The notes beneath the pieces are model-generated. The model saw only the letters and a list, made by a program, of their open reading frames with translations. It was not told the origin of the DNA and did no database searches. Below, in pieces: positions 1 through 64,000 of a DNA stretch of 64,000 bases. Positions within the stretch are counted from its first letter, which is position 1. Each line of letters opens with the position of its first letter. The stretch is from Thiomonas intermedia (GTDB taxonomy: Bacteria; Pseudomonadota; Gammaproteobacteria; Burkholderiales; Burkholderiaceae_C), in the NCBI RefSeq assembly GCF_002028405.1, contig NZ_CP020046.1:1550001-1614000 (forward strand), written 5' to 3'. The translations under genes and the position numbers were made by a program.

Positions 1-1328
1 CGCAGCCCGTAGATCAGCACCACGCCCGGCACCGCCGCCGCCACGGTGAACAAATAGAAGTGCGGCCAGCCCAGCGCCTCCACCAGATAGCCCGTGGCCG
101 GGCCGACATAGACCCGCCCTACCGCCGACAGCGCCGACAGCAGCGCGAACTGCGTGGCGGAGAAACGCACATCGCACAGCGCCGACAACAGCGCGACGAA
201 CGCCGCCGTGCCCATGCCGCCGGTGAAGTTCTCCACCCCCACCGCCAGCCCCATGAGCAGCAGGCTCTGCGGCGACACCGCCAGCACCCAGTAGGCCAGA
301 TTCGACACGCCCTGCAACACGCCGAACAGCAGCAGCGCCCGCCACAGCCCCAGCCGCGCCTGCAAGGCCCCGCCCAGGAGGGCGCCGACGATGGTCGCCG
401 CCAGCCCCATGCTCTTGTTCATCAGGCCCACGTCGGCGGGGCTGAATCCCACGCCGCGGATCAGAAAGGTGGTGGACAGCGCCCCGGCGAACGCATCGCC
501 CAGCTTGTAGAACACGATGGCCAGCAGCAAGACCCAGGCCCCCTTGCGGCTGAAAAATTCCTGCAGCGGTTCGACCACGGCCTGGCGCAAGGTGCGCGGC
601 GGCTGGACATGCACCGGCGGGCGCGGCGCCCACAGCGTGACCAGGGTCAGCCCCAGCATGAGGGCCGCCATGAGGGCGTAGATGCCGCGCCAACCCGTCA
701 CATCGGTTGCGAGCCACAGCGCCAGTCCGCCAGAGACGATCATCGCCAGCCGGTAGCCCAGGACCAGCACCGCGGCCCCGGCGCTGCGCTCGGCCGCGGG
801 CAGCATATCGGTGCGATAAGCATCGATCACGATGTCTTGCGAGGCGGAGAAGAAGGCCACGCCCACGGCCAGAAGCAGCAGCGGCACCGCACGCGCGCTG
901 GCCGCGTCCACCCCCAGCGCCTGCGCCGCATGCACCAGGCCCGGCCAGGCCGCCGCCTGATCGGGGCCGGGTACGCCGACGAACGCCATCAGGCCCAGCG
1001 TGGCCGCGAGCAGCAGTTGCGCGAGCAGCAGCCAGCCGCGACGGCGCCCCAGCCAGCGCCCCCAGAACGGCACCGCGAAACGATCCATCGCGGGCGACCA
1101 GAGGAACTTGAACACATAGGCCTGACCGACCAGGGTGGCAAAGCCGATGGCCTTCAGACTCAGGCCCTCCACCGTCAGCCAGGCCTGCAAGGTGCCCGCG
1201 GTCAGCGCCAGCGGCAGGCCCGACGAAAACCCGAGCAGCAGAATGGCGGCGATGCGGCGGTTGCCGAAGACCGCCCAGGCCGAGACGGCGGGCGGCGTGT
1301 CGTTCATGGATTCTGCGGGAGTGGACAT
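1..1328 (-). CDS. ampG: AmpG-type muropeptide permease (MFS), C-terminus cut by window edge
   Basis: The minus strand reads open from about 1328 to the window edge. It encodes a protein with the AmpG N-terminal hallmark GFSSGLPLALTAGTLQAWLT, followed by strongly hydrophobic helices and a late segment ENFTGGMGTAAFVALLSALC. AmpG imports anhydro-muropeptides across the inner membrane for cell-wall recycling and indirectly controls AmpC beta-lactamase. About 440 residues are present, so nearly the whole protein is here, but the stop lies outside the window. Two in-frame ATGs (1328 and 1307) are possible and neither has a clear ribosome site. Upstream is a strong inverted repeat that probably separates it from the preceding genes. 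The identification is firm; the start is not. Confidence 0.88.
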   Translation of the reverse strand, partial: MSTPAESMNDTPPAVSAWAVFGNRRIAAILLLGFSSGLPLALTAGTLQAWLTVEGLSLKAIGFATLVGQAYVFKFLWSPAMDRFAVPFWGRWLGRRRGWLLLAQLLLAATLGLMAFVGVPGPDQAAAWPGLVHAAQALGVDAASARAVPLLLLAVGVAFFSASQDIVIDAYRTDMLPAAERSAGAAVLVLGYRLAMIVSGGLALWLATDVTGWRGIYALMAALMLGLTLVTLWAPRPPVHVQPPRTLRQAVVEPLQEFFSRKGAWVLLLAIVFYKLGDAFAGALSTTFLIRGVGFSPADVGLMNKSMGLAATIVGALLGGALQARLGLWRALLLFGVLQGVSNLAYWVLAVSPQSLLLMGLAVGVENFTGGMGTAAFVALLSALCDVRFSATQFALLSALSAVGRVYVGPATGYLVEALGWPHFYLFTVAAAVPGVVLIYGL

Positions 1329-1394
1329 CGGGCGAGGCAGGCAAGGGACCAGGGCGCAGGATAACCAGCCCGCCGATCAACCCTGCGTCATCTC

Positions 1395-1463
1395 ATGAGA
1401 AAACGCCGGGCCGTCCCAAGTTTTCTCATCCCCCTCGGGGGGCCTGACGCGAATGTGTCAGGC
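1395..1463. terminator. Two stacked hairpins between the 1458 gene and ampG
   Basis: A perfect 10-bp inverted repeat (ATGAGAAAAC at 1395-1404, GTTTTCTCAT at 1420-1429, 15-nt loop) is followed by a 7-bp repeat (GCCTGAC at 1442-1448, GTCAGGC at 1457-1463). The second overlaps the stop codon of the small minus-strand gene. The position just after that gene and before ampG fits a transcription terminator, with T-rich arms in the outer hairpin. An operator role for ampG is the alternative. Confidence 0.5.
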
Positions 1464-1781
1464 ATGGGGGCGCACGGTCGGCAGTGGCCAGCCCAGCAAC
1501 TCCGCCAGCCGGCTGACCACCCACTGCGCTTCCGCCGCGTTCACGCCGGAGTCGGGCGTGCACAGCCCGCGCCATACCCGCGACAACACATCGTCGTCGG
1601 TGACGTGCAGGCTGGACTTGATCTCGGCGGCGTGCTCGGTCAGCATCGTGGCGAGGTCTTCGCAAAACTCGTAGCGCGCGGTGATGACCTCGCGCGGCGC
1701 GCTGGGGCGGGTGCGGTGCGGCACCAGGTAGAGCGCGAGGAACGAGGGCGGAATGACGAGCTGGGAGTCGTCGGCCATCAC
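1458..1781 (-). CDS. Small conserved hypothetical protein (107 aa)
   Basis: A 107-residue acidic soluble protein with no signal peptide or membrane segment. It reads MMADDSQLVIPPSFLALYLV at the N-terminus and is rich in charged helical sequence (YEFCEDLATMLTEHAAEI). I know of similar small proteins in Burkholderiales of unknown function but cannot assign a family. Its ATG overlaps the stop of the aldo/keto reductase by 4 bp, so the two are probably co-translated. A hairpin overlaps its stop codon and is a likely end of the operon. Confidence 0.7.
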   Translation of the reverse strand: MMADDSQLVIPPSFLALYLVPHRTRPSAPREVITARYEFCEDLATMLTEHAAEIKSSLHVTDDDVLSRVWRGLCTPDSGVNAAEAQWVVSRLAELLGWPLPTVRPHA

Positions 1782-2758
1782 TCGAACCCGACCACGGGAT
1801 GCGGTTGATACGGCGCCTCCAGCGCCGCGCGTTCATCGGCGCTGAGCACGATCGACAAGGCGGCCACGGCGTCGAGCAGATGCTGTGGCCTGGACGCGCC
1901 GACGATGGGCGCCGTCACGCCGGGTGTGCCCAGCAGCCAGGCCAGCGCGATCTGCGCCCGCGGCACGCCGCGGCGTGCCGCCACTTCGGCCAGGGCCTGC
2001 GCCACCTCGCGGTCGTTGTGCTGCGTGCGCTCGAACAGCTTGGCGCCAAAGACATCGCTGGCGATGCGCGGGGTTTCCTCGCCCCAGGGCCGCGCCAGGC
2101 GGCCGCGCGCCAGCGGGCTCCACGGCAGCACGCCCACGCCCAGGTCGCGGCACAGCGGCAGCATCTCGCGCTCTTCCTCGCGGTAGAGCAGACTGAGCTC
2201 GGGCTGCATGCTGACGAAGCGCGTCCAGCCGTGTTGCTGCGCGACCTGCTGGGCTTTGGCGAACTGCCAGGCGTACATGCTCGACGCGCCGATGTAGCGG
2301 GCCTTGCCCGCCTTGACCACGTCGTGCAGGGCCTCCATGGTTTCTTCGATGGGGGTGTGCGGATCCCAGCGGTGGATCTGGTAGAGGTCGACGTAGTCCA
2401 TGCGCAGGCGTTTCAGGCTGGCATCGACCTCGAACAGAATCGCCTTGCGCGACAGTCCGCCGATATTGGGCGCCTGCCGCGACGGAAAGCGCACCTTGGT
2501 CGCCACCACGATGTCTTCGCGGCGGGTGAACTCGGGCAGCACACGGCCCAGGATCTCCTCGGACGTGCCGTCCGAATACGAATTGGCGGTATCGAAGAAC
2601 TGGATGCCCAGTTCCACCGCCTGCCGGATCAGGGGGCGGCTGGCGGCTTCATCGAGCGTCCAGGGGTGATTGCCGCGGTCGGGCACGCCATACGTCATGC
2701 AGCCCAGACAAAGACGCGAGACTTCCAGGCCCGTGCGGCCCAGACGGATGGTTTCCAT
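1778..2758 (-). CDS. Aldo/keto reductase
   Basis: A 326-residue TIM-barrel oxidoreductase that reduces aldehydes or ketones with NADPH in the cytoplasm. The catalytic tetrad of the family is visible: Asp56 in FFDTANSYS, Tyr61, Lys88 in VVATKVR, and His129 in DLYQIHR. The C-terminal cofactor region (VTAPIVGASRPQHLLDA) is also present. The length is normal for the family. The start ATG is preceded by AAGGAGA at good spacing. It is followed by the 107-aa gene with a 4-bp overlap. The natural substrate cannot be told from sequence. Confidence 0.93.
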   Translation of the reverse strand: METIRLGRTGLEVSRLCLGCMTYGVPDRGNHPWTLDEAASRPLIRQAVELGIQFFDTANSYSDGTSEEILGRVLPEFTRREDIVVATKVRFPSRQAPNIGGLSRKAILFEVDASLKRLRMDYVDLYQIHRWDPHTPIEETMEALHDVVKAGKARYIGASSMYAWQFAKAQQVAQQHGWTRFVSMQPELSLLYREEEREMLPLCRDLGVGVLPWSPLARGRLARPWGEETPRIASDVFGAKLFERTQHNDREVAQALAEVAARRGVPRAQIALAWLLGTPGVTAPIVGASRPQHLLDAVAALSIVLSADERAALEAPYQPHPVVGFE

Positions 2759-2841
2759 GCAGATCTCCTTGGGCGGCCTCGGCCGCGCAAAGCGTCATTG
2801 CAGCACGAGACGGGCGACGGTGCACAACCCGTTGCCACGGC

Positions 2842-4248
2842 TCAAGGTAGCGCGATGGTTTCTCCGGCCGAGGGCATGTGCCAGGGCTGTCGGCGCCGTT
2901 GCAGTTGTTCGCCGAAGGCGCGCATGCCGCGATCCTCGTCGCCGTGCACCAGAAAAACCCCGCGCGGCGTGCCGCAGCGCGACAGCCAGTCCAGCAACTC
3001 GGTCTGCCCGGCATGGGCGGAGAACCCGTTGATGGTGTGGATCTGGGCCCGCACCGTGATGTCTTCGTCGAACAGGCGCACCTGCCGGGCGCCGTCGATG
3101 ATGCGCCGCGCCAGCGTGCCATTCGCGGCGTAGCCGACGAACAGAATGCTGGCATGGGCCACGCCCAGGTTGTGGCGCAGGTGATGGCGCACGCGCCCGC
3201 CCGTGGCCATGCCCGAACCCGCCAGGATGACCGCGCCGCCGCGGATGGCGTTGATGGCCATCGAGTCGGCCGTTTCCCGCGTCATGCGCAGACCGGGCAG
3301 CGCGAAAGGGTCGTGAGCCCGCAGTCGGGCGTGGACGTCCGTGCGCATGGCCTGTGGGTAGCGCGCAAAGATCTCGGTGGCGGAAATGGCCATGGGGGAA
3401 TCGAGGAACACGGCCAGATGCTTCGGCAGACGACCCTGCGCAAGGCCCACGGACAAGGCGTAAAGCACGTCCTGCGCGCGCTCGAGCGCGAAGGTGGGAA
3501 TGATCACATTGCCGCCCCGCGCCTGGGTGGCGGCCACGGCCTCGATCAGCTCATCGATCGAGGCGCTCCAGGCACGGTGATCGCGGTCGCCGTAGGTCGT
3601 CTCCATCACCACGTAGTCGGGCGGCACGGGCGGCGCCTGAGGATCGTCGAGCAGCGGGCGGCCGCAGCTGCCGATGTCGCCGGAAACATAGATCGTGCGC
3701 GCGCCGCCCTGGTCTTCGAGCTCCAGCAGCACCGAGGCCGACCCGAGGATGTGACCAGCATTCATGAACGTGGCCCGCACGCCGTCGGCCACCTCGATAC
3801 CCTCGCCGTAGGACGCCGTGCCGTCGAAGAAATCCAGGCTGTGAAAGGCCTCGGCCAGGGTGTAGAGCGGCCAAGGCGCACGCTCTTTGCGCCGCGCGGC
3901 ATGGCGCGCCGCGCGGCGGGCCTCTTCTTCCTGCAGGCCTGCGGCGTCGATCAGCACCAGGCGGGCCAGCTCGCGTGTCGGCGCGGTCGAAAAAATGCGG
4001 CCGCGAAAGCACCGCTTCACCAGCAGGGGAATGCGGCCGCAATGGTCGAGGTGGGCGTGAGTCAGCACCAGGGCGTCGATGCGCGATGGATCGAAGCCAA
4101 AGGCCTCGGCGTTGTCCTCGGCCAGCTCGCGGCTGCCCTGGAACAGCCCGCAATCGACCAGCACGCGGGCTCGGCCGGTCTCGATCAGATGACAGGAGCC
4201 GGTGACTTGCCTTGCAGCACCGTGGCAGGACAGGTGAATCATGCGCAT
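2842..4248 (-). CDS. Beta-CASP metallo-beta-lactamase fold hydrolase (RNA-processing type)
   Basis: A 468-residue protein of the MBL-fold, beta-CASP group (YsfN/CPSF73-like), whose members act as RNA nucleases. It starts MRMIHLSCHGAARQVTGS. The zinc motif HxHxDH is at residues 64-69 (HAHLDH), and the beta-CASP and late motifs FLDSPMAISATEIF, GSGMATGGRVRHHL and FSAHAGQTELL follow in the usual order. I chose ATG 4248 because AAAGGAG lies just upstream; the open frame extends further without reason. The TPR gene stops 8 bp upstream, and this ribosome site overlaps that stop, so the two are likely coupled. The RNA substrate is unknown. Confidence 0.9.
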   Translation of the reverse strand: MRMIHLSCHGAARQVTGSCHLIETGRARVLVDCGLFQGSRELAEDNAEAFGFDPSRIDALVLTHAHLDHCGRIPLLVKRCFRGRIFSTAPTRELARLVLIDAAGLQEEEARRAARHAARRKERAPWPLYTLAEAFHSLDFFDGTASYGEGIEVADGVRATFMNAGHILGSASVLLELEDQGGARTIYVSGDIGSCGRPLLDDPQAPPVPPDYVVMETTYGDRDHRAWSASIDELIEAVAATQARGGNVIIPTFALERAQDVLYALSVGLAQGRLPKHLAVFLDSPMAISATEIFARYPQAMRTDVHARLRAHDPFALPGLRMTRETADSMAINAIRGGAVILAGSGMATGGRVRHHLRHNLGVAHASILFVGYAANGTLARRIIDGARQVRLFDEDITVRAQIHTINGFSAHAGQTELLDWLSRCGTPRGVFLVHGDEDRGMRAFGEQLQRRRQPWHMPSAGETIALP

Positions 4249-4255
4249 GCTCCTT

Positions 4256-5758
4256 TCAACAGATCGCGGACGAACCCCGCGCCTCCACGAGGCAGGCCAG
4301 ATCGCGCGCCACCTCAAGAATGACGCGCGCCCAGTCTTCCCCGGCCTGCTGGCGGTACAGCCGCATCACGCCGGGATACCAGGGCGAGTCGGTGCGGTCG
4401 TCGAGCCAGCGCCAATCGGTCTTGTGATGGGGCAGCAAAACCCAGCAGGGACACGCCAGCGCACCCGCCAGATGGGCCACGGCGGTGTCCACGGAGATGA
4501 GCAGATCAAGCTGGGACAGCACCGCCGCGGTGTCGGCAAAGTCGCCGATCTCGGCCCCAAGCGGGATGATCGGAAAAGGGGCGCGACCGGGCAGCGCCTC
4601 CGCCTCGCCCTCGCCCTTCTGCAGGCTGACAAAGCGCACCCTGGCGACCCGCCCCAGAGGCGCCAGCGCGTGCAGCGACGCCAGCGAACGCTCGCGGTCG
4701 TTGACGAAGCCGGGGTTGCCCTTCCAGACCAGGCCCACCCGCAGGAGGTGCGAAAGCTCACTGGCCCGCGGCTCCCGCAGCCGCGGCGACCAGCGTGCGA
4801 GCCGGGCAGGATCGGCCTTCAGATAGGGCAGGCGATCGGGCATCGTGTCGAGCCGCGTTCCGCAAAGCCCCGGCAGGCTGAGCATGGGGCACCACAGATC
4901 CCACGGCAGATCGGCGCCTTGTTCGGCGGCGGGCACGCCGACGGCAATGGCCTGATCGATGCCGTCGGCGTGTTCGAGCAGCGGCTGCAAACCGGGATGA
5001 CACAGCACGCCGACACGCGAGGCGCCCAGCCGCTTGAGCCAGGGCGCATAGCGGCAGAACTGGATCATGTCCCCGTGTCCGGCCTCCACCCCGAGCAGCA
5101 CGGCGCGTCCCCGCAGCGGCTCGCCGCGCCAGCGCGCAAGGCCAATGCGCGCCTGCACCTGCGCATACCAGTCGCGCGCCTCCAGGTAGCGCCAGCCCTC
5201 CTCCAGCCTCCCCAGACGAAGCAACAGCATGGCCAGATTGACCGAGGCGTGAGGCCAGCCGGGCGCCAGGGCCAGCGCACGGCGGTGCGCCTGTTCGGCG
5301 TCGTGGTGGCGCCGCTGTTGCTCGTGTAGCACGCCCAGGCTGGTCCAGGCGGCAGCGCTGTCGGGCTCGATGCGCAAGGCTTCGCGGTAGGTCTGCTCGG
5401 CTTCGTCGTAGCGTTTGCGCCGCTCCAGCAAGGCGCCGAGGTTGATCCAGATCTGAGCCCGCTGTGGCGCAAGCGCGAGTGCCCGGCGGTAGTGGCTCTC
5501 GGCTTCTTCATCGAGACGGCTCAAATCCAGCGCCAGCGCCAGGTTGGCATGGCCTTCGGGCCGGTGGGGCTGCAACAGCACCGCCGCGCACAGAGCGTTG
5601 ACCGCCTCGGAGAGGCGGCCCTGTTGCAGCAGACGGGTGCCTTCTTCAAACGGCTGCGCCCCATCGCCCCCCGAGAGCGCGGCTGGATGTTCCGACGAAG
5701 CGGATAAGAGCTTCAAATGGAGTCCCGTTGAAGGTGCCCGGGTGGCGCAGAACGCCAC
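4256..5758 (-). CDS. TPR protein with C-terminal glycosyltransferase-9-like domain
   Basis: About 500 residues. The N-terminal half holds tandem tetratricopeptide repeats, with recurrent patterns such as AHANLALALDL, AWTSLGVLHEQ and ASVNLAMLLLRLGRLEEGWRYLE. The C-terminal half resembles ADP-heptose transferase-like (GT9) folds: LLGVEAGHGDMIQFCRY, FVSLQKGEGE, and LISVDTAVAHLAGALACPCW. Such proteins occur widely in Betaproteobacteria, probably in surface glycan or flagellin modification; the acceptor is unknown. The open frame continues under the divergent SDR gene, so the true start must be nearer: GTG 5758 or TTG 5716 are the candidates, neither certain. It ends just before the beta-CASP gene. 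Confidence 0.78.
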   Translation of the reverse strand: MAFCATRAPSTGLHLKLLSASSEHPAALSGGDGAQPFEEGTRLLQQGRLSEAVNALCAAVLLQPHRPEGHANLALALDLSRLDEEAESHYRRALALAPQRAQIWINLGALLERRKRYDEAEQTYREALRIEPDSAAAWTSLGVLHEQQRRHHDAEQAHRRALALAPGWPHASVNLAMLLLRLGRLEEGWRYLEARDWYAQVQARIGLARWRGEPLRGRAVLLGVEAGHGDMIQFCRYAPWLKRLGASRVGVLCHPGLQPLLEHADGIDQAIAVGVPAAEQGADLPWDLWCPMLSLPGLCGTRLDTMPDRLPYLKADPARLARWSPRLREPRASELSHLLRVGLVWKGNPGFVNDRERSLASLHALAPLGRVARVRFVSLQKGEGEAEALPGRAPFPIIPLGAEIGDFADTAAVLSQLDLLISVDTAVAHLAGALACPCWVLLPHHKTDWRWLDDRTDSPWYPGVMRLYRQQAGEDWARVILEVARDLACLVEARGSSAIC

Positions 5759-5867
5759 CCCGTCGAGTGGGACTTGAGCATAGCTCGGCGGCACGGTTTC
5801 GTCGCTGACGCGCCTGCAGGAAACACGCCGCGCGCGTAAAGTCTCCGGCTTTGCCCAAGGAGAAAAT

Positions 5868-6632
5868 ATGACCCTGAATCTCGCTCCTGCTTCGCTGAAG
5901 GATCGTGTGGTCCTCATCACGGGCGCGTCCTCCGGCTTCGGCGAGGCAACCGCCGAACTGTTCGCCCAGGCCGGTGCGCGCCTGGCGCTGAGCGCACGCC
6001 GGGGCGACCGGCTGGACGCCCTGGCCGCGCGCCTCAGCGCGTTGGGCTCCGAGGTACTGGTTCTTCCCGCCGACCTGGCCGACATCGGCGCCGCGCAAGC
6101 CATCGTGCACGATACGGAAGCGCATTTCGGCCGACTCGACATTCTGGTCAACAACGCCGGGGTCATGTACTTGGAGCCCATCGACAGCGCGGACATGGCC
6201 CGCTGGCAGCACATGATCCAGCTGAACCTGCTCGGACTCATCGCCAGTTGCCAGGCCGCCCTGCCCGGCATGCGCGCCAGAAAGGACGGCCACATCTTCA
6301 ACATGGCCTCCACGGCGGGGCGCCAGGCCAACCCCAACGGCGGCGGCTATTCGGCGTCGAAATGGGGCGTCGTCGGCTTCAGCGAATCGCTGCGGCGCGA
6401 GGCCTACAAAGACAACATCCGCGTCACCGTGATCGAGCCGGGCGTGGCCCAGACCGAGCTGCGCGACCATATCGCTCACGCGCCCACGCAGACGGCCCTC
6501 AACAGTTGGGCCGACAGCATGCGCCAGTTGCAGAGCGCAGACATCGCCCGCGCCATCGTGTTCTGTGCCGGCCAGCCCGCGCATGTGAACATCAACGAAA
6601 TCTTGATGCGCCCCACCGACCAGGAACGCTGA
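5868..6632 (+). CDS. Short-chain dehydrogenase/reductase (SDR)
   Basis: A 254-residue classical SDR that oxidises or reduces an alcohol/ketone pair with NAD(P). The cofactor motif TGASSGFG is at 18-25, the structural NNAG at 95-98, and the catalytic Ser148, Tyr161 and Lys165 (YSASKWG). A basic pair (SARRGDR) after the second strand suggests NADP preference. AAGGAGAA lies upstream of the ATG. It is divergent from the TPR gene and is followed 31 bp later by the ABM-fold gene, so these two probably form an operon. The substrate is unknown. Confidence 0.93.
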   Translation: MTLNLAPASLKDRVVLITGASSGFGEATAELFAQAGARLALSARRGDRLDALAARLSALGSEVLVLPADLADIGAAQAIVHDTEAHFGRLDILVNNAGVMYLEPIDSADMARWQHMIQLNLLGLIASCQAALPGMRARKDGHIFNMASTAGRQANPNGGGYSASKWGVVGFSESLRREAYKDNIRVTVIEPGVAQTELRDHIAHAPTQTALNSWADSMRQLQSADIARAIVFCAGQPAHVNINEILMRPTDQER

Positions 6633-6663
6633 AACCGTTCCACAGCCCAGGAGACTGCAAACC

Positions 6664-6954
6664 ATGATTCATGAACTCGCCGATATTCAGATCCGGCCCG
6701 GCACCCAGGCCGAGTTCGAAGCCGCCATCGCTCATGGCGTGAACACCGTCATCGCACAAGCCCAAGGCTTCGAAGGCTACGAGATCCGCAAGGGGATCGA
6801 GGCCCCCGAGCGCTACCTGCTGATGATTCGCTGGACCACACTGGAAGACCACACCGTGGGCTTCCGCCAGTCCGAGGCCTTCGCGCAATGGCGGGCGATA
6901 GTCGGCCCCTACTTCGCCCAGCCCCCGGTGGTTCTGCACTTCACGACCCTGTAA
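6664..6954 (+). CDS. Antibiotic biosynthesis monooxygenase (ABM) fold protein
   Basis: A 96-residue dimeric ferredoxin-like protein. It begins MIHELADIQIRPGTQAEFEA and carries the family pattern GFEGYEIRKGIEAPERYLLM then IRWTTLEDHTVGFRQSEAF. Members are small cofactor-less monooxygenases or YgiN-like quinol oxidases. AGGAG lies just upstream of the ATG. It follows the SDR closely and may act in the same redox step. It is the last gene of the undisturbed left segment; recombinase debris begins about 60 bp beyond its stop. Confidence 0.85.
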   Translation: MIHELADIQIRPGTQAEFEAAIAHGVNTVIAQAQGFEGYEIRKGIEAPERYLLMIRWTTLEDHTVGFRQSEAFAQWRAIVGPYFAQPPVVLHFTTL

Positions 6955-7014
6955 GAAGGACAGAGGCTTCGAGCACAAAACCGGCGAACTGACGCCCGGC
7001 AAACGGCCCGGCGG

Positions 7015-7512
7015 CGTAAGCAAGACCTGCTTTCCGATGAGGCGTTCAAGGTCTTCGAGGCTGAAGTCCGTCGCCTTATGGCTGCAGGACAGCCAGAGGC
7101 TCGTGACTTCGAGCGCGACACGAGAGAGGTCGAGAACATCATGAACGCGATCAGGCAGGGCGTCGTAACGTCGACGACGCTCAAAGCTCTCCAAGACGCC
7201 GAGGCTAAGGTGAACGCCGCCAAGGCACGCCAGCACGAAACCGCGAGGATGGCGCCTGTCGAGATGATCCCGCGGGCTCGGGAAATCCATCAAGAGATGG
7301 TTTCCAAACTCGAACAGATTGACGACGTCGCTGCCGCCAGAGAGGCCATTCGCGCCATCGTTGGCGAAATTCGGCTGGTCCCGGATGGCGGCGAACTAAG
7401 CGCAGAAATGACAAACGCCGGACTGGCCGGCGTTTGTCAAATGGCGTTGGTTGCGGGGGCAGGATTTGAGCGCTGGTTGACTCCTGTGAGAATTCGTCTC
7501 ACACAGCGCTGA
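7015..7512 (+). pseudogene. Truncated 3' end of a large serine recombinase gene
   Basis: From codon 7015 the frame reads KQDLLSDEAFKVFEAEVRRL, almost the same as the C-terminal third of the intact recombinase at 45498-47087. The nucleotide match runs to about 7469. It differs by scattered substitutions and a 12-bp in-frame deletion (ERDIARASREVE becomes ERDTREVE). Everything coding for the resolvase, recombinase and zinc-ribbon domains is missing, and the frame then runs past the homology into unrelated sequence. It is the footprint of an older integration or deletion event next to the ABM gene. It cannot be an active recombinase. Confidence 0.88.
7448..7469. repeat. Partial att core (tRNA-Met 3' end) shared with 47044-47065
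   Basis: These 22 bp are identical to the left half of the tRNA-like segment at the end of the intact recombinase gene. They correspond, read on the minus strand, to part of the T arm and the acceptor end with CCA. The identity stops at 7469; the rest of the tRNA segment is absent here, so this looks like a decayed or recombined att site. Confidence 0.75.
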
Positions 7513-7920
7513 TCGTTGATGCGTAGTGGGACGGCGCCGCGATCTCGGAGTGGTCGGGGCGTGGCGTGCTTGACGCCGCGGCCTGCGGAGCGATGGCGCG
7601 AACTGGAACGTGGCGCTGGACCCATCGGCTCAGTGGCGGCATCGGATGCGGCACTGCCGAACGAACCACAGGAGGGGGGCGAAGAACCCCTTCGGCGTCT
7701 CGTGCATGCCTTGCTTAAAGCCAAGGAAGAAGGCCTTGATTGATCGGATCATGGTTGAGATCGTACCCCTACGGGCGATCCATCGATTTTCAACTGCCAC
7801 GCACCCCGCGGCCACCTGACAGCACCTCCGCGTCGGGGCATGCCCCTCTGGAATCCGACCGTTTCACGCGGCCTGGCGGCGAACATCACCTCCATCGAGG
7901 ACGACGGCCGCGCGTATTGC
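7513..7920. other. Low-information spacer with one doubtful small ORF
   Basis: No convincing gene. The only stretch with protein-like character is a minus-strand ORF at 7630-7752 (41 aa) containing FFLGFKQGMHETPKGFFAPL. It has no clear ribosome site, and I give it little weight. The rest is GC-rich shadow sequence between the recombinase relic and the GNAT toxin gene. Confidence 0.4.
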
Positions 7921-8424
7921 TCATAGCTGCCCCGCGTGACGCCGCGCATCCTTGAGCAGCAAGATCAGTTGCCGCTCGTTCTCTGGCATGGGCTCGAAGC
8001 CGAAGCGACGATAGAACGCCTCGGCACTGGCGTCGATGGGGTGCGTCAGCAGCGCTCGGATTCCCGCCTGTTCGGCAATCGCGAGGGTGCGCCGGATGGC
8101 ATCCTGCAGCAGACTGAAACCGAGGCCGCGCCCCTGGTAGTCGAGATCAACAGCAAGCCTCGCCAGGATGACCAGCGGGATCGGATACTGCCCCATGCCA
8201 CGACGAATCCGCTCGGGCGCCTCGAGCGTGTCGATCTGGCCGACGGTCAGACTGTAGTAGCCAGCCACCCGCTCCCCGTCGCACAGGACAAAGGTTCGGG
8301 CCGAGCCACTGCCGTGGGCCTGGCGGGCATGGCGTAGCAGCCAATCGGTGAGCGCAGGTTTCCCGCAGTCAAACGCTTCCACCCGATGATGCGCGTCAAG
8401 CGGCTGCGGTGCGGACAGGCTCAT
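7921..8424 (-). CDS. GNAT acetyltransferase toxin (TacT/AtaT-like)
   Basis: A 167-residue GNAT-fold protein. The acetyl-CoA region is recognisable (ILARLAVDLDYQGRGLGFSLLQDA), followed by AFYRRFGFEPMPEN, typical of TacT/AtaT/KacT toxins that acetylate charged aminoacyl-tRNA and stop translation. Its ATG overlaps the stop of the DUF1778 antitoxin by 4 bp, the standard order of this type II module. The start MSLSAPQPLDAHHRVEAFDC matches the usual family N-terminus. A housekeeping acetyltransferase is possible but unlikely given the partner. Confidence 0.9.
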   Translation of the reverse strand: MSLSAPQPLDAHHRVEAFDCGKPALTDWLLRHARQAHGSGSARTFVLCDGERVAGYYSLTVGQIDTLEAPERIRRGMGQYPIPLVILARLAVDLDYQGRGLGFSLLQDAIRRTLAIAEQAGIRALLTHPIDASAEAFYRRFGFEPMPENERQLILLLKDARRHAGQL

Positions 8425-8708
8425 TTAGTGGCCCAGACCGGGCGTCGGGAGAACAGATCGGCCAAACCAGGGTTGTCGGATTCCGGCCGATCCAGCATAT
8501 CGAGGATCGCCTGGTACTGGCTACCGGAAACCATGAACAATCGCTGGTCGAGCAAGGTCTGTTCTGCGGCCTGGTAGGCCGCGTCGAGCACGAAATCCGT
8601 CAGCGACTTGTGCGCGACTTCAGCGGCGCGGCGCAGCACGGTTTCCTGTTCAGGGGTCGCGCGCAGCCCGAGTCGAGCGGTGCGCGCTGTGGAAGTGGCT
8701 GCGGTCAT
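8421..8708 (-). CDS. DUF1778 ribbon-helix-helix antitoxin (TacA-like)
   Basis: A 95-residue protein with an N-terminal ribbon-helix-helix segment (TARLGLRATPEQETVLRRAA) and a C-terminal toxin-wrapping part rich in acidic and hydrophobic residues. DUF1778 proteins neutralise GNAT toxins and repress their own promoter. AAGGAGG sits just upstream of the ATG. The GNAT toxin follows with a 4-bp overlap. The intergenic DNA above it (8709 onward) presumably carries the autoregulated promoter, but I see no clean palindrome. Confidence 0.9.
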   Translation of the reverse strand: MTAATSTARTARLGLRATPEQETVLRRAAEVAHKSLTDFVLDAAYQAAEQTLLDQRLFMVSGSQYQAILDMLDRPESDNPGLADLFSRRPVWATK

Positions 8709-9040
8709 GATGAGCCTCCTTGGGCATACAAGAGACTCAATGTTAGTACGAATGACGCCGACCGTCCGCCCAATGCCTGCTGTCGGGCGGCTGCCTGAAT
8801 TTGCCGGAATGCCCGTGGCGTAAAGGTGGCACGGCGCAATCGTGCTGAAAGTCGGTGACCTGCTGTCAATGGGTACTCAGTATCTTCGGGGGCGGGAACT
8901 AAGCGCGCCGCGCTTTTCAGAGGGAGCATGGCTGTTTTCGGGTTTTAGATACCCCTCACGACACCCCATGCTTTTACGGGTGTCGCGGTTCGGTGCCTCC
9001 TCTGTCGAAAAGGAGTTCACTACCGGCGCCGCTGCGATCA
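8709..9040. other. Intergenic segment with a hairpin, no gene
   Basis: I find no coding sequence here. A perfect 8-bp inverted repeat (CGACACCC at 8959-8966, GGGTGTCG at 8978-8985, 11-nt loop) stands in the middle. It could be a terminator or an end of a decayed insertion element. The right side merges into the IS21 istB remnant. Confidence 0.45.
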
Positions 9041-9225
9041 TCACGCTGGTGTGCTCGTACAGCCTGGAGAACAGGTGGAACAGCAACGCCCCTCCAGCCT
9101 GACAGAACGGCAGATAGCCCAGCTCATCAAGGATGACCAGGCCCATGCGCAGCATGGCTGGTGGCGATGCGACCGGCCTTGCCTTGGGCCTGCTCCTGCT
9201 CCTGGGCGTTGACCGTGTTCAGTGG
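9041..9225 (-). pseudogene. Remnant of an IS21-family istB helper ATPase gene
   Basis: The minus strand codes for VILDELGYLPF then GGALLFHLFSRLYEHTSV, the Walker B region of IstB. Another frame upstream gives NAQEQEQAQGKAGRIA, the segment expected just before it. The two parts are in different frames and both ends are missing, so this is a frameshifted fragment. It lies directly against the 3' end of mazF. It differs from the istB of the intact IS21 at 57748-60424. Confidence 0.8.
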
Positions 9226-9593
9226 TTGCAGATGCCGAACACGGTATCGAAGCGCTTGAGGGCCGCGGCGAGCAGCTTGGTGTGGCCTGTTCCCCAGGGA
9301 TGCGGCCGTGCATGGCGCTCGCGCCAGTCGAAGGACTTGGGCTGATGGGTCAGCAGGTAGCCGGGCTCACCCTTGGCGCCTGGCGCTGCGATGGCAAAAG
9401 GGTTGTCGGCATGTCGCTGGGCGTGCGTCATTGGGAAGCCCACGACGATGCCCGTGCGCTCGGCAAAGGCCTTGGCCGAGATCACCAGCATCGGATGGTC
9501 ATCAGGCATCTCTTCACCGACCGCCGGGTTGTACTGGATGAAAATGATCTCGGCCCGCTCGGGCACCCAGAGCGCGGATTTACGTGTCGCCAT
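9219..9593 (-). CDS. mazF: MazF/PemK-type endoribonuclease toxin
   Basis: About 124 residues, starting MATRKSALWVPERAEIIFIQ. The family pattern is clear: WVPERAEIIFIQYNPAVGEE, HPMLVISAKAFAERTGIVVG, FPMTHAQ and a late VFGIC. MazF toxins cut mRNA in the cytoplasm. ATG 9593 was chosen over the longer frame because it gives the usual short overlap with the antitoxin (14 bp). The 3' end abuts the istB remnant, which may have replaced a few terminal codons. Confidence 0.88.
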   Translation of the reverse strand: MATRKSALWVPERAEIIFIQYNPAVGEEMPDDHPMLVISAKAFAERTGIVVGFPMTHAQRHADNPFAIAAPGAKGEPGYLLTHQPKSFDWRERHARPHPWGTGHTKLLAAALKRFDTVFGICNH

Positions 9594-9840
9594 GGGCAAA
9601 CGCCTCCACACCCGCGGCACCACCAGCCATCACTTCACCGCCGTGCTTTTTCGGATCGAAGGCGGCCAGCATCTGGTCCAGTGTCGGCTCGGTTTCGGTC
9701 TCGATGACGATTCGGCCAGGCTTGACCGTGACACGCACAGGCGAACCCTCGGCCACGCCGGCGGTCTTCGCCATTGGCTTCGTGAGCCGCAGCGCGAGAC
9801 CGTTGCCCCATGCGCTGATCTGTGCTGCTGAAATGCTCAT
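9580..9840 (-). CDS. mazE: MazE/PemI-type AbrB-fold antitoxin
   Basis: An 86-residue protein with the swapped-hairpin AbrB/MazE fold: ISAWGNGLALRLTKPMAKTA, then EGSPVRVTVKPGRIVIE. The C-terminal tail is the toxin-binding part. ATG 9840 has GGAG upstream (TATCGGAGATTGCAC), and the longer frame above it runs through the operator. MazE binds MazF and represses the operon through upstream palindromes, which are clearly present here. Gene order antitoxin-toxin with overlap is canonical. Confidence 0.88.
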   Translation of the reverse strand: MSISAAQISAWGNGLALRLTKPMAKTAGVAEGSPVRVTVKPGRIVIETETEPTLDQMLAAFDPKKHGGEVMAGGAAGVEAFAHGDT

Positions 9841-9856
9841 GTGCAATCTCCGATAA

Positions 9857-9907
9857 GTTGACACGATGGTATCAACATGGCGGGAACGTGTCAACATTCG
9901 TTGATAC
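9857..9907 (-). promoter_or_regulatory. mazEF promoter with two palindromic operators
   Basis: Four 8-bp half-sites form two inverted repeats with 4-bp spacers: GTTGACAC/GTATCAAC (9857-9864 and 9869-9876) and GTGTCAAC/GTTGATAC (9888-9895 and 9900-9907). On the minus strand a promoter lies across them: TTGACA (9894-9889), a 17-bp spacer, then TACCAT (9871-9866). Binding at either palindrome would cover a promoter element, as expected for MazE/MazEF autoregulation. This is inference from pattern; no footprint data. Confidence 0.68.
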
Positions 9908-9929
9908 GCCATAGGAGATCAAAGTTGGC

Positions 9930-10235
9930 GCAAGGGCTGCGGCTCTCGGCGATGCGCCAAACCGCGTTGTGCATCTCACCGCCGTGGTGGAGGTGTTCAG
10001 TCGACGCAGCTTTGCGCACCGGTGGCCACCCCCTGGAGGCGAAGAACGCGGAGGAGGCGATCCAGGAAGCGCTGGCGCGTTACGGCACCCCAAAGATTGA
10101 ACACCGAGCAGGGCAGCCAGTGCACCGCGCAGGACTTCGCCTGCGCGGTGCAGAACTCTGGCGCCAAACTCTCCATGGACGGTCGCGGTTCAACAGCGCA
10201 CGGGACAACGCCTACCGCCCCATACGCTACTAATT
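9930..10235 (+). pseudogene. Frameshifted remnant of an IS3-family transposase (rve core)
   Basis: In one frame the plus strand gives VVEVFSRR, in another NTEQGSQCTAQDFACAVQNS and LSMDGRG, which are the ordered motifs of the IS3 OrfB integrase core. The frames differ and both termini are absent, so it is a fragment. It fills the gap between the mazEF operator and the porin gene and overlaps the likely upstream region of the porin. Confidence 0.82.
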
Positions 10236-10344
10236 GCAATACTTGGTAACCCATTAAATCTTTAATCATTTCGTCATGTCGCTTAGGGACTATCGCTGCA
10301 TCGCGCGCACTGCACGACGCCCCATAAGACCGATACACCCTGAA

Positions 10345-11664
10345 ATGACCACAACTCGACTCGCCCTTCGCAAGCCCTTGCTTGCGCTCGCCCTCGGCGC
10401 GGCCTTCTCCCTTGGTGCAGCATCGCCATCGCTGGCCGCTTCACCTGCCAGCCTGTTCCACGTCTCGGGGGACTTGCGGCTTTACAACTTCAACAAGAAC
10501 TACGGCGCGCCGACCCAACAGGATCAACGCTCCTCCGCCATCGGTGGGGGATTGAACATCACCACCGATCCGTTTCTTGGTGGATTCGGCCTGGGACTGA
10601 GCCTGTACCACGCCAGCGCCCTCGAAACCTTCCCGGCGGGAGACAAGGCGCGGGAAACCACTCTGATGGGAAGCAAGTCGTCGCTGACCACGGTGGGGCA
10701 AGCCTATGTCCAGTTTGCACGCGATGGCGCCTTGATCCGCGCCGGGCGCCAGATCATCAATACGCCGTGGATGGGCGCGCGAGACTCGCGGATGATTCCG
10801 CAAACCTTCCAGGGGGTGTGGGCGTCACTCGTGCCGATGCACGGCCTGGAATTGATGGCTACGCGCATCAATGCCTTCAAAAGTCGGACATCGGACGCCT
10901 TCACCCATGACAATCTCTATTACCCGAACGGGTACGAGGGCGATCAGCTCTATGGCACGACCGCCGTCTTTCCCAAGAAAGCCGTGCTGCCCGAAGCAAA
11001 CGGCACGAGTGTCGTGGGAGCGCGCTATCACGCCGTGTCTGCGCATGCCGAAGCCTGGTACTACGACTACAACGACTTTGCGCGGAGCCTCTATCTGAAC
11101 GGCGGCTACGCCTTTGGGGCTCCGCATGCCGCGGTCGCACCTTATGTCGACGCGCAGTTCATGCATCAGACGGGCGGCTCGATGTTTCAGCAGTTCAAGG
11201 CCACCCTGTTCGGCAAAGGCGGCGCGGTCAACTCCACCTTGTGGGGTCTGCGCGGCGGCGTGAAGTTCTCCGGCAACAATGTTTCCCTGGCCTACAACAA
11301 GCTGGAAGACCATGCCAACGCCTTCGGCGGCGGCGCCATCGTCTCGCCCTATGGCGACTACACCGCGATGTATGCCGCAGTGATGACGGCCAACCTTCTG
11401 GCCTATGGCCCGGGTGACGCCACTGAACTGGCCTACAGCCGCAGCTTCCTGGATCACCAGATCAAGCTCAAGGTCGCCGCCTTGAAGTTCCACACCACCT
11501 ACAGCGGCAACCCGCATGCCTTCTATCTCGATGCCACTTACGCCTTCACCGGCAAACTCAAAGGCCTGACCCTGCGTGACCGTTTGGCGGTGAGCAATGG
11601 AGCGCCATCGGCCGCGTACCGCTCCCTGGCCTACAACCGCTTGATGTTGCAATACGCCTTCTGA
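10345..11664 (+). CDS. Outer-membrane porin, OprD-like
   Basis: A 439-residue beta-barrel protein. ATG 10345 gives a good Sec signal (basic start, hydrophobic core, cleavage near SPSLA-ASPAS). Typical OprD-family features follow: FHVSGDLRLYNFNKNYG, GRQIINTPWMGARDSRMIPQ, and alternating strands to a terminal Phe (LMLQYAF), the BamA recognition signal. OprD porins admit small organic acids, amino acids or peptides. It stands 12 bp before an ABC transporter ATPase and so probably supplies the same substrate to the periplasm. Upstream DNA is an IS3 relic, so its promoter may have been altered. Confidence 0.85.
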   Translation: MTTTRLALRKPLLALALGAAFSLGAASPSLAASPASLFHVSGDLRLYNFNKNYGAPTQQDQRSSAIGGGLNITTDPFLGGFGLGLSLYHASALETFPAGDKARETTLMGSKSSLTTVGQAYVQFARDGALIRAGRQIINTPWMGARDSRMIPQTFQGVWASLVPMHGLELMATRINAFKSRTSDAFTHDNLYYPNGYEGDQLYGTTAVFPKKAVLPEANGTSVVGARYHAVSAHAEAWYYDYNDFARSLYLNGGYAFGAPHAAVAPYVDAQFMHQTGGSMFQQFKATLFGKGGAVNSTLWGLRGGVKFSGNNVSLAYNKLEDHANAFGGGAIVSPYGDYTAMYAAVMTANLLAYGPGDATELAYSRSFLDHQIKLKVAALKFHTTYSGNPHAFYLDATYAFTGKLKGLTLRDRLAVSNGAPSAAYRSLAYNRLMLQYAF

Positions 11665-11676
11665 TCGAGCATTGCC

Positions 11677-12735
11677 ATGGCGGCGTTATGCATTCAGGGG
11701 CTCGGTGTGCGGTATGGTGAGCAGCCCGTGCTGGAAGACATCGGGCTCAAACTGGCAGCAGGTGATTATGCCTGCCTTCTGGGGCGTTCAGGCTCGGGCA
11801 AAAGCACCTTGCTTGCCGCGGTTGCTGGGTTCATCAGGCCATCCGCGGGTCAGATCGTGATCGGCGCGGAAACGGTCCATGACGCGCCAACGGGTCTCGA
11901 TCGCTCGCCCCACCAGCGCGGATTGGGCATGGTGTTTCAGGAGGCCAATCTGTGGCCTCACCTGAGCGTGACGGACAACATTCTGTTTCCCCTACGCAGC
12001 CGAAGGCTACATGCAGATGCTCGTTGGGCAGAAGAACTGCTGGATCGTGTCGGGCTCACCGGGCTGGGCAAACGCAAGCCTGCGTCGCTGTCCGGTGGCC
12101 AGCGTCAGCGGGTGGCCATCTGCCGCGCCCTGTCGGCCAAACCCGGCCTTGTGCTGCTCGACGAACCGCTATCGGCCGTCGACGGGCCGACCCGCGAGGA
12201 ATTGCGGGCTTACCTGCAAACCTTGTTTGCCGAAACCGGCACCACCGCGCTGCATGTCACCCATGATCCGGCCGAGGCTTTCGCACTGGGCCATCGTGTG
12301 GCCGTGCTGGATCAGGGCCGCATGGCGCAATGCAGCACGCCCGTCGAGATCTACCGCCAGCCAGACAGCGAAACAGTCGCCGGACTGACCGGAAGTTATC
12401 GGAGCGTTCCGGTTCATGTCGAACAGCATGGCGGGGGTCAGGCGCATTTCGAATTTGATGGCCGCGCCTGGGCCGCACCCGCACATGCCAGCGTCCGTCG
12501 CGGCCCCGCCCGGCTGCTATTGCGGCCACAGGCTGTGCGCATCCGGCCGGAGACCGGTGCGTGGCGCGTGCACAAGCGGCGCTTCGATGCGGGGGTTTTT
12601 CACATCGAAGTCGAACACCCGGGCGGAAACCAGATCCATGGCCTTTGCCCCCAGAATCCCGCGCACGATGCCGTGGCCATCGACCTGATTCCCGAACACT
12701 GCTGGCTGCTCCCGGCCGGTCAGCGCACCGTCTGA
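11677..12735 (+). CDS. ABC importer ATPase of the FbpC/PotA type
   Basis: A 352-residue nucleotide-binding subunit. Walker A GRSGSGKST is near residue 40, followed by Q-loop FQEANLWPH, signature LSGGQRQR, Walker B LVLLDEPLSAVDGPTRE and switch His in LHVTHDPAEA. The extra C-terminal domain of about 110 residues (after QPDSETVAG) is the TOBE-like regulatory part of ferric, phosphonate and spermidine importers. It lies between the porin and the binding protein, all on one strand. The substrate is not readable from the ATPase. Confidence 0.9.
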   Translation: MAALCIQGLGVRYGEQPVLEDIGLKLAAGDYACLLGRSGSGKSTLLAAVAGFIRPSAGQIVIGAETVHDAPTGLDRSPHQRGLGMVFQEANLWPHLSVTDNILFPLRSRRLHADARWAEELLDRVGLTGLGKRKPASLSGGQRQRVAICRALSAKPGLVLLDEPLSAVDGPTREELRAYLQTLFAETGTTALHVTHDPAEAFALGHRVAVLDQGRMAQCSTPVEIYRQPDSETVAGLTGSYRSVPVHVEQHGGGQAHFEFDGRAWAAPAHASVRRGPARLLLRPQAVRIRPETGAWRVHKRRFDAGVFHIEVEHPGGNQIHGLCPQNPAHDAVAIDLIPEHCWLLPAGQRTV

Positions 12736-12758
12736 ACTCGTCTAACGAACTGCACACC

Positions 12759-13745
12759 ATGTCATTCAAAAAGCTGCTCTCCCTTGCCTTGATTCTGACC
12801 GCGCTGAGCGTGCGCGCGGCCGTCGCCGCCGATCTGGTGGTATACAGCAGTGCGCCTGCCTCGTTGGCCAAGGCTCTGGCCGCGGGCTATGCCAAGCAGA
12901 CCGGACAGCAGGTCGACCTTTACGCCGCCAGTACCGGCAAAATCATGGCGCGTCTGGCCGCCGAGGCCGAGCATCCGCATGCCGATGTCGTCATCTTGGC
13001 GGACTGGACTGCTGGACTCGCCCTCGCCGATCAAGGCCTGGTGCAGCCGTATCGACCCCAAGCCCTCGTCGACAAGCTGCGGCCGCAAGTCAATGCCCCG
13101 GGCCCATTCCTGCCCGTCGGCGCCGACGTGGTGGGCATCGTCACCAACACCCATCTGGTGAGCGCTGGCCAAGCGCCGCGTGATTGGGCCGATCTGGCCC
13201 ATGCGCAATGGAAGGGGCGGCTCACCATGCCCGATCCCACGCTGTCGGGCACCGCCTCCGATTTCGTAATAGCCTACATCGCCCATGAAGGACAGGAGGG
13301 CTGGGACTGGTTCAAGCAACTCAAGGCCAACGGCTGCATCTGGCCCGGACCGAACGCCAGCGCGCTGCGCCCGGTCGAAATGGGTGAGCGCAGCATCATG
13401 GTGGCCGGCGTCGGGCATACGGCGCTCAAGGCCAAGCTCGCCGGAAACAGTCTCGACCTCGTCATTCCACGCAGTGGCGTGCTGCTCATCCCGCGCCCCA
13501 TCATCGTTCTGAAGAGCAGCCGCCAGCAGGCCGCGGCAGACCATTTCGTCGACTATGCGCTGTCCCCAGCGGGTCAAGCCGATGTCGCCAAATCGCTGCT
13601 CCTGCCTGCCGTGGCATCTGTCAAGCCCGCGCCCGTCTGGCAAGACCCGAACTCGATGCAGGTTCTCCCGGTCGACTGGGCCGCATTGGCGCAACAGCGC
13701 GCCAGCGTTCTGGCCCGCTTCACCCATCAAATCCTCGGACGTTGA
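12759..13745 (+). CDS. Periplasmic solute-binding protein (family 1, ferric/phosphonate-like)
   Basis: A 328-residue protein with a clear Sec signal (MSFKKLLSLALILTALSVRA, cleavage after AVAA). The mature part starts DLVVYSSAPASLAKAL and contains ASTGKIMARLAAEAEHPHAD and WADLAHAQWKGRLTMPDP. This layout is shared by FbpA/FutA iron-binding proteins and PhnS-type 2-aminoethylphosphonate-binding proteins. The FbpA tyrosine pair is not obvious, so iron is only one option. ATG 12759 follows the ATPase stop by 23 bp. Confidence 0.85.
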   Translation: MSFKKLLSLALILTALSVRAAVAADLVVYSSAPASLAKALAAGYAKQTGQQVDLYAASTGKIMARLAAEAEHPHADVVILADWTAGLALADQGLVQPYRPQALVDKLRPQVNAPGPFLPVGADVVGIVTNTHLVSAGQAPRDWADLAHAQWKGRLTMPDPTLSGTASDFVIAYIAHEGQEGWDWFKQLKANGCIWPGPNASALRPVEMGERSIMVAGVGHTALKAKLAGNSLDLVIPRSGVLLIPRPIIVLKSSRQQAAADHFVDYALSPAGQADVAKSLLLPAVASVKPAPVWQDPNSMQVLPVDWAALAQQRASVLARFTHQILGR

Positions 13746-15389
13746 ATGAGGGCGGGATCCTGGCCACGCCGCACCAGCGAGGCCTTGCTGCTCATACTGT
13801 TCGCGCTGCTGGTCCTGGCGCCCCTGGCTGCGCTGGTTTTCGAGGCGATCCAGCCCGTGCGCTCCGGGCAGTCCCTGTTGTCCGTGTCGTCCCTGCTCGG
13901 ACGGGACACCTTCGGTAACCTGAAAGCCACCTTGCAGCTGGCGACATGGACTGCCGGGGTCGCGCTGATGGCAGGGGCCTTCCTGGCAGGACTGCTCGAT
14001 GCCGTTCCGCCGCGCGGGCTGCGCTGGGTCGAACCTCTGCTGCTGGGCTCGTTTCTCATCCCGCCCTACTTGACGGCGGTGGCCTGGACGCTGATTGCCG
14101 GGCCTGTCGGTCTATGGAATCAGCTCTTCGGGCATGGCGGGGCCTGGCTGGCGAAGGCGCTGTACTCGCTCCCCGGCATGGCCATCGTCATGGCCCTGCA
14201 CTTGACGCCGCTGGTCTACGTCATGGCAAGCGCGGCGTTGCGTGGGGTCGACCATAGCCTGCGCGAAGCCGCGCAGGTACATGGCGCACCCCCATGGCAC
14301 GCCCGCTGGATGGGCTATCGGCCTGGAGTCATCCCGGCCCTTCTGGCCGCAACCTTGTTGGTTTTCCTGGCCAGTGCCGAAGAGTTTGGCGTGCCCAAGG
14401 TGCTGGGCAATCTCGCGGGCGTGCAAGTCCTCAGCGTCGCCGTGGAACAAGCCATGGACGTCTGGCCGACGAATCTTCCGCGCGCCTCCGCCATCGGCTT
14501 GCTGCTGGGAGCGATCTCGCTGGTGATCTGGCTCCTCGCCTTCCCATTGACGCGGGCGAACGCAGGAACTGCGCAACGGCGCCCAGCTCGAACGCACCGC
14601 TGGAGCGGTGTGCCGCCGCTGTTGTTCGCCTTGATCGCCACCGGCTTGCCACTCGCTGCCATCGCCATCACCGCGTTGCAGAAGGCGGTCACCAACGGTC
14701 TGGCGTCCGGCAACTGGACCGGGTCACATTTTGCGCGGGTCTTGCGCCTTGGCGATGGGGGCCTCTCCGCGCTGATGGCCAGCACAGGCTTGGCCGTCTT
14801 CACGAGCATCGTCGGCATGGCGTTCGCGGTCATCGGCTTGTTGGCACTGCAACGCGCACCCCGCCGACTGGGACGTGCCCTGGAAGCCGCTGGCTATGCC
14901 CCGCAGGCGGTCCCCGGTGTGGTCATGGCCACCGGGTTGATTCTGTTCTGGAACGCGCCGGGCAACCCGCTGCCGATCTACGGCCATATCTCCATCATCG
15001 CGATCGCTTATCTCGCGCTGACATTGCCGTATGCCCTGCGCTACGCCGCGAGTGGTCTGCAACAAATTCCGGAGAGCATGACGCAGGCGGCGAGCGTGCA
15101 TGGGGCCCGTATGCCTCGCATCCTCGCCCGCATCACCCTGCCCTTGGCCTGGCCCCATATCGTTGCTGGAGCCGCCGTGCTGTTTGCGTTCTCGATGCGC
15201 GAACTGGCGTCGTCCATCTTGCTGCAGCCGCCTGGCGTGCAGGTGATTTCAACCTACATCTATGCCCAGTTCGACCAAGGCAACGTCAACGATGGCATGG
15301 CCCTGGCAGTGGTCGGCTTCGCCTTGACCTTGGCTGTTTTGGTGATCGCTCGTGTATCTGGCAGTGTGCTGCAGCGCCTATCGGGGTGA
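13746..15389 (+). CDS. ABC importer permease with two fused membrane domains (FbpB-like)
   Basis: A 547-residue inner-membrane protein with about 12 helices in two homologous halves. Each half carries the EAA coupling motif: SLREAAQVHGAPPWHARW in the first and SMTQAASVHGARMPRI in the second. Fused two-domain permeases are typical of ferric iron and some phosphonate importers. Its ATG directly follows the TGA of the binding protein, so translation is probably coupled. It completes a porin-ATPase-binding protein-permease operon. Confidence 0.9.
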   Translation: MRAGSWPRRTSEALLLILFALLVLAPLAALVFEAIQPVRSGQSLLSVSSLLGRDTFGNLKATLQLATWTAGVALMAGAFLAGLLDAVPPRGLRWVEPLLLGSFLIPPYLTAVAWTLIAGPVGLWNQLFGHGGAWLAKALYSLPGMAIVMALHLTPLVYVMASAALRGVDHSLREAAQVHGAPPWHARWMGYRPGVIPALLAATLLVFLASAEEFGVPKVLGNLAGVQVLSVAVEQAMDVWPTNLPRASAIGLLLGAISLVIWLLAFPLTRANAGTAQRRPARTHRWSGVPPLLFALIATGLPLAAIAITALQKAVTNGLASGNWTGSHFARVLRLGDGGLSALMASTGLAVFTSIVGMAFAVIGLLALQRAPRRLGRALEAAGYAPQAVPGVVMATGLILFWNAPGNPLPIYGHISIIAIAYLALTLPYALRYAASGLQQIPESMTQAASVHGARMPRILARITLPLAWPHIVAGAAVLFAFSMRELASSILLQPPGVQVISTYIYAQFDQGNVNDGMALAVVGFALTLAVLVIARVSGSVLQRLSG

Positions 15390-15756
15390 TTTCAGACTAA
15401 CTCAAATGCAGTCAGGTGGCCGGCACCCCTGATGATGAAAGTACTTTTGTTGTGGGGAAACACAGCCAAATCCGGATAGCCAAAAAGTTGAGGCCCCGTG
15501 ATCGACTTACCAGCACCAGTGGCGGCATCCGGCGTGGCCTACCGCTGATGAAATGAGAAATCAATCCGCCGGAACCTGACGGGGAATGAATTTGACCTGC
15601 CCCCCGCCATCCGCGAAAAGGCCACAAAACGGGCCCATTCAGGCCAAAACGCATGAGAAATCCGCTCGATTTTTCATGCCACTCCCGCTATATGAAAAAC
15701 AACGCATCACCTCGCGTTGTACCGTGGGTTGTGCAGACCTTCCTTAGCGCTTCTAC
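15390..15756. other. Gene-free spacer with short repeated motif
   Basis: I see no gene. The motif ATGAGAAATC occurs twice (15553-15562 and 15653-15662). The first copy extends to ATGAGAAATCAATC, which recurs inverted at 57365-57378 beside an IS5-like fragment. These look like leftover insertion-element ends. Confidence 0.4.
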
Positions 15757-16725
15757 TCAATAGCATCCCGGATGATCGTAGGGACGCTTGACAAACAAAT
15801 CAGGCCGCTCAGCGTACCAGTCCTTCATGGCCTGAATGGGCGTTCTGGACTTCAACGCTGACTGGGGCAATTGGTGGTTGTACAAGGCCACGTATCGCAG
15901 CAGCGTCTGCTCCAGGTCCAGTCCACTTTGGAAGCGGTGGCTTCGCAGCACATCGGCAATGCGCCCATTGAAGCGTTCGACCATGCCATTGGTGCGCGGG
16001 GTTCTGGGCTTGGTCAGCCGGTGTTCAATGCCCAGGCTGGCGCAGAGCTGATCGAATTCGTGCTCCCCGGTGGGCTGTCTGGCCCGTGTGGCGAAGAACC
16101 GATCTGTGAACTCCTTGCCGTTGTCGGTGAGCACCTTCTGGATGCGCATCGGGCAGGCCTTGTGCACCGCGTTCAGGAACGCCTTGGCACTGGCCGCCGT
16201 CTTGTTCTTCTTGATCTGCACGAACACCCAGAGCGTGGCACGGTCGATGGCCACGAACAGATAGCGCCTGCTGCTCTCATCCTGCATCTGCGGCAGGTAC
16301 TTCAGGTCCATGTGCAGGTACCCCGGCTCGTAGGCTTTGAACGTCTTGCTCGCCGGTGCAGGTTGCGCGGGTTTGAGCTCGCCCAGATTGCCCACACCAT
16401 AACGGCGCAGGCAGCGGTCCAAGCCCGAGCGGGTGGCCTTGGGGCAGATGAATTCACGGGTGACCGCCAACAGGTCATCCAGGGGCAGCAGCAGGGTACG
16501 ACGCAGTTCCACCACCCCTCGTTCCTGCGCGGGCGTGAGGGTGGTTTGCAGCCGGTGCGGGGTATGGGAAGCGTCGTGCACGCTGGTGCGCTTCTTCCAC
16601 TTGTAAACCGTCGCTTCGGTGATGCCATAGCGCTGGGCCAGGGCTGCGGCGCTGTCCGAGCTAGAGGCAAGCTCGGCCCGGATCGCCGGCGTGGTCCGGG
16701 CGTTCTTGTGCAGCGCGATCATCAT
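15757..16725 (-). CDS. IS481-family transposase
   Basis: A 322-residue DDE transposase. It has an N-terminal helix-turn-helix (ALAQRYGITEATVYKWKKR) and a retroviral-integrase core: LHMDLKYLPQ (first Asp), TDNGKEFTDRFF (second Asp), and HRLTKPRTPRTNGMVERFNG with the catalytic Glu. The end reads QSALKSRTPIQAMKDWY, as in IS481 elements. Start ATG 16725 matches the usual MIALHKNARTTPAIR N-terminus; the open frame above is unrelated. I could not find convincing terminal inverted repeats or a target duplication, so the element's limits stay undefined. It separates the iron-type operon from the amide locus. Confidence 0.88.
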   Translation of the reverse strand: MMIALHKNARTTPAIRAELASSSDSAAALAQRYGITEATVYKWKKRTSVHDASHTPHRLQTTLTPAQERGVVELRRTLLLPLDDLLAVTREFICPKATRSGLDRCLRRYGVGNLGELKPAQPAPASKTFKAYEPGYLHMDLKYLPQMQDESSRRYLFVAIDRATLWVFVQIKKNKTAASAKAFLNAVHKACPMRIQKVLTDNGKEFTDRFFATRARQPTGEHEFDQLCASLGIEHRLTKPRTPRTNGMVERFNGRIADVLRSHRFQSGLDLEQTLLRYVALYNHQLPQSALKSRTPIQAMKDWYAERPDLFVKRPYDHPGCY

Positions 16726-16968
16726 CAGAGGGCTCCCGGAACAAGGATTGAACGGCCCAGCAGATCCTCCACCAACTGGCGCATCGCCTCGCGTGCGGCC
16801 AGCAACGGATATCTCCTGGGGTCTATGTGTGCAATCAGCCGGGATGCGACACCTACTCTCAATTGAATTGACTCTCGACTTTGTTTCTTCCACGGGCGCC
16901 GACCACCTTCGTTCCTCATGAGACGAAAAGAAGCGGGTATGTAGTTGGCACGTCTGTCAAACGACGTA

Positions 16969-16997
16969 TTTGCACGTACGCGCCCTAAAAATATTCT
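16969..16997 (+). promoter_or_regulatory. Possible sigma70-type promoter of the amide operon
   Basis: TTTGCA (16969-16974), a 17-bp spacer and TATTCT (16992-16997) lie 79 bp before the urtA start, each matching 4 of 6 consensus bases. The whole 16726-17075 interval has no gene. I looked for a GG-N10-GC sigma54 site, as nitrogen genes often have one, and did not find a good one. Confidence 0.35.
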
Positions 16998-17075
16998 CTG
17001 GCCCGTGGTTGCCGCAATTGTTGGTGACCTGATGGGTTTCTGTTGCCTAACATCTATTTGCCGGGAGTAATTACT

Positions 17076-18365
17076 ATGTCTAAGAAAGAAATGCCTCAAG
17101 GCACAGCTTTTCAAAGTGAGGTGGGCGCAGGACATCCGAGCTCCCCGCTACGCCGCAAGTTGGTTACCGCGATCGCCGGAATTCCCCTGATTTCCGCAAG
17201 CGGTTTGGTTCTCGCCGCGAATCCGCCGACTGCCAAGATTAATACCACCAAGCTCGCCGTAACAGATACAGAAGTGACGGTCGGAATTCTGCATTCTGCG
17301 ACCGGCACGATGGCAATTTCTGAAACCGGTGCGATCCAGGCAGAAAAACTGGCTATCGACCAAATCAATGCCACAGGCGGTGTATTGGGTCGGAAGATAA
17401 AGGTTATACAGGAGGACGGTGCATCGGATTGGCCAACTTTTGCAGAGAAGGCCAAGAAACTCCTGGAAGAAAATCACGTTGCAGCAATTTTTGGTTGCTG
17501 GACATCGGCATCACGTAAGGCCGTACTGCCGGTTCTGGAGAGAGATAACGGTCTTCTGTATTACCCTACTTTCTACGAAGGTTTGGAGCAGTCGAAGAAT
17601 GTCGTATACACCGGCCAGGAAGCTACTCAGCAGGTGTTTGCCGGACTCGATTGGGTTGCCAAAGAAAAGAAAGCGAAAACCTTCTACCTGATCGGATCAG
17701 ATTACATCTGGCCCCGCACCACCATGAAGTTGGCACGCAAATACATCGAGACCGTTCTTCACGGCAAAGTGGTGGGTGAGGAATATGCTGCGCTTGGCAG
17801 TACGGATTTCGGTTCCACCATCAACAAAATCCGTCTCAAAAAGCCGGACGTGATCTACGCTGCGGTGGTGGGTGGCTCGAATGTGTCGTGGTTCAAGCAG
17901 TTGAAGGCCGCGGGCATCAACGGCCAGAACCAGACTCTCCTGACCCTGTCGGTGACGGAAGACGAGGCCAAGGGTATCGGTGGTGAAAACCTGGCCGGCT
18001 TCTATTCGGCGATGAAGTACTTCCAGTCGCTCGACACGCCGCGCAACAAGGAGTTCGTCAAGCAGTTCAAGGCCAAGTGGGGCGCCACCGCGCCGATCGG
18101 CGACGTGACCCAGGCCGCCTACGAGGGCCCGTGGCTCTGGAAGGCCGCGGTGGAGATGGCCGGCAGCTTCGACACTGACAAGGTGGTGAAGGCCGAGGAA
18201 AGCGGCAAGATCAGCTACGACGCGCCGGAAGGCATGGTCTACCTCGAGCCGAACCATCACCTGAAGACCCGTTTGCGCATCGGTAAGTGGCGCAATGACG
18301 GACAGGCAGACATCGTCTACACGTCCGACTACATCATGCCCAACCCCTTCCCTAAGGGCTACTGA
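17076..18365 (+). CDS. urtA: Amide/urea ABC transporter substrate-binding protein (UrtA/FmdD)
   Basis: A 429-residue periplasmic binding protein. A long N-region (MSKKEMPQGTAFQSEVGAGH) is followed by RRKLVTAIAGIPLISASGL, a signal peptide. The mature part contains VTVGILHSATGTMAISET, FGCWTSASRKAVLPVLE, LYYPTFYEGLEQSKNVVYTG and GSDYIWPRTT, which are diagnostic for UrtA/FmdD/AmiC-like proteins binding urea or short amides. GGGAG precedes ATG 17076. With two amidases downstream and no urease, short-chain amides are the likely ligand, as in the FmdDEF system of Methylophilus. Confidence 0.92.
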   Translation: MSKKEMPQGTAFQSEVGAGHPSSPLRRKLVTAIAGIPLISASGLVLAANPPTAKINTTKLAVTDTEVTVGILHSATGTMAISETGAIQAEKLAIDQINATGGVLGRKIKVIQEDGASDWPTFAEKAKKLLEENHVAAIFGCWTSASRKAVLPVLERDNGLLYYPTFYEGLEQSKNVVYTGQEATQQVFAGLDWVAKEKKAKTFYLIGSDYIWPRTTMKLARKYIETVLHGKVVGEEYAALGSTDFGSTINKIRLKKPDVIYAAVVGGSNVSWFKQLKAAGINGQNQTLLTLSVTEDEAKGIGGENLAGFYSAMKYFQSLDTPRNKEFVKQFKAKWGATAPIGDVTQAAYEGPWLWKAAVEMAGSFDTDKVVKAEESGKISYDAPEGMVYLEPNHHLKTRLRIGKWRNDGQADIVYTSDYIMPNPFPKGY

Positions 18366-18455
18366 TCGGGTATCGGGGGTCCCGTTGCAGCCAGCGCGCT
18401 GCTGCGGGATCCTCCCGGTTCAACGCGCGGGTTCAATCTGTACTGGAGAGTTTCC

Positions 18456-19379
18456 ATGGACGGCTATTCGCTTTCCGATTTGTGGTCGATCCTTGTCATG
18501 CAGGGATTTTCCGGGTTGAGCCTGTTTAGCGTGCTCTTGCTAATGGCTTTGGGCTTGGCGATCATTTTTGGTCAGATGGGTGTGATCAATATGGCGCATG
18601 GCGAATTCATGACCATCGGGGCCTACACCATCTACGTGTTTTCGAAGATTGCGACAAATTATTTTCCGTCGCTGATGCCTTATTACTTCGTGCTGGCTAT
18701 TGCGGCGGCATTTATTGTTGCATTCGGTGTGGGGTATGTCGTCGAATTCCTGTTAATACGGCATTTATACAAAAGGCCACTTGACACTCTGCTTGCAACT
18801 TGGGGATTAAGTCTCATCATGCAGCAGATATTCCGGTCTGTTTTCGGTGCGCGTGAGGTCAGCGCCACCCTCCCAAACTGGCTGATGGGGGCGTGGAAAC
18901 CGACGGACACTATTGATATTCCGCTTAACGGCCTGTTCGTAATGTTGGTGTCTGTGATCGTGACTGGTGCCGTCATGCTATTTCTCTACCGCTCGAGTTG
19001 GGGTTTGCATGTGCGTGCCACAACGCAAAATCGAATGATGGCGGGCTCGGTGGGCATCAATACTAAAAAGGTGGATCGGGTGACATTTGCGGTCGGTTGT
19101 GGCATTGCTGGAATTGCCGGCGCTGCATTTACCACCATCGCCTCCACCGGGCCGACAAGCGGCTCGCTGTATATCGTCGATACATTCCTGGTGGTGGTTT
19201 TCGGCGGAGCGGCAAGCCTGTTGGGTACCGTGGCCTCGGCCTTCTCCATCGCCCAGGCGCAGTCGATTCTCACCTTCTTCATGACCAATGCCATGGGCAA
19301 GGTGGTCACGCTGCTCACCATTATCGTCATCCTGATGCTCCGCCCCGAAGGCCTGTTCGCGGCCAAGGTCCGGAAATAA
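18456..19379 (+). CDS. urtB: Urea/amide ABC transporter permease UrtB (FmdE-like)
   Basis: A 307-residue LivH-type inner-membrane permease. It shows the family sequence GLAIIFGQMGVINMAHGEFM near the N-terminus, then about eight hydrophobic helices. RATTQNRMMAGSVGINTKKV forms the cytoplasmic coupling loop, and LTIIVILMLRPEGLFAAKVR ends it. It is the second gene of the transporter operon, 90 bp after urtA. Codon use and base composition are more AT-rich in its first half than in the following genes, which may mean patchwork ancestry. Confidence 0.92.
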   Translation: MDGYSLSDLWSILVMQGFSGLSLFSVLLLMALGLAIIFGQMGVINMAHGEFMTIGAYTIYVFSKIATNYFPSLMPYYFVLAIAAAFIVAFGVGYVVEFLLIRHLYKRPLDTLLATWGLSLIMQQIFRSVFGAREVSATLPNWLMGAWKPTDTIDIPLNGLFVMLVSVIVTGAVMLFLYRSSWGLHVRATTQNRMMAGSVGINTKKVDRVTFAVGCGIAGIAGAAFTTIASTGPTSGSLYIVDTFLVVVFGGAASLLGTVASAFSIAQAQSILTFFMTNAMGKVVTLLTIIVILMLRPEGLFAAKVRK

Positions 19380-19395
19380 GTCGAAGGAGAAAACC

Positions 19396-20517
19396 ATGCA
19401 GGCCATCTTCAACAAATTTCTTGGCGGCAAATCGGGTGCGATCGAACTGCTGATTCTCTCGGCGCTGATTTTCCTGCTGCTCCCGGCGACCCTGGATATT
19501 TTCCGGCTGAACCTGGTGGGCAAATACCTGACCTACGCCTTCGCTGCGGTGAGTCTGGTGATGGTGTGGGGCTACGGTGGCGTGTTGAGCCTGGGGCAGG
19601 GAGTGTTCTTCGGGCTGGGTGGCTACTGCATGGCCATGTTCCTGAAGCTTGAGGCTTCCGACCCGGTGAGCACCGCCCGCCAGACCACCCCCGGCATCCC
19701 CGACTTCATGGACTGGAACCAGGTGACGCATCTGCCCCTCTTCTGGGTGCCGTTCCACAGTTTAACGTTCACCATCATCGCGGTGTTCGTGGTGCCGACG
19801 GTATTCGCCTACATCATCGGCGTGACTATGTTCAAGCGGCGCGTGGGCGGGGTGTACTTCTCCATCATCACCCAGGCGATCGCGGCCATTCTGACCATTC
19901 TGGTGGTCGGCCAACAGGGGTGGACGGGAGGCATCAACGGGATCACCGATCTCAAGACCCTGCACGGCTGGAACATCAACACCAACTCGGCCAAGTACAT
20001 CCTGTACTACGTCAACGGGGTGTTGCTGATCGCCACCATCATGCTGTGCCGCTACGTGCTCGCCTCCAAGCTGGGCCGTCTGCTGCTGGCCATGCGCGAC
20101 CGCGAGGACCGGGTGCGCTTCTCCGGCTACGACGTGGCGAGCTTCAAGATCTTCACCTTCTGCCTGGGCGCGGTGATCTCGGCCATCGGCGGGGCGATGT
20201 TCACCCTGCAGGTCGGTTTCATGTCGCCGTCGTTCATCGGCATCGTGCCTTCGATCGAGATGGTGATCTTCGCGGCCATCGGCGGACGCATGTCACTGGT
20301 GGGCGCGGTGTACGGCACCCTGCTCGTGAACTACGGTAAGACCGCGTTCTCCGAGAGCTTCCCCTCGCTGTGGCTGCTGCTCATGGGTGCCATGTTTATC
20401 GGCGTGGTGATGTTCTTCCCCAACGGCCTGGCCGGTCTGTACGACACCTATCTCAAGGGGTACGTCAGCAAGCTCGGCGCCATGTTCAGCCGCAAGCCCG
20501 TCGGTCAGCAGGCCTAG
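19396..20517 (+). CDS. urtC: Urea/amide ABC transporter permease UrtC (FmdF-like)
   Basis: A 373-residue LivM-type permease, partner of UrtB. Recognisable parts are VSLVMVWGYGGVLSLGQGVF, YFSIITQAIAAILTILVVGQ, GGINGITDLKTLHG and the loop LLLAMRDREDRVRFSGYDV. About nine membrane helices are predicted by eye. The start follows GAAGGAGAAAACC. It is 16 bp after urtB, in the same transcription unit. Confidence 0.93.
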   Translation: MQAIFNKFLGGKSGAIELLILSALIFLLLPATLDIFRLNLVGKYLTYAFAAVSLVMVWGYGGVLSLGQGVFFGLGGYCMAMFLKLEASDPVSTARQTTPGIPDFMDWNQVTHLPLFWVPFHSLTFTIIAVFVVPTVFAYIIGVTMFKRRVGGVYFSIITQAIAAILTILVVGQQGWTGGINGITDLKTLHGWNINTNSAKYILYYVNGVLLIATIMLCRYVLASKLGRLLLAMRDREDRVRFSGYDVASFKIFTFCLGAVISAIGGAMFTLQVGFMSPSFIGIVPSIEMVIFAAIGGRMSLVGAVYGTLLVNYGKTAFSESFPSLWLLLMGAMFIGVVMFFPNGLAGLYDTYLKGYVSKLGAMFSRKPVGQQA

Positions 20518-20546
20518 TCGATCTCCCCATCAACGGACGCTGAGCC

Positions 20547-21293
20547 ATGAGCCAATCCCATGAAATCGCCCTCGCCATTGAGGACCTGACCGTGTCGTTC
20601 GACGGGTTCAAGGCGGTGGACGGCCTGAACCTCTACGTGGAGAAGAACGAGTTGCGGGCGGTGATCGGCCCCAACGGCGCTGGCAAGACCACCGTGCTCG
20701 ACCTGATCTGCGGCAAGACCAAGGCCACCGCCGGAACCATCCAGTTCAAGGGCGTTGAGCTGACCAAGCTGCCCGAGCACAAGATCGTGCAGGCCGGCGT
20801 GGGCCGCAAGTTCCAAAACCCGTCCATCTACGAGAACCTCTCGGTGCTGGAAAACCTGGAGATCTCGTTCCCGCGGGGACGCGGCGTGCTGGGTTCGCTC
20901 GTGTTCGAGCGCACCGCCGACGTGGTCGAGCGCATCCACGAGGTGCTCGAAACCATCTTCCTGTCGGAGCACCTGCACACCCAGGCCGGGCTGCTCAGCC
21001 ACGGGCAGAAGCAGTGGCTGGAGATCGGCATGCTGATCATCCAGGACCCAGAGCTGCTGATGCTTGACGAGCCCGTGGCGGGCATGAGTGTGTCTGAGCG
21101 CGAGAAGACCGCCGATCTGCTCAGCCGTATTTCGCAGGGACGCTCGGTGATCGTGATCGAACACGATATGGAGTTCGTCAAGCGCATCGCGCACAAGGTG
21201 ACCGTGCTGCACCAGGGCAAGCTGCTGGCCGAAGGAAACATGGATGCCGTGCAGAACGACCCGAAGGTCATCGAAGTCTATTTGGGCCATTGA
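20547..21293 (+). CDS. urtD: Urea/amide ABC transporter ATPase UrtD
   Basis: A 248-residue LivG-type ATP-binding subunit. Walker A is GPNGAGKTT near residue 46, with Q-loop RKFQNPSIYENLSVLENL. The signature region is LLSHGQKQWLEIGM, the LSHGQ variant typical of UrtD. Walker B LLMLDEPVAGM and switch His (VIVIEHDMEFV) follow. The C-terminus GNMDAVQNDPKVIEVYLGH is also typical. It follows urtC by 29 bp. Confidence 0.93.
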   Translation: MSQSHEIALAIEDLTVSFDGFKAVDGLNLYVEKNELRAVIGPNGAGKTTVLDLICGKTKATAGTIQFKGVELTKLPEHKIVQAGVGRKFQNPSIYENLSVLENLEISFPRGRGVLGSLVFERTADVVERIHEVLETIFLSEHLHTQAGLLSHGQKQWLEIGMLIIQDPELLMLDEPVAGMSVSEREKTADLLSRISQGRSVIVIEHDMEFVKRIAHKVTVLHQGKLLAEGNMDAVQNDPKVIEVYLGH

Positions 21294-21304
21294 GGGAGCC
21301 AGTG

Positions 21305-22006
21305 ATGTCAGCATCCATGTTCAGCGTCAAGGGTCTCTCGTCCGGTTACGGACAAAGCGAAGTCATTCACGATCTGGACTTCAACATCGGCCAGCAGGAA
21401 ATCGTGGCCATCATGGGCCGCAACGGCATGGGCAAGTCCACGCTGTTCCGCACCCTGATGGGCATCCTGCCCGCCTTCCGTGGCGACGTGGCCGTGGACG
21501 GTCAGTCGCTCGATCGGTTGGAACCGTATCAGCGCGTTGCGCAGGGCATTGCCTATGTTCCGCAGGGGCGAATGATTTTCTCTCACATGACCGTACTGGA
21601 GAACATCCAGACGGGCCTGCCGCCCAGCGCCAAGGGTGTGGTGCCGGAAGAGCTGTATGCGCTGTTCCCGGTTCTGTTCGACATGCGCGGACGCAAGGGC
21701 GGCAATCTTTCCGGAGGTCAACAGCAGCAGCTCGCCATTGCACGTGCCCTGGCGACCAACCCCAAGGTGCTGCTGCTTGACGAACCAACTGAGGGTATTC
21801 AGCCGTCGATCATCAAAGACATCGCCAAGAGTCTGCGAGAGATTCGCGACATGCGCAAGCTGACCATCGTCGTGTCCGAACAGGTGCTCAGTTTCACGCT
21901 CGACATTGCCGACCGCTTTTTTGTCATCGACAAGGGGCGCTTCGTCTATGAAGACCTGCGGGCCAACGTGGACGAGCAGACCATCAGCCGCTACCTGTCG
22001 ATCTAG
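21305..22006 (+). CDS. urtE: Urea/amide ABC transporter ATPase UrtE
   Basis: A 233-residue LivF-type ATPase, partner of UrtD. Walker A GRNGMGKST, YVPQGRMIFSHMTVLENIQT, signature NLSGGQQQQLAIARAL, and Walker B VLLLDEPTEGIQPSI are all present. I chose ATG 21305 because GAGGGAG lies just before it; the earlier in-frame start overlaps urtD. It is the last transporter gene; a compound hairpin follows before fmdA. Confidence 0.93.
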   Translation: MSASMFSVKGLSSGYGQSEVIHDLDFNIGQQEIVAIMGRNGMGKSTLFRTLMGILPAFRGDVAVDGQSLDRLEPYQRVAQGIAYVPQGRMIFSHMTVLENIQTGLPPSAKGVVPEELYALFPVLFDMRGRKGGNLSGGQQQQLAIARALATNPKVLLLDEPTEGIQPSIIKDIAKSLREIRDMRKLTIVVSEQVLSFTLDIADRFFVIDKGRFVYEDLRANVDEQTISRYLSI

Positions 22007-22012
22007 TTAGTC

Positions 22013-22045
22013 CTGCCGCATCGCCTGCAAATGCAGGAGCGGCAG
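22013..22045 (+). promoter_or_regulatory. Nested hairpin between urtE and fmdA
   Basis: An outer 7-bp stem (CTGCCGC 22013-22019, GCGGCAG 22039-22045) encloses an inner 5-bp stem (CCTGC 22024-22028, GCAGG 22033-22037). No T-tract follows, so it is more likely an mRNA processing or stability element separating transporter and enzyme expression than a full terminator. Confidence 0.5.
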
Positions 22046-22080
22046 ATGGTTGTTTCTACTGTTCTACCAAGGAGTTCATG

Positions 22081-23307
22081 ATGGCCGACACCCTCATCAA
22101 AGTCGATCTCGCGCAGTCCCCGTACAACAACGAACGGGTCCACAACCGCTGGCATCCTGACATTCCGATGGCCACTTGGGTGAAGCCCGGCGACGACTTC
22201 ATCCTGGAGACCTACGACTGGACGGGCGGCTACATCAAAAACAACGACAGCGCGGACGATGTGCGCGACATTGATCTCAGCACGGTGCACTTCCTATCTG
22301 GTCCCGTAGGAGTGAAGGGCGCCGAGCCCGGCGATCTGCTGGTGGTGGACCTGCTCGACATCGGCGCCAAGCCCGACAGCCTGTGGGGCTTCAACGGCTT
22401 CTTCAGTAAGAAGAACGGCGGCGGCTTCCTCACCGAGCACTTCCCTAAGGCGCAGAAGTCCATCTGGGACTTCCACGGTATGTTCACCAGTTCGCGCCAC
22501 ATTCCCGGCGTGAATTTCGCCGGCCTGATCCACCCTGGCCTTATCGGTTGCCTGCCCGACCAGAAGATGCTCGACATGTGGAACGAGCGCGAGGTGGACT
22601 TCATCGCCACCAATCCGGAACGCGTGCCGCCGCTGGCCAACCCGCCGTTCGCCAAGACTGCTCACATGGGCAAACTCAAGGGCGAGGCTCGTGACAAGGC
22701 GGCCGCCGAGGGCGCGCGCACCGTGCCGCCTCGCGAGCATGGCGGCAACTGCGACATCAAAGATCTGTCGCGCGGCTCCAAGGTCTTCTTCCCCGTTTAC
22801 GTGGACGGCGCCGGCCTGTCGGTTGGCGATCTGCACTTCAGCCAGGGCGACGGCGAGATCACTTTCTGCGGCGCCATCGAGATGGCCGGCTGGGTGCACA
22901 TGCGCGTGAACCTGATCAAGGGCGGCATGGCCAAGTACGGCATCAAGAACCCCATCTTCAAGCCCAGTCCCATCACCCCGACTTACAAGGACTATGTGAT
23001 CTTTGAAGGCATCTCTGTCGACGAGCAGGGCCAGCAGCACTACCTCGACGTGCACGTGGCCTATCGCCAGGCCTGTCTGAACGCCATCGAGTACCTCAAG
23101 AAGTTCGGCTATTCCGGGGCCCAGGCCTACTCCATTCTGGGCACCGCGCCGGTGCAGGGACATATCAGTGGCGTGGTGGACATTCCCAACGCCTGCGCCA
23201 CCCTGTGGCTACCGACCGAGATCTTCGAGTTCGACATCAACCCGAGCGCAGCCGGGCCGATCAAGCACATCACCGGCGGGGTCGATCTGCCGCTGTCCGA
23301 GGATTGA
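22081..23307 (+). CDS. fmdA: Formamidase (FmdA/acetamidase family)
   Basis: A 408-residue cytoplasmic amidohydrolase of the acetamidase/formamidase family, which splits formamide to formate and ammonia. Diagnostic segments are HNRWHPDIPMATWVKPGDDF, HFLSGPVGVKGAEPGDLLVV, HPGLIGCLPDQKMLDMWN, PPREHGGNCDIKDLSRGSKV and FSQGDGEITFCGAIEM. The length equals that of Methylophilus FmdA. Two adjacent ATGs exist (22078, 22081); the second has better spacing from AAGGAG. It is followed by fmdB, as in the known fmd cluster. Confidence 0.95.
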   Translation: MADTLIKVDLAQSPYNNERVHNRWHPDIPMATWVKPGDDFILETYDWTGGYIKNNDSADDVRDIDLSTVHFLSGPVGVKGAEPGDLLVVDLLDIGAKPDSLWGFNGFFSKKNGGGFLTEHFPKAQKSIWDFHGMFTSSRHIPGVNFAGLIHPGLIGCLPDQKMLDMWNEREVDFIATNPERVPPLANPPFAKTAHMGKLKGEARDKAAAEGARTVPPREHGGNCDIKDLSRGSKVFFPVYVDGAGLSVGDLHFSQGDGEITFCGAIEMAGWVHMRVNLIKGGMAKYGIKNPIFKPSPITPTYKDYVIFEGISVDEQGQQHYLDVHVAYRQACLNAIEYLKKFGYSGAQAYSILGTAPVQGHISGVVDIPNACATLWLPTEIFEFDINPSAAGPIKHITGGVDLPLSED

Positions 23308-23316
23308 GGGCAACCG

Positions 23317-23340
23317 GGCCGGAGCCTCGCGGCTCCGGCC
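23317..23340 (+). terminator. Strong hairpin between fmdA and fmdB
   Basis: GGCCGGAGCC (23317-23326) pairs perfectly with GGCTCCGGCC (23331-23340) across a 4-nt loop, 9 bp after the fmdA stop. The T-run of an intrinsic terminator is missing, so it may act as a partial terminator or a 3' stabiliser that lifts fmdA expression over the genes below. Confidence 0.55.
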
Positions 23341-23360
23341 AAATCTGATCCGAGCACGCC

Positions 23361-23702
23361 ATGCCGACCTACGAATATCAGTGCGACAGCTGCGGCACTT
23401 TCGACCTGCTGCGCCCCATTGCGCAGCGCGACGCCAGCTGCAACTGCCCGATCTGCTGCCGCGAGGCCCACCGCGTCATTGCCTCGGCGCCCGCTTTGTC
23501 CGCCATATCGGCCACCGCGCGCAAAGCCCATGCGACCAATGAGCGCGCCTCCCACGCGCCCATGACCAGCGGCGAATACCGCGCCTACAAGCATCCACCA
23601 GGCTGCGGCTGCTGCAGCAGCACCGGCTCCAAGGCCACCGTGCGCGCGGCCGACGGCGCCAAGGGCTTTCCCACCAAGCGCCCATGGATGATCAGCCACT
23701 GA
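23361..23702 (+). CDS. fmdB: FmdB-type zinc-ribbon protein
   Basis: A 113-residue protein starting MPTYEYQCDSCGTFDLLRPI, the FmdB zinc-ribbon opening. Cysteine pairs are CDSC near residue 8 and CNCPICC near 28. FmdB was named as a putative regulator in the Methylophilus formamide cluster; its biochemical role is not established. This copy has an extra C-terminal stretch with another cysteine cluster (GCGCCSS), not usual in the short members. It sits between the two amidase genes. Confidence 0.88.
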   Translation: MPTYEYQCDSCGTFDLLRPIAQRDASCNCPICCREAHRVIASAPALSAISATARKAHATNERASHAPMTSGEYRAYKHPPGCGCCSSTGSKATVRAADGAKGFPTKRPWMISH

Positions 23703-23732
23703 GCGCCATCAACTAGAGACAGAGGACACGCC

Positions 23733-24773
23733 ATGCTTCACGGAGATATTTCCAGCAGCAAGGACACGGTCGGTGTGGCCGTGGTGAACTACAAGATGCC
23801 GCGCCTGCACGCCCGTGCCGAGGTGCTCGACAATGCGCGCAAGATCGCCGCGATGATCGAGGGCATGAAGGTTGGCCTGCCCGGCCTGGATCTCGTGGTC
23901 TTCCCCGAGTACAGCACCCACGGCATCATGTACGACGCGCAGGAGATGTACGACACCGCCTCCACCGTGCCCGGCGCGGAGACGGAGATCTTTGCCGAGG
24001 CCTGCCGCAAGGCCAAGGTGTGGGGCGTGTTCTCGCTCACCGGCGAGCAGCACGAGGAGCACCCGCACAAGGCGCCCTACAACACCCTCATCCTGATGAA
24101 CGATCAGGGCGAGGTGGTGCAGAAATACCGCAAGATCATGCCCTGGGTGCCCATCGAGGGCTGGTATCCGGGCAACTGCACCTATGTGTCCGAGGGGCCG
24201 AAGGGCCTGAAGGTCAGCCTGATCATCTGCGACGACGGCAACTACCCCGAGATCTGGCGCGACTGCGCCATGAAGGGCGCCGAGCTCATCGTGCGCTGCC
24301 AGGGCTACATGTACCCCGCCAAGGATCAGCAGGTGCTCATGGCTCAGGCCATGGCCTGGGCCAACAACGTGTACGTCGCGGTGGCGAACGCCGCCGGCTT
24401 CGACGGGGTGTATTCCTACTTCGGGCATTCGGCCATCGTCGGCTTCGACGGCCGAACGCTGGGCGAATGCGGCGAAGAGGAGTACGGCATCCAGTACGCC
24501 GCGCTCAGCACCAGTCTGATCCGCGACGCCCGCAAGAACGGCCAGTCCGAGAACCACCTGTTCAAGCTGCTGCACCGCGGCTACACCGGCAAGATCAACT
24601 CGCAGGAAGGTGACAAGGGTGTCGCCACCTGCCCGTACGATTTCTACGCCAAATGGGTCAACGACCCCGAAGGCACGCAGAAGATGGTCGAGTCGTTCAC
24701 CCGCCCGATGGTCGGCACCGAGGAATGTCCGGTGCCAGGCATTCCCAACCCGGAATCGGTCGGCCACAAGTGA
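23733..24773 (+). CDS. amiE: Aliphatic amidase AmiE
   Basis: A 346-residue nitrilase-superfamily amidase, the same length as Pseudomonas AmiE and closely similar to it ([20 protein letters not shown]). The catalytic triad is at the known positions: Glu59 (FPEYS), Lys134 (KYRKIMPW), Cys166 ([13 protein letters not shown]). The enzyme hydrolyses acetamide, propionamide and similar short amides to the acid and ammonia, as a hexamer in the cytoplasm. It is followed by an AAA+ gene, as amiE is by amiB in Pseudomonas. The related formamidase AmiF is an alternative; the overall match favours AmiE. Confidence 0.94.
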
Positions 24774-24816
24774 CCGGCCGTGCCGTGACCAGCGCCGCAC
24801 CGGGGAGGAGGGTCTG

Positions 24817-25620
24817 ATGTCCGATCCGCTGGCCTCCTGGCGGATCGGGGCCGAGCCCTATTACGCGCGGGTCGGCCGCGAGGTCGCGGCCTTCGAGGCG
24901 GCCGCTGCCCTGCGTATGCCGCTGCTGCTGAAGGGGCCGACGGGCTGCGGCAAGACGCGCTTCGTCGAGCACATGGCCTGGCGGCTTGGCCGAGCATTAG
25001 TCACCATCGCGTGCAACGAGGACACCACCACCGCCGATCTAGTCGGGCGCTGGCTGCTCGACGCCGACGGCACCCGCTGGCACGACGGCCCGCTGACCTT
25101 TGCCGCCCGCCATGGGGCGATTTGCTACCTGGACGAAGTAGTCGAGGCGCGGCCCGACACTACCGTTATCATCCACCCCCTCACCGACACGCGGCGGGCC
25201 CTGCCCATTGAGGCGCGGCACGAACTGGTGCGCGCGCATCCCGACTTTCTGCTGGTCGCGTCGTTCAACCCCGGCTACCAGGGGCTCGGCAAAGCACTCA
25301 AGACCTCCACCCGCCAGCGGTTCTGTGCCCTGGACTTCACATATCCGGCAGCTGATGTGGAGGCAGCCATCGTGGCGCATGAATCCGGCGTGGACGCCGA
25401 GCTGGCGGGCCGCCTCGTCGCCCTTGGCCGCAAGACGCGCATCCTGCGGGACGCCGGGCTGGAGGAGGGGGCCTCCACCCGCATGCTCGTGCATGCCGGT
25501 GGGTTGGTGACCCAGGGGCTACCGCCGGGCGAAGCCTGCCGCCTCGCGGTAGTGGCCGCCTTGACCGACGACGCCGACCTCGCCGCCGCGCTGGCTGCCG
25601 CGGTGGACGCGGCCTTCTGA
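24817..25620 (+). CDS. MoxR/CbbQ-type AAA+ ATPase (AmiB/NorQ-like)
   Basis: A 267-residue AAA+ protein. Walker A GPTGCGKT is at 40-47, Walker B ICYLDE at 102-107, and FNPGYQGLGKALKTSTRQRF carries sensor 1 and the family's arginine region. CbbQ, NorQ and NirQ activate metalloenzymes together with a VWA partner; AmiB of the Pseudomonas amidase operon is a relative. ATG 24817 has GGGGAGGAGGG upstream. It follows amiE by 43 bp and precedes its VWA partner by 8 bp. The target here may be an amidase or the transporter; no RuBisCO or nitric oxide reductase genes are near. Confidence 0.9.
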   Translation: MSDPLASWRIGAEPYYARVGREVAAFEAAAALRMPLLLKGPTGCGKTRFVEHMAWRLGRALVTIACNEDTTTADLVGRWLLDADGTRWHDGPLTFAARHGAICYLDEVVEARPDTTVIIHPLTDTRRALPIEARHELVRAHPDFLLVASFNPGYQGLGKALKTSTRQRFCALDFTYPAADVEAAIVAHESGVDAELAGRLVALGRKTRILRDAGLEEGASTRMLVHAGGLVTQGLPPGEACRLAVVAALTDDADLAAALAAAVDAAF

Positions 25621-25628
25621 ACCCGGCC

Positions 25629-27248
25629 ATGCAGGCGCGCACCATCGCGACATACCGGCAGCTGCCGGTGTATGTGCGCATGCTGTGGGGCAACATGCCG
25701 TCGTTGCACGTCCTGCCGGCCGACGTGAGCCCGCAGCGCGCGCGCATCGACGCCGACGACTGGTACCTCCCCGTCGGGCTACCCACGGACGAGCGGGTGC
25801 TCCTAGACATTGCGACGCTTGCCCATGCTGCGGCGCACCGGCGCTTCGGCATGGCGCCGATGCCGCGCGGCGGCCTGCGCGTGGTGCAGCAGATCCTCGT
25901 GGGCCTGCTGGAGGACGCGCGGGTGGAATGGCTGGCCATGGAGGATCTTCCTGGCCTGCGCGCGCTGTGGGTACCTTTCCACGTTGCCGATGTCGCCCTT
26001 ACTCCCACCCTTGAGGTGCTGTTCGCCCGCCTAGCCCGCGCCCTGTTCGACCCTGCGGCCCGTGACCCCCATCCCTGGGTGCTCAAGGGGCGCAGGCTGT
26101 TCTTCACGGGTCACGGCGAGGGGCGGCGCGACTGGCGGCCGCCGTCGCCCACGGCGCTGCGCCGCGTCGCCTCCATCCTGGGGAACGATCTGGGTCAGCT
26201 GCGTCTGCGCCTGAATGCCGGCGTGTTTGAGATCCAGCCGGCCTATCGCGACGACAACGCCCATCTCTGGACGACCCCACCGGAGGACGAAGGCATGCCA
26301 TTGCCGCGGTCCGCCCGGCCGGTCGAGCAGAACCCGGCCGATGCCCCGCCGCCAGGCGGCGCGACTACGCCACCGAGTGCCCCGCCTACCGAGGCCGATG
26401 CCCGGCCCGCGATGGAGAACGTCGCGGCCAGCGAAGGCCTCGACGGACAGGTGGTGCGCGAACTCGCCACGCCGGAATGGGACTACCGCATTCGCCGCTA
26501 CCGCCACGCCTGGTGCACTGTGCAGGTGGAGGCACCGGTTGCGGTGGAGAGCGAAAGCGTGCCCGGCGAGTCCGCTCCGCTGAGCGACCGCCTGCTCGCC
26601 CGTCGCGTGCTCGCCCCGGCGCATCGGTCGCCGAAGCGGCGGCGTTCGGTGCGTGGGCCGGTCTTCGACCTCCCCGCCGTGGTGGACGCCCGCGCGGCGC
26701 AGCGTCGGCGCGAGCCGGTGGACCCGCGCCTGTACCGCGAGCGGACCACCCGCACGCGCGGCGAGGTGGTCGCCATCGTGCTCGATGTGTCCGCCTCGAC
26801 CTCTGAGACACTGCCGAGAGGCTGCGGGCACACGGTGCTGGAGCGCATGCGTTGGCTCGCCCTTGCGCTGGCGGAGGGCGTGTTGCGCTCCGGCGGGCGG
26901 TGCGCCGTGCTGGCCTTTGCGTCGAACACCCGCTCGCAGGTGCGGTTTCAGCGCCTGCGCGACTTCGCCGACCCTCCTGCGGCTGGGCCGCTCTCGGAGC
27001 GGCTGGCTCGGCTGTCGCCCGGCTGGTCGACCCGCATGGGGGCGGCGGTGCGCGGTGCGTCGGCGCTGCTCGCCGAGGTGCCCGTGGCCGACGGGCGCCG
27101 CATCATCCTGCTGACCGACGGGCAGCCGCACGACGTGGACTGCCACGATCCCCGCTACCTGCGGGAGGACTTCCGCCGCGCGCGCCTGGAGGCGGAGCGG
27201 CTCGGCATCGCCGTTCTATCTATCGACCCGGCTGCGCTCCGGCCCTGA
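25629..27248 (+). CDS. VWA-domain protein (CbbO/NorD-like), partner of the AAA+ ATPase
   Basis: A 539-residue protein. The N-terminal half resembles CbbO/NorD (MPSLHVLPADVSPQRARIDA, LVGLLEDARVEWLAMEDLPG). A low-complexity Pro-rich linker around residues 225-255 follows. The C-terminal von Willebrand A domain has a MIDAS motif DVSAST near residue 386 and a late LLTDGQPHDVD. In the CbbQO and NorQD pairs, the VWA protein docks the AAA+ ring onto the substrate enzyme through the metal site. Very high GC. It is the last gene of the enzyme block; a 140-bp gap precedes the sensor gene. Confidence 0.87.
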   Translation: MQARTIATYRQLPVYVRMLWGNMPSLHVLPADVSPQRARIDADDWYLPVGLPTDERVLLDIATLAHAAAHRRFGMAPMPRGGLRVVQQILVGLLEDARVEWLAMEDLPGLRALWVPFHVADVALTPTLEVLFARLARALFDPAARDPHPWVLKGRRLFFTGHGEGRRDWRPPSPTALRRVASILGNDLGQLRLRLNAGVFEIQPAYRDDNAHLWTTPPEDEGMPLPRSARPVEQNPADAPPPGGATTPPSAPPTEADARPAMENVAASEGLDGQVVRELATPEWDYRIRRYRHAWCTVQVEAPVAVESESVPGESAPLSDRLLARRVLAPAHRSPKRRRSVRGPVFDLPAVVDARAAQRRREPVDPRLYRERTTRTRGEVVAIVLDVSASTSETLPRGCGHTVLERMRWLALALAEGVLRSGGRCAVLAFASNTRSQVRFQRLRDFADPPAAGPLSERLARLSPGWSTRMGAAVRGASALLAEVPVADGRRIILLTDGQPHDVDCHDPRYLREDFRRARLEAERLGIAVLSIDPAALRP

Positions 27249-27389
27249 AATCCTGGGGAGACATGCGTTTGGGGGGCGCGCAAACAGGTGCGGCGCGTAC
27301 GTCAAATGACGGAGTAGCAAATTGTCAGAATGGAATAGCATTGTCGACATTGACATCGGGCCGTCCGAGCCCCCGACATCCAGCGCTCT

Positions 27390-28601
27390 GTGGCCGCCGC
27401 AACTCAGAAGATCTTTCGCATCCGGCGTAGCTACAACGCCTGGGTGGCCGACGAGACCATGGAGGACTATGCGCTGCGTTACACACCGCGCAAATTTCGC
27501 AAGTGGTCGGAGCTGCGCGTGGCCAACACGGCCTTCGGCGCGGTGTCGTTCCTGGCGATGGAGGCCATCGGCGCCACCATCGCGCTGAACTACGGTTTCA
27601 CCAACGCGGTGATGGCCATCCTGCTCGTCGGACTCATCACTTTCCTCACAGGCCTGCCCATCAGCTACTACGCCGCCCGCTACGGCGTGGACATGGACCT
27701 GCTCACCCGCGGCGCGGGGTTCGGCTATCTCGGCTCCACCATCACTTCGCTGATCTACGCGAGCTTCACCTTCATCTTTTTTGCGCTCGAAGCGGCCATC
27801 ATGGCGCTAGCGCTGCAGATGTGGTTGGGCATCGGGCTGATCTGGTGCTATTTGCTGAGCTCGCTGCTCATCATTCCGCTGGCGATGCGGGGGATCACGC
27901 TGATCTCGAAGCTGCAGACGTGGACGCAGCCGCTCTGGATGTTCCTGCTGGTGCTGCCGTTCCTGGCGGTGGCCTGGGAGCGTCCGGGGGCGTTTGCCGA
28001 GTTCACCCATTTCGCGGGCCGTATTTCGGGCAGCAGCGGCTTCGAACTGGTGATGTTCGGCGCCTCGGCGACGGTGGCTTTTTCTCTCATCGTGCAGATC
28101 GGCGAACAGGTGGACTTTCTGCGCTTCCTGCCTGAACGCACGCATGAGAATCGTGTGCGCTGGTGGGCTGCGGTGCTGGTGGCCGGACCGGGGTGGATTA
28201 TCCCGGGCATGCTCAAGATGATCGGGGGCGCCTTCCTGGCCTATCTAGCTGTGCAACACGGCGTTGGCGCGTCGCACGCGGTGGAGCCCACGCAGATGTA
28301 TCTCACCGGATATTCGTATGTATTCAGTTCGCCGACGCTCGCGATCGGCGTGACCACGCTGTTCGTCATAGTGTCGCAGGTGAAGATCAACGTAACCAAC
28401 GCTTATGCCGGTTCGCTAGCCTGGTCAAATTTCTTTGCGCGGCTGACCCACAGCCATCCCGGTCGCGTAGTGTGGCTGGTATTCAACGTGGTGATTGCTT
28501 TGATGCTTATGGTGATGGATGTGTTCCACGCCATTGAAGGAGTGCTCGGCCTTTACAGCAATATTGCCATTGCCTGGGTTGGGGCGTTAGTGGCCGATCT
28601 A
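27390..28601 (+). pseudogene. N-terminal half of an NCS1 permease-histidine kinase sensor, cut by IS630
   Basis: The frame (GTG 27390) encodes a nucleobase:cation symporter-1 type membrane domain of about 12 helices: NAWVADETMEDYALRYTPRK, ANTAFGAVSFLAMEAIGATI, GAGFGYLGSTI, SQVKINVTNAYAGSLAWSNF. It is interrupted at codon CTA (28599-28601) by the IS630 element. Removing the 1482-bp element and one TA gives GAT CTA GTA ATC AAT, an uninterrupted frame into the kinase half (LVINKPLGLSP). The restored gene would encode about 1127 residues. As it stands, translation ends inside the IS (VQHP stop). Start codon uncertain: no good ribosome site at the GTG. Confidence 0.88.
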
Positions 28602-28659
28602 GTACAACATCCCTGAAATACCGTTACATAGAGAGGGGCATGAAGTAGACTGTTTGGCC

Positions 28660-29799
28660 ATGAGTCGTGAGCGCGTGGCATCAGTCATCAAGTTGTCGAG
28701 GAAGGATCAGGCGAAGCTGCGAGATACGCTGCGTCGGGGTACGGCGCCGCAGCGCGACGCGCTGCGAGCGCGGATCGCGTTGCTGCTCCACGATGGACAC
28801 ACGATCTCGTCGATCGCATCGACGTTGCAGGTGTCGCGGCCGACCGTGATGCGCTGGCGAGAGCGGCTTGCGCAATCGGGTGTGGAAGGCCTGCACGAGG
28901 GGCTGCGCCCGGGCCGACCTCGACAGATTGACCCGGCGCAGCGTTTGCAACTGCTGGCGCTAGCGTGCGAGACCGGCGAGGATCGCGCCGGGACGCTGCC
29001 GACGCTGGATGAGTTGTGCGTGCGCGCAGTGGAGCGAGGCGTGGTCAAGCACATCAGCCGTAGCCACTTGCAGCGCATTTTGCAGGCTGGCGACGTGCGG
29101 CCGCACCGCGTTCGGCAATGGTTGCATTCGCCCGACCCGCAATTCCGCGAGAAGGTCAACGCGATTTGCGCGCTGTACCGGCGCGCGCCCAAGGGCAGCG
29201 TGGTGCTGAGCGTCGATGAGAAGACCGGCATCCAGGCCATCGAGCGCAAGCATGCGGATCGCCACGCGCAACCCGGGCGACTGCGCCGCCACGAATTCGA
29301 ATACATCCGCCACGGTACACAGGCGCTGACCGCGGCGCTGGACGTGCATACCGGCCGTGTGCTGGGGCGCTGTACCGATCGCCGCACCCAGGCCGACCTC
29401 GTGGCTTTCATGGAAGACGTCGCGCGCGCATATCCCAGCGGGCCCGTGCATGTCATCTGGGACAACCTCAATACCCATCGCGCCTGGGGCGTGTGGCAGG
29501 CGTTCAATGCCCGACACGGCGGACGCTTCGTCTTTCACTACACCCCGCTGCATGCCAGTTGGGTCAACCAGATCGAGTTGCTGTTCGGCATCTACGCCCG
29601 CCGGGTGCTGCGCCGTGCCAGCCACATCTCGGTGCACCATCTGCGCGAGCGCACCGAGGACTTCATTGCCCAGCGCAACCTCGATCCGCGACCGTTCCGC
29701 TGGACGTTTGCAGGCTTCGAGTTGCAAACTGGGGAGCCTAGGCATCACGTCCATTGCTCTCGCCATGACCGCACCCCTCGTCCCCGACCCCGCCAGTGA
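28660..29799 (+). CDS. IS630 transposase, copy 1
   Basis: A 379-residue DDE transposase. The N-terminal helix-turn-helix is ISSIASTLQVSRPTVMRWRE with a Pro/Arg linker (GLRPGRPRQ). The catalytic triad is visible: Asp in VVLSVDEKTGIQAIE, Asp in VHVIWDNLNTHRAW, Glu in ASWVNQIELLFGI. ATG 28660 is preferred to an in-frame TTG 6 bp earlier. The 3' end overlaps the small second gene by 35 bp. Confidence 0.93.
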   Translation: MSRERVASVIKLSRKDQAKLRDTLRRGTAPQRDALRARIALLLHDGHTISSIASTLQVSRPTVMRWRERLAQSGVEGLHEGLRPGRPRQIDPAQRLQLLALACETGEDRAGTLPTLDELCVRAVERGVVKHISRSHLQRILQAGDVRPHRVRQWLHSPDPQFREKVNAICALYRRAPKGSVVLSVDEKTGIQAIERKHADRHAQPGRLRRHEFEYIRHGTQALTAALDVHTGRVLGRCTDRRTQADLVAFMEDVARAYPSGPVHVIWDNLNTHRAWGVWQAFNARHGGRFVFHYTPLHASWVNQIELLFGIYARRVLRRASHISVHHLRERTEDFIAQRNLDPRPFRWTFAGFELQTGEPRHHVHCSRHDRTPRPRPRQ

Positions 29800-30061
29800 A
29801 TTGCAGGGCTTGCTCGCCCAGTTGACCGGGCACGCCGCCGCCCGAGTGCGCCGCTATGGCAAGCATCTGCTCATCCAGATGCAGCGCGACGAATCCCTCG
29901 ACACCGTCGCCCGATTGACCGAGACAGGGCGCGACCACTACGTGGCTGCCTTTCGAACCCATTCAGGGCGTTGGGAGCCACTGCCCGCCTCCGGCAACCT
30001 GCACCAAACCGCCGAGATCGTGGTCGCCATGCTGGCGCCATACCTTGATCCTGAGCTGTAA
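29765..30061 (+). CDS. Accessory small protein of the IS630 element, copy 1
   Basis: A 98-residue protein starting MTAPLVPDPASELQGLLAQL, in a different frame from the transposase and overlapping its end. The sequence is charged and helical, with no motif I recognise. It fills the element exactly up to the right inverted repeat. The same gene is preserved without change in copy 2. Its conservation in both copies makes it a real part of the element, maybe a regulator of transposition; that role is inference. Confidence 0.65.
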   Translation: MTAPLVPDPASELQGLLAQLTGHAAARVRRYGKHLLIQMQRDESLDTVARLTETGRDHYVAAFRTHSGRWEPLPASGNLHQTAEIVVAMLAPYLDPEL

Positions 30062-30085
30062 CTCTATTTAAGGGATGTTGTACTA

Positions 30086-32257
30086 GTAATCAATAAGCCG
30101 CTCGGGCTGAGCCCTAAAGGCATCGAATTCAAGCGAGGGCATCTGTACGACGTCAATCCGGTTGGCATCGGCGCGATGTTGCTCGCGGCGGTTATGTCGA
30201 TTGTGGCCCATGCCGGCTTGATGGGCACGACGGCGCAGGCGTTGGCTCCGCTGATTGCATTGGTTGTATCCCTTGTCACGTCACCATTGATTGCCTGGCT
30301 GACCTGTGGGCGTTACTACATTGCGCGCCCGAACGACTCCGGGTTTCGCCCCGGCGCGGCGGTGCGCTGCAGTGTCTGCGATAACGTCTTCGAATCAGAG
30401 GACATGTCACATTGCCCGGCTTATGACGCCCCGATCTGCTCGCTGTGCTGCTCGCTGGAATCGCGCTGCCATGACCGCTGCAAGACTGGGTCGCGGGCAG
30501 CCGAGCAGGCTGAGGAAATGCTGACGATCTTGCTGCCGCGGGCAATCGCGCACAAGGTCAACGTACGCGTCGCGCACTACTTCGTAGTGTTCTTCTCGCT
30601 AACGCTGCTGCTTTTCACGGTGATGGGGGTGGTCTATCTTCAAGAAGCCGCCGCGCCTGGTGCCGATATGCTGGGGCCGTTTCTGGAGACGGCGTTCTTC
30701 AAGGTCTTTGCGGTGTTGCTGCTCATCATTGCAGTGTGTAGCTGGTGGGTGGTTCTGTCCAGTGAGAGTCGGCGCATGGCGCAGGATGAGTCCAATCGCC
30801 AAAACCTGCTGCTGACGCAGGAAATCGAGGCGCACAGGCGTACTGACGTGGCCTTACAAGAGGCCAAGGAATTGGCCGAGGCGGCTAACTTGGCCAAGAC
30901 GCGCTACGTGGCGGGCATGACGCATGAACTGCGTACGCCGCTTAACAGCATCCTCGGATATTCGCAGATCCTGCTCAAGAACGAGCCCCTGGCGCCAACG
31001 GCCAAGGACGGGGTGCGCACCATCCACCGCAGCGCAGAGCATATGCTGGCCTTGGTCGACGGGCTACTGGACCTTGCCCGCATCGAGGCGGGAAGGCTGC
31101 GTCTTGATCAGGCGCCTCTGGCCTTGCCAGTCTTTATGGATGAATTGGATGCCATGGTGAGGCCGCAGATTGAGAGCAAGGGTCTGGAGTTCGCCTACAC
31201 CCACAGCGGCCCAATGCCAGCCTGGGTACTGGCCGACGCAAAGTACCTGCGGCAGATTCTCATCAACCTACTGAGCAACGCAGCCCGCTTCACAGACGTG
31301 GGGCGGGTTTCGTTGCACGTAGATTGCAGGCACGAGGTGCTGATTTTCGACGTGGAGGACACGGGTGTCGGAGTCGCGCCCCAAGACGTACAGCGCATCT
31401 TCTCGCCGTTTGAGCGAGGCGCCACTGGCCGACAACGTGCCGAGGGTGGTACAGGACTGGGACTAACTATTTCGGCGTTGCTGGCGTCGCTGATGGGGGG
31501 CGAACTAGCCCTGGTACGTACGTCCAAGTCAGGCAGCCTTTTTCGGGTACGCCTGTATCTTCGCGAGATGGCTGATCCTGGAGGGCAGCGGCAGGCTGAT
31601 GTGCCGGTGCGCGCGGCGGGTTACCTAAGCCCGCGCCGCTGCCTGCTGGTTGTCGACGACCAGCCAGTGCAGCGCCAGATGCTGGCGGGCATGTTGGTGC
31701 CGATGGGATTCGAGCTTATCGAGGCCGCCAGTGGCACGGAATGTATGGAAATCCTTGCTACATCGAGCAAGCCGGACGCCGTCTTGCTCGATATCAACAT
31801 GGACGATATGGACGGATGGGAAACGACCCGCCGCATCCGCGAGGCCGGCCACGCCATGCCCATCATCCTTGTGTCAGCCAGCGTGTTTGAGAACCAGCAA
31901 CCATTGATGCGCGCGGCGGGCTGCCAGGCATTCGTCGGCAAACCAGTGATCGAGGCGGAACTGATGCAGACCCTGCAGAAGTGTCTAGGCTTGGAATGGC
32001 TGGCTGCAGAACCGCCGCGCATCACCAATGGGGTGGTTCTTGCGGCATATGAGCGCGTTAAGCTGCCTGGCGATTTCCACGAGCGGGCCTTGCGCGAGTT
32101 GCGCATAGGCCATGTGAATGGGCTGGCACGGATTCTGGAAGACGTGCGCCACAGGCACCCCGAACTGGCTGCGGACTGCGAACGTTTGGGTCGGCTGCTG
32201 GGGCGCTTCGACCTGTCCGGTCTTGGAAGAGCCTTAGCAGAGGCGGAACATGAGTGA
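30086..32257 (+). pseudogene. C-terminal half of the sensor: last helices, Cys cluster, histidine kinase, receiver
   Basis: The frame continues the permease (VINKPLGLSPKGIEFKRGHL) with two or three more helices. A cysteine cluster resembling a zinc site follows (RCSVCDNVFESEDM, CSLCCSLESRCHDRC), then further helices. The kinase core is complete: H-box GMTHELRTPLNSILGYSQIL, N-box INLLSNAARF, DTGVGVAP, GGTGLGLTIS. A receiver domain follows (LLVVDDQPVQRQ, VLLDINMDDMDGWE) and a helical tail. Separated from its start by the IS; an internal ATG at 30176 could give a shortened kinase. It overlaps the response regulator gene by 8 bp. Confidence 0.88.
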
Positions 32258-33167
32258 GGACATGGCGCGCGAACGGCTGGTGGTGCTGGTCGTGGACGAT
32301 GCGCCCAGCAGCCTAGCTTTGTTGTGCCGCATGCTCGAAGACGCGGGATATACCGTGCTCGTGGCCAGTGACGGTGAGATGGCGCTGGAGCGACTTCGCC
32401 TGGTGGTGCCAGATGCAATCCTGCTGGATGCGATGATGCCCGGTATGTCGGGTTTCGACACCTGTCGATTGATCAAGGCGGACCCCGGCCTAACGCATAT
32501 TCCCGTCATTTTCATGACCGGCCTGTCCGACACCGACTCAGTGCTCCAGGGATTCGACAGTGGCGGAGTGGACTATGTGGTCAAGCCTGTGCGCGCACCC
32601 GAAGTGCTGGCGCGACTTCATACCCACACGCGCAACGCTCGCATAGCGCGGCTTGCGCGCGACGCGGTAGACATCGCCACTCTGGGGGTTGTGCTGGTGG
32701 ATACACAGGGGCGGATCGCTTGGCGCTCCCCCAAGGCCATCGCCTGGCTGCAGGATCTGTCGCCACACGGCCAGATCGATAGGCTCCCGCCGTCGCTGAC
32801 GCCGGTGCTTACAGCACAATCCAGCCCAGATGGGTATTTCCTGCGCGGCGTTGGCGAGCAGGCTTATATCGTCAAGAATCTGGGGCGCACTGGCGTGGGC
32901 GAAACCATGTTGCTGGTTGAGCGGCAGACGGCTGCGAGTGGCGCCTCGTCCCGGCTGGCGCATGCCGCGCTCACGCCACGTGAAGCAGAGGTGCTCTCCT
33001 GGCTCTCCAAAGGCAAGACTAACCGGGACATAGGCGACATCCTTGGATTGAGCCACCGCACGGTGAACAAACACCTAGAACATATTTTCAGAAAGCTTGG
33101 GGTAGAAACCCGGTCCGCCGCTGCTGCGCTGGCCAGCGCAGGTCTGGATTCCTGTGTCAAGCTATGA
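32250..33167 (+). CDS. Response regulator with receiver and LuxR-type DNA-binding domain
   Basis: A 305-residue protein. The N-terminal receiver shows VVLVVDDAPSS, the phospho-acceptor Asp in PDAILLDAMMPGMSGFD, IFMTG and the Lys in DYVVKPV. A middle segment of about 90 residues looks PAS-like (GVVLVDTQGRIAWRSPKAIA). The C-terminal LuxR helix-turn-helix is LTPREAEVLSWLSKGKTNRD then LGLSHRTVNKHLEHIFRKLG. Its start overlaps the sensor stop (ATGAGTGA), so the two form a two-component pair that probably controls the amide operon. The IS in the sensor gene may also reduce its expression through polarity. Confidence 0.92.
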   Translation: MSEDMARERLVVLVVDDAPSSLALLCRMLEDAGYTVLVASDGEMALERLRLVVPDAILLDAMMPGMSGFDTCRLIKADPGLTHIPVIFMTGLSDTDSVLQGFDSGGVDYVVKPVRAPEVLARLHTHTRNARIARLARDAVDIATLGVVLVDTQGRIAWRSPKAIAWLQDLSPHGQIDRLPPSLTPVLTAQSSPDGYFLRGVGEQAYIVKNLGRTGVGETMLLVERQTAASGASSRLAHAALTPREAEVLSWLSKGKTNRDIGDILGLSHRTVNKHLEHIFRKLGVETRSAAAALASAGLDSCVKL

Positions 33168-33878
33168 CAACGTGCTGGGACGCTGTGACCCTGCCGAATG
33201 CCCTCATGTGCTTCGTCTTGTGTGGCGAGCAACTCAAGATTTCCTGCCGCTGATGTACTAGTTGAGGAGGATTGAGAGGGCGTACTTATTTCGTGGCTAC
33301 GTCAGGATAAAGCACGCTATTAGTCAAAGGCATGGCGTTTTCTATGGGGCTTTATGAGCCGCCCGGAGATGGCATGGTCCGCCCACCTACAGCGCCGCCG
33401 CTGAAGTGAGACCATCCCTCCAATGGGGGCCTCGCAGAAAGGGCATACCTGTTCCGATCACTCAAGCACAAGACTTCTGCTTTCAACGACACATTACGTT
33501 ATTCCGACCAGGAGTTGCAAGTGTTCAGGATTTTCTGACCCTCAGCTTAATAATATAATTAGCAACCAATCCCCACCCGAAATAAACATTTTCAAATCAT
33601 CCGCTTGAAATGAAACCACCAGCAAAATGAAGATTCCGCAACGCCCCGCGCATTAACGGCCTCGCGTCACCGCCCCCACGGAAGCCCGATCGGCGCGGCT
33701 GCTGGGCAGACCCGGCCGACAAGGTTGATTCCTGCGGCGAACGTCGGCTACGGCGCAGCGGCCGGTACCCGTGCCATGTCCGATGCCTGCTCAGACCGGG
33801 CATCTGCCGGTAGGTACTCGGCAACCCGCAGCAGCAGGACTGCGACCAAGCTCGCGGCCATCTGTCGCACCACCTCTG
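33168..33878. other. 711-bp gene-free junction, amide locus to defence island
   Basis: No convincing coding sequence on either strand. The stretch 33480-33610 is markedly more AT-rich than its surroundings, and the rest is GC-rich without motif. The region separates the plus-strand response regulator from the minus-strand restriction locus and probably holds an old insertion boundary. I see no tRNA, repeat or attachment site in it. Confidence 0.5.
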
Positions 33879-34595
33879 CTAATACCCCCAATCCTCGTGC
33901 CTGACCGGCAGCCTGTTGAGCTGTTTGCGCAGGTGCTGCCAGTGCGGGAGGTGCTGGTCCATGAGATCCGAAAACCGGGCGTTGTGCGTTGGCTCTACCA
34001 GGTGCACCAGCTCATGGACCACGATGTACTCGAGGCACTCGGGCGGCTTTTTGGCGAGATCGGTGTTGAGCCGGATGGAGCCCAGGGCGGGGTTGCAGCT
34101 GCCCCATTTGGTTTTCATGCGCTGCACGAACACGCGCGCGGCCTTCACTTGCAGCAGGGGTTCCCACTGGGCCAGCAGTTGCGGCAGAGCATTGCGAACC
34201 TGCTGCCGGTACCAGCCCTCGAGAATCTGCCCGCACTTGGCCGGATCGGTGCCGGGTCGCACTTGCAGCTGGAGCTTGCGCGGCGAGATGCTCACGGCCG
34301 GCGGCGACTCGGCAAAGCTGATCTCAAGGAGATAGCGCTTGCCCCACAGAAAATGACTTTCCTTGTTCAGGAACTCATGGGGCGCCTCCCGATCCTGCGC
34401 CTGCAGCTTGCGTTGCTGGGAACGGATCCACCCCAGCTTGGAGACGACGAACAGGCGGATCGTGTCCAGCGGCATGGCCTCGGGGGCCGCGACCCGGACC
34501 CTGCCTGCGGGCGGCAGCACGCTCAGGTGGACGTGCTTGATCGCTTTTCGGGTCACCTCGGCCCGCAGCCCGCCCAGGTCGAGGGTGTCGCGCAT
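33879..34595 (-). CDS. YgjP-like zinc metalloprotease linked to type I restriction
   Basis: A 238-residue M48/DUF45 (YgjP) family protein. The zinc motif is HELVHLVEPTHNARF (HExxH) near residue 201, preceded by the family pattern KTKWGSCNPALGSIRLNTDL. ATG 34595 shares its A with the hsdR stop (TGATG), so the two are translationally coupled. Members of this family often stand next to hsdR; a role in controlled proteolysis of the restriction subunit has been suggested but I do not know of proof. Cytoplasmic, no signal peptide. Confidence 0.85.
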   Translation of the reverse strand: MRDTLDLGGLRAEVTRKAIKHVHLSVLPPAGRVRVAAPEAMPLDTIRLFVVSKLGWIRSQQRKLQAQDREAPHEFLNKESHFLWGKRYLLEISFAESPPAVSISPRKLQLQVRPGTDPAKCGQILEGWYRQQVRNALPQLLAQWEPLLQVKAARVFVQRMKTKWGSCNPALGSIRLNTDLAKKPPECLEYIVVHELVHLVEPTHNARFSDLMDQHLPHWQHLRKQLNRLPVRHEDWGY

Positions 34596-37500
34596 CAGTA
34601 CTCCTTCTGCGCGAACACGATGGGGAACAGCCGCTGCACTTCGTCGAAGTTCTGCAGCACCTCGTACATCGCCTGTTTGACCATCTGCTCGCGCGCGACC
34701 ACCCCGCGCCAAGCGTCCGGCCGCTTGGACTTGATGGCCCGGTCCAGGTGCAGTGCCGTGTCCAGCGCCCGGTCCCACGCGCCGTAGGGAGCTTCGGGCT
34801 CCTGCACGGCATCCACGACCACGTGGCCCTTCAGGTTGTTGTACAGGGCCAGCTGGCCCTGGGTTTTCAGCTGCGGCGGCGTGTCCTCGGACTTGCCGGC
34901 GCTGACCTGCTTGGCGATGTCGGCGATCCGGGCCAGGTAGTCCTCGTACTCGACGGCTCGCTCCTTGCGCAGGCGGATGATTTCATCGAGCAGCGCGGAC
35001 ATCTTGGCGAAGTAGGCCGGGTCGGTGAGCTGCTCCTTGAGGATCCTGCTGCGGACGTTGTTCTCGATGGTCTCGGCGATGGATTCCTGGTTGCCCTTCA
35101 TCTCGCCCAGGCGCTCGGCAATCGCGTCGGCGATGCCGGTCTTCACGATCAGATCCAGCAAACCCACCCCGTCGAAAGGAGAGATCTTGCGCGGCGCCTG
35201 TGCTTCGATGTAAGTGTCGATGAGGTGGCGCATGTCCGCCTCGTAGGGTTTCAGGTCGAGTGTCTCGCCAGCGGCCTTGCGGATGATTTCGCGCAGGTTC
35301 AGGTAGTGTTTCACCAGGGCCTTGCTGCGATCGATCTGCTCGGGCGTGTAGCCAGCGGCCTCCATCTCGTCGGCCAGGTTGGCAAAAGCGCGCACCAGGG
35401 CCACCACGGCTTTGTAGAGCGCCACGCGATGCGGTTCGCGCGACTTCAAGTCGTCGGGAATCTCGGTGTTGCCGCAGAAGTAGTGGATGTACTGCAGGTC
35501 GCCCTTGGGCGGCTGCACCGGTTCACACAGCAGGGCCAGGGCCTCGATCGCATCGTCCAGACGCACGCGGCCCACCTCCAGACGGTCTTTGATCATGATC
35601 TCGGGGTCGGCACCCCCGGCGCTGTGGTCCAGCTCCGAGGTGTAGACCGCGATCGCCTTCTCCACCTTTTTGAACAGGTCCTTGTAGTCGACGATGTGGC
35701 CGAAGTCCTTGTCATCGCCGTCAAGCCGGTTGGTCCGGCAGATGGCCTGGAACAGGCCGTGGTCCTGCATCGACTTGTCGATGTAGAGATAGGTACAGGG
35801 CGGCGCGTCGAATCCGGTCAGCAGCTTGTCGACCACGATCAGCAGTTTCATCTGCGCCGGTTCGCGGATGAAGCGCTTCTTCACCTCCTGCTCGTAGGTT
35901 TCCGTCCGGGTCATCCCCGGCCGGGCCACCACGTCCTTGAGCAAGTCGGTGTAGGTGTTGTAGATGAACTGCTTGTCGCTCTCGGTGTTGGCGCCGGTTT
36001 CCTCCTTGCTGACGTCCGAGGCTTGCGGGTCGTACGAGGTGACCACCGCGCAGCGGCCCTTGAACACCGTCTTGCCGAACAAGGCGAAGTACTTGCAGGC
36101 CTCGTAGATGCTCGACGCCACCAGGATGGCGTTGCCTCGCTCACTGGACAGCCGCGGCTTGACCGCGAAGTCGAACACGATGTCGGCCACCACCCGGTCC
36201 ATGCGGGCGCGCGAGCTGAGCACATGCTGCATGGTGCCCCACTGCTTCTTCAGCTCGTCCTTCTGCCATTCGTTCAGGCCCTTGGTCTTGGCCTCGAACC
36301 ACTGGTCGATCTGTTCGTTGCTGCCCAGCTTCTGGTCGATGTCGCGCGCCTCGTACACCAGGTCCAGCACCACGCCGTCTTCCACCGCCTCGGCGAACTT
36401 GTAGGTGTGGATGTAGCCGCCGAACACCTCCAGGCTGGTCTGCGCATCTTGCTTGAGCAGCGGCGTGCCCGTGAAACCGATGAACACCGCGTTCGGCATC
36501 AGCGCCTTCATCAGCTTGTGCAGCTTGCCGCCCTGGGTGCGGTGGCACTCGTCCACGAACACATAAATCTCACCCTGCGTCTGGCTGGGCTGTGCGGCCA
36601 GTTCGCGCAGGTAGGTGGCGAAGTCCTCTTCCGTGTCGCCCACTCCGCGCCGCCCGAACTTGTGCACCAGCGAACACAACAGACGCGGATTGGGCTGTGC
36701 CAGTTGCGCCATCAGGTCGCGGCCACTCTGGCTGCGCTGGATGGCCTGCCCTGCATCCTTGAACACCCGGTCAATTTGCTCATCCAGCTCTTCGCGGTCG
36801 GTGATGATGGCCACGCGCGCCGCCGGCTGGTTCTCCAGAATCCAGCGCGCCAGCAGCACCATCAGGATGCTCTTGCCCGCCCCCTGGGTGTGCCAGATGA
36901 TGCCGCCACGCCGTTGCTGCACATGCGCCTGCGCCGCCTTGATGCCGAAGTACTGGTGCACCCGCGGCAGCTTCTTGACGCCGCCGTCGAACAGCACGAA
37001 GTCGTGAATCAGCTCCAGCAGCCGGGCCTTGCTGCACAGCTTGGCCAGGTACTTGTCGAGCTTGTAGCCAGCGTTGTCGGCCACGTCTTCCTTCCAGGTC
37101 AGGAAGTACTTCTCCTGCGTTTCGATGCTGCCGTAGCGCAGCCCCTCCGAATCGTTGCCCGCCATCACCAGCTGGACGGTGCTGAAGAACCAGTCGTTGA
37201 ATTCCGGCTGCTGGTTCGACAGGCACTGGCGGATGCCTTCGCCCAGGCCCACGCGGCTGTTCTTCAGCTCCAGCACGCCCACCGCGATGCCGTTGAGGTA
37301 CAGCACGATGTCGGGCCGGCGCTCATGCCCACCCTTGAGCGTCACCTCCTCGGCAATGGCAAAGTCGTTGTCGGCCGGCTGGTCCCAGTTCACCAGGTGC
37401 ACCGTCTCCGTGTCCGCACCGGCCTCCACCCGCACCGACACGCCGTAGCGCAGCAGCTGGTACACGGCCTGGTTGGCGGCATACAGCGTGCGCCCGTGCA

Positions 37501-37714
37501 GCAGCGCTTCAGAGCGCAGCTTGTGCAGCGCGGCGCTGATGTGTGCGGGGCTGTAGCCGCGCCCCGCCAGGTGCGCCGACAGCAGGCCCTCTTCCACACA
37601 GTGGTTGCCCGCCCGGTCCGACCAGTCGCCCAGGTAGCGGTAACCCAGCTGCTGGGTGAAGAGCGCGATCACCCGGTTCTGGGTGGCGCGTTCGGGTTTG
37701 TTGATGCTGCTCAT
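34595..37714 (-). CDS. hsdR: Type I restriction endonuclease subunit R
   Basis: A 1039-residue HsdR. The nuclease domain is N-terminal with PDIVLYLNG (Asp135) and VGVLELKNS (Glu149, Lys151), the PD-(D/E)xK site. The helicase motor follows: Walker A TQGAGKS at 276-282, DECH at 388-391, GFTGTPL, and late TGFDAPPC and ICRTNRLD. It translocates and cleaves unmethylated foreign DNA with HsdM2S. Its upstream 229 bp is gene-free and carries a small palindrome, so hsdR may have its own promoter, separate from hsdMS and the ATPase/HNH pair. Confidence 0.96.
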   Translation of the reverse strand: MSSINKPERATQNRVIALFTQQLGYRYLGDWSDRAGNHCVEEGLLSAHLAGRGYSPAHISAALHKLRSEALLHGRTLYAANQAVYQLLRYGVSVRVEAGADTETVHLVNWDQPADNDFAIAEEVTLKGGHERRPDIVLYLNGIAVGVLELKNSRVGLGEGIRQCLSNQQPEFNDWFFSTVQLVMAGNDSEGLRYGSIETQEKYFLTWKEDVADNAGYKLDKYLAKLCSKARLLELIHDFVLFDGGVKKLPRVHQYFGIKAAQAHVQQRRGGIIWHTQGAGKSILMVLLARWILENQPAARVAIITDREELDEQIDRVFKDAGQAIQRSQSGRDLMAQLAQPNPRLLCSLVHKFGRRGVGDTEEDFATYLRELAAQPSQTQGEIYVFVDECHRTQGGKLHKLMKALMPNAVFIGFTGTPLLKQDAQTSLEVFGGYIHTYKFAEAVEDGVVLDLVYEARDIDQKLGSNEQIDQWFEAKTKGLNEWQKDELKKQWGTMQHVLSSRARMDRVVADIVFDFAVKPRLSSERGNAILVASSIYEACKYFALFGKTVFKGRCAVVTSYDPQASDVSKEETGANTESDKQFIYNTYTDLLKDVVARPGMTRTETYEQEVKKRFIREPAQMKLLIVVDKLLTGFDAPPCTYLYIDKSMQDHGLFQAICRTNRLDGDDKDFGHIVDYKDLFKKVEKAIAVYTSELDHSAGGADPEIMIKDRLEVGRVRLDDAIEALALLCEPVQPPKGDLQYIHYFCGNTEIPDDLKSREPHRVALYKAVVALVRAFANLADEMEAAGYTPEQIDRSKALVKHYLNLREIIRKAAGETLDLKPYEADMRHLIDTYIEAQAPRKISPFDGVGLLDLIVKTGIADAIAERLGEMKGNQESIAETIENNVRSRILKEQLTDPAYFAKMSALLDEIIRLRKERAVEYEDYLARIADIAKQVSAGKSEDTPPQLKTQGQLALYNNLKGHVVVDAVQEPEAPYGAWDRALDTALHLDRAIKSKRPDAWRGVVAREQMVKQAMYEVLQNFDEVQRLFPIVFAQKEY

Positions 37715-37742
37715 GTGGCCGTCCCTGGCTTTTATCCAAAAC

Positions 37743-37758
37743 TATCTTGAAAAAGATA
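37743..37758. promoter_or_regulatory. Palindrome upstream of hsdR
   Basis: TATCTT-GAAA-AAGATA is a perfect 6-bp inverted repeat in an AT-rich patch 29 bp above the hsdR start. It could be an operator or part of the hsdR promoter. The surrounding 37715-37943 has no gene. Confidence 0.4.
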
Positions 37759-37943
37759 ATTGCTTAATTCTTGGGCAGTCCTGGCGCGGGCGGGCGCTGT
37801 TTTGGCTCAGTCATTGACCATCCAAGCAAAAAATCTTCAATGCAGACAACAACCTAGAGAGCGACCACACCCGTTTGGCGCAGAAATATGGCGCAACCTG
37901 GGGAGATATCCCGGCATCTGAGCCAAATCACGACAGGTGGCAG

Positions 37944-38612
37944 CTAGAAGAGCCCGGTGTTCGTACCTGGCAAGGCTTGGAGCAACAGATCCCGCATCGC
38001 TGGATCGTCGGCAAAAACCGTCATCCACACGCTCCAGAAGCCCTTCGCCTGCGCGGTCTCAATGATTTGCGCGCGCATGACTTGCGTAGCGTCCAAGGGG
38101 CAGCGAGCCAGCCGATCTTTTGCACGAACGGCCATATCCCATGCCTCCCGCCGATTTAACCAGCGCCGGTCCGATGCTTCTAAGGTATCTGGTCGGACAT
38201 GCAGCCCGACCAGCTTGATGAGTCGATCAGATCGAACCTGCAGGGCGCCTGGAACGCTTTCCACCACGCCGCCTTCGCTGTAGCGCAAGGCGTGGAATGT
38301 GTCGTCCCTGTCCGGCCACAGGTAGTCGTTCAGCACCACATCTGTATCGCCCTTGGTGGAATTGCAGTTGGTACAGGCCAGCAGGAAGTTGTCCCAATCA
38401 AGCTCTCGCTCTGGGATCGCTGCCGCGGCACCGGGCGGTTTCTTGGGTTGGACATGTTCGACGGCGAGCGAAGCATCCAGCTGCATCTCGCAGTAAGAAC
38501 AGTACTCCCCCATACGCTGTATCAGCTCGCGACGGGCTTGCTGGTATGCGCTGAATTTGATCTCCTGCCCGTTCTGATCCTGCGGGCACGTACCCCTCAA
38601 AACCGGCCGCAT
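37944..38612 (-). CDS. HNH endonuclease, PtuB-like (Septu-type defence)
   Basis: A 222-residue protein with a TIGR02646/PtuB-type HNH domain: CSYC (38-41), EH (Glu52, His53) in LAVEHVQPKK, then WDNFLLACTNCNSTKGD with Asn75, Cys80, Cys83 and Asn84. The C-terminal half is helical. Its ATG shares the A of the upstream ATPase stop (TAATG), the usual tight coupling of PtuA and PtuB. In Septu systems the ATPase forms a ring that controls the HNH nuclease during phage infection. The same HNH family occurs in some retrons, but no reverse transcriptase is present here. Confidence 0.87.
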   Translation of the reverse strand: MRPVLRGTCPQDQNGQEIKFSAYQQARRELIQRMGEYCSYCEMQLDASLAVEHVQPKKPPGAAAAIPERELDWDNFLLACTNCNSTKGDTDVVLNDYLWPDRDDTFHALRYSEGGVVESVPGALQVRSDRLIKLVGLHVRPDTLEASDRRWLNRREAWDMAVRAKDRLARCPLDATQVMRAQIIETAQAKGFWSVWMTVFADDPAMRDLLLQALPGTNTGLF

Positions 38613-39949
38613 TACTTGTCGCCCTTCAGCGGTCGTGACGGCCCCAAACCAGCAGCCAGACGTTCCATCTCAAGAAACGCGTGATAGGCAACCTCTTCGC
38701 TGAAGGGCGCCGACAGTTCATCCAGTCGAACCTTCAACGCTTCGAGCGCCTGGTCGTCTGTGGGGCGTGGTCCGTTCAGTTCCGCGTAATACGCCTTCGC
38801 GGCTTCATGCATTTCTTTCAGACGCTCGCTTCGTTGCGGCATCTTGATGCCCATGACGCCCTCGACAATGTCCTCAATAGACCGATTGCTGAAGGCTGCC
38901 CCTGGGCCGGGGGCTGCGACACCGTCAGGCACCGAAGCGTCGGAAATGTCCTGCAAGGGCTGATCCAGGTCGATCACTTCACCCGGGTTCAGCGATTGCA
39001 AGATGAACGGGGAGTGCGTGGTGGCAATGAACTGCAGTGCTGGAAACGCCCGCTGGAGGTCTTTCACCACGTGGCGTTGCCACTTGGGGTGCAGATGCAG
39101 ATCGATCTCGTCGATCAGCACCACACCCTGCGTCTTCAGCGCGGCGTTCTCGCCATGTTGCGGATTGAGGCGGGAAGCCCGGTGCGCAATATCGGCCACC
39201 ATGGCCACCATGTTCCGGTATCCGTCACTCAGGCTGTTGAATTGGACCAATCCTTCCTTTTCTAGGCGGATGGTGATTTCGTCGTACTCCGTGTCGTGGA
39301 AGAAGTCCTGAGCCCCCGGAATACACGCCAACACAGCATTTCTGACCACCTGGATCGCGGGGCTGGCTTCCCCTTTCTGCAGAGCGGTGAAAGTCAGCTT
39401 CTTGAACCACTTCTCAAATGCTTTCTGGTCTGACTTGGGGTCCAGGCAATATCGGTAGGCATCCAGCTGCGACGAGGGTTGGCTGGTCTCCACGTTGTCA
39501 TGCAGCGTCCACAACCGGCCAGCACCGTAGTACAGCAGCAAAGGCAAATCCGGACTCTCCCCCGCCTTCAACAGCGCTCGGCCCTGTGCGCCCAGTTGCA
39601 CCAGATTCTTGGCTTTCCCCCCGCGGTCCCCAATCTCCCTGCGCCAAGTCAAGGGTCCTGTGGCGATTTTCACAGTGGCTTCGAGCGCCACGTCATCCAT
39701 CTGCTCCCTGAAGACTTGCCCTTCCTTTTGGGTGAACACCGCCCGGGCGTCCGCAGGCTTGATCGTCCCGCCACCGGTGGGCAGTCTGGCACCCTGAAAG
39801 TAGGTATTCAGCAGCATGGCCAAGGCGTCCAGCACGGTGGTCTTGCCCGCACCGTTGTTGCCGATCATGACGGTGAACTGCGGGTGAAACTGAAAACCAG
39901 CCCGCTCGTAACGCCGGAAGTTCTGTAGCGAGATGTGATGGATTTTCAT
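38612..39949 (-). CDS. AAA/ABC-type ATPase, PtuA-like (Septu-type defence)
   Basis: A 445-residue SMC/RecF-like ATPase. It begins MKIHHISLQNFRRYERAGFQ. Walker A GNNGAGKTT is at 30-38, a degenerate signature SLSDGYRNM near 240, Walker B VVLIDEIDLHLHPKW at 276-290, and the switch TTHSP at 310-314. The family (AAA_21/AAA_15) includes PtuA of Septu and OLD-type ATPases; no TOPRIM domain follows, and a separate HNH gene is coupled directly downstream, which favours PtuA. It sits between hsdS and hsdR, inside the restriction locus. Confidence 0.87.
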   Translation of the reverse strand: MKIHHISLQNFRRYERAGFQFHPQFTVMIGNNGAGKTTVLDALAMLLNTYFQGARLPTGGGTIKPADARAVFTQKEGQVFREQMDDVALEATVKIATGPLTWRREIGDRGGKAKNLVQLGAQGRALLKAGESPDLPLLLYYGAGRLWTLHDNVETSQPSSQLDAYRYCLDPKSDQKAFEKWFKKLTFTALQKGEASPAIQVVRNAVLACIPGAQDFFHDTEYDEITIRLEKEGLVQFNSLSDGYRNMVAMVADIAHRASRLNPQHGENAALKTQGVVLIDEIDLHLHPKWQRHVVKDLQRAFPALQFIATTHSPFILQSLNPGEVIDLDQPLQDISDASVPDGVAAPGPGAAFSNRSIEDIVEGVMGIKMPQRSERLKEMHEAAKAYYAELNGPRPTDDQALEALKVRLDELSAPFSEEVAYHAFLEMERLAAGLGPSRPLKGDK

Positions 39950-39965
39950 GATTCGACAGCCTACT

Positions 39966-41234
39966 TCAGTTCAGTCGGATTTTGCCCGTCAGCAGGGCCT
40001 GGGCCATGGCCTGCTTGAGGGCGCGGGCTTTGGTGAGGCGGGATTCGAGGGCGGTGAGTTCGGTGTCCATGTCGGAGAGGACTTGGGCGATGGTCGTTTG
40101 CTCTGGCACCTCCGGTAACTCAACTTCGATTTCGCCTAGGGCATTGGCGCTGATGTGCACTACGGCATCTCCCTGACCTCTGCTGGCTTTCTGGCGCACC
40201 ACAAAAGGCATGTTGAGCAGATAGCCCAGGAACATCGAATCAGCCTCCACCGTCGGGCGAAGGATCACGATGTCGCCGCCTGCGTACGCTGGCTCGTTGT
40301 AGAGGAAGGCCACGCACTTACCGATTTCCTCCTTCGTCTCACCGGAGCCTGCAAACAGCAGATCGCCTCGGCGCAGCACAGTCGATGTGGCAGCCACCAC
40401 AGGCGAAATCCACGAGCTAAAGCTACGAATGTGGTCCGAATGGGTGGTGTAAATCTCGCCGTAGCGCACACAAGGCAAATCGCCACTGAGCGCTTCGTCG
40501 CGCCTAACGCCCGATCCCTTCAAGAAAGTGCCCAGTTGGCACAGCTTTGATTCTTTCCAAGGTCGGTCGAACCCCGGCAACCGCCGCTTGCCGGTGAGCA
40601 GTTCCTGCATGGCGCCTTGCTTGATCTGGCGCTTCTTGGTCAGCAGTTGCTCCAGCGAGTCGATCAGGGCGTCGGCGTCGGTGAGAGCGCTGGCGATACT
40701 GTGCTGCTCTGTGCGCGTCGGGGGCAACCCAACGCGAATTTGCTTGACGATAAGTCCACTGAGGTTCTCTTGACTGCCGCCATTGCTGAGGCTGCGGATG
40801 TACTCGTAGCGGTGAGTCAGGTTGTGGCGAACAAAGTCGCTGTCCACTTCTTTGGCAAGCGTTATCGCTGCGCATGCTTGATTGGTGGTTGCCGCGATTC
40901 TCAGGACAGCGCACTTTCCGCGAGTTTTCCCTTGACCGTAGAGCGCGATCAGTAGCGTGCCGGGCGCCAACCATTTCGCAGCCGAGTTCTGGAGGCCTGC
41001 TGCGGTGATGTGCTGTGAGGCCGCAGTGATTTGCCCACCGTCCAGCTCTGCCGTTGTGACCCAGGGAATGTCGCCATCCCAGAAGGCAGCGACTTTCCGA
41101 CTCGGCGTTCCACCAGAGGTCACTTCGGCTATCGCACCAATCGGCATGTCGATCCAGTCAAACGGGATGTCTCCGGCCTCGGTTCGCTTGCACTGCGACA
41201 CCAGGTACTTGGCACTGGGCTCCCTCACTTCCAT
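39966..41234 (-). CDS. hsdS: Type I restriction-modification specificity subunit S
   Basis: A 422-residue HsdS with two target-recognition domains, each starting in the usual way: IGAIAEVTSGGTPSRK and LCQLGTFLKGSGVRRDEA. Each is followed by a conserved helix (TKKRQIKQGAMQELLTGKRR; TKARALKQAMAQALLTGKIR). The helices act as a molecular ruler and the two domains read the split target. ATG 41234 overlaps the hsdM stop by 10 bp; the longer open frame is an hsdM shadow. The target sequence cannot be derived from the protein by eye. Confidence 0.93.
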   Translation of the reverse strand: MEVREPSAKYLVSQCKRTEAGDIPFDWIDMPIGAIAEVTSGGTPSRKVAAFWDGDIPWVTTAELDGGQITAASQHITAAGLQNSAAKWLAPGTLLIALYGQGKTRGKCAVLRIAATTNQACAAITLAKEVDSDFVRHNLTHRYEYIRSLSNGGSQENLSGLIVKQIRVGLPPTRTEQHSIASALTDADALIDSLEQLLTKKRQIKQGAMQELLTGKRRLPGFDRPWKESKLCQLGTFLKGSGVRRDEALSGDLPCVRYGEIYTTHSDHIRSFSSWISPVVAATSTVLRRGDLLFAGSGETKEEIGKCVAFLYNEPAYAGGDIVILRPTVEADSMFLGYLLNMPFVVRQKASRGQGDAVVHISANALGEIEVELPEVPEQTTIAQVLSDMDTELTALESRLTKARALKQAMAQALLTGKIRLN

Positions 41235-43681
41235 ACAAACCCCATCTTCGCCAGATGCCCCGCCACCCGCGTCTCCAGGTCGTCCACCTGCTGCGCCAGT
41301 TCCGGCATGGTCCGCCCGTAGCGCTCGGCCAGTTCCTTCACCCGCCCGGTGAGGGCCTGGCTCACGCGGTCCAGCTCGCCGTGCACGGCGGCGTCCAGCG
41401 CCGCCATCCACTTGTGGTCCACCACCAGGGTCTTCACCTCGTCGGGTGTCAGCGTGGGGTAGCGCGCCAGGGCCTGGGCATCGAGTGCGGCGTCCAGCGC
41501 CTTGATGCGCTTCTTCAGGCCGCTGGCCTGTTCGGACAGAGCCAGCCATTGCTTGAGCACGGCCAGCTCGTCGGCAGAGTTCGGATCTTCAGCGGCGTCC
41601 TGGCCGATCTCCTTGATGCGCGCCTTCACTTCCTTGTCGTTGATCTTCTCAAAGCCGCTGAACACGGCATCGTCACCGCTGTGTTCTTCTTCCAGCTCGG
41701 TCATGGTGGCCTGGGCGGTTTCCAGCTCGGCGGCCAGCCGGTCCAGCTCGGCCTGTTCGGCGGCAAAGTGGTGCTGCACCAGCAGGGCTTTGGGCACCAG
41801 GTCGCAGGCCCAGCCTTTGTCCACGGTTTTGCCGGGGGTGCCGTCCTTGTTCTTCTTGGTCTCCAGCACGCGGGTGGGCTCGGCCTTCCAGCCGTCTTCG
41901 CTGATCAGGTAGGCGTCGTCCTGCATCGTCTGCGCCCAGTAGTCCATCAGGTGCTGGTAGGCGGCGTAGGGGTCGATGAGGTGGCACCCCTTGGGCGGGT
42001 GTTCGTAGTGGTCGAGCAAGCCCTCGGCCACTTCGGCGATCAATGCCTTGGGGTGGAAGTCAGGCTCCAGGTCTTTGAGGTAGGGCGTGACCTCGGCCCG
42101 CCAGGCGGCGAAGTGGGCGGCCATGGTCTGGGTGAAGGCCACGAACTCGGGGTGCTGGTGGATGGCGGCCTTGACGCCGGCGGGGGGCACGGTCAGGGCC
42201 AGGTAACCGGGGCGGCGCGGCTGGAACAGCGCGTCTTTGAGCTGCGGGCAGACGGCCCAATAACGGCCCAGGGTGTGGCCCAGCGTGTCGGGGGCCAGCA
42301 CGTCGGCCTCGGGGATGCCGCCGTTCAGGTGCGCGTCGATGTCCTGCGCGTCTTCGGGCGTGCTGCTGTCGATGTAGCGCGGCAGGTTGAGGTTGAAGTC
42401 GTTCTTCTCGATTTCATGAAGGCCCACCATGCGGGCATAGCGCGGGTCGCTGCCGTCCAGCCGGGTGAAGGTGTCGACGATGCGGTGGAGGTCGCGCTCG
42501 CGCAGGCGGTTCTTGGGGCCGTCTTTCATGAAGCCCTGGGCGGCGTCGATCATGAAGATGCCCTTGCGCGCAGCGGCACCGGCTTTGTCGATGACGAGGA
42601 TGCAGGCCGGGATGCCGGTGCCGTAGAACAGGTTGGCCGGCAGGCCGATGATGGCCTGGATGAGCCCGCGCCGCACCAGGCTCTTGCGGATCTCGGCCTC
42701 GGCATTGCCGCGGAACAGCACGCCGTGCGGCAGGATGCAGGCGCCCCGGCCGGTGGGTTTGAGCGAGCGCACGATGTGCAGCAGGTAGGCGTAGTCGCCC
42801 TGTTTGTCGGGCGGGGTGCCGAAGCCTTCAAAGCGCTTGAACCGGTCGCCGCCCAGGCCGGTGCTCCAGCGCTTGTCGGAGAACGGCGGGTTGGCCACCA
42901 CGTAGTCGAAGGTCTTGAGCTGGTCGCCATCGAGGAATTTGGGGTCGGCCAGGGTGTTGCCCTGTTCGATGACCGCACCGGGGTTGTGGTGCAGGATCAT
43001 GTTCATGCGGGCCAGGCCGCTGGTGACTTCTTCCTTTTCCTGGCCGTAGACGCTGACGGCGGTGGGCGCCGCCTCGGCCACCTTGAGCAGCAGCGAGCCG
43101 GAGCCACAGGTGGGGTCGTACACGGTGGTGTCGGGGCTGGTCTTGGCGCTGGCAATGCCCAGCACCTGGGCCATGACGCGGCTGACTTCGGCGGGTGTGT
43201 AGAACTGGCCCTTGCTCTTTCCACTTTCGGTGGCGAAGTGGCGCATCAGGTATTCGTACGCATCGCCCAGGATGTCGTCACCGTCGGCGCGGTGGCGGCT
43301 GAAGTCCAGGTCCTTGGACTCGAAGATGCCGATCAGGTTGCCTAGCTTGTCGACTTTCTCCTTGCCTTGCCCGAGCAAGGCGTCGTCATTGAAGTCGGCC
43401 TTGATGCGCAGGCGGTTGGCGTCTTCCAGCGGGCGGATGATTTTTTTGTTGATCTGGTCGCCGATGTCGCTGCGGCCTTTGAGCGCCACCATGTCGGCGA
43501 AGCTCGCGCCCGCGGGGATCTGAATCGGCGCGAAGGGCTGGTCGGCGTATTTGTCGCTGATGTATTTGATGAACAGCATCACCAGCACGTAGTCCTTGTA
43601 CTGGCTGGCATCCATGCCCCCGCGCAGTTCGTCGCACGAGGCCCAGAGTTTGGAATAGAGATCGGACTTCTTGATGGCCAT
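41225..43681 (-). CDS. hsdM: Type I restriction-modification methyltransferase subunit M (long form)
   Basis: An 818-residue HsdM. The N-terminal helical domain opens with LWASCDELRGGMDASQYKDY. The SAM motif is DPTCGSGS at 189-196, and the catalytic NPPF at 264-267 makes it an N6-adenine methyltransferase. It modifies the host target and forms the core of the restriction complex. At 818 residues it is much longer than the usual 500 or so: residues from about 480 onward add a charged, partly coiled-coil region (LAAELETAQATMTELEEEHS). It is the first gene of the minus-strand island. Confidence 0.95.
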   Translation of the reverse strand: MAIKKSDLYSKLWASCDELRGGMDASQYKDYVLVMLFIKYISDKYADQPFAPIQIPAGASFADMVALKGRSDIGDQINKKIIRPLEDANRLRIKADFNDDALLGQGKEKVDKLGNLIGIFESKDLDFSRHRADGDDILGDAYEYLMRHFATESGKSKGQFYTPAEVSRVMAQVLGIASAKTSPDTTVYDPTCGSGSLLLKVAEAAPTAVSVYGQEKEEVTSGLARMNMILHHNPGAVIEQGNTLADPKFLDGDQLKTFDYVVANPPFSDKRWSTGLGGDRFKRFEGFGTPPDKQGDYAYLLHIVRSLKPTGRGACILPHGVLFRGNAEAEIRKSLVRRGLIQAIIGLPANLFYGTGIPACILVIDKAGAAARKGIFMIDAAQGFMKDGPKNRLRERDLHRIVDTFTRLDGSDPRYARMVGLHEIEKNDFNLNLPRYIDSSTPEDAQDIDAHLNGGIPEADVLAPDTLGHTLGRYWAVCPQLKDALFQPRRPGYLALTVPPAGVKAAIHQHPEFVAFTQTMAAHFAAWRAEVTPYLKDLEPDFHPKALIAEVAEGLLDHYEHPPKGCHLIDPYAAYQHLMDYWAQTMQDDAYLISEDGWKAEPTRVLETKKNKDGTPGKTVDKGWACDLVPKALLVQHHFAAEQAELDRLAAELETAQATMTELEEEHSGDDAVFSGFEKINDKEVKARIKEIGQDAAEDPNSADELAVLKQWLALSEQASGLKKRIKALDAALDAQALARYPTLTPDEVKTLVVDHKWMAALDAAVHGELDRVSQALTGRVKELAERYGRTMPELAQQVDDLETRVAGHLAKMGFVWK

Positions 43682-43981
43682 GTGTTGCGGTTGTGCGGGT
43701 TCGATTTTTCTGGGACTGCGCTCAATGGATCGTCAGAGGTCCACATTGGCGGCGGCGGGCACATCGTAAATCGGGGGGGCGAAACCCATGTAGGCGTGAC
43801 GCTGTCAGCACGCAGCGCCGTCGATAACTGGGTTGTTTGCCGAAGGGCACGAGGTGGGAATTGCCTGCGCCAACATTCGCGACAACGTGCACTCGGAACC
43901 GGCCGCCTTCTGGTTTGCTGGAGCCGTGGATCGACATGGATAGCCCATCCAGGCATACAGCATTCAAGTGGCCCGACCCGC
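43682..43981. other. Upstream region of hsdM, no gene
   Basis: Three hundred bases between the hsdM start and the DnaE2 fragment. No ORF is convincing and no clean promoter could be picked. It must hold the promoter of the restriction operon. The join to the DnaE2 fragment on its right marks the edge of acquired DNA. Confidence 0.4.
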
Positions 43982-44467
43982 TCAATGGAATTCCCGCCCC
44001 CGTGTCACCAGCCGTCCGAGCAACGGCGTCAGGTCCTCCAGATGCCCGGCGATGAGGCTGGCCGTGTCGCCTTCGCGCTGCCAGGTGCCCGCTACCGCCA
44101 GCAGTCTCGCTCTCAGCAGCACCGTGCGCTGCCGCTGCCGCAGGCCCTTCCAGCAAATCACCTGCACCACCCCGGTCTCGTCCTCCATCGACACGAAGGC
44201 CGTGCCCTTGGCCGTTTCCGGCTGTTGCCGCAAGGTCACGATGCCGCAGGCGCGCACGATGCGGCCGTGGGGTGCTCGCGTCAGTTCTTCCGCCGTCTGC
44301 AGCCGCCGCGCGCTGAGCATGGGTCGCAGCAAGGCCAGCGGATGCCGCCGCAGCGTCATCCCGGTCGCGGCGTAATCGAACACGATGTCCTCGCCCTCGG
44401 GCGGGGCGGGAAGGTCGAGCCAGTCCTCCCTGGGTGCGGCGTCAAGCAAACCCGGCGGGCGTTCCAC
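43982..44467 (-). pseudogene. C-terminal fragment of error-prone DNA polymerase DnaE2 (ImuC)
   Basis: About 160 residues match the very end of DnaE2: GMTLRRHPLALLRPMLSARR, GRIVRACGIVTLRQQPETAK, TAFVSMEDETGVVQVICWKG, ending VTRGREFH. This is the OB-fold region of a polymerase of over 1000 residues. All catalytic domains are missing and sequence above 44467 is unrelated. The intact gene was therefore cut off by an insertion or deletion, probably when the island entered. Confidence 0.85.
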
Positions 44468-45121
44468 CGCCGCACCATGTGCGAGTGGTCGGCCACTGTG
44501 CCTCCGAAGCCAACCTTTTTCAAGGCGAAAAAAAAGCCCGGCCTCTGGCTTGACCGGCGGGGCACTGCTGCAGCAGAGCCCCGCCTTGGCGCCGACTGGT
44601 GGGTCGACTTGGTCGAGATGCGTCCAGAAAATAGTGCTCTATTCTCTGGCGTCAAAAAATGTCGCGATCTCGGCCCGTCCAAATAGGGGGAGGTCGGCCC
44701 CGGCGTAATTCTTTATCGGCTCTGGCGTTTTTCGCCGGTGCTGCACGCCCCGTGCAAGTCGCGTGAACAACTGAGCGGTTCGGATCGGGTTTGAACAACC
44801 CGCGCAGGGTCGCGAGCGCTAACGCTGGGGCTCTTTGCCGCGTGCAGCGCACATAGCGTCCCGAGATGGTCCACCTGGGGCCACAGCGACAGCGCTCGAG
44901 GCCGGGAACCCCGGCGCGGCAGCGGTGGGGGGCGTGCGTCCGCGCTGCGGCAGCAGCGCCCCGCCTCGTTCCTGGTCGGCCGACAGGACGGGTGCTGGGC
45001 GGGCCGCTGGGCTGCCGACATCCTCACCAGGGCTGTTCTAGCGCTGCGATGAACAGTGAGGGGCCGGCATGGGCGGAAGAGGCCATTTTGAATTGAAATG
45101 CTCCCGTGAACTGTGGGGGTC
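44468..45121. other. 654-bp GC-rich segment without identifiable gene
   Basis: No ORF here has a believable protein sequence. An A-run near 44528 and an AT-rich stretch near 44630-44660 interrupt otherwise very GC-rich DNA. It lies between the DnaE2 fragment and the recombinase module and may be part of the recombinase element's control region. Confidence 0.4.
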
Positions 45122-45310
45122 ATGGATGCAACCACGACCTCAAACACCGCGCCGCAATGCGCCGACCCTAAGCCGCGGGTTCTCGATTCTGCAGAAGCCG
45201 ACGGGAGGGCCGTCCGACAACTGTCTGCAGCGCACATCGATCTCTTGAAAGCGCTCGCAGCCCGGGCTGTGCGCAATTACTTGACGTCAGCCGTTACGCC
45301 TCCCGCATGA
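45122..45310 (+). CDS. Small hypothetical protein upstream of the recombinase
   Basis: A 62-residue ORF beginning MDATTTSNTAPQCADPKPRV, with a helical core AAHIDLLKALAARAVRNYLT. No family recognised. It has a plausible start context (GTGGGGGTC before the ATG) and lies 187 bp before the serine recombinase on the same strand, as small accessory genes of such elements do. No other evidence; it may be a chance ORF. Confidence 0.4.
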   Translation: MDATTTSNTAPQCADPKPRVLDSAEADGRAVRQLSAAHIDLLKALAARAVRNYLTSAVTPPA

Positions 45311-45497
45311 AGGCAGCAACTCACGTCGGCACTTACGCCTGGTCCGGCCAGCGACCGTCCGTCGAACGTCCAGTTCATGCGTCTGCTCGCCGGCCGGGCG
45401 GCGACGGGACAATTGACGCCCCCGGTACGCGGCCAGGCCCGCCGGTTCAACCGTGTTACTCCTAATGCCATCTTGACGCTGTACCCTTAAATCGACC

Positions 45498-47088
<1,591 letters not shown>

Positions 47089-47463
47089 AGTGATGATGCC
47101 GGGTGCGTGCATTTGGCGTTTTTCGGCATAAATCGTCTATAAACAATAGGTTAGTGAAGTCTCTGCTGCGCTGCATGGGCGTCCTTGACGCCGCACTGCG
47201 GTGCATTATGCCGATCAATGCCGCTATTTGGTTAAGATTAGCATAAATCAAAAGTTCACATGTTTGACCTTCGGTGTCGTTGTCGACGCGGAGCCTGCCA
47301 GTGCTGTGGTCTTCGATATATGGCAGGGCTTTACGCCTGATTCCTGGAAGAGATACAGCCGATGGTCCGGCGCTGAGGGCTTCACTGTGCGCAGAGCTTT
47401 ATCATCACTATCGTGGCCAAACGTTAATAGTGGACGTGGCTATGTTCACTCGTGAGAATAACC
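47089..47463. other. AT-richer spacer between recombinase att site and fic
   Basis: No gene. The segment 47130-47270 is more AT-rich than its neighbours and could be the outer flank of an att site or an upstream control region for fic. I see no tRNA 5' half here that would restore the truncated tRNA. Confidence 0.45.
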
Positions 47464-48627
47464 ATGCAGCGCGGAGAGACGGGACAATTTGAGGTCGCAA
47501 GCACCGCGGGCGAGGTCGTACACGCCTTCATCCCGACACCGTTGCCGCCGGTCCCGCCGCTGGATCTGACCGGGCAGCGACAGAAGCGACTCGAAGCCTC
47601 GCTGCTGGCCTGCGGCCGGCTTGACGGCATCGCGGCGATGTTGCCTGATCCGGACCTCTTCCTATACACCTATGTGCGCCGCGAGGCCGTGCTCTCCAGC
47701 CAGATCGAAGGAACACAGTCGTCGCTGTCCGACCTGCTGCTGTTCGAGCTGGAGGATGTGCCGGGTGTCCCTCTGGACGACGTGGTCGAGGTTTCCAACT
47801 ATGTCGCTGCACTCGAGCATGGCCTGACGCGCCTTCGCGGTGGCTTTCCGCTGTCCAATCGGTTGATCCGCGAGGTGCATGAGAAACTGCTGGCGCGCGG
47901 CCGAGGGGCGGATAAGCAGCCCGGCGAATTCCGTCGCAGCCAGAACTGGATCGGCGGGACCCGGCCAGGCAATGCGCTGTTTGTGCCCCCGCCACCCAAC
48001 TTCGTCGAAGCATGCATGGCCCAGCTCGAGGCCTTCCTGCACGCCGAGGACGACGGCTTGCCTACGCTGGTACGGGCGGCATTGGCGCATGTGCAGTTCG
48101 AAACCATCCACCCCTTTCTCGACGGCAACGGGCGGGTTGGACGTCTGCTGATCGCCTTGATTCTGTTCGAGTCGAACGTCCTGCGACAGCCGCTGCTGTA
48201 CCTGTCGCTGTTTTTCAAGCAGCATCGCGAGGAGTATTACCGCTTGCTGGGCCTCGTACGCACGTCCGGCGACTGGGAGTCGTGGCTCGACTTCTTCCTG
48301 GATGGGGTGGCACAGACCGCTGGCCAAGCCGTCGAGACCGCGCACCGGCTGCTGGCTCTGTTCCGAGACGATGCTGCTCGTGTGCAGGACCTCGGTCGGG
48401 CCGCTGCGAGCGCGTTACGTGTGTTCGACGCGTTGCGTGCACGACCCCTGAGCAGCATCGGCACCATCGTCGAGCGCACGGGTGCGGCCTATCCCACCGT
48501 CGCTCGGGCCGTTGAGTCCCTTGAAACTCTTGGCATCGTTCGCGAAGTGACTGGTCGCAAGCGCGAGCGCGTGTTCGGCTACACGCACTATCTGGACATC
48601 CTCAACGAAGGCGCTGAACCCTTGTGA
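47464..48627 (+). CDS. Fic-domain protein (AMPylase, class II) with C-terminal winged helix
   Basis: A 387-residue Fic protein. The active-site motif HPFLDGNGRVGR is at 216-227. An N-terminal inhibitory helix carries SSQIEG at 78-83, the (S/T)xxxE(G/N) motif whose Glu blocks ATP binding, which makes it class II and self-inhibited. The C-terminus has a winged-helix segment (GTIVERTGAAYPTVARAVES, LGIVREVTGRKRERVF). Such proteins transfer AMP to protein hydroxyls; the target is unknown. ATG 47464 chosen; a GTG 12 bp earlier is possible. It stands alone, followed 47 bp later by the IS630. Confidence 0.92.
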   Translation: MQRGETGQFEVASTAGEVVHAFIPTPLPPVPPLDLTGQRQKRLEASLLACGRLDGIAAMLPDPDLFLYTYVRREAVLSSQIEGTQSSLSDLLLFELEDVPGVPLDDVVEVSNYVAALEHGLTRLRGGFPLSNRLIREVHEKLLARGRGADKQPGEFRRSQNWIGGTRPGNALFVPPPPNFVEACMAQLEAFLHAEDDGLPTLVRAALAHVQFETIHPFLDGNGRVGRLLIALILFESNVLRQPLLYLSLFFKQHREEYYRLLGLVRTSGDWESWLDFFLDGVAQTAGQAVETAHRLLALFRDDAARVQDLGRAAASALRVFDALRARPLSSIGTIVERTGAAYPTVARAVESLETLGIVREVTGRKRERVFGYTHYLDILNEGAEPL

Positions 48628-48732
48628 TGTTCTAGCGCCGTCACATCTCCGATGACCTTCACTCTCGGCTCCTAGTACAACATCCCTGAAATACCGTTAC
48701 ATAGAGAGGGGCATGAAGTAGACTGTTTGGCC

Positions 48733-49872
48733 ATGAGTCGTGAGCGCGTGGCATCAGTCATCAAGTTGTCGAGGAAGGATCAGGCGAAGCTGCGAGATAC
48801 GCTGCGTCGGGGTACGGCGCCGCAGCGCGACGCGCTGCGAGCGCGGATCGCGTTGCTGCTCCACGATGGACACACGATCTCGTCGATCGCATCGACGTTG
48901 CAGGTGTCGCGGCCGACCGTGATGCGCTGGCGAGAGCGGCTTGCGCAATCGGGTGTGGAAGGCCTGCACGAGGGGCTGCGCCCGGGCCGACCTCGACAGA
49001 TTGACCCGGCGCAGCGTTTGCAACTGCTGGCGCTAGCGTGCGAGACCGGCGAGGATCGCGCCGGGACGCTGCCGACGCTGGATGAGTTGTGCGTGCGCGC
49101 AGTGGAGCGAGGCGTGGTCAAGCACATCAGCCGTAGCCACTTGCAGCGCATTTTGCAGGCTGGCGACGTGCGGCCGCACCGCGTTCGGCAATGGTTGCAT
49201 TCGCCCGACCCGCAATTCCGCGAGAAGGTCAACGCGATTTGCGCGCTGTACCGGCGCGCGCCCAAGGGCAGCGTGGTGCTGAGCGTCGATGAGAAGACCG
49301 GCATCCAGGCCATCGAGCGCAAGCATGCGGATCGCCACGCGCAACCCGGGCGACTGCGCCGCCACGAATTCGAATACATCCGCCACGGTACACAGGCGCT
49401 GACCGCGGCGCTGGACGTGCATACCGGCCGTGTGCTGGGGCGCTGTACCGATCGCCGCACCCAGGCCGACCTCGTGGCTTTCATGGAAGACGTCGCGCGC
49501 GCATATCCCAGCGGGCCCGTGCATGTCATCTGGGACAACCTCAATACCCATCGCGCCTGGGGCGTGTGGCAGGCGTTCAATGCCCGACACGGCGGACGCT
49601 TCGTCTTTCACTACACCCCGCTGCATGCCAGTTGGGTCAACCAGATCGAGTTGCTGTTCGGCATCTACGCCCGCCGGGTGCTGCGCCGTGCCAGCCACAT
49701 CTCGGTGCACCATCTGCGCGAGCGCACCGAGGACTTCATTGCCCAGCGCAACCTCGATCCGCGACCGTTCCGCTGGACGTTTGCAGGCTTCGAGTTGCAA
49801 ACTGGGGAGCCTAGGCATCACGTCCATTGCTCTCGCCATGACCGCACCCCTCGTCCCCGACCCCGCCAGTGA
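48733..49872 (+). CDS. IS630 transposase, copy 2
   Basis: Identical, residue by residue, to the transposase of copy 1, with the same helix-turn-helix, DDE residues (SVDEKTG, VIWDNLNTH, NQIELLF) and length of 379. The intact frames and identical sequence suggest both copies are active or recently so. Confidence 0.93.
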   Translation: MSRERVASVIKLSRKDQAKLRDTLRRGTAPQRDALRARIALLLHDGHTISSIASTLQVSRPTVMRWRERLAQSGVEGLHEGLRPGRPRQIDPAQRLQLLALACETGEDRAGTLPTLDELCVRAVERGVVKHISRSHLQRILQAGDVRPHRVRQWLHSPDPQFREKVNAICALYRRAPKGSVVLSVDEKTGIQAIERKHADRHAQPGRLRRHEFEYIRHGTQALTAALDVHTGRVLGRCTDRRTQADLVAFMEDVARAYPSGPVHVIWDNLNTHRAWGVWQAFNARHGGRFVFHYTPLHASWVNQIELLFGIYARRVLRRASHISVHHLRERTEDFIAQRNLDPRPFRWTFAGFELQTGEPRHHVHCSRHDRTPRPRPRQ

Positions 49873-50134
49873 ATTGCAGGGCTTGCTCGCCCAGTTGACC
49901 GGGCACGCCGCCGCCCGAGTGCGCCGCTATGGCAAGCATCTGCTCATCCAGATGCAGCGCGACGAATCCCTCGACACCGTCGCCCGATTGACCGAGACAG
50001 GGCGCGACCACTACGTGGCTGCCTTTCGAACCCATTCAGGGCGTTGGGAGCCACTGCCCGCCTCCGGCAACCTGCACCAAACCGCCGAGATCGTGGTCGC
50101 CATGCTGGCGCCATACCTTGATCCTGAGCTGTAA
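49838..50134 (+). CDS. Accessory small protein of the IS630 element, copy 2
   Basis: The 98-residue second gene of the element, identical to that in copy 1 and overlapping the transposase 3' end by 35 bp. Function unknown. Its right end lies 22 bp from the element's terminus. Confidence 0.65.
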   Translation: MTAPLVPDPASELQGLLAQLTGHAAARVRRYGKHLLIQMQRDESLDTVARLTETGRDHYVAAFRTHSGRWEPLPASGNLHQTAEIVVAMLAPYLDPEL

Positions 50135-50161
50135 CTCTATTTAAGGGATGTTGTACTAGTC

Positions 50162-50878
50162 ATGCAACCGCAAAGCCACGAAAGAGGCAGTGCGATCAAA
50201 CTCGGCGCGCGTCGCTTTCGATGGGAGATCGTCAGACTCAGCGCAATTCGGGGTCTCCACCAGGCGATTCCAAACGACGTGGCCGCCGGCTATCCTGGTA
50301 CAGAGGATGATGTGCTGGCATTGACCACAGATGGAATCAGCCTTCTATTGCATCTGCATCCCCTGATCTTGCAGCAGGCCGGAAAGAGGGTGAGCAAGGG
50401 CTTCGTTGTCATTGGTGGGTTGAACACGTGGCAAGCCCTTCAGCCGTGGCATGCGGCCAGGATGCGGCTTGAGTCGATCGAGTCCAGCCGCCTCAGTGAT
50501 CAAGAGTGCGTCGCCACCCAGCAGATTTCTACACCCAACGCGGGCAAAGATCGATCACGCGCCGCTTGTTCCGTGCTCGAACCGCTCATCGAAGAAGTTC
50601 CGGCGCTCGTCATATCCAGCAAACTCGACGACGATGACATCGCTCGGTTGGCCCTCGCCGAGCGATGGCTCTTGGCCGCCAGTGTTGCACCCAAGCGGAG
50701 GATCGGCCGTGAATTGACCGCTCTTCATGGGCAAGCAAAGACACTGGGCCTTATCGACGAACTCACACCGCAGCTGCGGACTTTTACGGCATTGGCCCGC
50801 GTATTGGGTGTGACGACCCAGGGCCTACGGAAACAGCGCAGCGATGTAGACAGCAGCGACGATGGTGCAGACGCCTGA
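50162..50878 (+). CDS. First gene of the recombinase operon: unrecognised 238-aa protein (faintly ParB-like)
   Basis: A 238-residue cytoplasmic protein starting MQPQSHERGSAIKLGARRFR. I do not recognise a family with certainty. Residues 22-100 loosely follow a ParB N-terminal pattern: VRLSAIRGLHQAIP, then GFVVIGGLNTWQALQPWHAA, like the box that reads G-x-R-R-x-x-A in ParB. The C-terminal part is helical with LARVLGVTTQGLRKQR, which could be a DNA-binding helix-turn-helix. The stop overlaps the next gene by 17 bp. The IS630 insertion ends 5 bp before its ATG and has removed its native leader. Confidence 0.75.
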   Translation: MQPQSHERGSAIKLGARRFRWEIVRLSAIRGLHQAIPNDVAAGYPGTEDDVLALTTDGISLLLHLHPLILQQAGKRVSKGFVVIGGLNTWQALQPWHAARMRLESIESSRLSDQECVATQQISTPNAGKDRSRAACSVLEPLIEEVPALVISSKLDDDDIARLALAERWLLAASVAPKRRIGRELTALHGQAKTLGLIDELTPQLRTFTALARVLGVTTQGLRKQRSDVDSSDDGADA

Positions 50879-53378
50879 GACAGAACCCGCGAGCCGAGCC
50901 ACGGGCGCGATCGAGCGGTTGTCCCGGTTGTGTGGCCACGATGCGGACGTCAATGCATTGCTGGAATGGATTGAGCCGCCCGCATCGGCACAAGCGTTGC
51001 CACTGGTCCTCGAGGGCCTGCGCGATCTGTTGCCAGTCATGCGCGATCTTGCAGCGGACAAGCCGGACTTGTTCGACGTTGTTGACAACGCGAAATTCGA
51101 TGCGCTGAGAAGTGGCCTCGAAGAAATTGCCCCTGTCCTTCGCAACCTCCCAGCAGAGCTGGAACTGGCTGAAGTCCGTCCATCGCCTCGGCGCCCCAAG
51201 CAACCGTTCCGCGGGGTGATGTCAGGGTATCCCTTGTATACCCTGATCGGGACATGGCGGCATTTTGAAGCACGCGATGCCAAAGCCAAGACCATGCGGC
51301 CCGCCCTGGCTGCCATTGTCTTGTTTGCGAAGGTGCGCAGTGTCATGCAGCACGGGGCTGACGATGGCGCGACTCCCCTGTATGCCGGAGCCAAGGCTGC
51401 ACGGCAAATGCTCGAAAGTGCAGCGATCCCCGAATCGTGGAGCATGTCGTTATCTGGCCTGATTGACGGCATTCGCGGGAGCGAAGCACAGTACCGCAGT
51501 GTCGCGGACGAGGGTGTACGCCATGCAGAACTGCGACGCCTGGTCGAGCCAGTTCTAAGAGCTCGCGGCCTGATCGCCGAGCGGCCTCCCAATGGCGCGC
51601 CCGAAGACCACGTCGTCGTCATCGAGCTGCAGCAGGCGCTGCCGACGGATCGCATTGACGTGCAGCGGGAGCTCCGCCTCCACACCAGCACCAAGGACGA
51701 TCTCGAACGGGATGGGCTGACCCCGGGTGAGTTCGACACGGCGGAGGAGTACATCGAGTGGACTGAGTATGGGGAGGACTGGGATGCCGAGGCGAGCCCT
51801 GCAGGGATCGAGTTAGAGCCATTGGAGCGGAGTCTCGCGGAGCAGGTCATTCGAGCCCGGAGTCTGATTGGGCGGCGCGAACGGGCCGCCCAGCTGCTCG
51901 CCTGCGACTGGATACGCCCGGCTGACGTTGAGATCGCAGCGCTGTGGGCGACTCTGAAGCTTCGGCCGACAGCAAGCCCTGACGATCAGGAACGGGAAAT
52001 CAGAGCACTGCTGGCCGTGACATTGTGGACGGGCAGGCCGGTTCAGGAGGTCGCAAGGATGCAGATCATCAACCGGCGTGAAAAGGCGCCCGAGCAGTGG
52101 TCGGCAGGCCTGTTGATGTGGGCCATCGATACCCGCGATCTGGCCGCCTCGGTGCTGCGTCCAGTCGGCCAACCCAAGCATCGCGGCATCGACCTTGGCC
52201 AGGCCTTGCCAACCGTTGACCGTATCACGCTCGATGTGGATGAGCTCCTCGGTGACTTTCTCGTCGTCTTGCCCAATGCGGCTTCCCTGGCTTCGTCTGA
52301 GCGGGTTCGAGCGGCCATGGCGTTCGCCACGCCGACGAAGACCTTGATCGAAGCATCGCGGAGTTGGGTACGCGAGCACGCAAAGCAGGAGCACGGTCGC
52401 CTCACCTTGGCGATGGTCGAGACGTGGATGTTCAGATGCATCGTTGAGCACCGTCGCGACCATGCACTCGCCAGTTTGTTGACGGGGAGGCCGCATCAAC
52501 TTGCCGACACCGGTTTGCATTACCTCTGCGTCAGTGCAGACGAGGCCGCGCAATGGCTTCGCGCTGAACAGCGGCAGAGGTTGGCCGAATTGAGTCGGGC
52601 GGCGCTCCCCATTCCCTATGCCATCGCCGAGGACAGAGAAATCCGGGCGCAGATCGGTAAAGCGGTGACCACAGTCGTTGGTGCACGGGTTGTGCCCCGA
52701 CTCGAAGTGATCCATCGCATGGTTCGGTCACTGCGGAAGGAACTGGATTTGCAACGGGGCATGCCGATGGCCAGCGATGCCCGCTTGAAATTGCACAACG
52801 CCTACACGCAGTATGTGCATGCGATGCTTCGTTTTGCCCTTGGGATGCGTGACGTGGGACAACCGTTGCCCAATTGGGAGCGCATCGACACGAAGAACAT
52901 GGTCGTGCTGCTGAGCGACAAGGATGATGTGGCCAGCACGGCCACACGAATCGCGCCGCTTTGCCCCACCCTTTCCCGGCAGCTCCAGCTTTACGCGAAG
53001 CACTGGCGCGCGACTTGGGCGAAGTTGCTCTCACACTCATGCGATAGCCTGCCTCCGGTGTTGTTCTACCTTTTGCGCAAGGGCTCGCATGTCCAGGTGA
53101 TCGAGCGCCCCACTGCGGAGATGCGGCAGCAATTCAAGCTTCTAACGGGCTACGGTCTGCCGCTGAATTCAAGTCGCCACTGGCTGCGGACGCGCCTCGC
53201 ACAGGAGGGCGTGCCAGGCGAGATGATCGAAGCTTTCATGGGGCACTGGCAGCGAGGCGCTGAGCCGTGGGGACGGTATAGCGCTCTGCCTGCGCGGGTG
53301 GTGACCGAGACCTTGCGCCCAACGTTGGAAAAACTCGTGTGCGAGGCGGGTTTCAGCGCGCTAAGAGGCTGGGCATGA
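50862..53378 (+). CDS. Giant tyrosine-recombinase-fold protein B (838 aa)
   Basis: An 838-residue protein with a divergent tyrosine recombinase domain only at its C-terminus: ArgI in LRFALGMRDVGQ (Arg663), a possible beta-hairpin Lys in LLSDKDD (Lys687), HxxR in SSRHWLRTRL (His773, Arg776), His795 in FMGHW, and nucleophile Tyr806 in WGRYSALP. All five catalytic positions are filled. The first 600 or so residues are helical with an acidic patch around 285-320 and match nothing I know. Ordinary integrases are 300-450 residues. Its ATG lies within gene A and its TGA overlaps the next ATG (ATGA). Confidence 0.85.
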   Translation: MVQTPETEPASRATGAIERLSRLCGHDADVNALLEWIEPPASAQALPLVLEGLRDLLPVMRDLAADKPDLFDVVDNAKFDALRSGLEEIAPVLRNLPAELELAEVRPSPRRPKQPFRGVMSGYPLYTLIGTWRHFEARDAKAKTMRPALAAIVLFAKVRSVMQHGADDGATPLYAGAKAARQMLESAAIPESWSMSLSGLIDGIRGSEAQYRSVADEGVRHAELRRLVEPVLRARGLIAERPPNGAPEDHVVVIELQQALPTDRIDVQRELRLHTSTKDDLERDGLTPGEFDTAEEYIEWTEYGEDWDAEASPAGIELEPLERSLAEQVIRARSLIGRRERAAQLLACDWIRPADVEIAALWATLKLRPTASPDDQEREIRALLAVTLWTGRPVQEVARMQIINRREKAPEQWSAGLLMWAIDTRDLAASVLRPVGQPKHRGIDLGQALPTVDRITLDVDELLGDFLVVLPNAASLASSERVRAAMAFATPTKTLIEASRSWVREHAKQEHGRLTLAMVETWMFRCIVEHRRDHALASLLTGRPHQLADTGLHYLCVSADEAAQWLRAEQRQRLAELSRAALPIPYAIAEDREIRAQIGKAVTTVVGARVVPRLEVIHRMVRSLRKELDLQRGMPMASDARLKLHNAYTQYVHAMLRFALGMRDVGQPLPNWERIDTKNMVVLLSDKDDVASTATRIAPLCPTLSRQLQLYAKHWRATWAKLLSHSCDSLPPVLFYLLRKGSHVQVIERPTAEMRQQFKLLTGYGLPLNSSRHWLRTRLAQEGVPGEMIEAFMGHWQRGAEPWGRYSALPARVVTETLRPTLEKLVCEAGFSALRGWA

Positions 53379-56300
53379 CAGGGTCCGCTTGGGGTGGTTT
53401 CGACATCGATCCCATTGCTGTTTCAGGGGCAGCCTCAGACATTCGGCGCCGGCGAGAGGCCAGCGAAACCCGGCGCGTTGACGTGCAAAGCACGGTGCGT
53501 GCATGGATCGAAGATGGGGGACATCGTTCCTGGCTCGAGGGGCAGATGGGCCTTACCGTAGACGCGCAACATGTCAAGGCGCTGCGCGCGAAGATTGACC
53601 TGGTCTATAGGGGGTCAGATAGGCGATGGGCGACGAACTATCTTGTCCGAGGCCTCGAACGTGGGCGGCTGCAGTGCGGCTGGCATGTGAAGGTGCCCCC
53701 GCACGTTCTCACGTTGCGATTGCCGTCGCCTCAGCTCAACGCAGACACCTTCGTCGGGCTGACAAAGTCAACTGACATTGAGCAGGCCATCCTCGCGTCC
53801 TGGGGCCAATGCGCGCAGTCTGCGGCCCCGGCGACGCAGGAGATGATCATTATTAGTGCGATCTGGCATTCGGCGCTGATTGATCGAAAGCGCATCAACG
53901 CTGTCGACGAACAGTTGCGTGCGGGGTCCGTGCGTGTCACTGCTGACGGGCAGTGGGCCTGGGTGGAATGGCAGGACGCACCAGGCAACTGGCAGCGCCA
54001 TGTGTTCGATCCATACACGACCCTTTTGATCTTGCGTTGGTTGGACGATCGCGTCAGCGGGCCCGACAACTCTGTGGAGGCAACGCCAAAAGATCGAGAG
54101 TCTCCCTCGCTTAGGTTGTCGCTCAGGGTCTGGCGCACCCTGAGAGCGAGGCTCGGCAGTGAGGCGTTTGGCGTGCGCTGTTGGTCGGACTTCCTAGGCG
54201 CGGCGCAGGCCAAATGGCACTACGTCTTGCCGCCGGCTCTGGCGCACTACGCGCATGGGAAGATCAGTACCGCATCACTGCCTCCACATGCGTGCTGGCG
54301 GGTGCTTCTTGGAAAGAGGCTCGCACCGCAACCAGCCGAACGTGCCGAGGATGGCGAAGAATCGCCCGCCAGCTTCGTCGCAGATGGCAAGGGCAAACGA
54401 GGACGTGCCCCAGGCCAAGGTGCTCGCGCGCAGCCGGCCGGACGCAACGGCGAAGTCCGCGCACTGATGCTTGGCGACAACCGGCGTGCGGGCGTTGTCC
54501 TCGCCGCTCTGAGGCGCTATCGGAAACAATTAAGCGACTCCCGAAAACTCGACTGGATCCTGTGCGACTGGATGATTGCGCTGATGCGCCCGAGTGGTCG
54601 AACAGGCAATCGCCTGAGTTCCGCGCGCGAGTTGCTTACCCGAGTTGACCGTAGGCTTGACGCCGTGCTGGGCTCGACTCTTCCCGACGATCCATCGATC
54701 TGGAACGATTCGATCGAGGCCATCATTCAGTGTGCACCGCAGAGCAGCCGCGGCAACATCCGCACCGCGCTGGCTATGCTCGACGCCCATGTGCGCAGCG
54801 TGCGGTGCTGGGAGCATCCCGAGGCTGACCTCGGCAGGGATGAGGGTAGCGTTGTCGATGCCCAAGTTGTGACCGAACGGGAGTTTCAAGATGTGATGCA
54901 GGAGTTGCGAGCGCAGGCTGTATCCCGCGAATGTGAAGTCGCCGCAATCCTCGGCTACCGATGCGGGCTGCGGCGCACGGAAATTCGAGGCCTGCGCCTG
55001 ATCGACTTTCAGGGTCGCGTGGAGCCTTTGCTATTCGTGCGCAGCCATGCGGGACGCGCGCTCAAACGCGATAGCGGCCGTCGCGTGCTGCAGCTCAAAA
55101 GCCTTTGTACCGAGGATGAGCTCGGGCTGCTGTACGCGCAAGCCGACGCCAGCGAGCGCATGGCGCAAGCCTCGCCCATTGCGCGCGACCTGGTCCTGCT
55201 GCTTCCTCAGGCCAGCGATCCGGCGGCACGCCTGCCCGAAGAGTCGTTGCTTGGTCCGGTCCAGGATGTGTTGCGACAGATATGCGGAGAAGGCGCGATT
55301 CGATTTCATCACCTCCGGCACAGCGCCGCGAACCGCACGCTTTGTGACTTGATCGAGGCGGCTGTCCCGCGGGCATCGCATCTGCTCGACCCAGAAGGGC
55401 TGAGTCGAGACATCGCATCTTTGCGTCACCGCGCTCTTGTCGGAGCCGGGCAATCGCTGAGACCGCTGGTTTGGGCGACCAGTGCCCTTCTGGGGCATGT
55501 CACACCCCAAACCACGCTCGGCAGCTATGTGCACGTTCTGGACATGTTGCTCGGCCATGCAACACGCCGGGAAGCCATGGCTCTGCGTATCCCCTCAATG
55601 ACGCTGGCCTGGCTGGGGAAGACTAGGCCGTCCAGCATTGATGTGCTGCGCCACAGCCTCAAATCCGCCGCAGGCAGCGCTACACCTCAAACGCTCGCGT
55701 CGGTGTTGATCGCGCGCCTCGTGCCCAAGCTCTCGCAGCGTTTCCCGCTGTCGTGTCCGTGGCCAGTCGAGTCACTCCAGAAGGCTGGCCGCCGGTCAGC
55801 GGTGGCGGCGGAGAACGCAGCGTCCAAGCGCTTGGGCAACATTGTCGAGGCACTGCGCCTGATCCACGCGTTGCGGAATAATCCGAAAGCGCCCGAGGCC
55901 CTTCGCTTTGCCGGACCGACCGTGTGTCGGGCCATCGCAGAGCAAACTCGACGCTGGTCATCCTTGCGCGGCCCGAGCCCTGCGAGGCGGGCGACATCGG
56001 GCTACGTCGACGGGACGATCCGCGTCGGGGCCCTGGCGCTGGATCGGCCTCGAAAACATCGACTGCTTAAGCCCAGGGCGTTGGAGCGCGATGCGCAGTC
56101 ATTCCTGGCTGCCTGGCGCGCATGGCACAGTGAGGAGCCGGTGGCGGTCGAGAGGGTGCTGACCGTGCACTGGGCAAGGCATGACACAGACGACCACGCA
56201 ATCGTCTTCACCGACATCGAAGAAGCTCAGCTATGGCTGAGCGCGGTAGGCCGTTTGCATTCTTTGGGCGCTCCGTTGCTGCTTGATGCGCTGCAGTGGC

Positions 56301-56569
56301 ATCACACGCCCAACGCTCGTGGCGCCGGCAGCGCGATCATCCAGCGCAACGCGTGGTTGAAGGAACTTCAAATGGACTGGGTGACGGTGACCAATGCGGC
56401 GCCGCGCAGCTTTGCACGCGCCAAACCAGTCCCCGCGGCGGGAGCATTGCGTGCGGGTGACGGCAATCAGCGCGGGCACTCCGGGGGGATGCTTCAGGCG
56501 CTTGATGCCGCCTCCTACGTTATGACATTGTCAATCTTGATTCGCGCCTCGTTGGGTCAAGTCACCTAA
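53375..56569 (+). CDS. Giant tyrosine-recombinase-fold protein C (1064 aa)
   Basis: A 1064-residue protein with a tyrosine recombinase domain in its middle: ArgI in GYRCGLRRTEIRGL (Arg533), Lys564 in RALKRDSGRR, HxxR in IRFHHLRHSAANRT (His645, Arg648), His708 in LLGHVTPQTT and Tyr718 in GSYVHVLD. About 500 residues precede it, including a charged Gly/Arg/Ala linker (near 325-360), and about 340 residues follow, with KHRLLKPRALERD and a helical tail. The extensions match nothing I recognise. ATG 53375 gives a 4-bp overlap with gene B; no terminator is evident after it. Confidence 0.85.
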   Translation: MTGSAWGGFDIDPIAVSGAASDIRRRREASETRRVDVQSTVRAWIEDGGHRSWLEGQMGLTVDAQHVKALRAKIDLVYRGSDRRWATNYLVRGLERGRLQCGWHVKVPPHVLTLRLPSPQLNADTFVGLTKSTDIEQAILASWGQCAQSAAPATQEMIIISAIWHSALIDRKRINAVDEQLRAGSVRVTADGQWAWVEWQDAPGNWQRHVFDPYTTLLILRWLDDRVSGPDNSVEATPKDRESPSLRLSLRVWRTLRARLGSEAFGVRCWSDFLGAAQAKWHYVLPPALAHYAHGKISTASLPPHACWRVLLGKRLAPQPAERAEDGEESPASFVADGKGKRGRAPGQGARAQPAGRNGEVRALMLGDNRRAGVVLAALRRYRKQLSDSRKLDWILCDWMIALMRPSGRTGNRLSSARELLTRVDRRLDAVLGSTLPDDPSIWNDSIEAIIQCAPQSSRGNIRTALAMLDAHVRSVRCWEHPEADLGRDEGSVVDAQVVTEREFQDVMQELRAQAVSRECEVAAILGYRCGLRRTEIRGLRLIDFQGRVEPLLFVRSHAGRALKRDSGRRVLQLKSLCTEDELGLLYAQADASERMAQASPIARDLVLLLPQASDPAARLPEESLLGPVQDVLRQICGEGAIRFHHLRHSAANRTLCDLIEAAVPRASHLLDPEGLSRDIASLRHRALVGAGQSLRPLVWATSALLGHVTPQTTLGSYVHVLDMLLGHATRREAMALRIPSMTLAWLGKTRPSSIDVLRHSLKSAAGSATPQTLASVLIARLVPKLSQRFPLSCPWPVESLQKAGRRSAVAAENAASKRLGNIVEALRLIHALRNNPKAPEALRFAGPTVCRAIAEQTRRWSSLRGPSPARRATSGYVDGTIRVGALALDRPRKHRLLKPRALERDAQSFLAAWRAWHSEEPVAVERVLTVHWARHDTDDHAIVFTDIEEAQLWLSAVGRLHSLGAPLLLDALQWHHTPNARGAGSAIIQRNAWLKELQMDWVTVTNAAPRSFARAKPVPAAGALRAGDGNQRGHSGGMLQALDAASYVMTLSILIRASLGQVT

Positions 56570-56854
56570 AGTAGGTACGCCAAGGGCCGAGGGAGCGAAG
56601 GCACCTCCGTTCAGGGAGCCCTGTGGGCAATTCTCATGTTTCTAGCGATCGCAGAAATCCTGAGGTGCACGCTTTTGCTGTGGTCCTTCGCATCGCAAAG
56701 GCGACCCCTGCAGGTCGCTGATCTCGCCGAGATCGCCGGGCTATCGGCCTTGATCTGGGTGGTGTCGATCTACCAGTTGAGACCGCTTCTCTACCTATAG
56801 ACACGGCACGAATTATCCGTGAACTTTAAGGTGTCGGCCCTGATTTATTCATCT
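56570..56854. other. Downstream flank of the recombinase operon, with a doubtful 54-aa ORF
   Basis: One ORF (56636-56800, plus strand, 54 aa) reads MFLAIAEILRCTLLLWSFAS and later SALIWVVSIYQLRPLLYL, so it would make a small two-helix membrane protein. No ribosome site is visible. The region should contain the right boundary of the recombinase element if there is one; I cannot identify it without a comparison genome. Confidence 0.35.
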
Positions 56855-57345
56855 TCAAGGGGCGGCCAGTCGCAGCGCTGGGCCGTTGAGCGCATAGCAG
56901 GCGAGTTCGCGCAGCATCGGATGCCAGTTCGGGCGTAAGTGCGCAGCCTGACACAGGCGCAAATAAAGCCGACTCACAAAGGGCACCCCCTTCCTGGCGA
57001 TCATGCGCAGCAGCCATTTGATGTTGTAGCCTGCCGCGCACAGCACGGCGTGCAACCGGTCGCCCTGCTCACCCTTGAGGGGACAACGGTCCATGCGGTG
57101 ATCGCTCTTGAGGTGGCCGATGATGGGCTCGATGGCCTGGCGCCGCTTGAGTTGATTTCTGTCCTTGCTGCTGATGCGTTTGGATTTGCCCCGGTGCACG
57201 ATATGCACATCCGGGTTGCCAGCATCCACGCCCCGATAGCCCAGGTCAACGAACGCGGTCGCCGGCTTTGACCTGCTGTCCTGCATCAGGATCGTGGCCC
57301 GCTCCAGTTGCTCGCTCAGGGTGTGGCCGTCGTAGGCCCGGGTTC
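56855..57345 (-). pseudogene. C-terminal fragment of an IS5-type transposase
   Basis: The minus strand reads RAYDGHTLSEQLERATILMQ, then AFVDLGYRGVDAGNPDVHIV and EPIIGHLKSDHRMDRCPLKG, then GYNIKWLLRM. These are the ordered C-terminal motifs (DGHTL, the YRG region and the region with catalytic Glu) of IS5-family transposases. Everything N-terminal of about 57345 is lost. It lies next to another transposase relic. Confidence 0.85.
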
Positions 57346-57400
57346 AACAGTTCGCGGCGCAAATGATTGATTTCTCATGTGTGAATTTGGAATCGCTCCA

Positions 57401-57747
57401 CTACAAGAGGGTCAGTTGAGTGTTGAGTGTCGGTTTTTTGATGGTGAGTGCCGACAAGATGTCGGTGTGCTCCTGGCGGATCGTGAACAGGCCCGCAGCG
57501 GGTTGCGCGACACCGAGCGTGACCTGGTGATGTTGAATGCGGCGCAGATTGTCCAAGGCGCACTCGGGGGACAGGCGGGTGGCGCTGGCCTGCAGTCGCG
57601 TGCGCATGACGCGGTGCAGCATTAAGGCCATGAAGCAGATGGCGGCATGGGCGCGAATGCGCTCAGGCAAGCGGTGGAACATCGGGCCGATCTCGATCTC
57701 CGACTTGAGGGCCCGAAAGCCCCGCTCGATGTCGGCCAGAGACTTGT
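57401..57747 (-). pseudogene. C-terminal part of an IS1634-type transposase, split by IS21
   Basis: The frame reads SLADIERGFRALKSEIEIGP, MFHRLPERIRAHAAICFMAL and HRVMRTRLQ, the standard end of IS1634-type (IS4 superfamily) transposases with the catalytic Glu. At 57747 it is interrupted by the IS21. The missing piece continues at 60425; joined across one target copy the frame gives VVGRYKSLADIERGF without a break. Confidence 0.88.
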
Positions 57748-57797
57748 TGTCACTTTTCGGCATAAAGGAGCCAGCCATTTTCGGCACATAGAGACCA
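57748..57797. repeat. Left-end 25-bp repeats of the IS21 (two units)
   Basis: Two adjacent units of about 25 bp, each with the core TTTTCGGCA(C/T)A then (G)AGNCC, start at the left terminus. They are inverted relative to the five units at the right end and are probably IstA binding sites. Confidence 0.7.
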
Positions 57798-57842
57798 GCC
57801 GGAGGGTCTCAAACGGGCATCATTCGGTTGTGGATTTTGCCT

Positions 57843-58634
57843 TTATTTGATGTCTTTTGGTTGATTGGATCTCTGGGTTTTGGTTGGCATTGCGTTGGGC
57901 ATCTGGCGTGGCGTGCGGTAAGACTGGCCATCGAGCACGAGGCAATAGGCGTTGTGGCGCAGGCGGTCGAGCGTGGCGGAGGCCAACAAGGGGTTGCCTG
58001 GGAAGGCCTGATCCCACTCGGTGAAGTCCAAATTGCTGGTGACGATGGTGGTCGTTCGTTCGTAGCGCTCGGCGATGAGTTCATGCAGATCCTCGTCGGC
58101 CGGTGCGCGCAGGGGCTTGAGTCCGAAGTCATCGATGATGAGCAGGGGAATACGGCTGAGCGCCTGCAGTTTGCGTTCGTAGGCATTGGTCGCACGCGCG
58201 GCGTGCAGGGACTGCGTGAGGGCCGAGCAACTGGTGAAGAGCACATCAACGCCTTGGCGGATGGCGCAGTGGCCCAAGGCCTGTGCCAGGTGGCTTTTGC
58301 CAGTTCCACTGGGTCCGACGATCAACACAGGTGAGCATTCCCGCAAATAGCGTCCGGTGGCCAGGTCGTGCACCAGTGCGCGGTTGAGTTGGGGGAGCCG
58401 CTCGAAATCAAACTGCTCCAGGGTCTTGCTCGACCGAAACTGAGCCCGGCGGATGCGGGTGCTGAAGCGGTTCTGGTCGCGGCGGGCCACTTCATCGCCC
58501 ATCAGCAGGGCCAGGAATTCCGTATAGGCGAGTTTGGATTCAATGGCTTGGCGGTTCCTGGCCTCCAGAGAATCCAGGATGCCGGACAAGCGCAATTGCT
58601 TGAGGTGTGGAACCAGTTCGGGAATGGGGATCAT
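57843..58634 (-). CDS. istB: IstB-type helper ATPase of IS21
   Basis: A 263-residue DnaC-like AAA+ protein. Walker A is VGPSGTGKSHLAQALG near residue 105, Walker B IPLLIIDDFGLKPL, and TTTIVTSNLDFTEWDQAF is the sensor 1 region. IstB assists IstA in target selection and transposition. ATG 58634 has AAGGAG upstream, and the frame above is a shadow. It starts 22 bp after istA ends. Confidence 0.93.
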   Translation of the reverse strand: MIPIPELVPHLKQLRLSGILDSLEARNRQAIESKLAYTEFLALLMGDEVARRDQNRFSTRIRRAQFRSSKTLEQFDFERLPQLNRALVHDLATGRYLRECSPVLIVGPSGTGKSHLAQALGHCAIRQGVDVLFTSCSALTQSLHAARATNAYERKLQALSRIPLLIIDDFGLKPLRAPADEDLHELIAERYERTTTIVTSNLDFTEWDQAFPGNPLLASATLDRLRHNAYCLVLDGQSYRTPRQMPNAMPTKTQRSNQPKDIK

Positions 58635-58656
58635 GGGTGAGTTGCTCCTTGGGGGG

Positions 58657-60222
58657 TTAATGCAGGAGGTCCTGCTGCGGGTTGTGGGCATTGGGGGTGA
58701 ATAGGCTGGCGGCATCGCGTACGAACCGGGCCTTGGCATAGGCGGGCGCGACACTGATCTCGGGCATCGGCAGACGGTCGGCATTGCTGCTCAGGATGGT
58801 CTTGACGGTGCGGTAATACGGGCTGTTGTGGGCCATGGCACGCTGGCAGGCAAGCTCCAGACGTTGGGCGCCGTAGGTCCTGGCCAGGCCAACAACGCCC
58901 TGTGCTGCACGCAGCCGCTCCACAATCCGGTCGCCCAGCAGGCAGTCAATGATCTGCTGGCAGTACGGCCCGATTTGCAGCGCTTGCTCATGGAGCCATT
59001 GGCGGTCGCGCGCGAAGAACAGTTGCGCCTTGGGTGGCAAGTGGTCTGGCGTCGTGACGCGTTGGCCAGGACGCGTCCCGCGCGGGTGGGTGGCCACCAA
59101 TCGGTAGTCTTCATAGAGGGCAACACAACCATCGTTGGCACGCAGCCACAACTGCTTGCCCACCAGCCCAAAGGGCGCGGAATACAGGGCGTTGTCAAAC
59201 TTGACGTGGCAATCGCGGTGCAGCGTCACCCGCTGCCACACGCCCAAGTCCGGGGCCTGGGCGGGCAATGGCTTGAGCAGGGCTCGCTCCAGCGCAAACA
59301 AATCCAGGGGTTGTTGGCGGGTGGTGCCGTGAATGCGCTGCCCGGCTTCCTGTAATACCCAGGCCCGTACTTGGGCATTGAGGTCGGCCAGATCACGGAA
59401 TTCGCGGGTGGGCAGGAAGTTGCGTTTGACGTATTTGACGCCTGACTCCACGATCCCTTTCTTCTGCGGGTCGTGTGGCGGACAGGGGTCAATCTTGAAG
59501 TCATACCCTTCAGCGCACTCTGCATAGGAGCGTTGCACGTGGGGATCAAACCGACAGGCCTTGATGATGGCGCACTTGGCGTTGTCGATGATGACGCGCT
59601 CGGGCACGCCGGCAAACCACTCAAAGGCGCGGCGGTGGCAGCCCAGCCACGTCGCCACTGTCTGGTCCCAGACGAATTCCACATACTGGTGGCGGCTGTG
59701 GCACAGGGTCATGACAAAGGCCCATGTGCGCCGGCGAAGGCCATCCGGGTGCAGCAGAAACGGGCCAGCACCGAAGTCGACCTGAGCAGCCTCGCCGGGT
59801 TTGAAGTTCAGCCGCACGGTGACATCCGTGCGCGGCTGCGCCCGGCTGATGTCGCGCATGAGGCGGTAGACGGAGGAGTAGCTGCCCTTGAATTGGTGAT
59901 CGCGTACCAGCGCGGCATGGATGGCCACGCCCTCAACGCCCGCGTCCATCCAGCGCGCAATGAGCTCACGCCAGGGCTGGGCTTTGGAGATCGTGCTGAC
60001 GGGGCGCCTGGCCACCGCGCTCAGACTCTGCGCAATCGTTTGGGCGTCAGGCGGCGGCCGATCCGGATCCAGCCAGCCCAGGCTCTGAGCGTGCTGGCGA
60101 AAGTTGGCCACCTTGACGCGGCCCATGAGCCCCAGGCGCGCTATCTCGCGGTCGCCATCACCCGCACGCAGTCGAATTAAAACGTTTCGGTATTCATGCA
60201 TCTCGATCTTTCTGCGCCCCAT
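58657..60222 (-). CDS. istA: IstA-type transposase of IS21
   Basis: A 521-residue DDE transposase. An N-terminal helix-turn-helix (LRAGDGDREIARLGLMGRVK) precedes the rve core: AQVDFGAGPF (first Asp), VIIDNAKCAII (second Asp), and PHDPQKKGIVESGVKYVKRN with the catalytic Glu. A long C-terminal domain follows (HRDCHVKFDNALYSAPFGLV). ATG 60222 was chosen for the start MGRRKIEMHEYRNVL with a purine-rich leader; the frame is open to 60288 and the true start could be earlier or at 60201. Confidence 0.9.
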   Translation of the reverse strand: MGRRKIEMHEYRNVLIRLRAGDGDREIARLGLMGRVKVANFRQHAQSLGWLDPDRPPPDAQTIAQSLSAVARRPVSTISKAQPWRELIARWMDAGVEGVAIHAALVRDHQFKGSYSSVYRLMRDISRAQPRTDVTVRLNFKPGEAAQVDFGAGPFLLHPDGLRRRTWAFVMTLCHSRHQYVEFVWDQTVATWLGCHRRAFEWFAGVPERVIIDNAKCAIIKACRFDPHVQRSYAECAEGYDFKIDPCPPHDPQKKGIVESGVKYVKRNFLPTREFRDLADLNAQVRAWVLQEAGQRIHGTTRQQPLDLFALERALLKPLPAQAPDLGVWQRVTLHRDCHVKFDNALYSAPFGLVGKQLWLRANDGCVALYEDYRLVATHPRGTRPGQRVTTPDHLPPKAQLFFARDRQWLHEQALQIGPYCQQIIDCLLGDRIVERLRAAQGVVGLARTYGAQRLELACQRAMAHNSPYYRTVKTILSSNADRLPMPEISVAPAYAKARFVRDAASLFTPNAHNPQQDLLH

Positions 60223-60299
60223 CCGTTGCCCCTGAGCAAAAAGCTCAGAAGGTAACGGCGCTTGTGACGCGTTCGAGATGCCCGTCAAACCCCTTGGCT

Positions 60300-60424
60300 G
60301 GCTCCTATAGGCCGAAAATCAACTGGCCTGTATGTGCCGAAAACGCACTGGCTCGTATACGCCGAAAACGCGGTGGCTCCTATGTGCCGAAAACCGATTG
60401 GCCTATATGTGGTGAAAAGTGACA
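60300..60424. repeat. Five tandem 25-bp repeats at the right end of IS21
   Basis: Five consecutive 25-bp units share the pattern GGC(T/C)...TAT(A/G)(T/G)GCCGAAAA, the last one ending in the terminal GTGACA. They lie between the istA start region and the right terminus and probably serve as transposase binding sites overlapping the istA promoter. They are not a CRISPR: no spacers separate them. Confidence 0.75.
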
Positions 60425-60545
60425 CTTGTAGCGCCCGACGACATCGGCGGGGGTCAGATCGGGCACATTTGTCACCAGAAGATGTTGCCACTGACGTTGC
60501 TCTAACCGCGCTGCTGAGCGAAGCCGTGAATACGCGGCCGCCGTG
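60425..60545 (-). pseudogene. Upstream part of the IS1634-type transposase relic
   Basis: The minus-strand frame gives ARLEQRQWQHLLVTNVPDLT then PADVVGRYK up to the IS21 target duplication. This is the segment that directly precedes the part at 57401-57747. Above about 60545 the similarity fades into the Crp/Fnr remnant, so the transposase N-terminus is gone. Confidence 0.8.
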
Positions 60546-60649
60546 AATAACTCGCCAGATGAATGGGTTATGGCAATCAAGGCTGGTAACGGCCCGAGCG
60601 GAACATGCTGCTTTGTCTGCTCCATCTCGCGTTGGCGACAACACTTGAG

Positions 60650-60900
60650 CGCATCCATGAGAGCCGGCCCGGTGTCGCTGCGCCTTCCCAGTAGCAAGGG
60701 CACAATAGCATCCAGGCTGAATCTCACCGAAGAGCACTTCTCGCGAGTCCTGCACCAACTCAGCGAGGCTGGGCTCATCCGCGTCGAAAAGCGCGTCATC
60801 CATATCCCGGGCATTCAGCGCTTGAGGGCAAGTGCAAGCGGAATCGGGGTGCCGGTAGCCGAGATTCGTGGCGCTATGCGCGAGCTAACGGCCGGCTGTG
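60650..60900 (+). pseudogene. 3' remnant of a Crp/Fnr-family regulator gene
   Basis: A frame reads LRLPSSKGTIASRLNLTEEH then FSRVLHQLSEAGLIRVEKRV and IHIPGIQRLRA, the helix-turn-helix and end of a Crp/Fnr activator. A preceding helix (LLCLLHLALATTLERIHESR) appears in another frame, and the cyclic-nucleotide-type sensor domain is missing. The frame runs on into the UbiC-like gene. Truncated by the transposase relic on its left. Confidence 0.6.
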
Positions 60901-61470
60901 GCCGCGCAGCGCGGCCACAGCCGGCAGGAAGACCTCGGTCACCCAAAGCGCCTGGCCACGATGCACGAAGGCGGATCGCCGCGCCCACAACGGCGTCGCC
61001 GTAGGCAGTCCTGCGTATGCGCAGGCGGCGCGCCGCAAGGCGTCGCGGGGCGGCAAGCGTCGCACCCGGATCTCGCCGCGGCGCGTCATCGCGCGCGCGA
61101 ACACGGCTTCGCCGACCGGTTGACTGCCCAGCGCCACCAGCAGCCGCCAGTTGCGGCGCAGCACGTCGCGACGCGCTACGCTCTGCCCATACACCACAGG
61201 CACACCGTCAGCAAACAGCACCACCTCGCGCGACCACGCTCGCCGGCCCAGCGGCTGCGCCAGCAGCGGCGCCTCGTCGCGCCGCGGCCGCGCCAGGCCC
61301 TGATGCAGTCGCAGCAGGCTGAAGGCACCGCAGTGTGCGCGCAACCGCGATGTCAACGAGCCGCGCTCGGCCAGCCAGGCGGCGATGCCACTGCGCCCGC
61401 CGCAGGGGTATAGCGGCCGCCAAGCGTGATCAACGCTAGCCCCGGAAGCGTACTTGCCGCGCCCTCGCAT
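60874..61470 (-). CDS. Chorismate lyase-like protein (UbiC family)
   Basis: A 198-residue protein. The core follows UbiC: SGIAAWLAERGSLTSRLRAH, SREVVLFADGVPVVYGQSVA with the Arg of the active site, and LVALGSQPVGEAVFA. UbiC converts chorismate to 4-hydroxybenzoate, the first step of ubiquinone synthesis. The family usually has 165-200 residues. The first 20 residues (MRGRGKYASGASVDHAW) have no counterpart I know. It is surrounded by relics, so it may be orphaned; no ubiA follows. Confidence 0.75.
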   Translation of the reverse strand: MRGRGKYASGASVDHAWRPLYPCGGRSGIAAWLAERGSLTSRLRAHCGAFSLLRLHQGLARPRRDEAPLLAQPLGRRAWSREVVLFADGVPVVYGQSVARRDVLRRNWRLLVALGSQPVGEAVFARAMTRRGEIRVRRLPPRDALRRAACAYAGLPTATPLWARRSAFVHRGQALWVTEVFLPAVAALRGHSRPLARA

Positions 61471-61482
61471 GCGATGCCCGAG

Positions 61483-61584
61483 TTACTTGCTGCCCAGCGC
61501 GGCGCTGAGGTCACCGGACTCGACTGCGCCAGTCACCAACACGCAACCGCTGGCCGCGACAATGAACAGGGAACGGACTCTCAT
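61483..61584 (-). CDS. Very small ORF with lipoprotein-like N-terminus
   Basis: A 33-residue ORF starts MRVRSLFIVAASGCVLVTGA and ends SGDLSAALGSK. The N-terminus looks like a short signal with a Cys in a lipobox-like context. It may be the start of a secreted protein gene truncated by rearrangement, or chance. It is too short to classify. Confidence 0.25.
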   Translation of the reverse strand: MRVRSLFIVAASGCVLVTGAVESGDLSAALGSK

Positions 61585-61692
61585 GATGGTTCAATTCAAA
61601 CGCGGTAACGTTGATCAACGCAGCATTTCCAACTCCAAAGCATAGCCGGTGCGGGCGCTTTTGAGCAGCGGCAATGTCCAAGTCGGCGCCTA

Positions 61693-62803
61693 GTCCACTG
61701 CGTCATTGAGATGGCACCGGGTGGATTCGGCGCGATGGATCGTCGTACTTCCACTTCACGGGTTTGGGATTCTTGTTGTGCGCGCGGATGTAGCGCATCA
61801 ATTTGCGATCCAGATCCTTCACGGAGGTGAAGATGCCACGACTGATCACGTCGCGCTGGATGCGGGAGAACCAGTTCTCCACCTGGTTCAGCCACGACGA
61901 ATACGTGGGCGTGTAGTGAACGCGCACATGGCCATGCTCAGCCAGGAACTCCGCGACCCGCTCGGTCTTGTGGCTGCTGACGTTGTCGCAGATCACATGA
62001 ATGTCCTGGTGCGCAGGTTGGCTGGCCACGATGTCGGTGAGGAAGGCGACGAACTGCTCGCTGGTGTGGCGCGGTGCGGTCTTGCCCAGGACTTCGCCGG
62101 TGGCTGTGTTCAGCGCCGCAAACAGGCTCAGCGTGCCGTTGCGCTTGTATTCGAACGAATGGCTCTCGGCGCGCCCGCGCGACAGCGGCAGCATGCGGTC
62201 CTTGCGATCCAGCGCCTGAATCGCGGTCTTCTCGTCCACGCAGAACACCGCCGCGTGCGCAGGTGGGTTCAAGTACAGCCCAATGACATCGGCGGCCTTG
62301 GTCTCGAACGCCCGGTCGTTGGAGATCATGTGGCACTCGAGCCTGTGCGGACGAATGTTGTGCTTGCGCCAGATACGCTGCACGGTCGACACCGACACGT
62401 CCCCGAGTTCGGCGGCCAACTTGTAGCTGCTCCAGTGCGTCGAACCGTCCGACGGTTTGTGTCTGAGCGTGCGATTGAGAACCCGCGCCTCAAGCTTGGC
62501 CACCGGCTGCTTCGGCGCCCGCCCGGGGTGCCTCGCGTACATACCGGCCAACCTCTCGCTCAGAAAGCGGCTCGACCAGCGTGAGAGAAATCGCGAATCA
62601 CATTCGAGCCTGCGCATGATCGTTTCACGCGATTCACCGTCCTCAAGCATGAGGATCAACTTCGACCTGCGCACATCGGCCGCGCGCATCGTTCGACTGC
62701 GCACGATCGCCTCCAGTTGATCTCGCTCTGCTGCACTCAGATTCATCTTGCCCATGCCCCCATTTCACCATCAATGGGGTGCGTTTTCAATGACGCATTG
62801 GGC
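61693..62803 (-). mobile_element. IS630-family element of a second type (1111 bp)
   Basis: The ends match as inverted repeats (TGCGTCATTGA at both, with flanking CTAG), and TA is duplicated at 61691-61692 and 62804-62805. It carries one transposase gene occupying almost its whole length. It differs in sequence and size from the two 1482-bp copies but uses the same CTAG target. It lies beside the start of a cupredoxin remnant. Confidence 0.9.
61703..62755 (-). CDS. IS630-family transposase (second type)
   Basis: A 350-residue DDE transposase. The helix-turn-helix region is ESRETIMRRLECDSRFLSRW. The catalytic residues are in VFCVDEKTAIQALDRK, IHVICDNVSSHKTERV and SSWLNQVENWFSRIQRDV. It ends 10 bp from the left terminus of the element, so it is complete. 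It lacks the second small gene of the 1482-bp type. Confidence 0.93.
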   Translation of the reverse strand: MGKMNLSAAERDQLEAIVRSRTMRAADVRRSKLILMLEDGESRETIMRRLECDSRFLSRWSSRFLSERLAGMYARHPGRAPKQPVAKLEARVLNRTLRHKPSDGSTHWSSYKLAAELGDVSVSTVQRIWRKHNIRPHRLECHMISNDRAFETKAADVIGLYLNPPAHAAVFCVDEKTAIQALDRKDRMLPLSRGRAESHSFEYKRNGTLSLFAALNTATGEVLGKTAPRHTSEQFVAFLTDIVASQPAHQDIHVICDNVSSHKTERVAEFLAEHGHVRVHYTPTYSSWLNQVENWFSRIQRDVISRGIFTSVKDLDRKLMRYIRAHNKNPKPVKWKYDDPSRRIHPVPSQ

Positions 62804-62806
62804 TAG

Positions 62807-62918
62807 CGGTAAGGGTGATCTGATCTGGCGCTTCTACAAACCCGGAACCGTCAATTTCGCCTGGGCGATGCTCGGGCATCTGGAAGCTGGCATGGTTGGC
62901 AAGATTCTGGTGGAGTGA
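62807..62918 (+). pseudogene. C-terminal remnant of a cupredoxin (plastocyanin/azurin-like) gene
   Basis: The frame reads KGDLIWRFYKPGTVNF then AMLGHLEAGMVGKILVE and stops at 62918. This is the end of a copper-binding cupredoxin, where FAC..PGH..AGM supplies the Cys, His and Met ligands. Here the Cys is replaced by Trp (FAWAMLGH), so type-1 copper binding would be lost. The IS630 stands directly upstream and no matching N-terminal part is evident on its other side. It is a relic. Confidence 0.68.
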
Positions 62919-63164
62919 GCGCTCCACATGAGGTAGCGGGGGTGGCGCTCGGCAACTGCGGGGCTTGACGTTCTCAAAAATCTTGCTTGACTGTCGCCTT
63001 CTACTGTTTCGTGCCGCGCCTCCCGCCGCAAAGCGGGACCGTTTGCCCGCGAAAATCGCCTCCCTCCCGACGTCGCGGGCAGGACCCGTCCGTCCGGCAC
63101 TTCAGCCAGCAAGGCATGATGGGCCAGTTCACCGTGGCCTGAGTGCCCCGGGTCCGGGACGCTT
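62919..63164. other. Spacer between cupredoxin relic and the TlpA gene
   Basis: No gene is visible in these 246 bases. The segment lies downstream of two convergent genes (the plus-strand relic and the minus-strand TlpA), so a terminator is expected, but I see no clean hairpin with a T-run. Confidence 0.4.
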
Positions 63165-63716
63165 TCAGCGCATCAGGGCCTCGATGGTTTGCCGAATCTG
63201 CGGGGTGTTGTAATCGCGCCCGCCGACGGCCTGCCGGACGATCAGACCCCGCTTGTCGATCAGATAGGTTGTCGGAATCCCCATCACGCCGAAAGCATGC
63301 GCCACCTGACTATGCTGGTCCAGCAACACCGGAAATGTGGGCGAGGGATTGAGTTCCCCCATGTAGGCGAAGACGTTGTTCAGGCTCTCGCCCTGGTCCA
63401 GCGCCAACACCTCAAAGGGGCGACCTTTCATCGACAGGTAAAGCCTTTCGATGGACGGCATCTCCTGCCGGCATGGCGGGCACCAGGTTGCCCAGAAATT
63501 CACCAGCACCACCTTGCCGCGGTAGTCAGCCAGACGGTGTGCTTTGCCGTCGATGTTCAGCAGGCTGAAGGCCGGCGCTGGGCGCGGTGGCTGCACCACC
63601 GCGAGCGCTTGATCTTGCACTGGGCTGGCGGCAAACGCGGTGCGAGCTCTGGCTGCCGCCAGCAATCCGGCGCCACCGAGCCAGGACAGCACTTGGCGGC
63701 GCTCAGGGTTAGCCAT
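63165..63716 (-). CDS. TlpA/ResA-like thiol-disulfide oxidoreductase, Tat-exported
   Basis: A 183-residue thioredoxin-fold protein. The N-terminus MANPERRQVLSWLGGAGLLA is a twin-arginine-like signal. The redox site WCPPC is in VNFWATWCPPCRQEMP, with the cis-Pro in MGIPTTYLIDKRG. Such proteins reduce disulfides in the periplasm, for example in cytochrome c or copper-centre maturation. ATG 63716 overlaps the stop of the upstream gene (ATGGCTAA) and gives a proper short Tat N-region; a longer start (63770) with GGAG upstream is possible. Confidence 0.87.
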   Translation of the reverse strand: MANPERRQVLSWLGGAGLLAAARARTAFAASPVQDQALAVVQPPRPAPAFSLLNIDGKAHRLADYRGKVVLVNFWATWCPPCRQEMPSIERLYLSMKGRPFEVLALDQGESLNNVFAYMGELNPSPTFPVLLDQHSQVAHAFGVMGIPTTYLIDKRGLIVRQAVGGRDYNTPQIRQTIEALMR

Positions 63717-64000
63717 GCGAGGCTGCCGCGCATTGTGGGCCTGCCAATGTGGCTTGGTGTTGCGTTCCATGTTCACTCCAGAAATAAACAAGTTTGAACC
63801 GCGCATCACGCGGTAAATCCACGGTGGTGAAGCCTTGGCCCCAATCCCCAACCTGCAGGGTTTGCTGCGCCGGCAGGATCGACCAATCCGAACTCACGCC
63901 CAGCGGCTGCCAGCGTTGCAGCCACTGGGTCTTGGTAATCAATGGGTGCCGTTTGCCATCCTCCGTCACGGCCTTCCAGTCGGCCACGTCATAGGTGATG
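63709..64000 (-). CDS. C-terminal part of an unidentified protein (runs off window)
   Basis: The frame is open to the window edge and ends SHG stop at 63709. The visible 96 residues include DVADWKAVTEDGKRHPLITK, WQPLGVSSDWSILPAQQTLQ and GFTTVDLPRDARFKLVYFWS, a beta-rich sequence. I do not recognise the family. The 8-bp overlap with the TlpA gene indicates an operon, so a periplasmic or membrane role with a redox partner is plausible. Confidence 0.65.
   Translation of the reverse strand, partial: ITYDVADWKAVTEDGKRHPLITKTQWLQRWQPLGVSSDWSILPAQQTLQVGDWGQGFTTVDLPRDARFKLVYFWSEHGTQHQATLAGPQCAAASHG

Follow-up and report, generated by a model that had tools for sequence, protein, structure and literature searches.

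Defence systems nested inside other defence loci have already been published, with DarTG2 placed in the hsdS-hsdR slot, TgvAB in a type I restriction-modification (R-M) cluster, and Septu within Hma. In the RptR island that carries DarTG2, the repressor gene rptR precedes hsdM (PMC12255303), and TgvAB has been reported to protect without HsdR restriction activity (PMC11411939). Septu itself joins an ATPase, PtuA, to an HNH nuclease, PtuB; in Septu EcB88 both ATPase and nuclease are needed, and tRNA-Tyr is cut in its variable loop upon infection (PMC13096335). Retron-Eco7 PtuAB likewise depletes tRNA-Tyr; for retron-Eco4, tRNA is an unlikely target, and the Septu of ATCC 25922 has a reported action on nicked DNA (PMC11555353). 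A partial literature search returned no published report of a Septu between hsdS and hsdR, and the preprint of Payne et al. 2024, whose subject is defences nested in other immune systems, may contain one.

The locus compared here lies in a 64,000-nucleotide stretch of Thiomonas intermedia DNA, referred to as the window, whose positions are used throughout. On the minus strand the genes run in the order hsdM, hsdS, ptuA, ptuB, hsdR and a YgjP-like metallopeptidase gene, so that, as the sequence-only reading had stated, the pair sits within a type I restriction locus and on its strand. The features are as follows.

41225–43681, minus strand: hsdM, 818 aa (Pfam, PADLOC and NCBIfam matches)
39966–41234, minus strand: hsdS, about 422 aa, with two target recognition domains (two Methylase_S stretches; Pfam)
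39972–40103, minus strand: conserved 3′ block of hsdS, the left seam of the slot, common to loci with different cargo (locus DNA comparison)
38612–39949, minus strand: ptuA, Septu ATPase, 445 aa (ORF and family profile matches)
37944–38612, minus strand: ptuB, HNH nuclease, 222 aa (ORF and family profile matches)
37715–37943, minus strand: ptuB-hsdR spacer, 229 bp, the right seam, of which at most the last 14 bp are kept in relatives (locus DNA comparison)
34595–37714, minus strand: hsdR, 1039 aa, with HSDR_N, SWI2/SNF2 and T1R_D3 (Pfam, PADLOC and NCBIfam matches)
33879–34595, minus strand: YgjP-like metallopeptidase gene (Pfam)

The genes are closely packed. hsdM and hsdS overlap by 10 bp, 16 bp separate the end of hsdS from ptuA, ptuA and ptuB share base 38612 in a 1-bp TAATG overlap, and 229 bp separate ptuB from hsdR. 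The ATG of the YgjP-like gene overlaps the hsdR stop by 1 bp, and this gene follows hsdR in most relatives examined. Internal stops were absent from hsdM, hsdS, hsdR, ptuA and ptuB, and the hsdM-hsdS-hsdR operon is apparently intact. No sigma-70-like site was found across 33700–44300. The single strand and the 16-bp and 1-bp junctions make co-regulation of ptuAB with hsd plausible, as do the 4-bp overlaps at the corresponding junctions of another nested pair, L115.

Several features surround the operon. A large serine recombinase (45498–47087, plus strand), whose best NCBIfam match is the cassette recombinase CcrB at a score under the cut-off, lies just upstream and faces away. Also upstream of hsdM is a 161-aa ORF (43982–44467, minus strand) in which only an OB-fold was recognized; it presumably resembles the tail of the error-prone polymerase DnaE2, perhaps as what is left of a disrupted gene. 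A 1,489-bp sequence occurs in two identical direct copies (28599–30087 and 48672–50160), each with a DDE_3 transposase ORF; between them lie about 18.6 kb that include the hsd/Septu locus, the serine recombinase and a Fic gene; no outer flank shared by the two copies was seen.

Family profiles identify both members of the pair. PtuA matches the PADLOC PtuA1 model PDLC00278 over nearly its whole length (E = 2.5 × 10−132, residues 1–434 on profile positions 1–433 of 436), and its best PDB sequence match is the Septu PtuA 8ee4 (E = 2 × 10−50). PtuB, encoded directly downstream of ptuA, matches PtuB1 model PDLC00315 (E = 1.9 × 10−74, 248 bits); its subfamily stands well apart from the remaining PADLOC PtuB models, the next best of which scores 51 bits. 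The protein also carries a Pfam HNH domain (E = 4.8 × 10−7). A PtuB profile built from 18 relatives matches solved PtuB chains (best E = 1.6 × 10−8; Septu PtuB 8ee7_C, E = 6.5 × 10−8). An AlphaFold2 model of PtuB (pLDDT 87, pTM 0.85) has nine PDB matches at E ≤ 0.001, all of them chains of retron or Septu PtuAB complexes. Because both proteins give full-length matches to curated defence families and PtuB has a PtuB-like predicted fold, chance is ruled out, and the earlier description of a PtuA-like ATPase and a PtuB-like HNH protein joined at TAATG held up.

The catalytic residues are conserved as well. Across 24 aligned rows, PtuA is invariant at Walker A K36, signature S241-D242-G243, Walker B D280-E281 and H312, and PtuB at C38, C41, H53, N75, C80, C83 and K87; the like residues K43, D316, H75 and N91 are essential in Septu EcB88 (PMC13096335). 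With a full-length PtuA, a downstream PtuB HNH protein, and Walker A/B and HNH residues in place, the two genes form a complete Septu type I pair (PtuAB) with catalytic residues intact, and the locus is the defence system within another that the sequence-only reading had described, a Septu pair within a type I R-M operon. It holds the sole PtuA match at E ≤ 1 × 10−5 in the 3.34-Mb genome (two contigs).

Other assignments for the pair were considered and rejected. Membership of retron I-A (Septu type II) is not indicated, the NCBIfam retron equivalogs scoring under their cut-offs (217.6 of 500 and 35.8 of 150); no reverse transcriptase gene lies beside ptuAB, whose neighbours are hsdS and hsdR. 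For a plasmid origin there was one weak plasmid match only, from Rhizobium (31.6%), and for a viral origin one IMG/VR contig (L110, 60% at PtuB), whose ORF coordinates and scores are the same as those of the Photobacterium locus L094.

We examined how often the hsdS-hsdR junction is occupied among relatives. HsdR searches gave matches in 43 of 299 family genomes and 24 of 369 class genomes, and junctions of the near matches were examined, excluding G213, G243, G014 and matches of about 34% identity and below in the family, and G736, G761, G770 and G975 in the class. The gap survey covered 39 loci, 38 of them measurable (L074 was unmeasurable), and left out L067/L068 (contig break), L069, L072, L073, L133 and L135. 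A slot was counted as occupied where the hsdS-hsdR gap reached 400 bp or more and contained, on the hsd strand, an ORF of 100 aa or longer. By this definition 31 of the 38 junctions were occupied, counting as empty L070 and L071, whose hsdS calls are doubtful; setting aside the window and Sphaerotilus, which were found by PtuB, leaves 29 of 36 among the loci sampled by HsdR. These counts replace one of 28 of 39, obtained under the same criterion with cruder hsdR starts placed too far upstream. Empty slots do occur, as at L059, where hsdS and hsdR overlap by 4 bp. The occupancy supports the earlier proposal of a preferred spot.

The cargo is mixed. It was named by PADLOC at a few loci and otherwise by Pfam; "by likeness" marks a judgement by eye from the sequence.

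GmrSD: L058, L060, L122, L125, L132; L061 by likeness
CBASS-type SMODS and SLATT with Schlafen-AlbA: L063; fusion remnant in L128
Kiwa KwaA-KwaB: L119 (7445–8855), L129 (2432–3842)
zeta toxin: L052, L129; L054 by likeness
Fic: L056, L065, L118, L120, L130
YhcG: L057
NucS-like: L052, L134
Schlafen-AlbA: L063, L064, L116, L129, L131
DUF4062/Fic-like_C protein: L117
PIN protein: L123
IrrE-DUF4411 pair: L124
BRO: L121
DUF3800: L126
AAA_22 ATPase: L051; L053 by likeness

The Fic, BRO and DUF proteins, each known by its Pfam name, are putative defence genes. The CBASS-like SMODS and SLATT_4 pair spans 5171–8461 of L063, and a short ORF in L128 (8379–8822) fuses a SMODS front to a SLATT_4 end, perhaps a deletion remnant. 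An AAA_22-type ATPase of 394–395 aa recurs at L051 (5342–6529; the Pfam match), L053 (5894–7081) and L091 (10752–11936), alone in the slot or behind PtuAB, and is possibly an unnamed defence gene. DUF1016/YhcG nuclease genes occupy a second cargo spot, the hsdM-hsdS junction, at L055 and, by likeness, at L062 and L067.

Comparison of the window with seven hsd loci in which the hsdR start is present (L051–L055, L072 and L091) delimits the slot sharply. Window DNA matches these loci in hsdM (not covered at L072) and in short central and 3′ blocks of hsdS, of which L072 covers the 3′ block only. Between the seams there is no match in six of the seven; in the seventh, Sphaerotilus (L091), the match runs through PtuAB to 38002 and then stops. 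Homology resumes in all seven from a point between 37728 and 37707 onward, which lies from 14 bp before hsdR to 7 bases inside it, and the DNA shared ahead of hsdR is rich in purines and looks like a ribosome-binding stretch. The spacer at 37715–37943 had no blastn match to the loci examined and no Rfam match. The sequence-only reading had hsdR keeping its own 229-bp upstream region: the length is right, but beyond about 14 bp the region is unconserved across the seven loci. Since likeness between loci breaks off where hsdS ends and returns no more than 14 bp ahead of hsdR, the 229 bp are not a conserved hsdR upstream region; we also rejected them as a retained hsdR promoter region, given this short shared piece in the seven compared loci, the missing blastn and Rfam matches, and the lack of any sigma-70-like site in the scan. 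The likeness before hsdR being confined to the ribosome-binding-like stretch, the spacer belongs to the cargo side.

Septu fills the slot at four loci: the window, L091, G214 (L067/L068) and G574 (L115). Sphaerotilus natans ATCC 13338 (L091) has the order hsdM-hsdS-ptuA-ptuB-AAA_22-like gene-hsdR. G214 has hsdM, a YhcG-like gene, hsdS, an ORF, ptuA, ptuB and more on L067, whose contig breaks off with the front part of a zeta-like gene. A separate contig, L068, begins with the rest of a zeta-like gene followed by hsdR. The two likely join into one slot across the contig break, although the contig ends do not overlap. At L115 a divergent PtuAB occupies the slot of a far type I family (HsdR 25% identical), where each junction from hsdS through ptuA and ptuB to hsdR is a 4-bp overlap. 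There hsdR is followed by two neighbouring GmrSD_N proteins (13237–17450), which brings R-M, Septu and a TgvAB-like pair together at L115.

The PtuB subfamily is rare, occurring in 3 of 399 genomes of the order, and the evidence for a recurrent nest accordingly comes from four loci, of which G214 spans a contig break; among HsdR-sampled loci, PtuAB was found in G214 only. A genome-contig scan recovered 19 subfamily loci, spread over Pseudomonadota, Chlorobiota, Myxococcota, Chloroflexota, cyanobacteria, planctomycetes, Verrucomicrobia, Actinomycetota and ANME archaea. In 17 of the 19, the DNA examined held no hsd gene matching the window's hsd family by blastp, a search that could miss very divergent hsd genes and in which some contigs were short; hsd is therefore unnecessary for the pair's persistence. 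At L114 (9262–12942) a PtuAB pair not nested in hsd has a TnpB-like OrfB gene as its neighbour.

Trees of PtuAB and HsdM tell different histories. The PtuAB tree omitted L105 and L108, whose PtuB is incomplete, L110 and L092, which duplicate L094 and G214/L067 respectively, and 12 of 16 other family PtuA loci (L075–L090), keeping L075, L076, L081 and L082; the HsdM tree omitted L069–L072, L074, L133 and L135 (no full HsdM or too distant) and L073 (no hsdR). The window, Sphaerotilus and G214 group together in the PtuAB tree (support 100/99), with window and Sphaerotilus PtuAB as sisters (PtuA 79% identical). In the HsdM tree, by contrast, the window's sister is G191 (92% identical), whose slot has only an AAA_22 ATPase, and G214 falls in another part, so that this PtuAB lineage occurs with distant hsd lineages and its presence requires three changes, which may be one gain and two losses. 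A single HsdM clade of the window, Sphaerotilus and G214, three rows picked by cargo before the tree was seen, was rejected (p-AU = 0.00035), as was one of the window and Sphaerotilus (p-AU = 0.0019). Path lengths between the window and G214 are 0.59 for PtuAB versus 1.17 for HsdM, and between the window and Sphaerotilus 0.35 versus 0.24. This disagreement indicates exchange, and movement of PtuAB between hsd slots is the simplest account of the sequences. Together, seams and tree discordance favour the cassette-like acquisition suggested earlier.

We put at roughly three in four the probability that the pair is a self-contained Septu type I operon carried as exchangeable cargo in the hsdS-hsdR slot and working as follows. 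ptuAB would be transcribed with hsdM-hsdS. PtuA, an ABC-type ATPase, would assemble with PtuB and hold the HNH nuclease silent until infection, whereupon the released nuclease would cut nucleic acid, either tRNA, like one E. coli Septu and retron-Eco7, or DNA, the reported target of another Septu, and so abort infection by phages that escape restriction. Cargo would be swapped by homologous recombination anchored in the conserved hsdS 3′ end and the hsdR start. PtuAB most likely works on its own rather than through the HsdMSR enzyme: since freestanding members persist without hsd, we favour shared transcription combined with independent action.

Nesting could instead be functional, with HsdMSR binding or restraining PtuAB as a second line of defence that a phage anti-restriction protein releases. 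There is precedent in PrrC, an anticodon nuclease whose gene lies within a type IC operon and which the R-M enzyme keeps in check until phage Stp switches it on (PMC3874165, PMC2610378); some PtuAB cut tRNA, and a divergent PtuAB with overlapping junctions occupies the same slot of the unrelated type I operon at L115. Against such coupling, 17 of the 19 subfamily members show no matching hsd gene nearby, the many unrelated systems in the slot argue for general cargo, and Pfam and PADLOC revealed no hsd-specific domain in PtuA or PtuB, so that we consider it unlikely. We rank lower a broader proposal, in which the slot would be a cassette site that needs no integrase, with cargo selected for action once restriction fails, and PtuAB would be a PrrC analogue evolved from an unrelated nuclease, an ATPase-gated, HsdMSR-restrained HNH protein (perhaps a tRNase) unleashed by phage anti-restriction proteins.

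Two further accounts would deprive the slot or its exchange of significance. Defence genes generally cluster, and subfamily members are also found elsewhere, as expected had Septu landed among R-M genes by chance in a defence island, the slot having no special role; yet 29 of 36 junctions are occupied and the seams fall at the same two places, a regularity well beyond that of a loose island, and we think this reading improbable, below both forms of coupling to HsdMSR. The least probable, and by our estimate very much so, is a vertical relic, a single entry of PtuAB into an ancestral hsd locus followed by loss in most descendants. The sister relationship of window and Sphaerotilus PtuAB, together with their nearly related hsd genes, would suit it, and a parsimony count cannot separate gain from loss; however, window and G214 are much closer in PtuAB than in HsdM while window and Sphaerotilus show the reverse, and L115 is a separate nest. 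Exchangeable cargo remains our preferred reading.

What earlier papers recorded as single cases is here counted across one large type I R-M family, in which the hsdS-hsdR junction is a permanent site for cargo, bounded by fixed seams and occupied by Septu, Kiwa, CBASS, GmrSD and toxin modules. The unnamed genes in the slot become defence candidates, among them the 395-aa AAA_22 ATPase, DUF3800, DUF4917 and a 427-aa protein without a Pfam match, and the nested Septu offers a clean test of whether such cargo is coupled to restriction like PrrC or merely carried.

Compared with known systems, the pair resembles E. coli Septu (type I; PDB 8ee4/8ee7/8eea) in gene order, ATPase and HNH composition, catalytic residues and fold, and differs from it in being nested in an hsd operon and in its PtuB of the PDLC00315 subfamily. 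It shares an ATPase with an HNH partner with the PtuAB effector of retron Ec78 (Eco7), but has no adjacent reverse transcriptase gene. The prr operon has the gene order prrA-B-C-D. As in EcoprrI with its PrrC (PMC3874165, PMC2610378), a nuclease that depends on an ATPase is encoded within a type I operon, but PrrC is one protein with its own anticodon nuclease triad whose orthologues are invariably linked to type Ic R-M, whereas PtuAB is HNH-based and mostly found without hsd; the PrrC/RloC anticodon nuclease family was absent from the Pfam and NCBIfam matches and the best 25 PADLOC matches. TgvAB (GmrSD-like) of V. cholerae is likewise a two-gene defence cargo inside a type I R-M cluster, although, unlike Septu, a type IV restriction system (PMC11411939). 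The Septu embedded in Hma (Payne et al. 2024, cited in PMC12255303) is also nested cargo, but in an Hma rather than an hsd host locus. DarTG2 of enteropathogenic E. coli, in the RptR island, shares both the hsdS-hsdR slot and the downstream metallopeptidase gene, and its cargo, unlike that of the window, is a toxin-antitoxin pair (PMC12255303). To these single cases the present locus and its relatives add an occupancy count, the seams of the slot, the recurrence of PtuAB within it and the discordance between cargo and host trees.

Follow-up and report, generated by a model that had tools for sequence, protein, structure and literature searches.

The overlapping genes A, B and C of Thiomonas intermedia are best read as part of a new class of tRNA island, in which the recombination genes are split between two ends. 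On the sequence comparisons presented here we favor, with moderate confidence, the view that the trio is a conserved distal-end module of such islands, whose recombination genes lie at, or inward from, both sides, and we lean to a similar degree towards the trio working in the recombination of the islands that carry it. Islands at tRNA genes are a main route by which metal resistance and other traits pass between bacteria and are usually assumed to need one integrase; a conserved giant-recombinase module at the opposite end would change views of how ends are recognized and cargo retained. Trio islands go largely unannotated because none of the three genes is represented by a family model in the libraries searched, and in public records B is labelled "hypothetical protein".

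The window, that is, the whole stretch analyzed, is 64,000 nucleotides long (G000:C1:1550001-1614000, G000 being the T. intermedia genome). The trio is single-copy in this 3.34-Mb genome, a search of which gave no second copy of B. The features of the window, and the integrase E that lies beyond it, are as follows (YR, tyrosine recombinase).

47044..47088, minus strand: distal attachment repeat, a tRNA-fMet 3' half (3' end to anticodon loop)
47452..48627, plus strand: Fic/DOC-family gene between the attachment repeat and A, common to the closest relatives (L051 and L052)
48677..50155, plus strand: IS630-family insertion sequence, 7 bp upstream of A, with its target CTAG repeated
50162..50878, plus strand: A, small first gene of the trio, 238 aa
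50862..53378, plus strand: B, 838 aa, with a helical N-terminus, YR fold 1 (349-565) and YR fold 2 (607-830), as predicted
53375..56569, plus strand: C, 1064 aa from ATG, with a YR domain at ~500-725 between large N- and C-terminal extensions
57747..60421 (end approximate), minus strand: IS21-family insertion (istA/istB) downstream of the trio
47044..61694: segment common to the Burkholderiales MAG L051 (97%), the two insertion sequences aside
61695..64000: start of the remaining island, which continues beyond the window to ~97307
G000:C1:1645395-1646633, minus strand: E, arm-binding tRNA integrase (Arm-DNA-bind_2 and Phage_integrase)

The 17-bp (A/B) and 4-bp (B/C) overlaps described in the initial annotation were borne out, and the homologous A-B-C trios found elsewhere argue that the three are genes and not chance open reading frames. 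Trios in the same order were found in a genome of the same genus (B 45% and C 46% identical), in Aeromonas caviae, on Acinetobacter plasmids, in Marinobacter and in several MAGs, with partial or diverged sets in Sphingobium and Sulfuricurvum; these relatives occur in proteobacteria. B and C stand in one reading frame of ~1,680-1,830 codons at L032, L037, L075 and L102, and L108 encodes a 1,279-aa partial B-C fusion. Such fusions argue that B and C act together. A split trio accompanied by E, a second trio with B and C fused, and a gamma-mobile-trio were all observed in one genome (G212; L034, L037, L038). Scans of viral contigs returned nothing for B and C.

The immediate surroundings of the trio vary. 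The two insertion sequences are later arrivals, since they are absent from relatives that are 97% (L051) and ~90% (L052) identical; three further copies of the IS21 are present in the T. intermedia genome. Toxin-antitoxin-like genes of the HipA, Fic and HTH kinds are repeatedly found next to the trio (L014, L016, L054, L060, L074 and the window), and the Fic/DOC-family gene at 47452..48627 is not a conserved trio partner.

Comparison of genomes, which the initial annotation had proposed as a way to find element ends, placed the left end at a tRNA sequence. DNA common to the window, L051 and L052 (the last sharing 47054-56588 of the window) starts at 47043-47054, which is the tRNA-fMet 3' half. 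The repeat is identical at 42 of 45 positions to the intact tRNA-fMet gene (G000:C1:1647308-1647384, minus strand), which lies 50.3 kb away in the same orientation. The island of T. intermedia is a heavy-metal island of ~50 kb that extends from window position 47044 to ~97300, with CusA/CzcA, CusB, a Zn/Cd/Pb ATPase and CadR/PbrR as cargo between D and C. Just inside the intact tRNA-fMet are E and D, a protein with an HD domain; E is on the opposite strand to the trio and 39 kb from it.

The same arrangement was found at other tRNA genes: tRNA-Asp in A. caviae (46.5-kb island, repeat 49/49), tRNA-Arg-CCG in G345 (36.8 kb, 44/46) and tRNA-Met in G243 (34/34, split over two contigs). An intact tRNA gene, a far 3'-end repeat and an inner integrase, the marks of a tRNA-targeted integrative island, are thus present together in T. 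intermedia, A. caviae and G345, and over two contigs in G243. The three contiguous islands share the order tRNA>E>...<C<B<A-att, and in all four, with their different tRNAs and cargo, the trio is found just within the distal repeat, A being the gene turned towards it. Starting at the 3' end of the tRNA, the repeats extend as far as the anticodon arm (in G243 clearly for 34 nt), as expected of a tRNA-targeting integrase. When trio loci totalling 605 kb were scanned for tRNA 3' halves, 14 matches were obtained, compared with none in shuffled sequence, and six of the 14 are antisense and at most ~3.1 kb upstream of A (window, L051, L060, L013, L056, L108). L031 is an exception, with tRNA-E-D-A-B-C in a row and every gene pointing the same way.

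The left flank was joined to the tRNA gene in none of the relatives examined. Relatives of the same genus have rearranged or other neighbors at tRNA-fMet, the neighbor in G007 mapping elsewhere in the T. intermedia genome, and no Aeromonas relative for an empty-site comparison was identified in the genome sample. A tRNA-Val repeat pair in G155 was considered as a pair of trio ends and rejected, as it brackets a neighboring island instead. In G005, a tRNA-Pro half lies 8.7 kb upstream of A, and no intact tRNA-Pro was found in the 131 kb to its right.

During these comparisons we noted additional variation at tRNA-fMet. A serine recombinase gene (region 45498-47087) has its stop at 47087, inside the tRNA-fMet half, and a partial copy at 7017-7469 (region 6955-7512), 91% identical, ends in a truncated tRNA-fMet piece (...CAGGATTTGA). 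The two copies suggest a tandem island array at tRNA-fMet, with a T-loop breakpoint as in L052. The left junction of L052, at ~1584-1600, falls within the tRNA half, between GGAT and TTGAAC, with a sensor-kinase gene instead of the tRNA, and C of this locus is divided between two frames. The T-arm sequence of the tRNA-fMet 3' half differs among G000, G005 and G007, as if 3' halves had been exchanged by incoming islands, and the attachment copy at 47044-47088 differs from the intact tRNA-fMet by 3 nt.

The association with E extends beyond the four islands. E (51-73% identical) lies at most ~5 kb from the C end of the trio at seven loci, mostly in convergent orientation, and is followed by D in several islands. 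Of 369 genomes drawn across one GTDB class, 13 have E and 11 have C, and the two occur together in 7 (0.4 expected; Fisher p 3e-9, or 6e-8 without the T. intermedia genome, neither value taking account of kinship). This overlap is understated, since G115, counted as having E only, has a fused B-C convergent to E. The trio likely belongs to E-type tRNA islands. The initial annotation had envisaged a self-mobilizing module standing on its own. That the system is mobile-element machinery was supported; the stand-alone reading was not, as the trio sits in larger islands bounded by tRNA halves, next to or opposite a tRNA-targeting integrase, and the simplest agent of integration in such islands is that conventional integrase.

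The presence of E also speaks against a recombination role for the trio: E by itself could account for integration at the tRNA, with the trio carried as privileged cargo. It may be that the trio is conserved for island maintenance, dimer resolution or conflict between elements, and that E and D alone move the island. As an integrase of the tRNA type, E is complete and stands next to the tRNA, and HipA, Fic and other toxin-like genes frequently adjoin the trio. Furthermore, G271 has E and D with no trio within 76 kb around E, and E is missing from the DNA examined around several Acinetobacter plasmid trios and some of the fused forms; these cases, together with the order in L031, count against a recombination role. 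However, place and orientation at the distal repeat are fixed in islands whose trios are only ~17-25% identical and whose cargo differs; this, the co-occurrence with E and the lack of a PADLOC family match speak against this explanation, which we regard as unlikely.

It is less probable still that the trio is an autonomous transposition module that targets E islands or tRNA halves and is for that reason associated with them. The complete catalytic set in C and the E-less trios of Acinetobacter plasmids would be in keeping with such a module, as would L052, in which Fic-A-B-C is joined on the left to the sensor-kinase gene and on the right, 19 bp after C, to unrelated DNA. However, no common right end and no terminal inverted repeats were found, homology to L051 runs 5 kb past C where that to L052 stops, and the left ends fall on the tRNA repeats that bound E islands. 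A distal-end module of E-type islands remains our preferred reading.

Weak matches to Phage_integrase and to PHROG integrases were obtained for C at ~500-730. At the profile level C aligns with E and with Xer proteins, and matches Xer-like YRs in the PDB at E 4e-7. In an alignment of 24 rows, R533, K564, R648, H649, H708 and Y718 are constant in the rows covering the domain (the exception, the partial row L108, does not cover it), and H645 varies in two further rows. The set that the initial annotation had listed for C (R533, H645xxR648, H708, Y718) was correct and, apart from H645, invariant. Judged by these alignments, C is a catalytically complete tyrosine recombinase. Its predicted structure had a pLDDT of 45 and no fold claims were drawn from it; an extra degenerate YR fold in the N-terminus (~150-300), suggested by secondary structure, had no profile support and was rejected.

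The predicted structure of B is of modest confidence (mean pLDDT 56, higher where the chain is folded). Structural alignment of the model revealed two consecutive YR folds, 349-565 and 607-830, with VIA-align Z scores of 12.0 over 349-547 and 13.4 over 607-830 (Z 9-13 overall). Fold 1 matches XerH, Cre and lambda Int, and fold 2 matches archaeal Xer and SSV1 Int. The top six Foldseek matches of the model were all YRs, none below E 0.04. A tyrosine-recombinase fold, which had been proposed for both B and C, is thus predicted for B on structural grounds. The one C-terminal catalytic domain originally assigned to B corresponds to fold 2, and is preceded by a second YR fold.

The full catalytic set originally assigned to B was upheld in part. 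Arg663, His795 and Tyr806 are present in the window protein; the HxxR motif is shifted. When the profile of B was aligned with that of E, SRHWLR lay over SRHTAA and R772-H773 over the RH of E, which identifies R772, not R776, as the putative second catalytic arginine, and a nearly invariant N769 stands in place of the box-II His. R663, K687 and R772 were found in 26 of 26 B proteins, and H795 and N769 in 25 each, yet Tyr806 is kept in only eight, so that no one domain of B holds a complete conserved catalytic set. Across region 330-600 of B, Tyr554 alone is fully invariant. Placing the nucleophile tyrosines of lambda Int, Cre and XerH (residues 342, 324 and 344) relative to the ranges over which these proteins align puts the expected nucleophile of fold 1 at ~551-554. 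Fold 1 thus appears to keep the tyrosine without basic residues, and fold 2 to keep basic residues with the tyrosine lost in most relatives.

We tentatively propose that B has a divided active site, to which fold 1 would give the nucleophile Tyr554 and fold 2 would give R663, K687, R772 and H795; the plain alternative is that Tyr554 is purely structural. In Flp, the tyrosine from one subunit serves the active site of another. Donor and acceptor are there divided between subunits, whereas in B they would be neighboring folds within a single polypeptide. B, with a conserved half-site in each fold, would be a natural test of an active site divided over two domains of a single chain.

A and B had no match in Pfam, NCBIfam, PHROGs or PADLOC, and A, which is poorly conserved among relatives, is not a YR by any library. 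The A profile matched ParB/Noc N-domains alone, all above E 0.1, and one member matched ParB_N at 0.013. Based on this weak, profile-level similarity to the N-domain, A may tentatively be called ParB-like. Acinetobacter plasmids share a non-coding stretch of ~110 bp upstream of A (L015 4587-4700, L069, L070-L073); at 79-86% identity it is better conserved than A, and it likely represents a promoter, operator or recombination site. In five Acinetobacter plasmids A was observed beside a urease cluster, with the expected B not adjacent.

We hypothesize that the basic crossover of both integration and excision, at the tRNA identity block, is the work of E. The three trio proteins, produced from a translationally overlapped operon and sometimes with B and C fused, would form one complex, with C as the active YR, B as its pseudo-dimeric YR partner and A as a DNA-binding accessory. 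At the distal end, this complex would work alongside E in excision, circularization or re-integration. The proposed joint action is modelled on the extra recombinases of GInts and of strand-biased circularizing elements (SEs) and their ordinary YR. In its fullest form, in which B is a single-chain YR pseudo-dimer with a divided active site that makes up, with C, the distal-end recombination complex of two-ended tRNA islands, the proposal is speculative.

Experiments support the importance of such gene sets in known systems: the ordinary YR, large YRs and small protein of GInts are all essential (PMC5385486), and the several YRs and small protein of SEs are largely so (PMC10214605). We consider it very improbable that the trio is itself a diverged gamma-mobile-trio, GInt, SE, RIT or Tn554 element. 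In all of these, a small protein is joined by several YRs, of which at least one is large (PMC10214605, PMC5385486). However, the gamma-mobile-trio family models and profile comparison were negative and the gene order is different, and in gene number, sizes, order and ends the trio is unlike GInts, SEs and RITs as published. The gamma-mobile-trio GmtY-GmtZ-GmtX (Mahata et al. 2024, cited in PMC12715929) likewise has two YR-family genes and a small one, with GmtY (441 aa) first and GmtX (200 aa) last, whereas the small gene of our trio is first. A, B and C had no match to NF040693, NF047926 or NF040692, nor any NCBIfam match at E up to 1, and a positive control locus matched all three gamma-mobile-trio models. 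Profile comparison with hhalign also gave no match. Membership of that family is thus rejected at the level of family models and profiles, which fits the related or new kind of module inferred in the initial annotation. RIT elements have three YR genes of ~315-410 aa, compared with no YR in A and 838 and 1064 aa in B and C.

The island as a whole resembles the IntBPP-1-type (PF12167, DUF3596) tRNA islands (PMC8138268), which E fits by domain content and in adjoining the tRNA; the T. intermedia island is, like them, bounded by tRNA 3'-end repeats. That subgroup, as described in PMC8138268, lacks a further module of giant recombinases at its distal end. SEs resemble the trio system in having overlapping genes, two catalytic YRs of which one is ordinary and one large, a YR-fold protein that lacks the catalytic motif, and a small auxiliary protein (PMC10214605, PMC9345347). 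They differ in forming one operon, intA-tfp-intB-srap, with no tRNA repeats and a 6-bp footprint (PMC10214605, PMC9345347); the trio departs from that operon in gene number, order and sizes, begins with the small gene, and has an arm-binding tRNA-type integrase as its partner. GInts (ginABCD, Bardaji et al. 2017, PMC5385486) share with the trio islands site specificity, an ordinary YR, further YR-related proteins, a small protein and large, variable cargo, and their GinC is without part of the catalytic set (PMC5385486), as is B at the family level. On the published description, a GInt has one operon at one end, three adjacent YR-related genes followed by a small gene, and repeats of 10-11 nt (PMC5385486). 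In contrast, the trio islands are bounded by 34-49 bp tRNA 3' halves, and carry two YR-fold genes, B and C, preceded rather than followed by the small gene, at the far end from the third YR.
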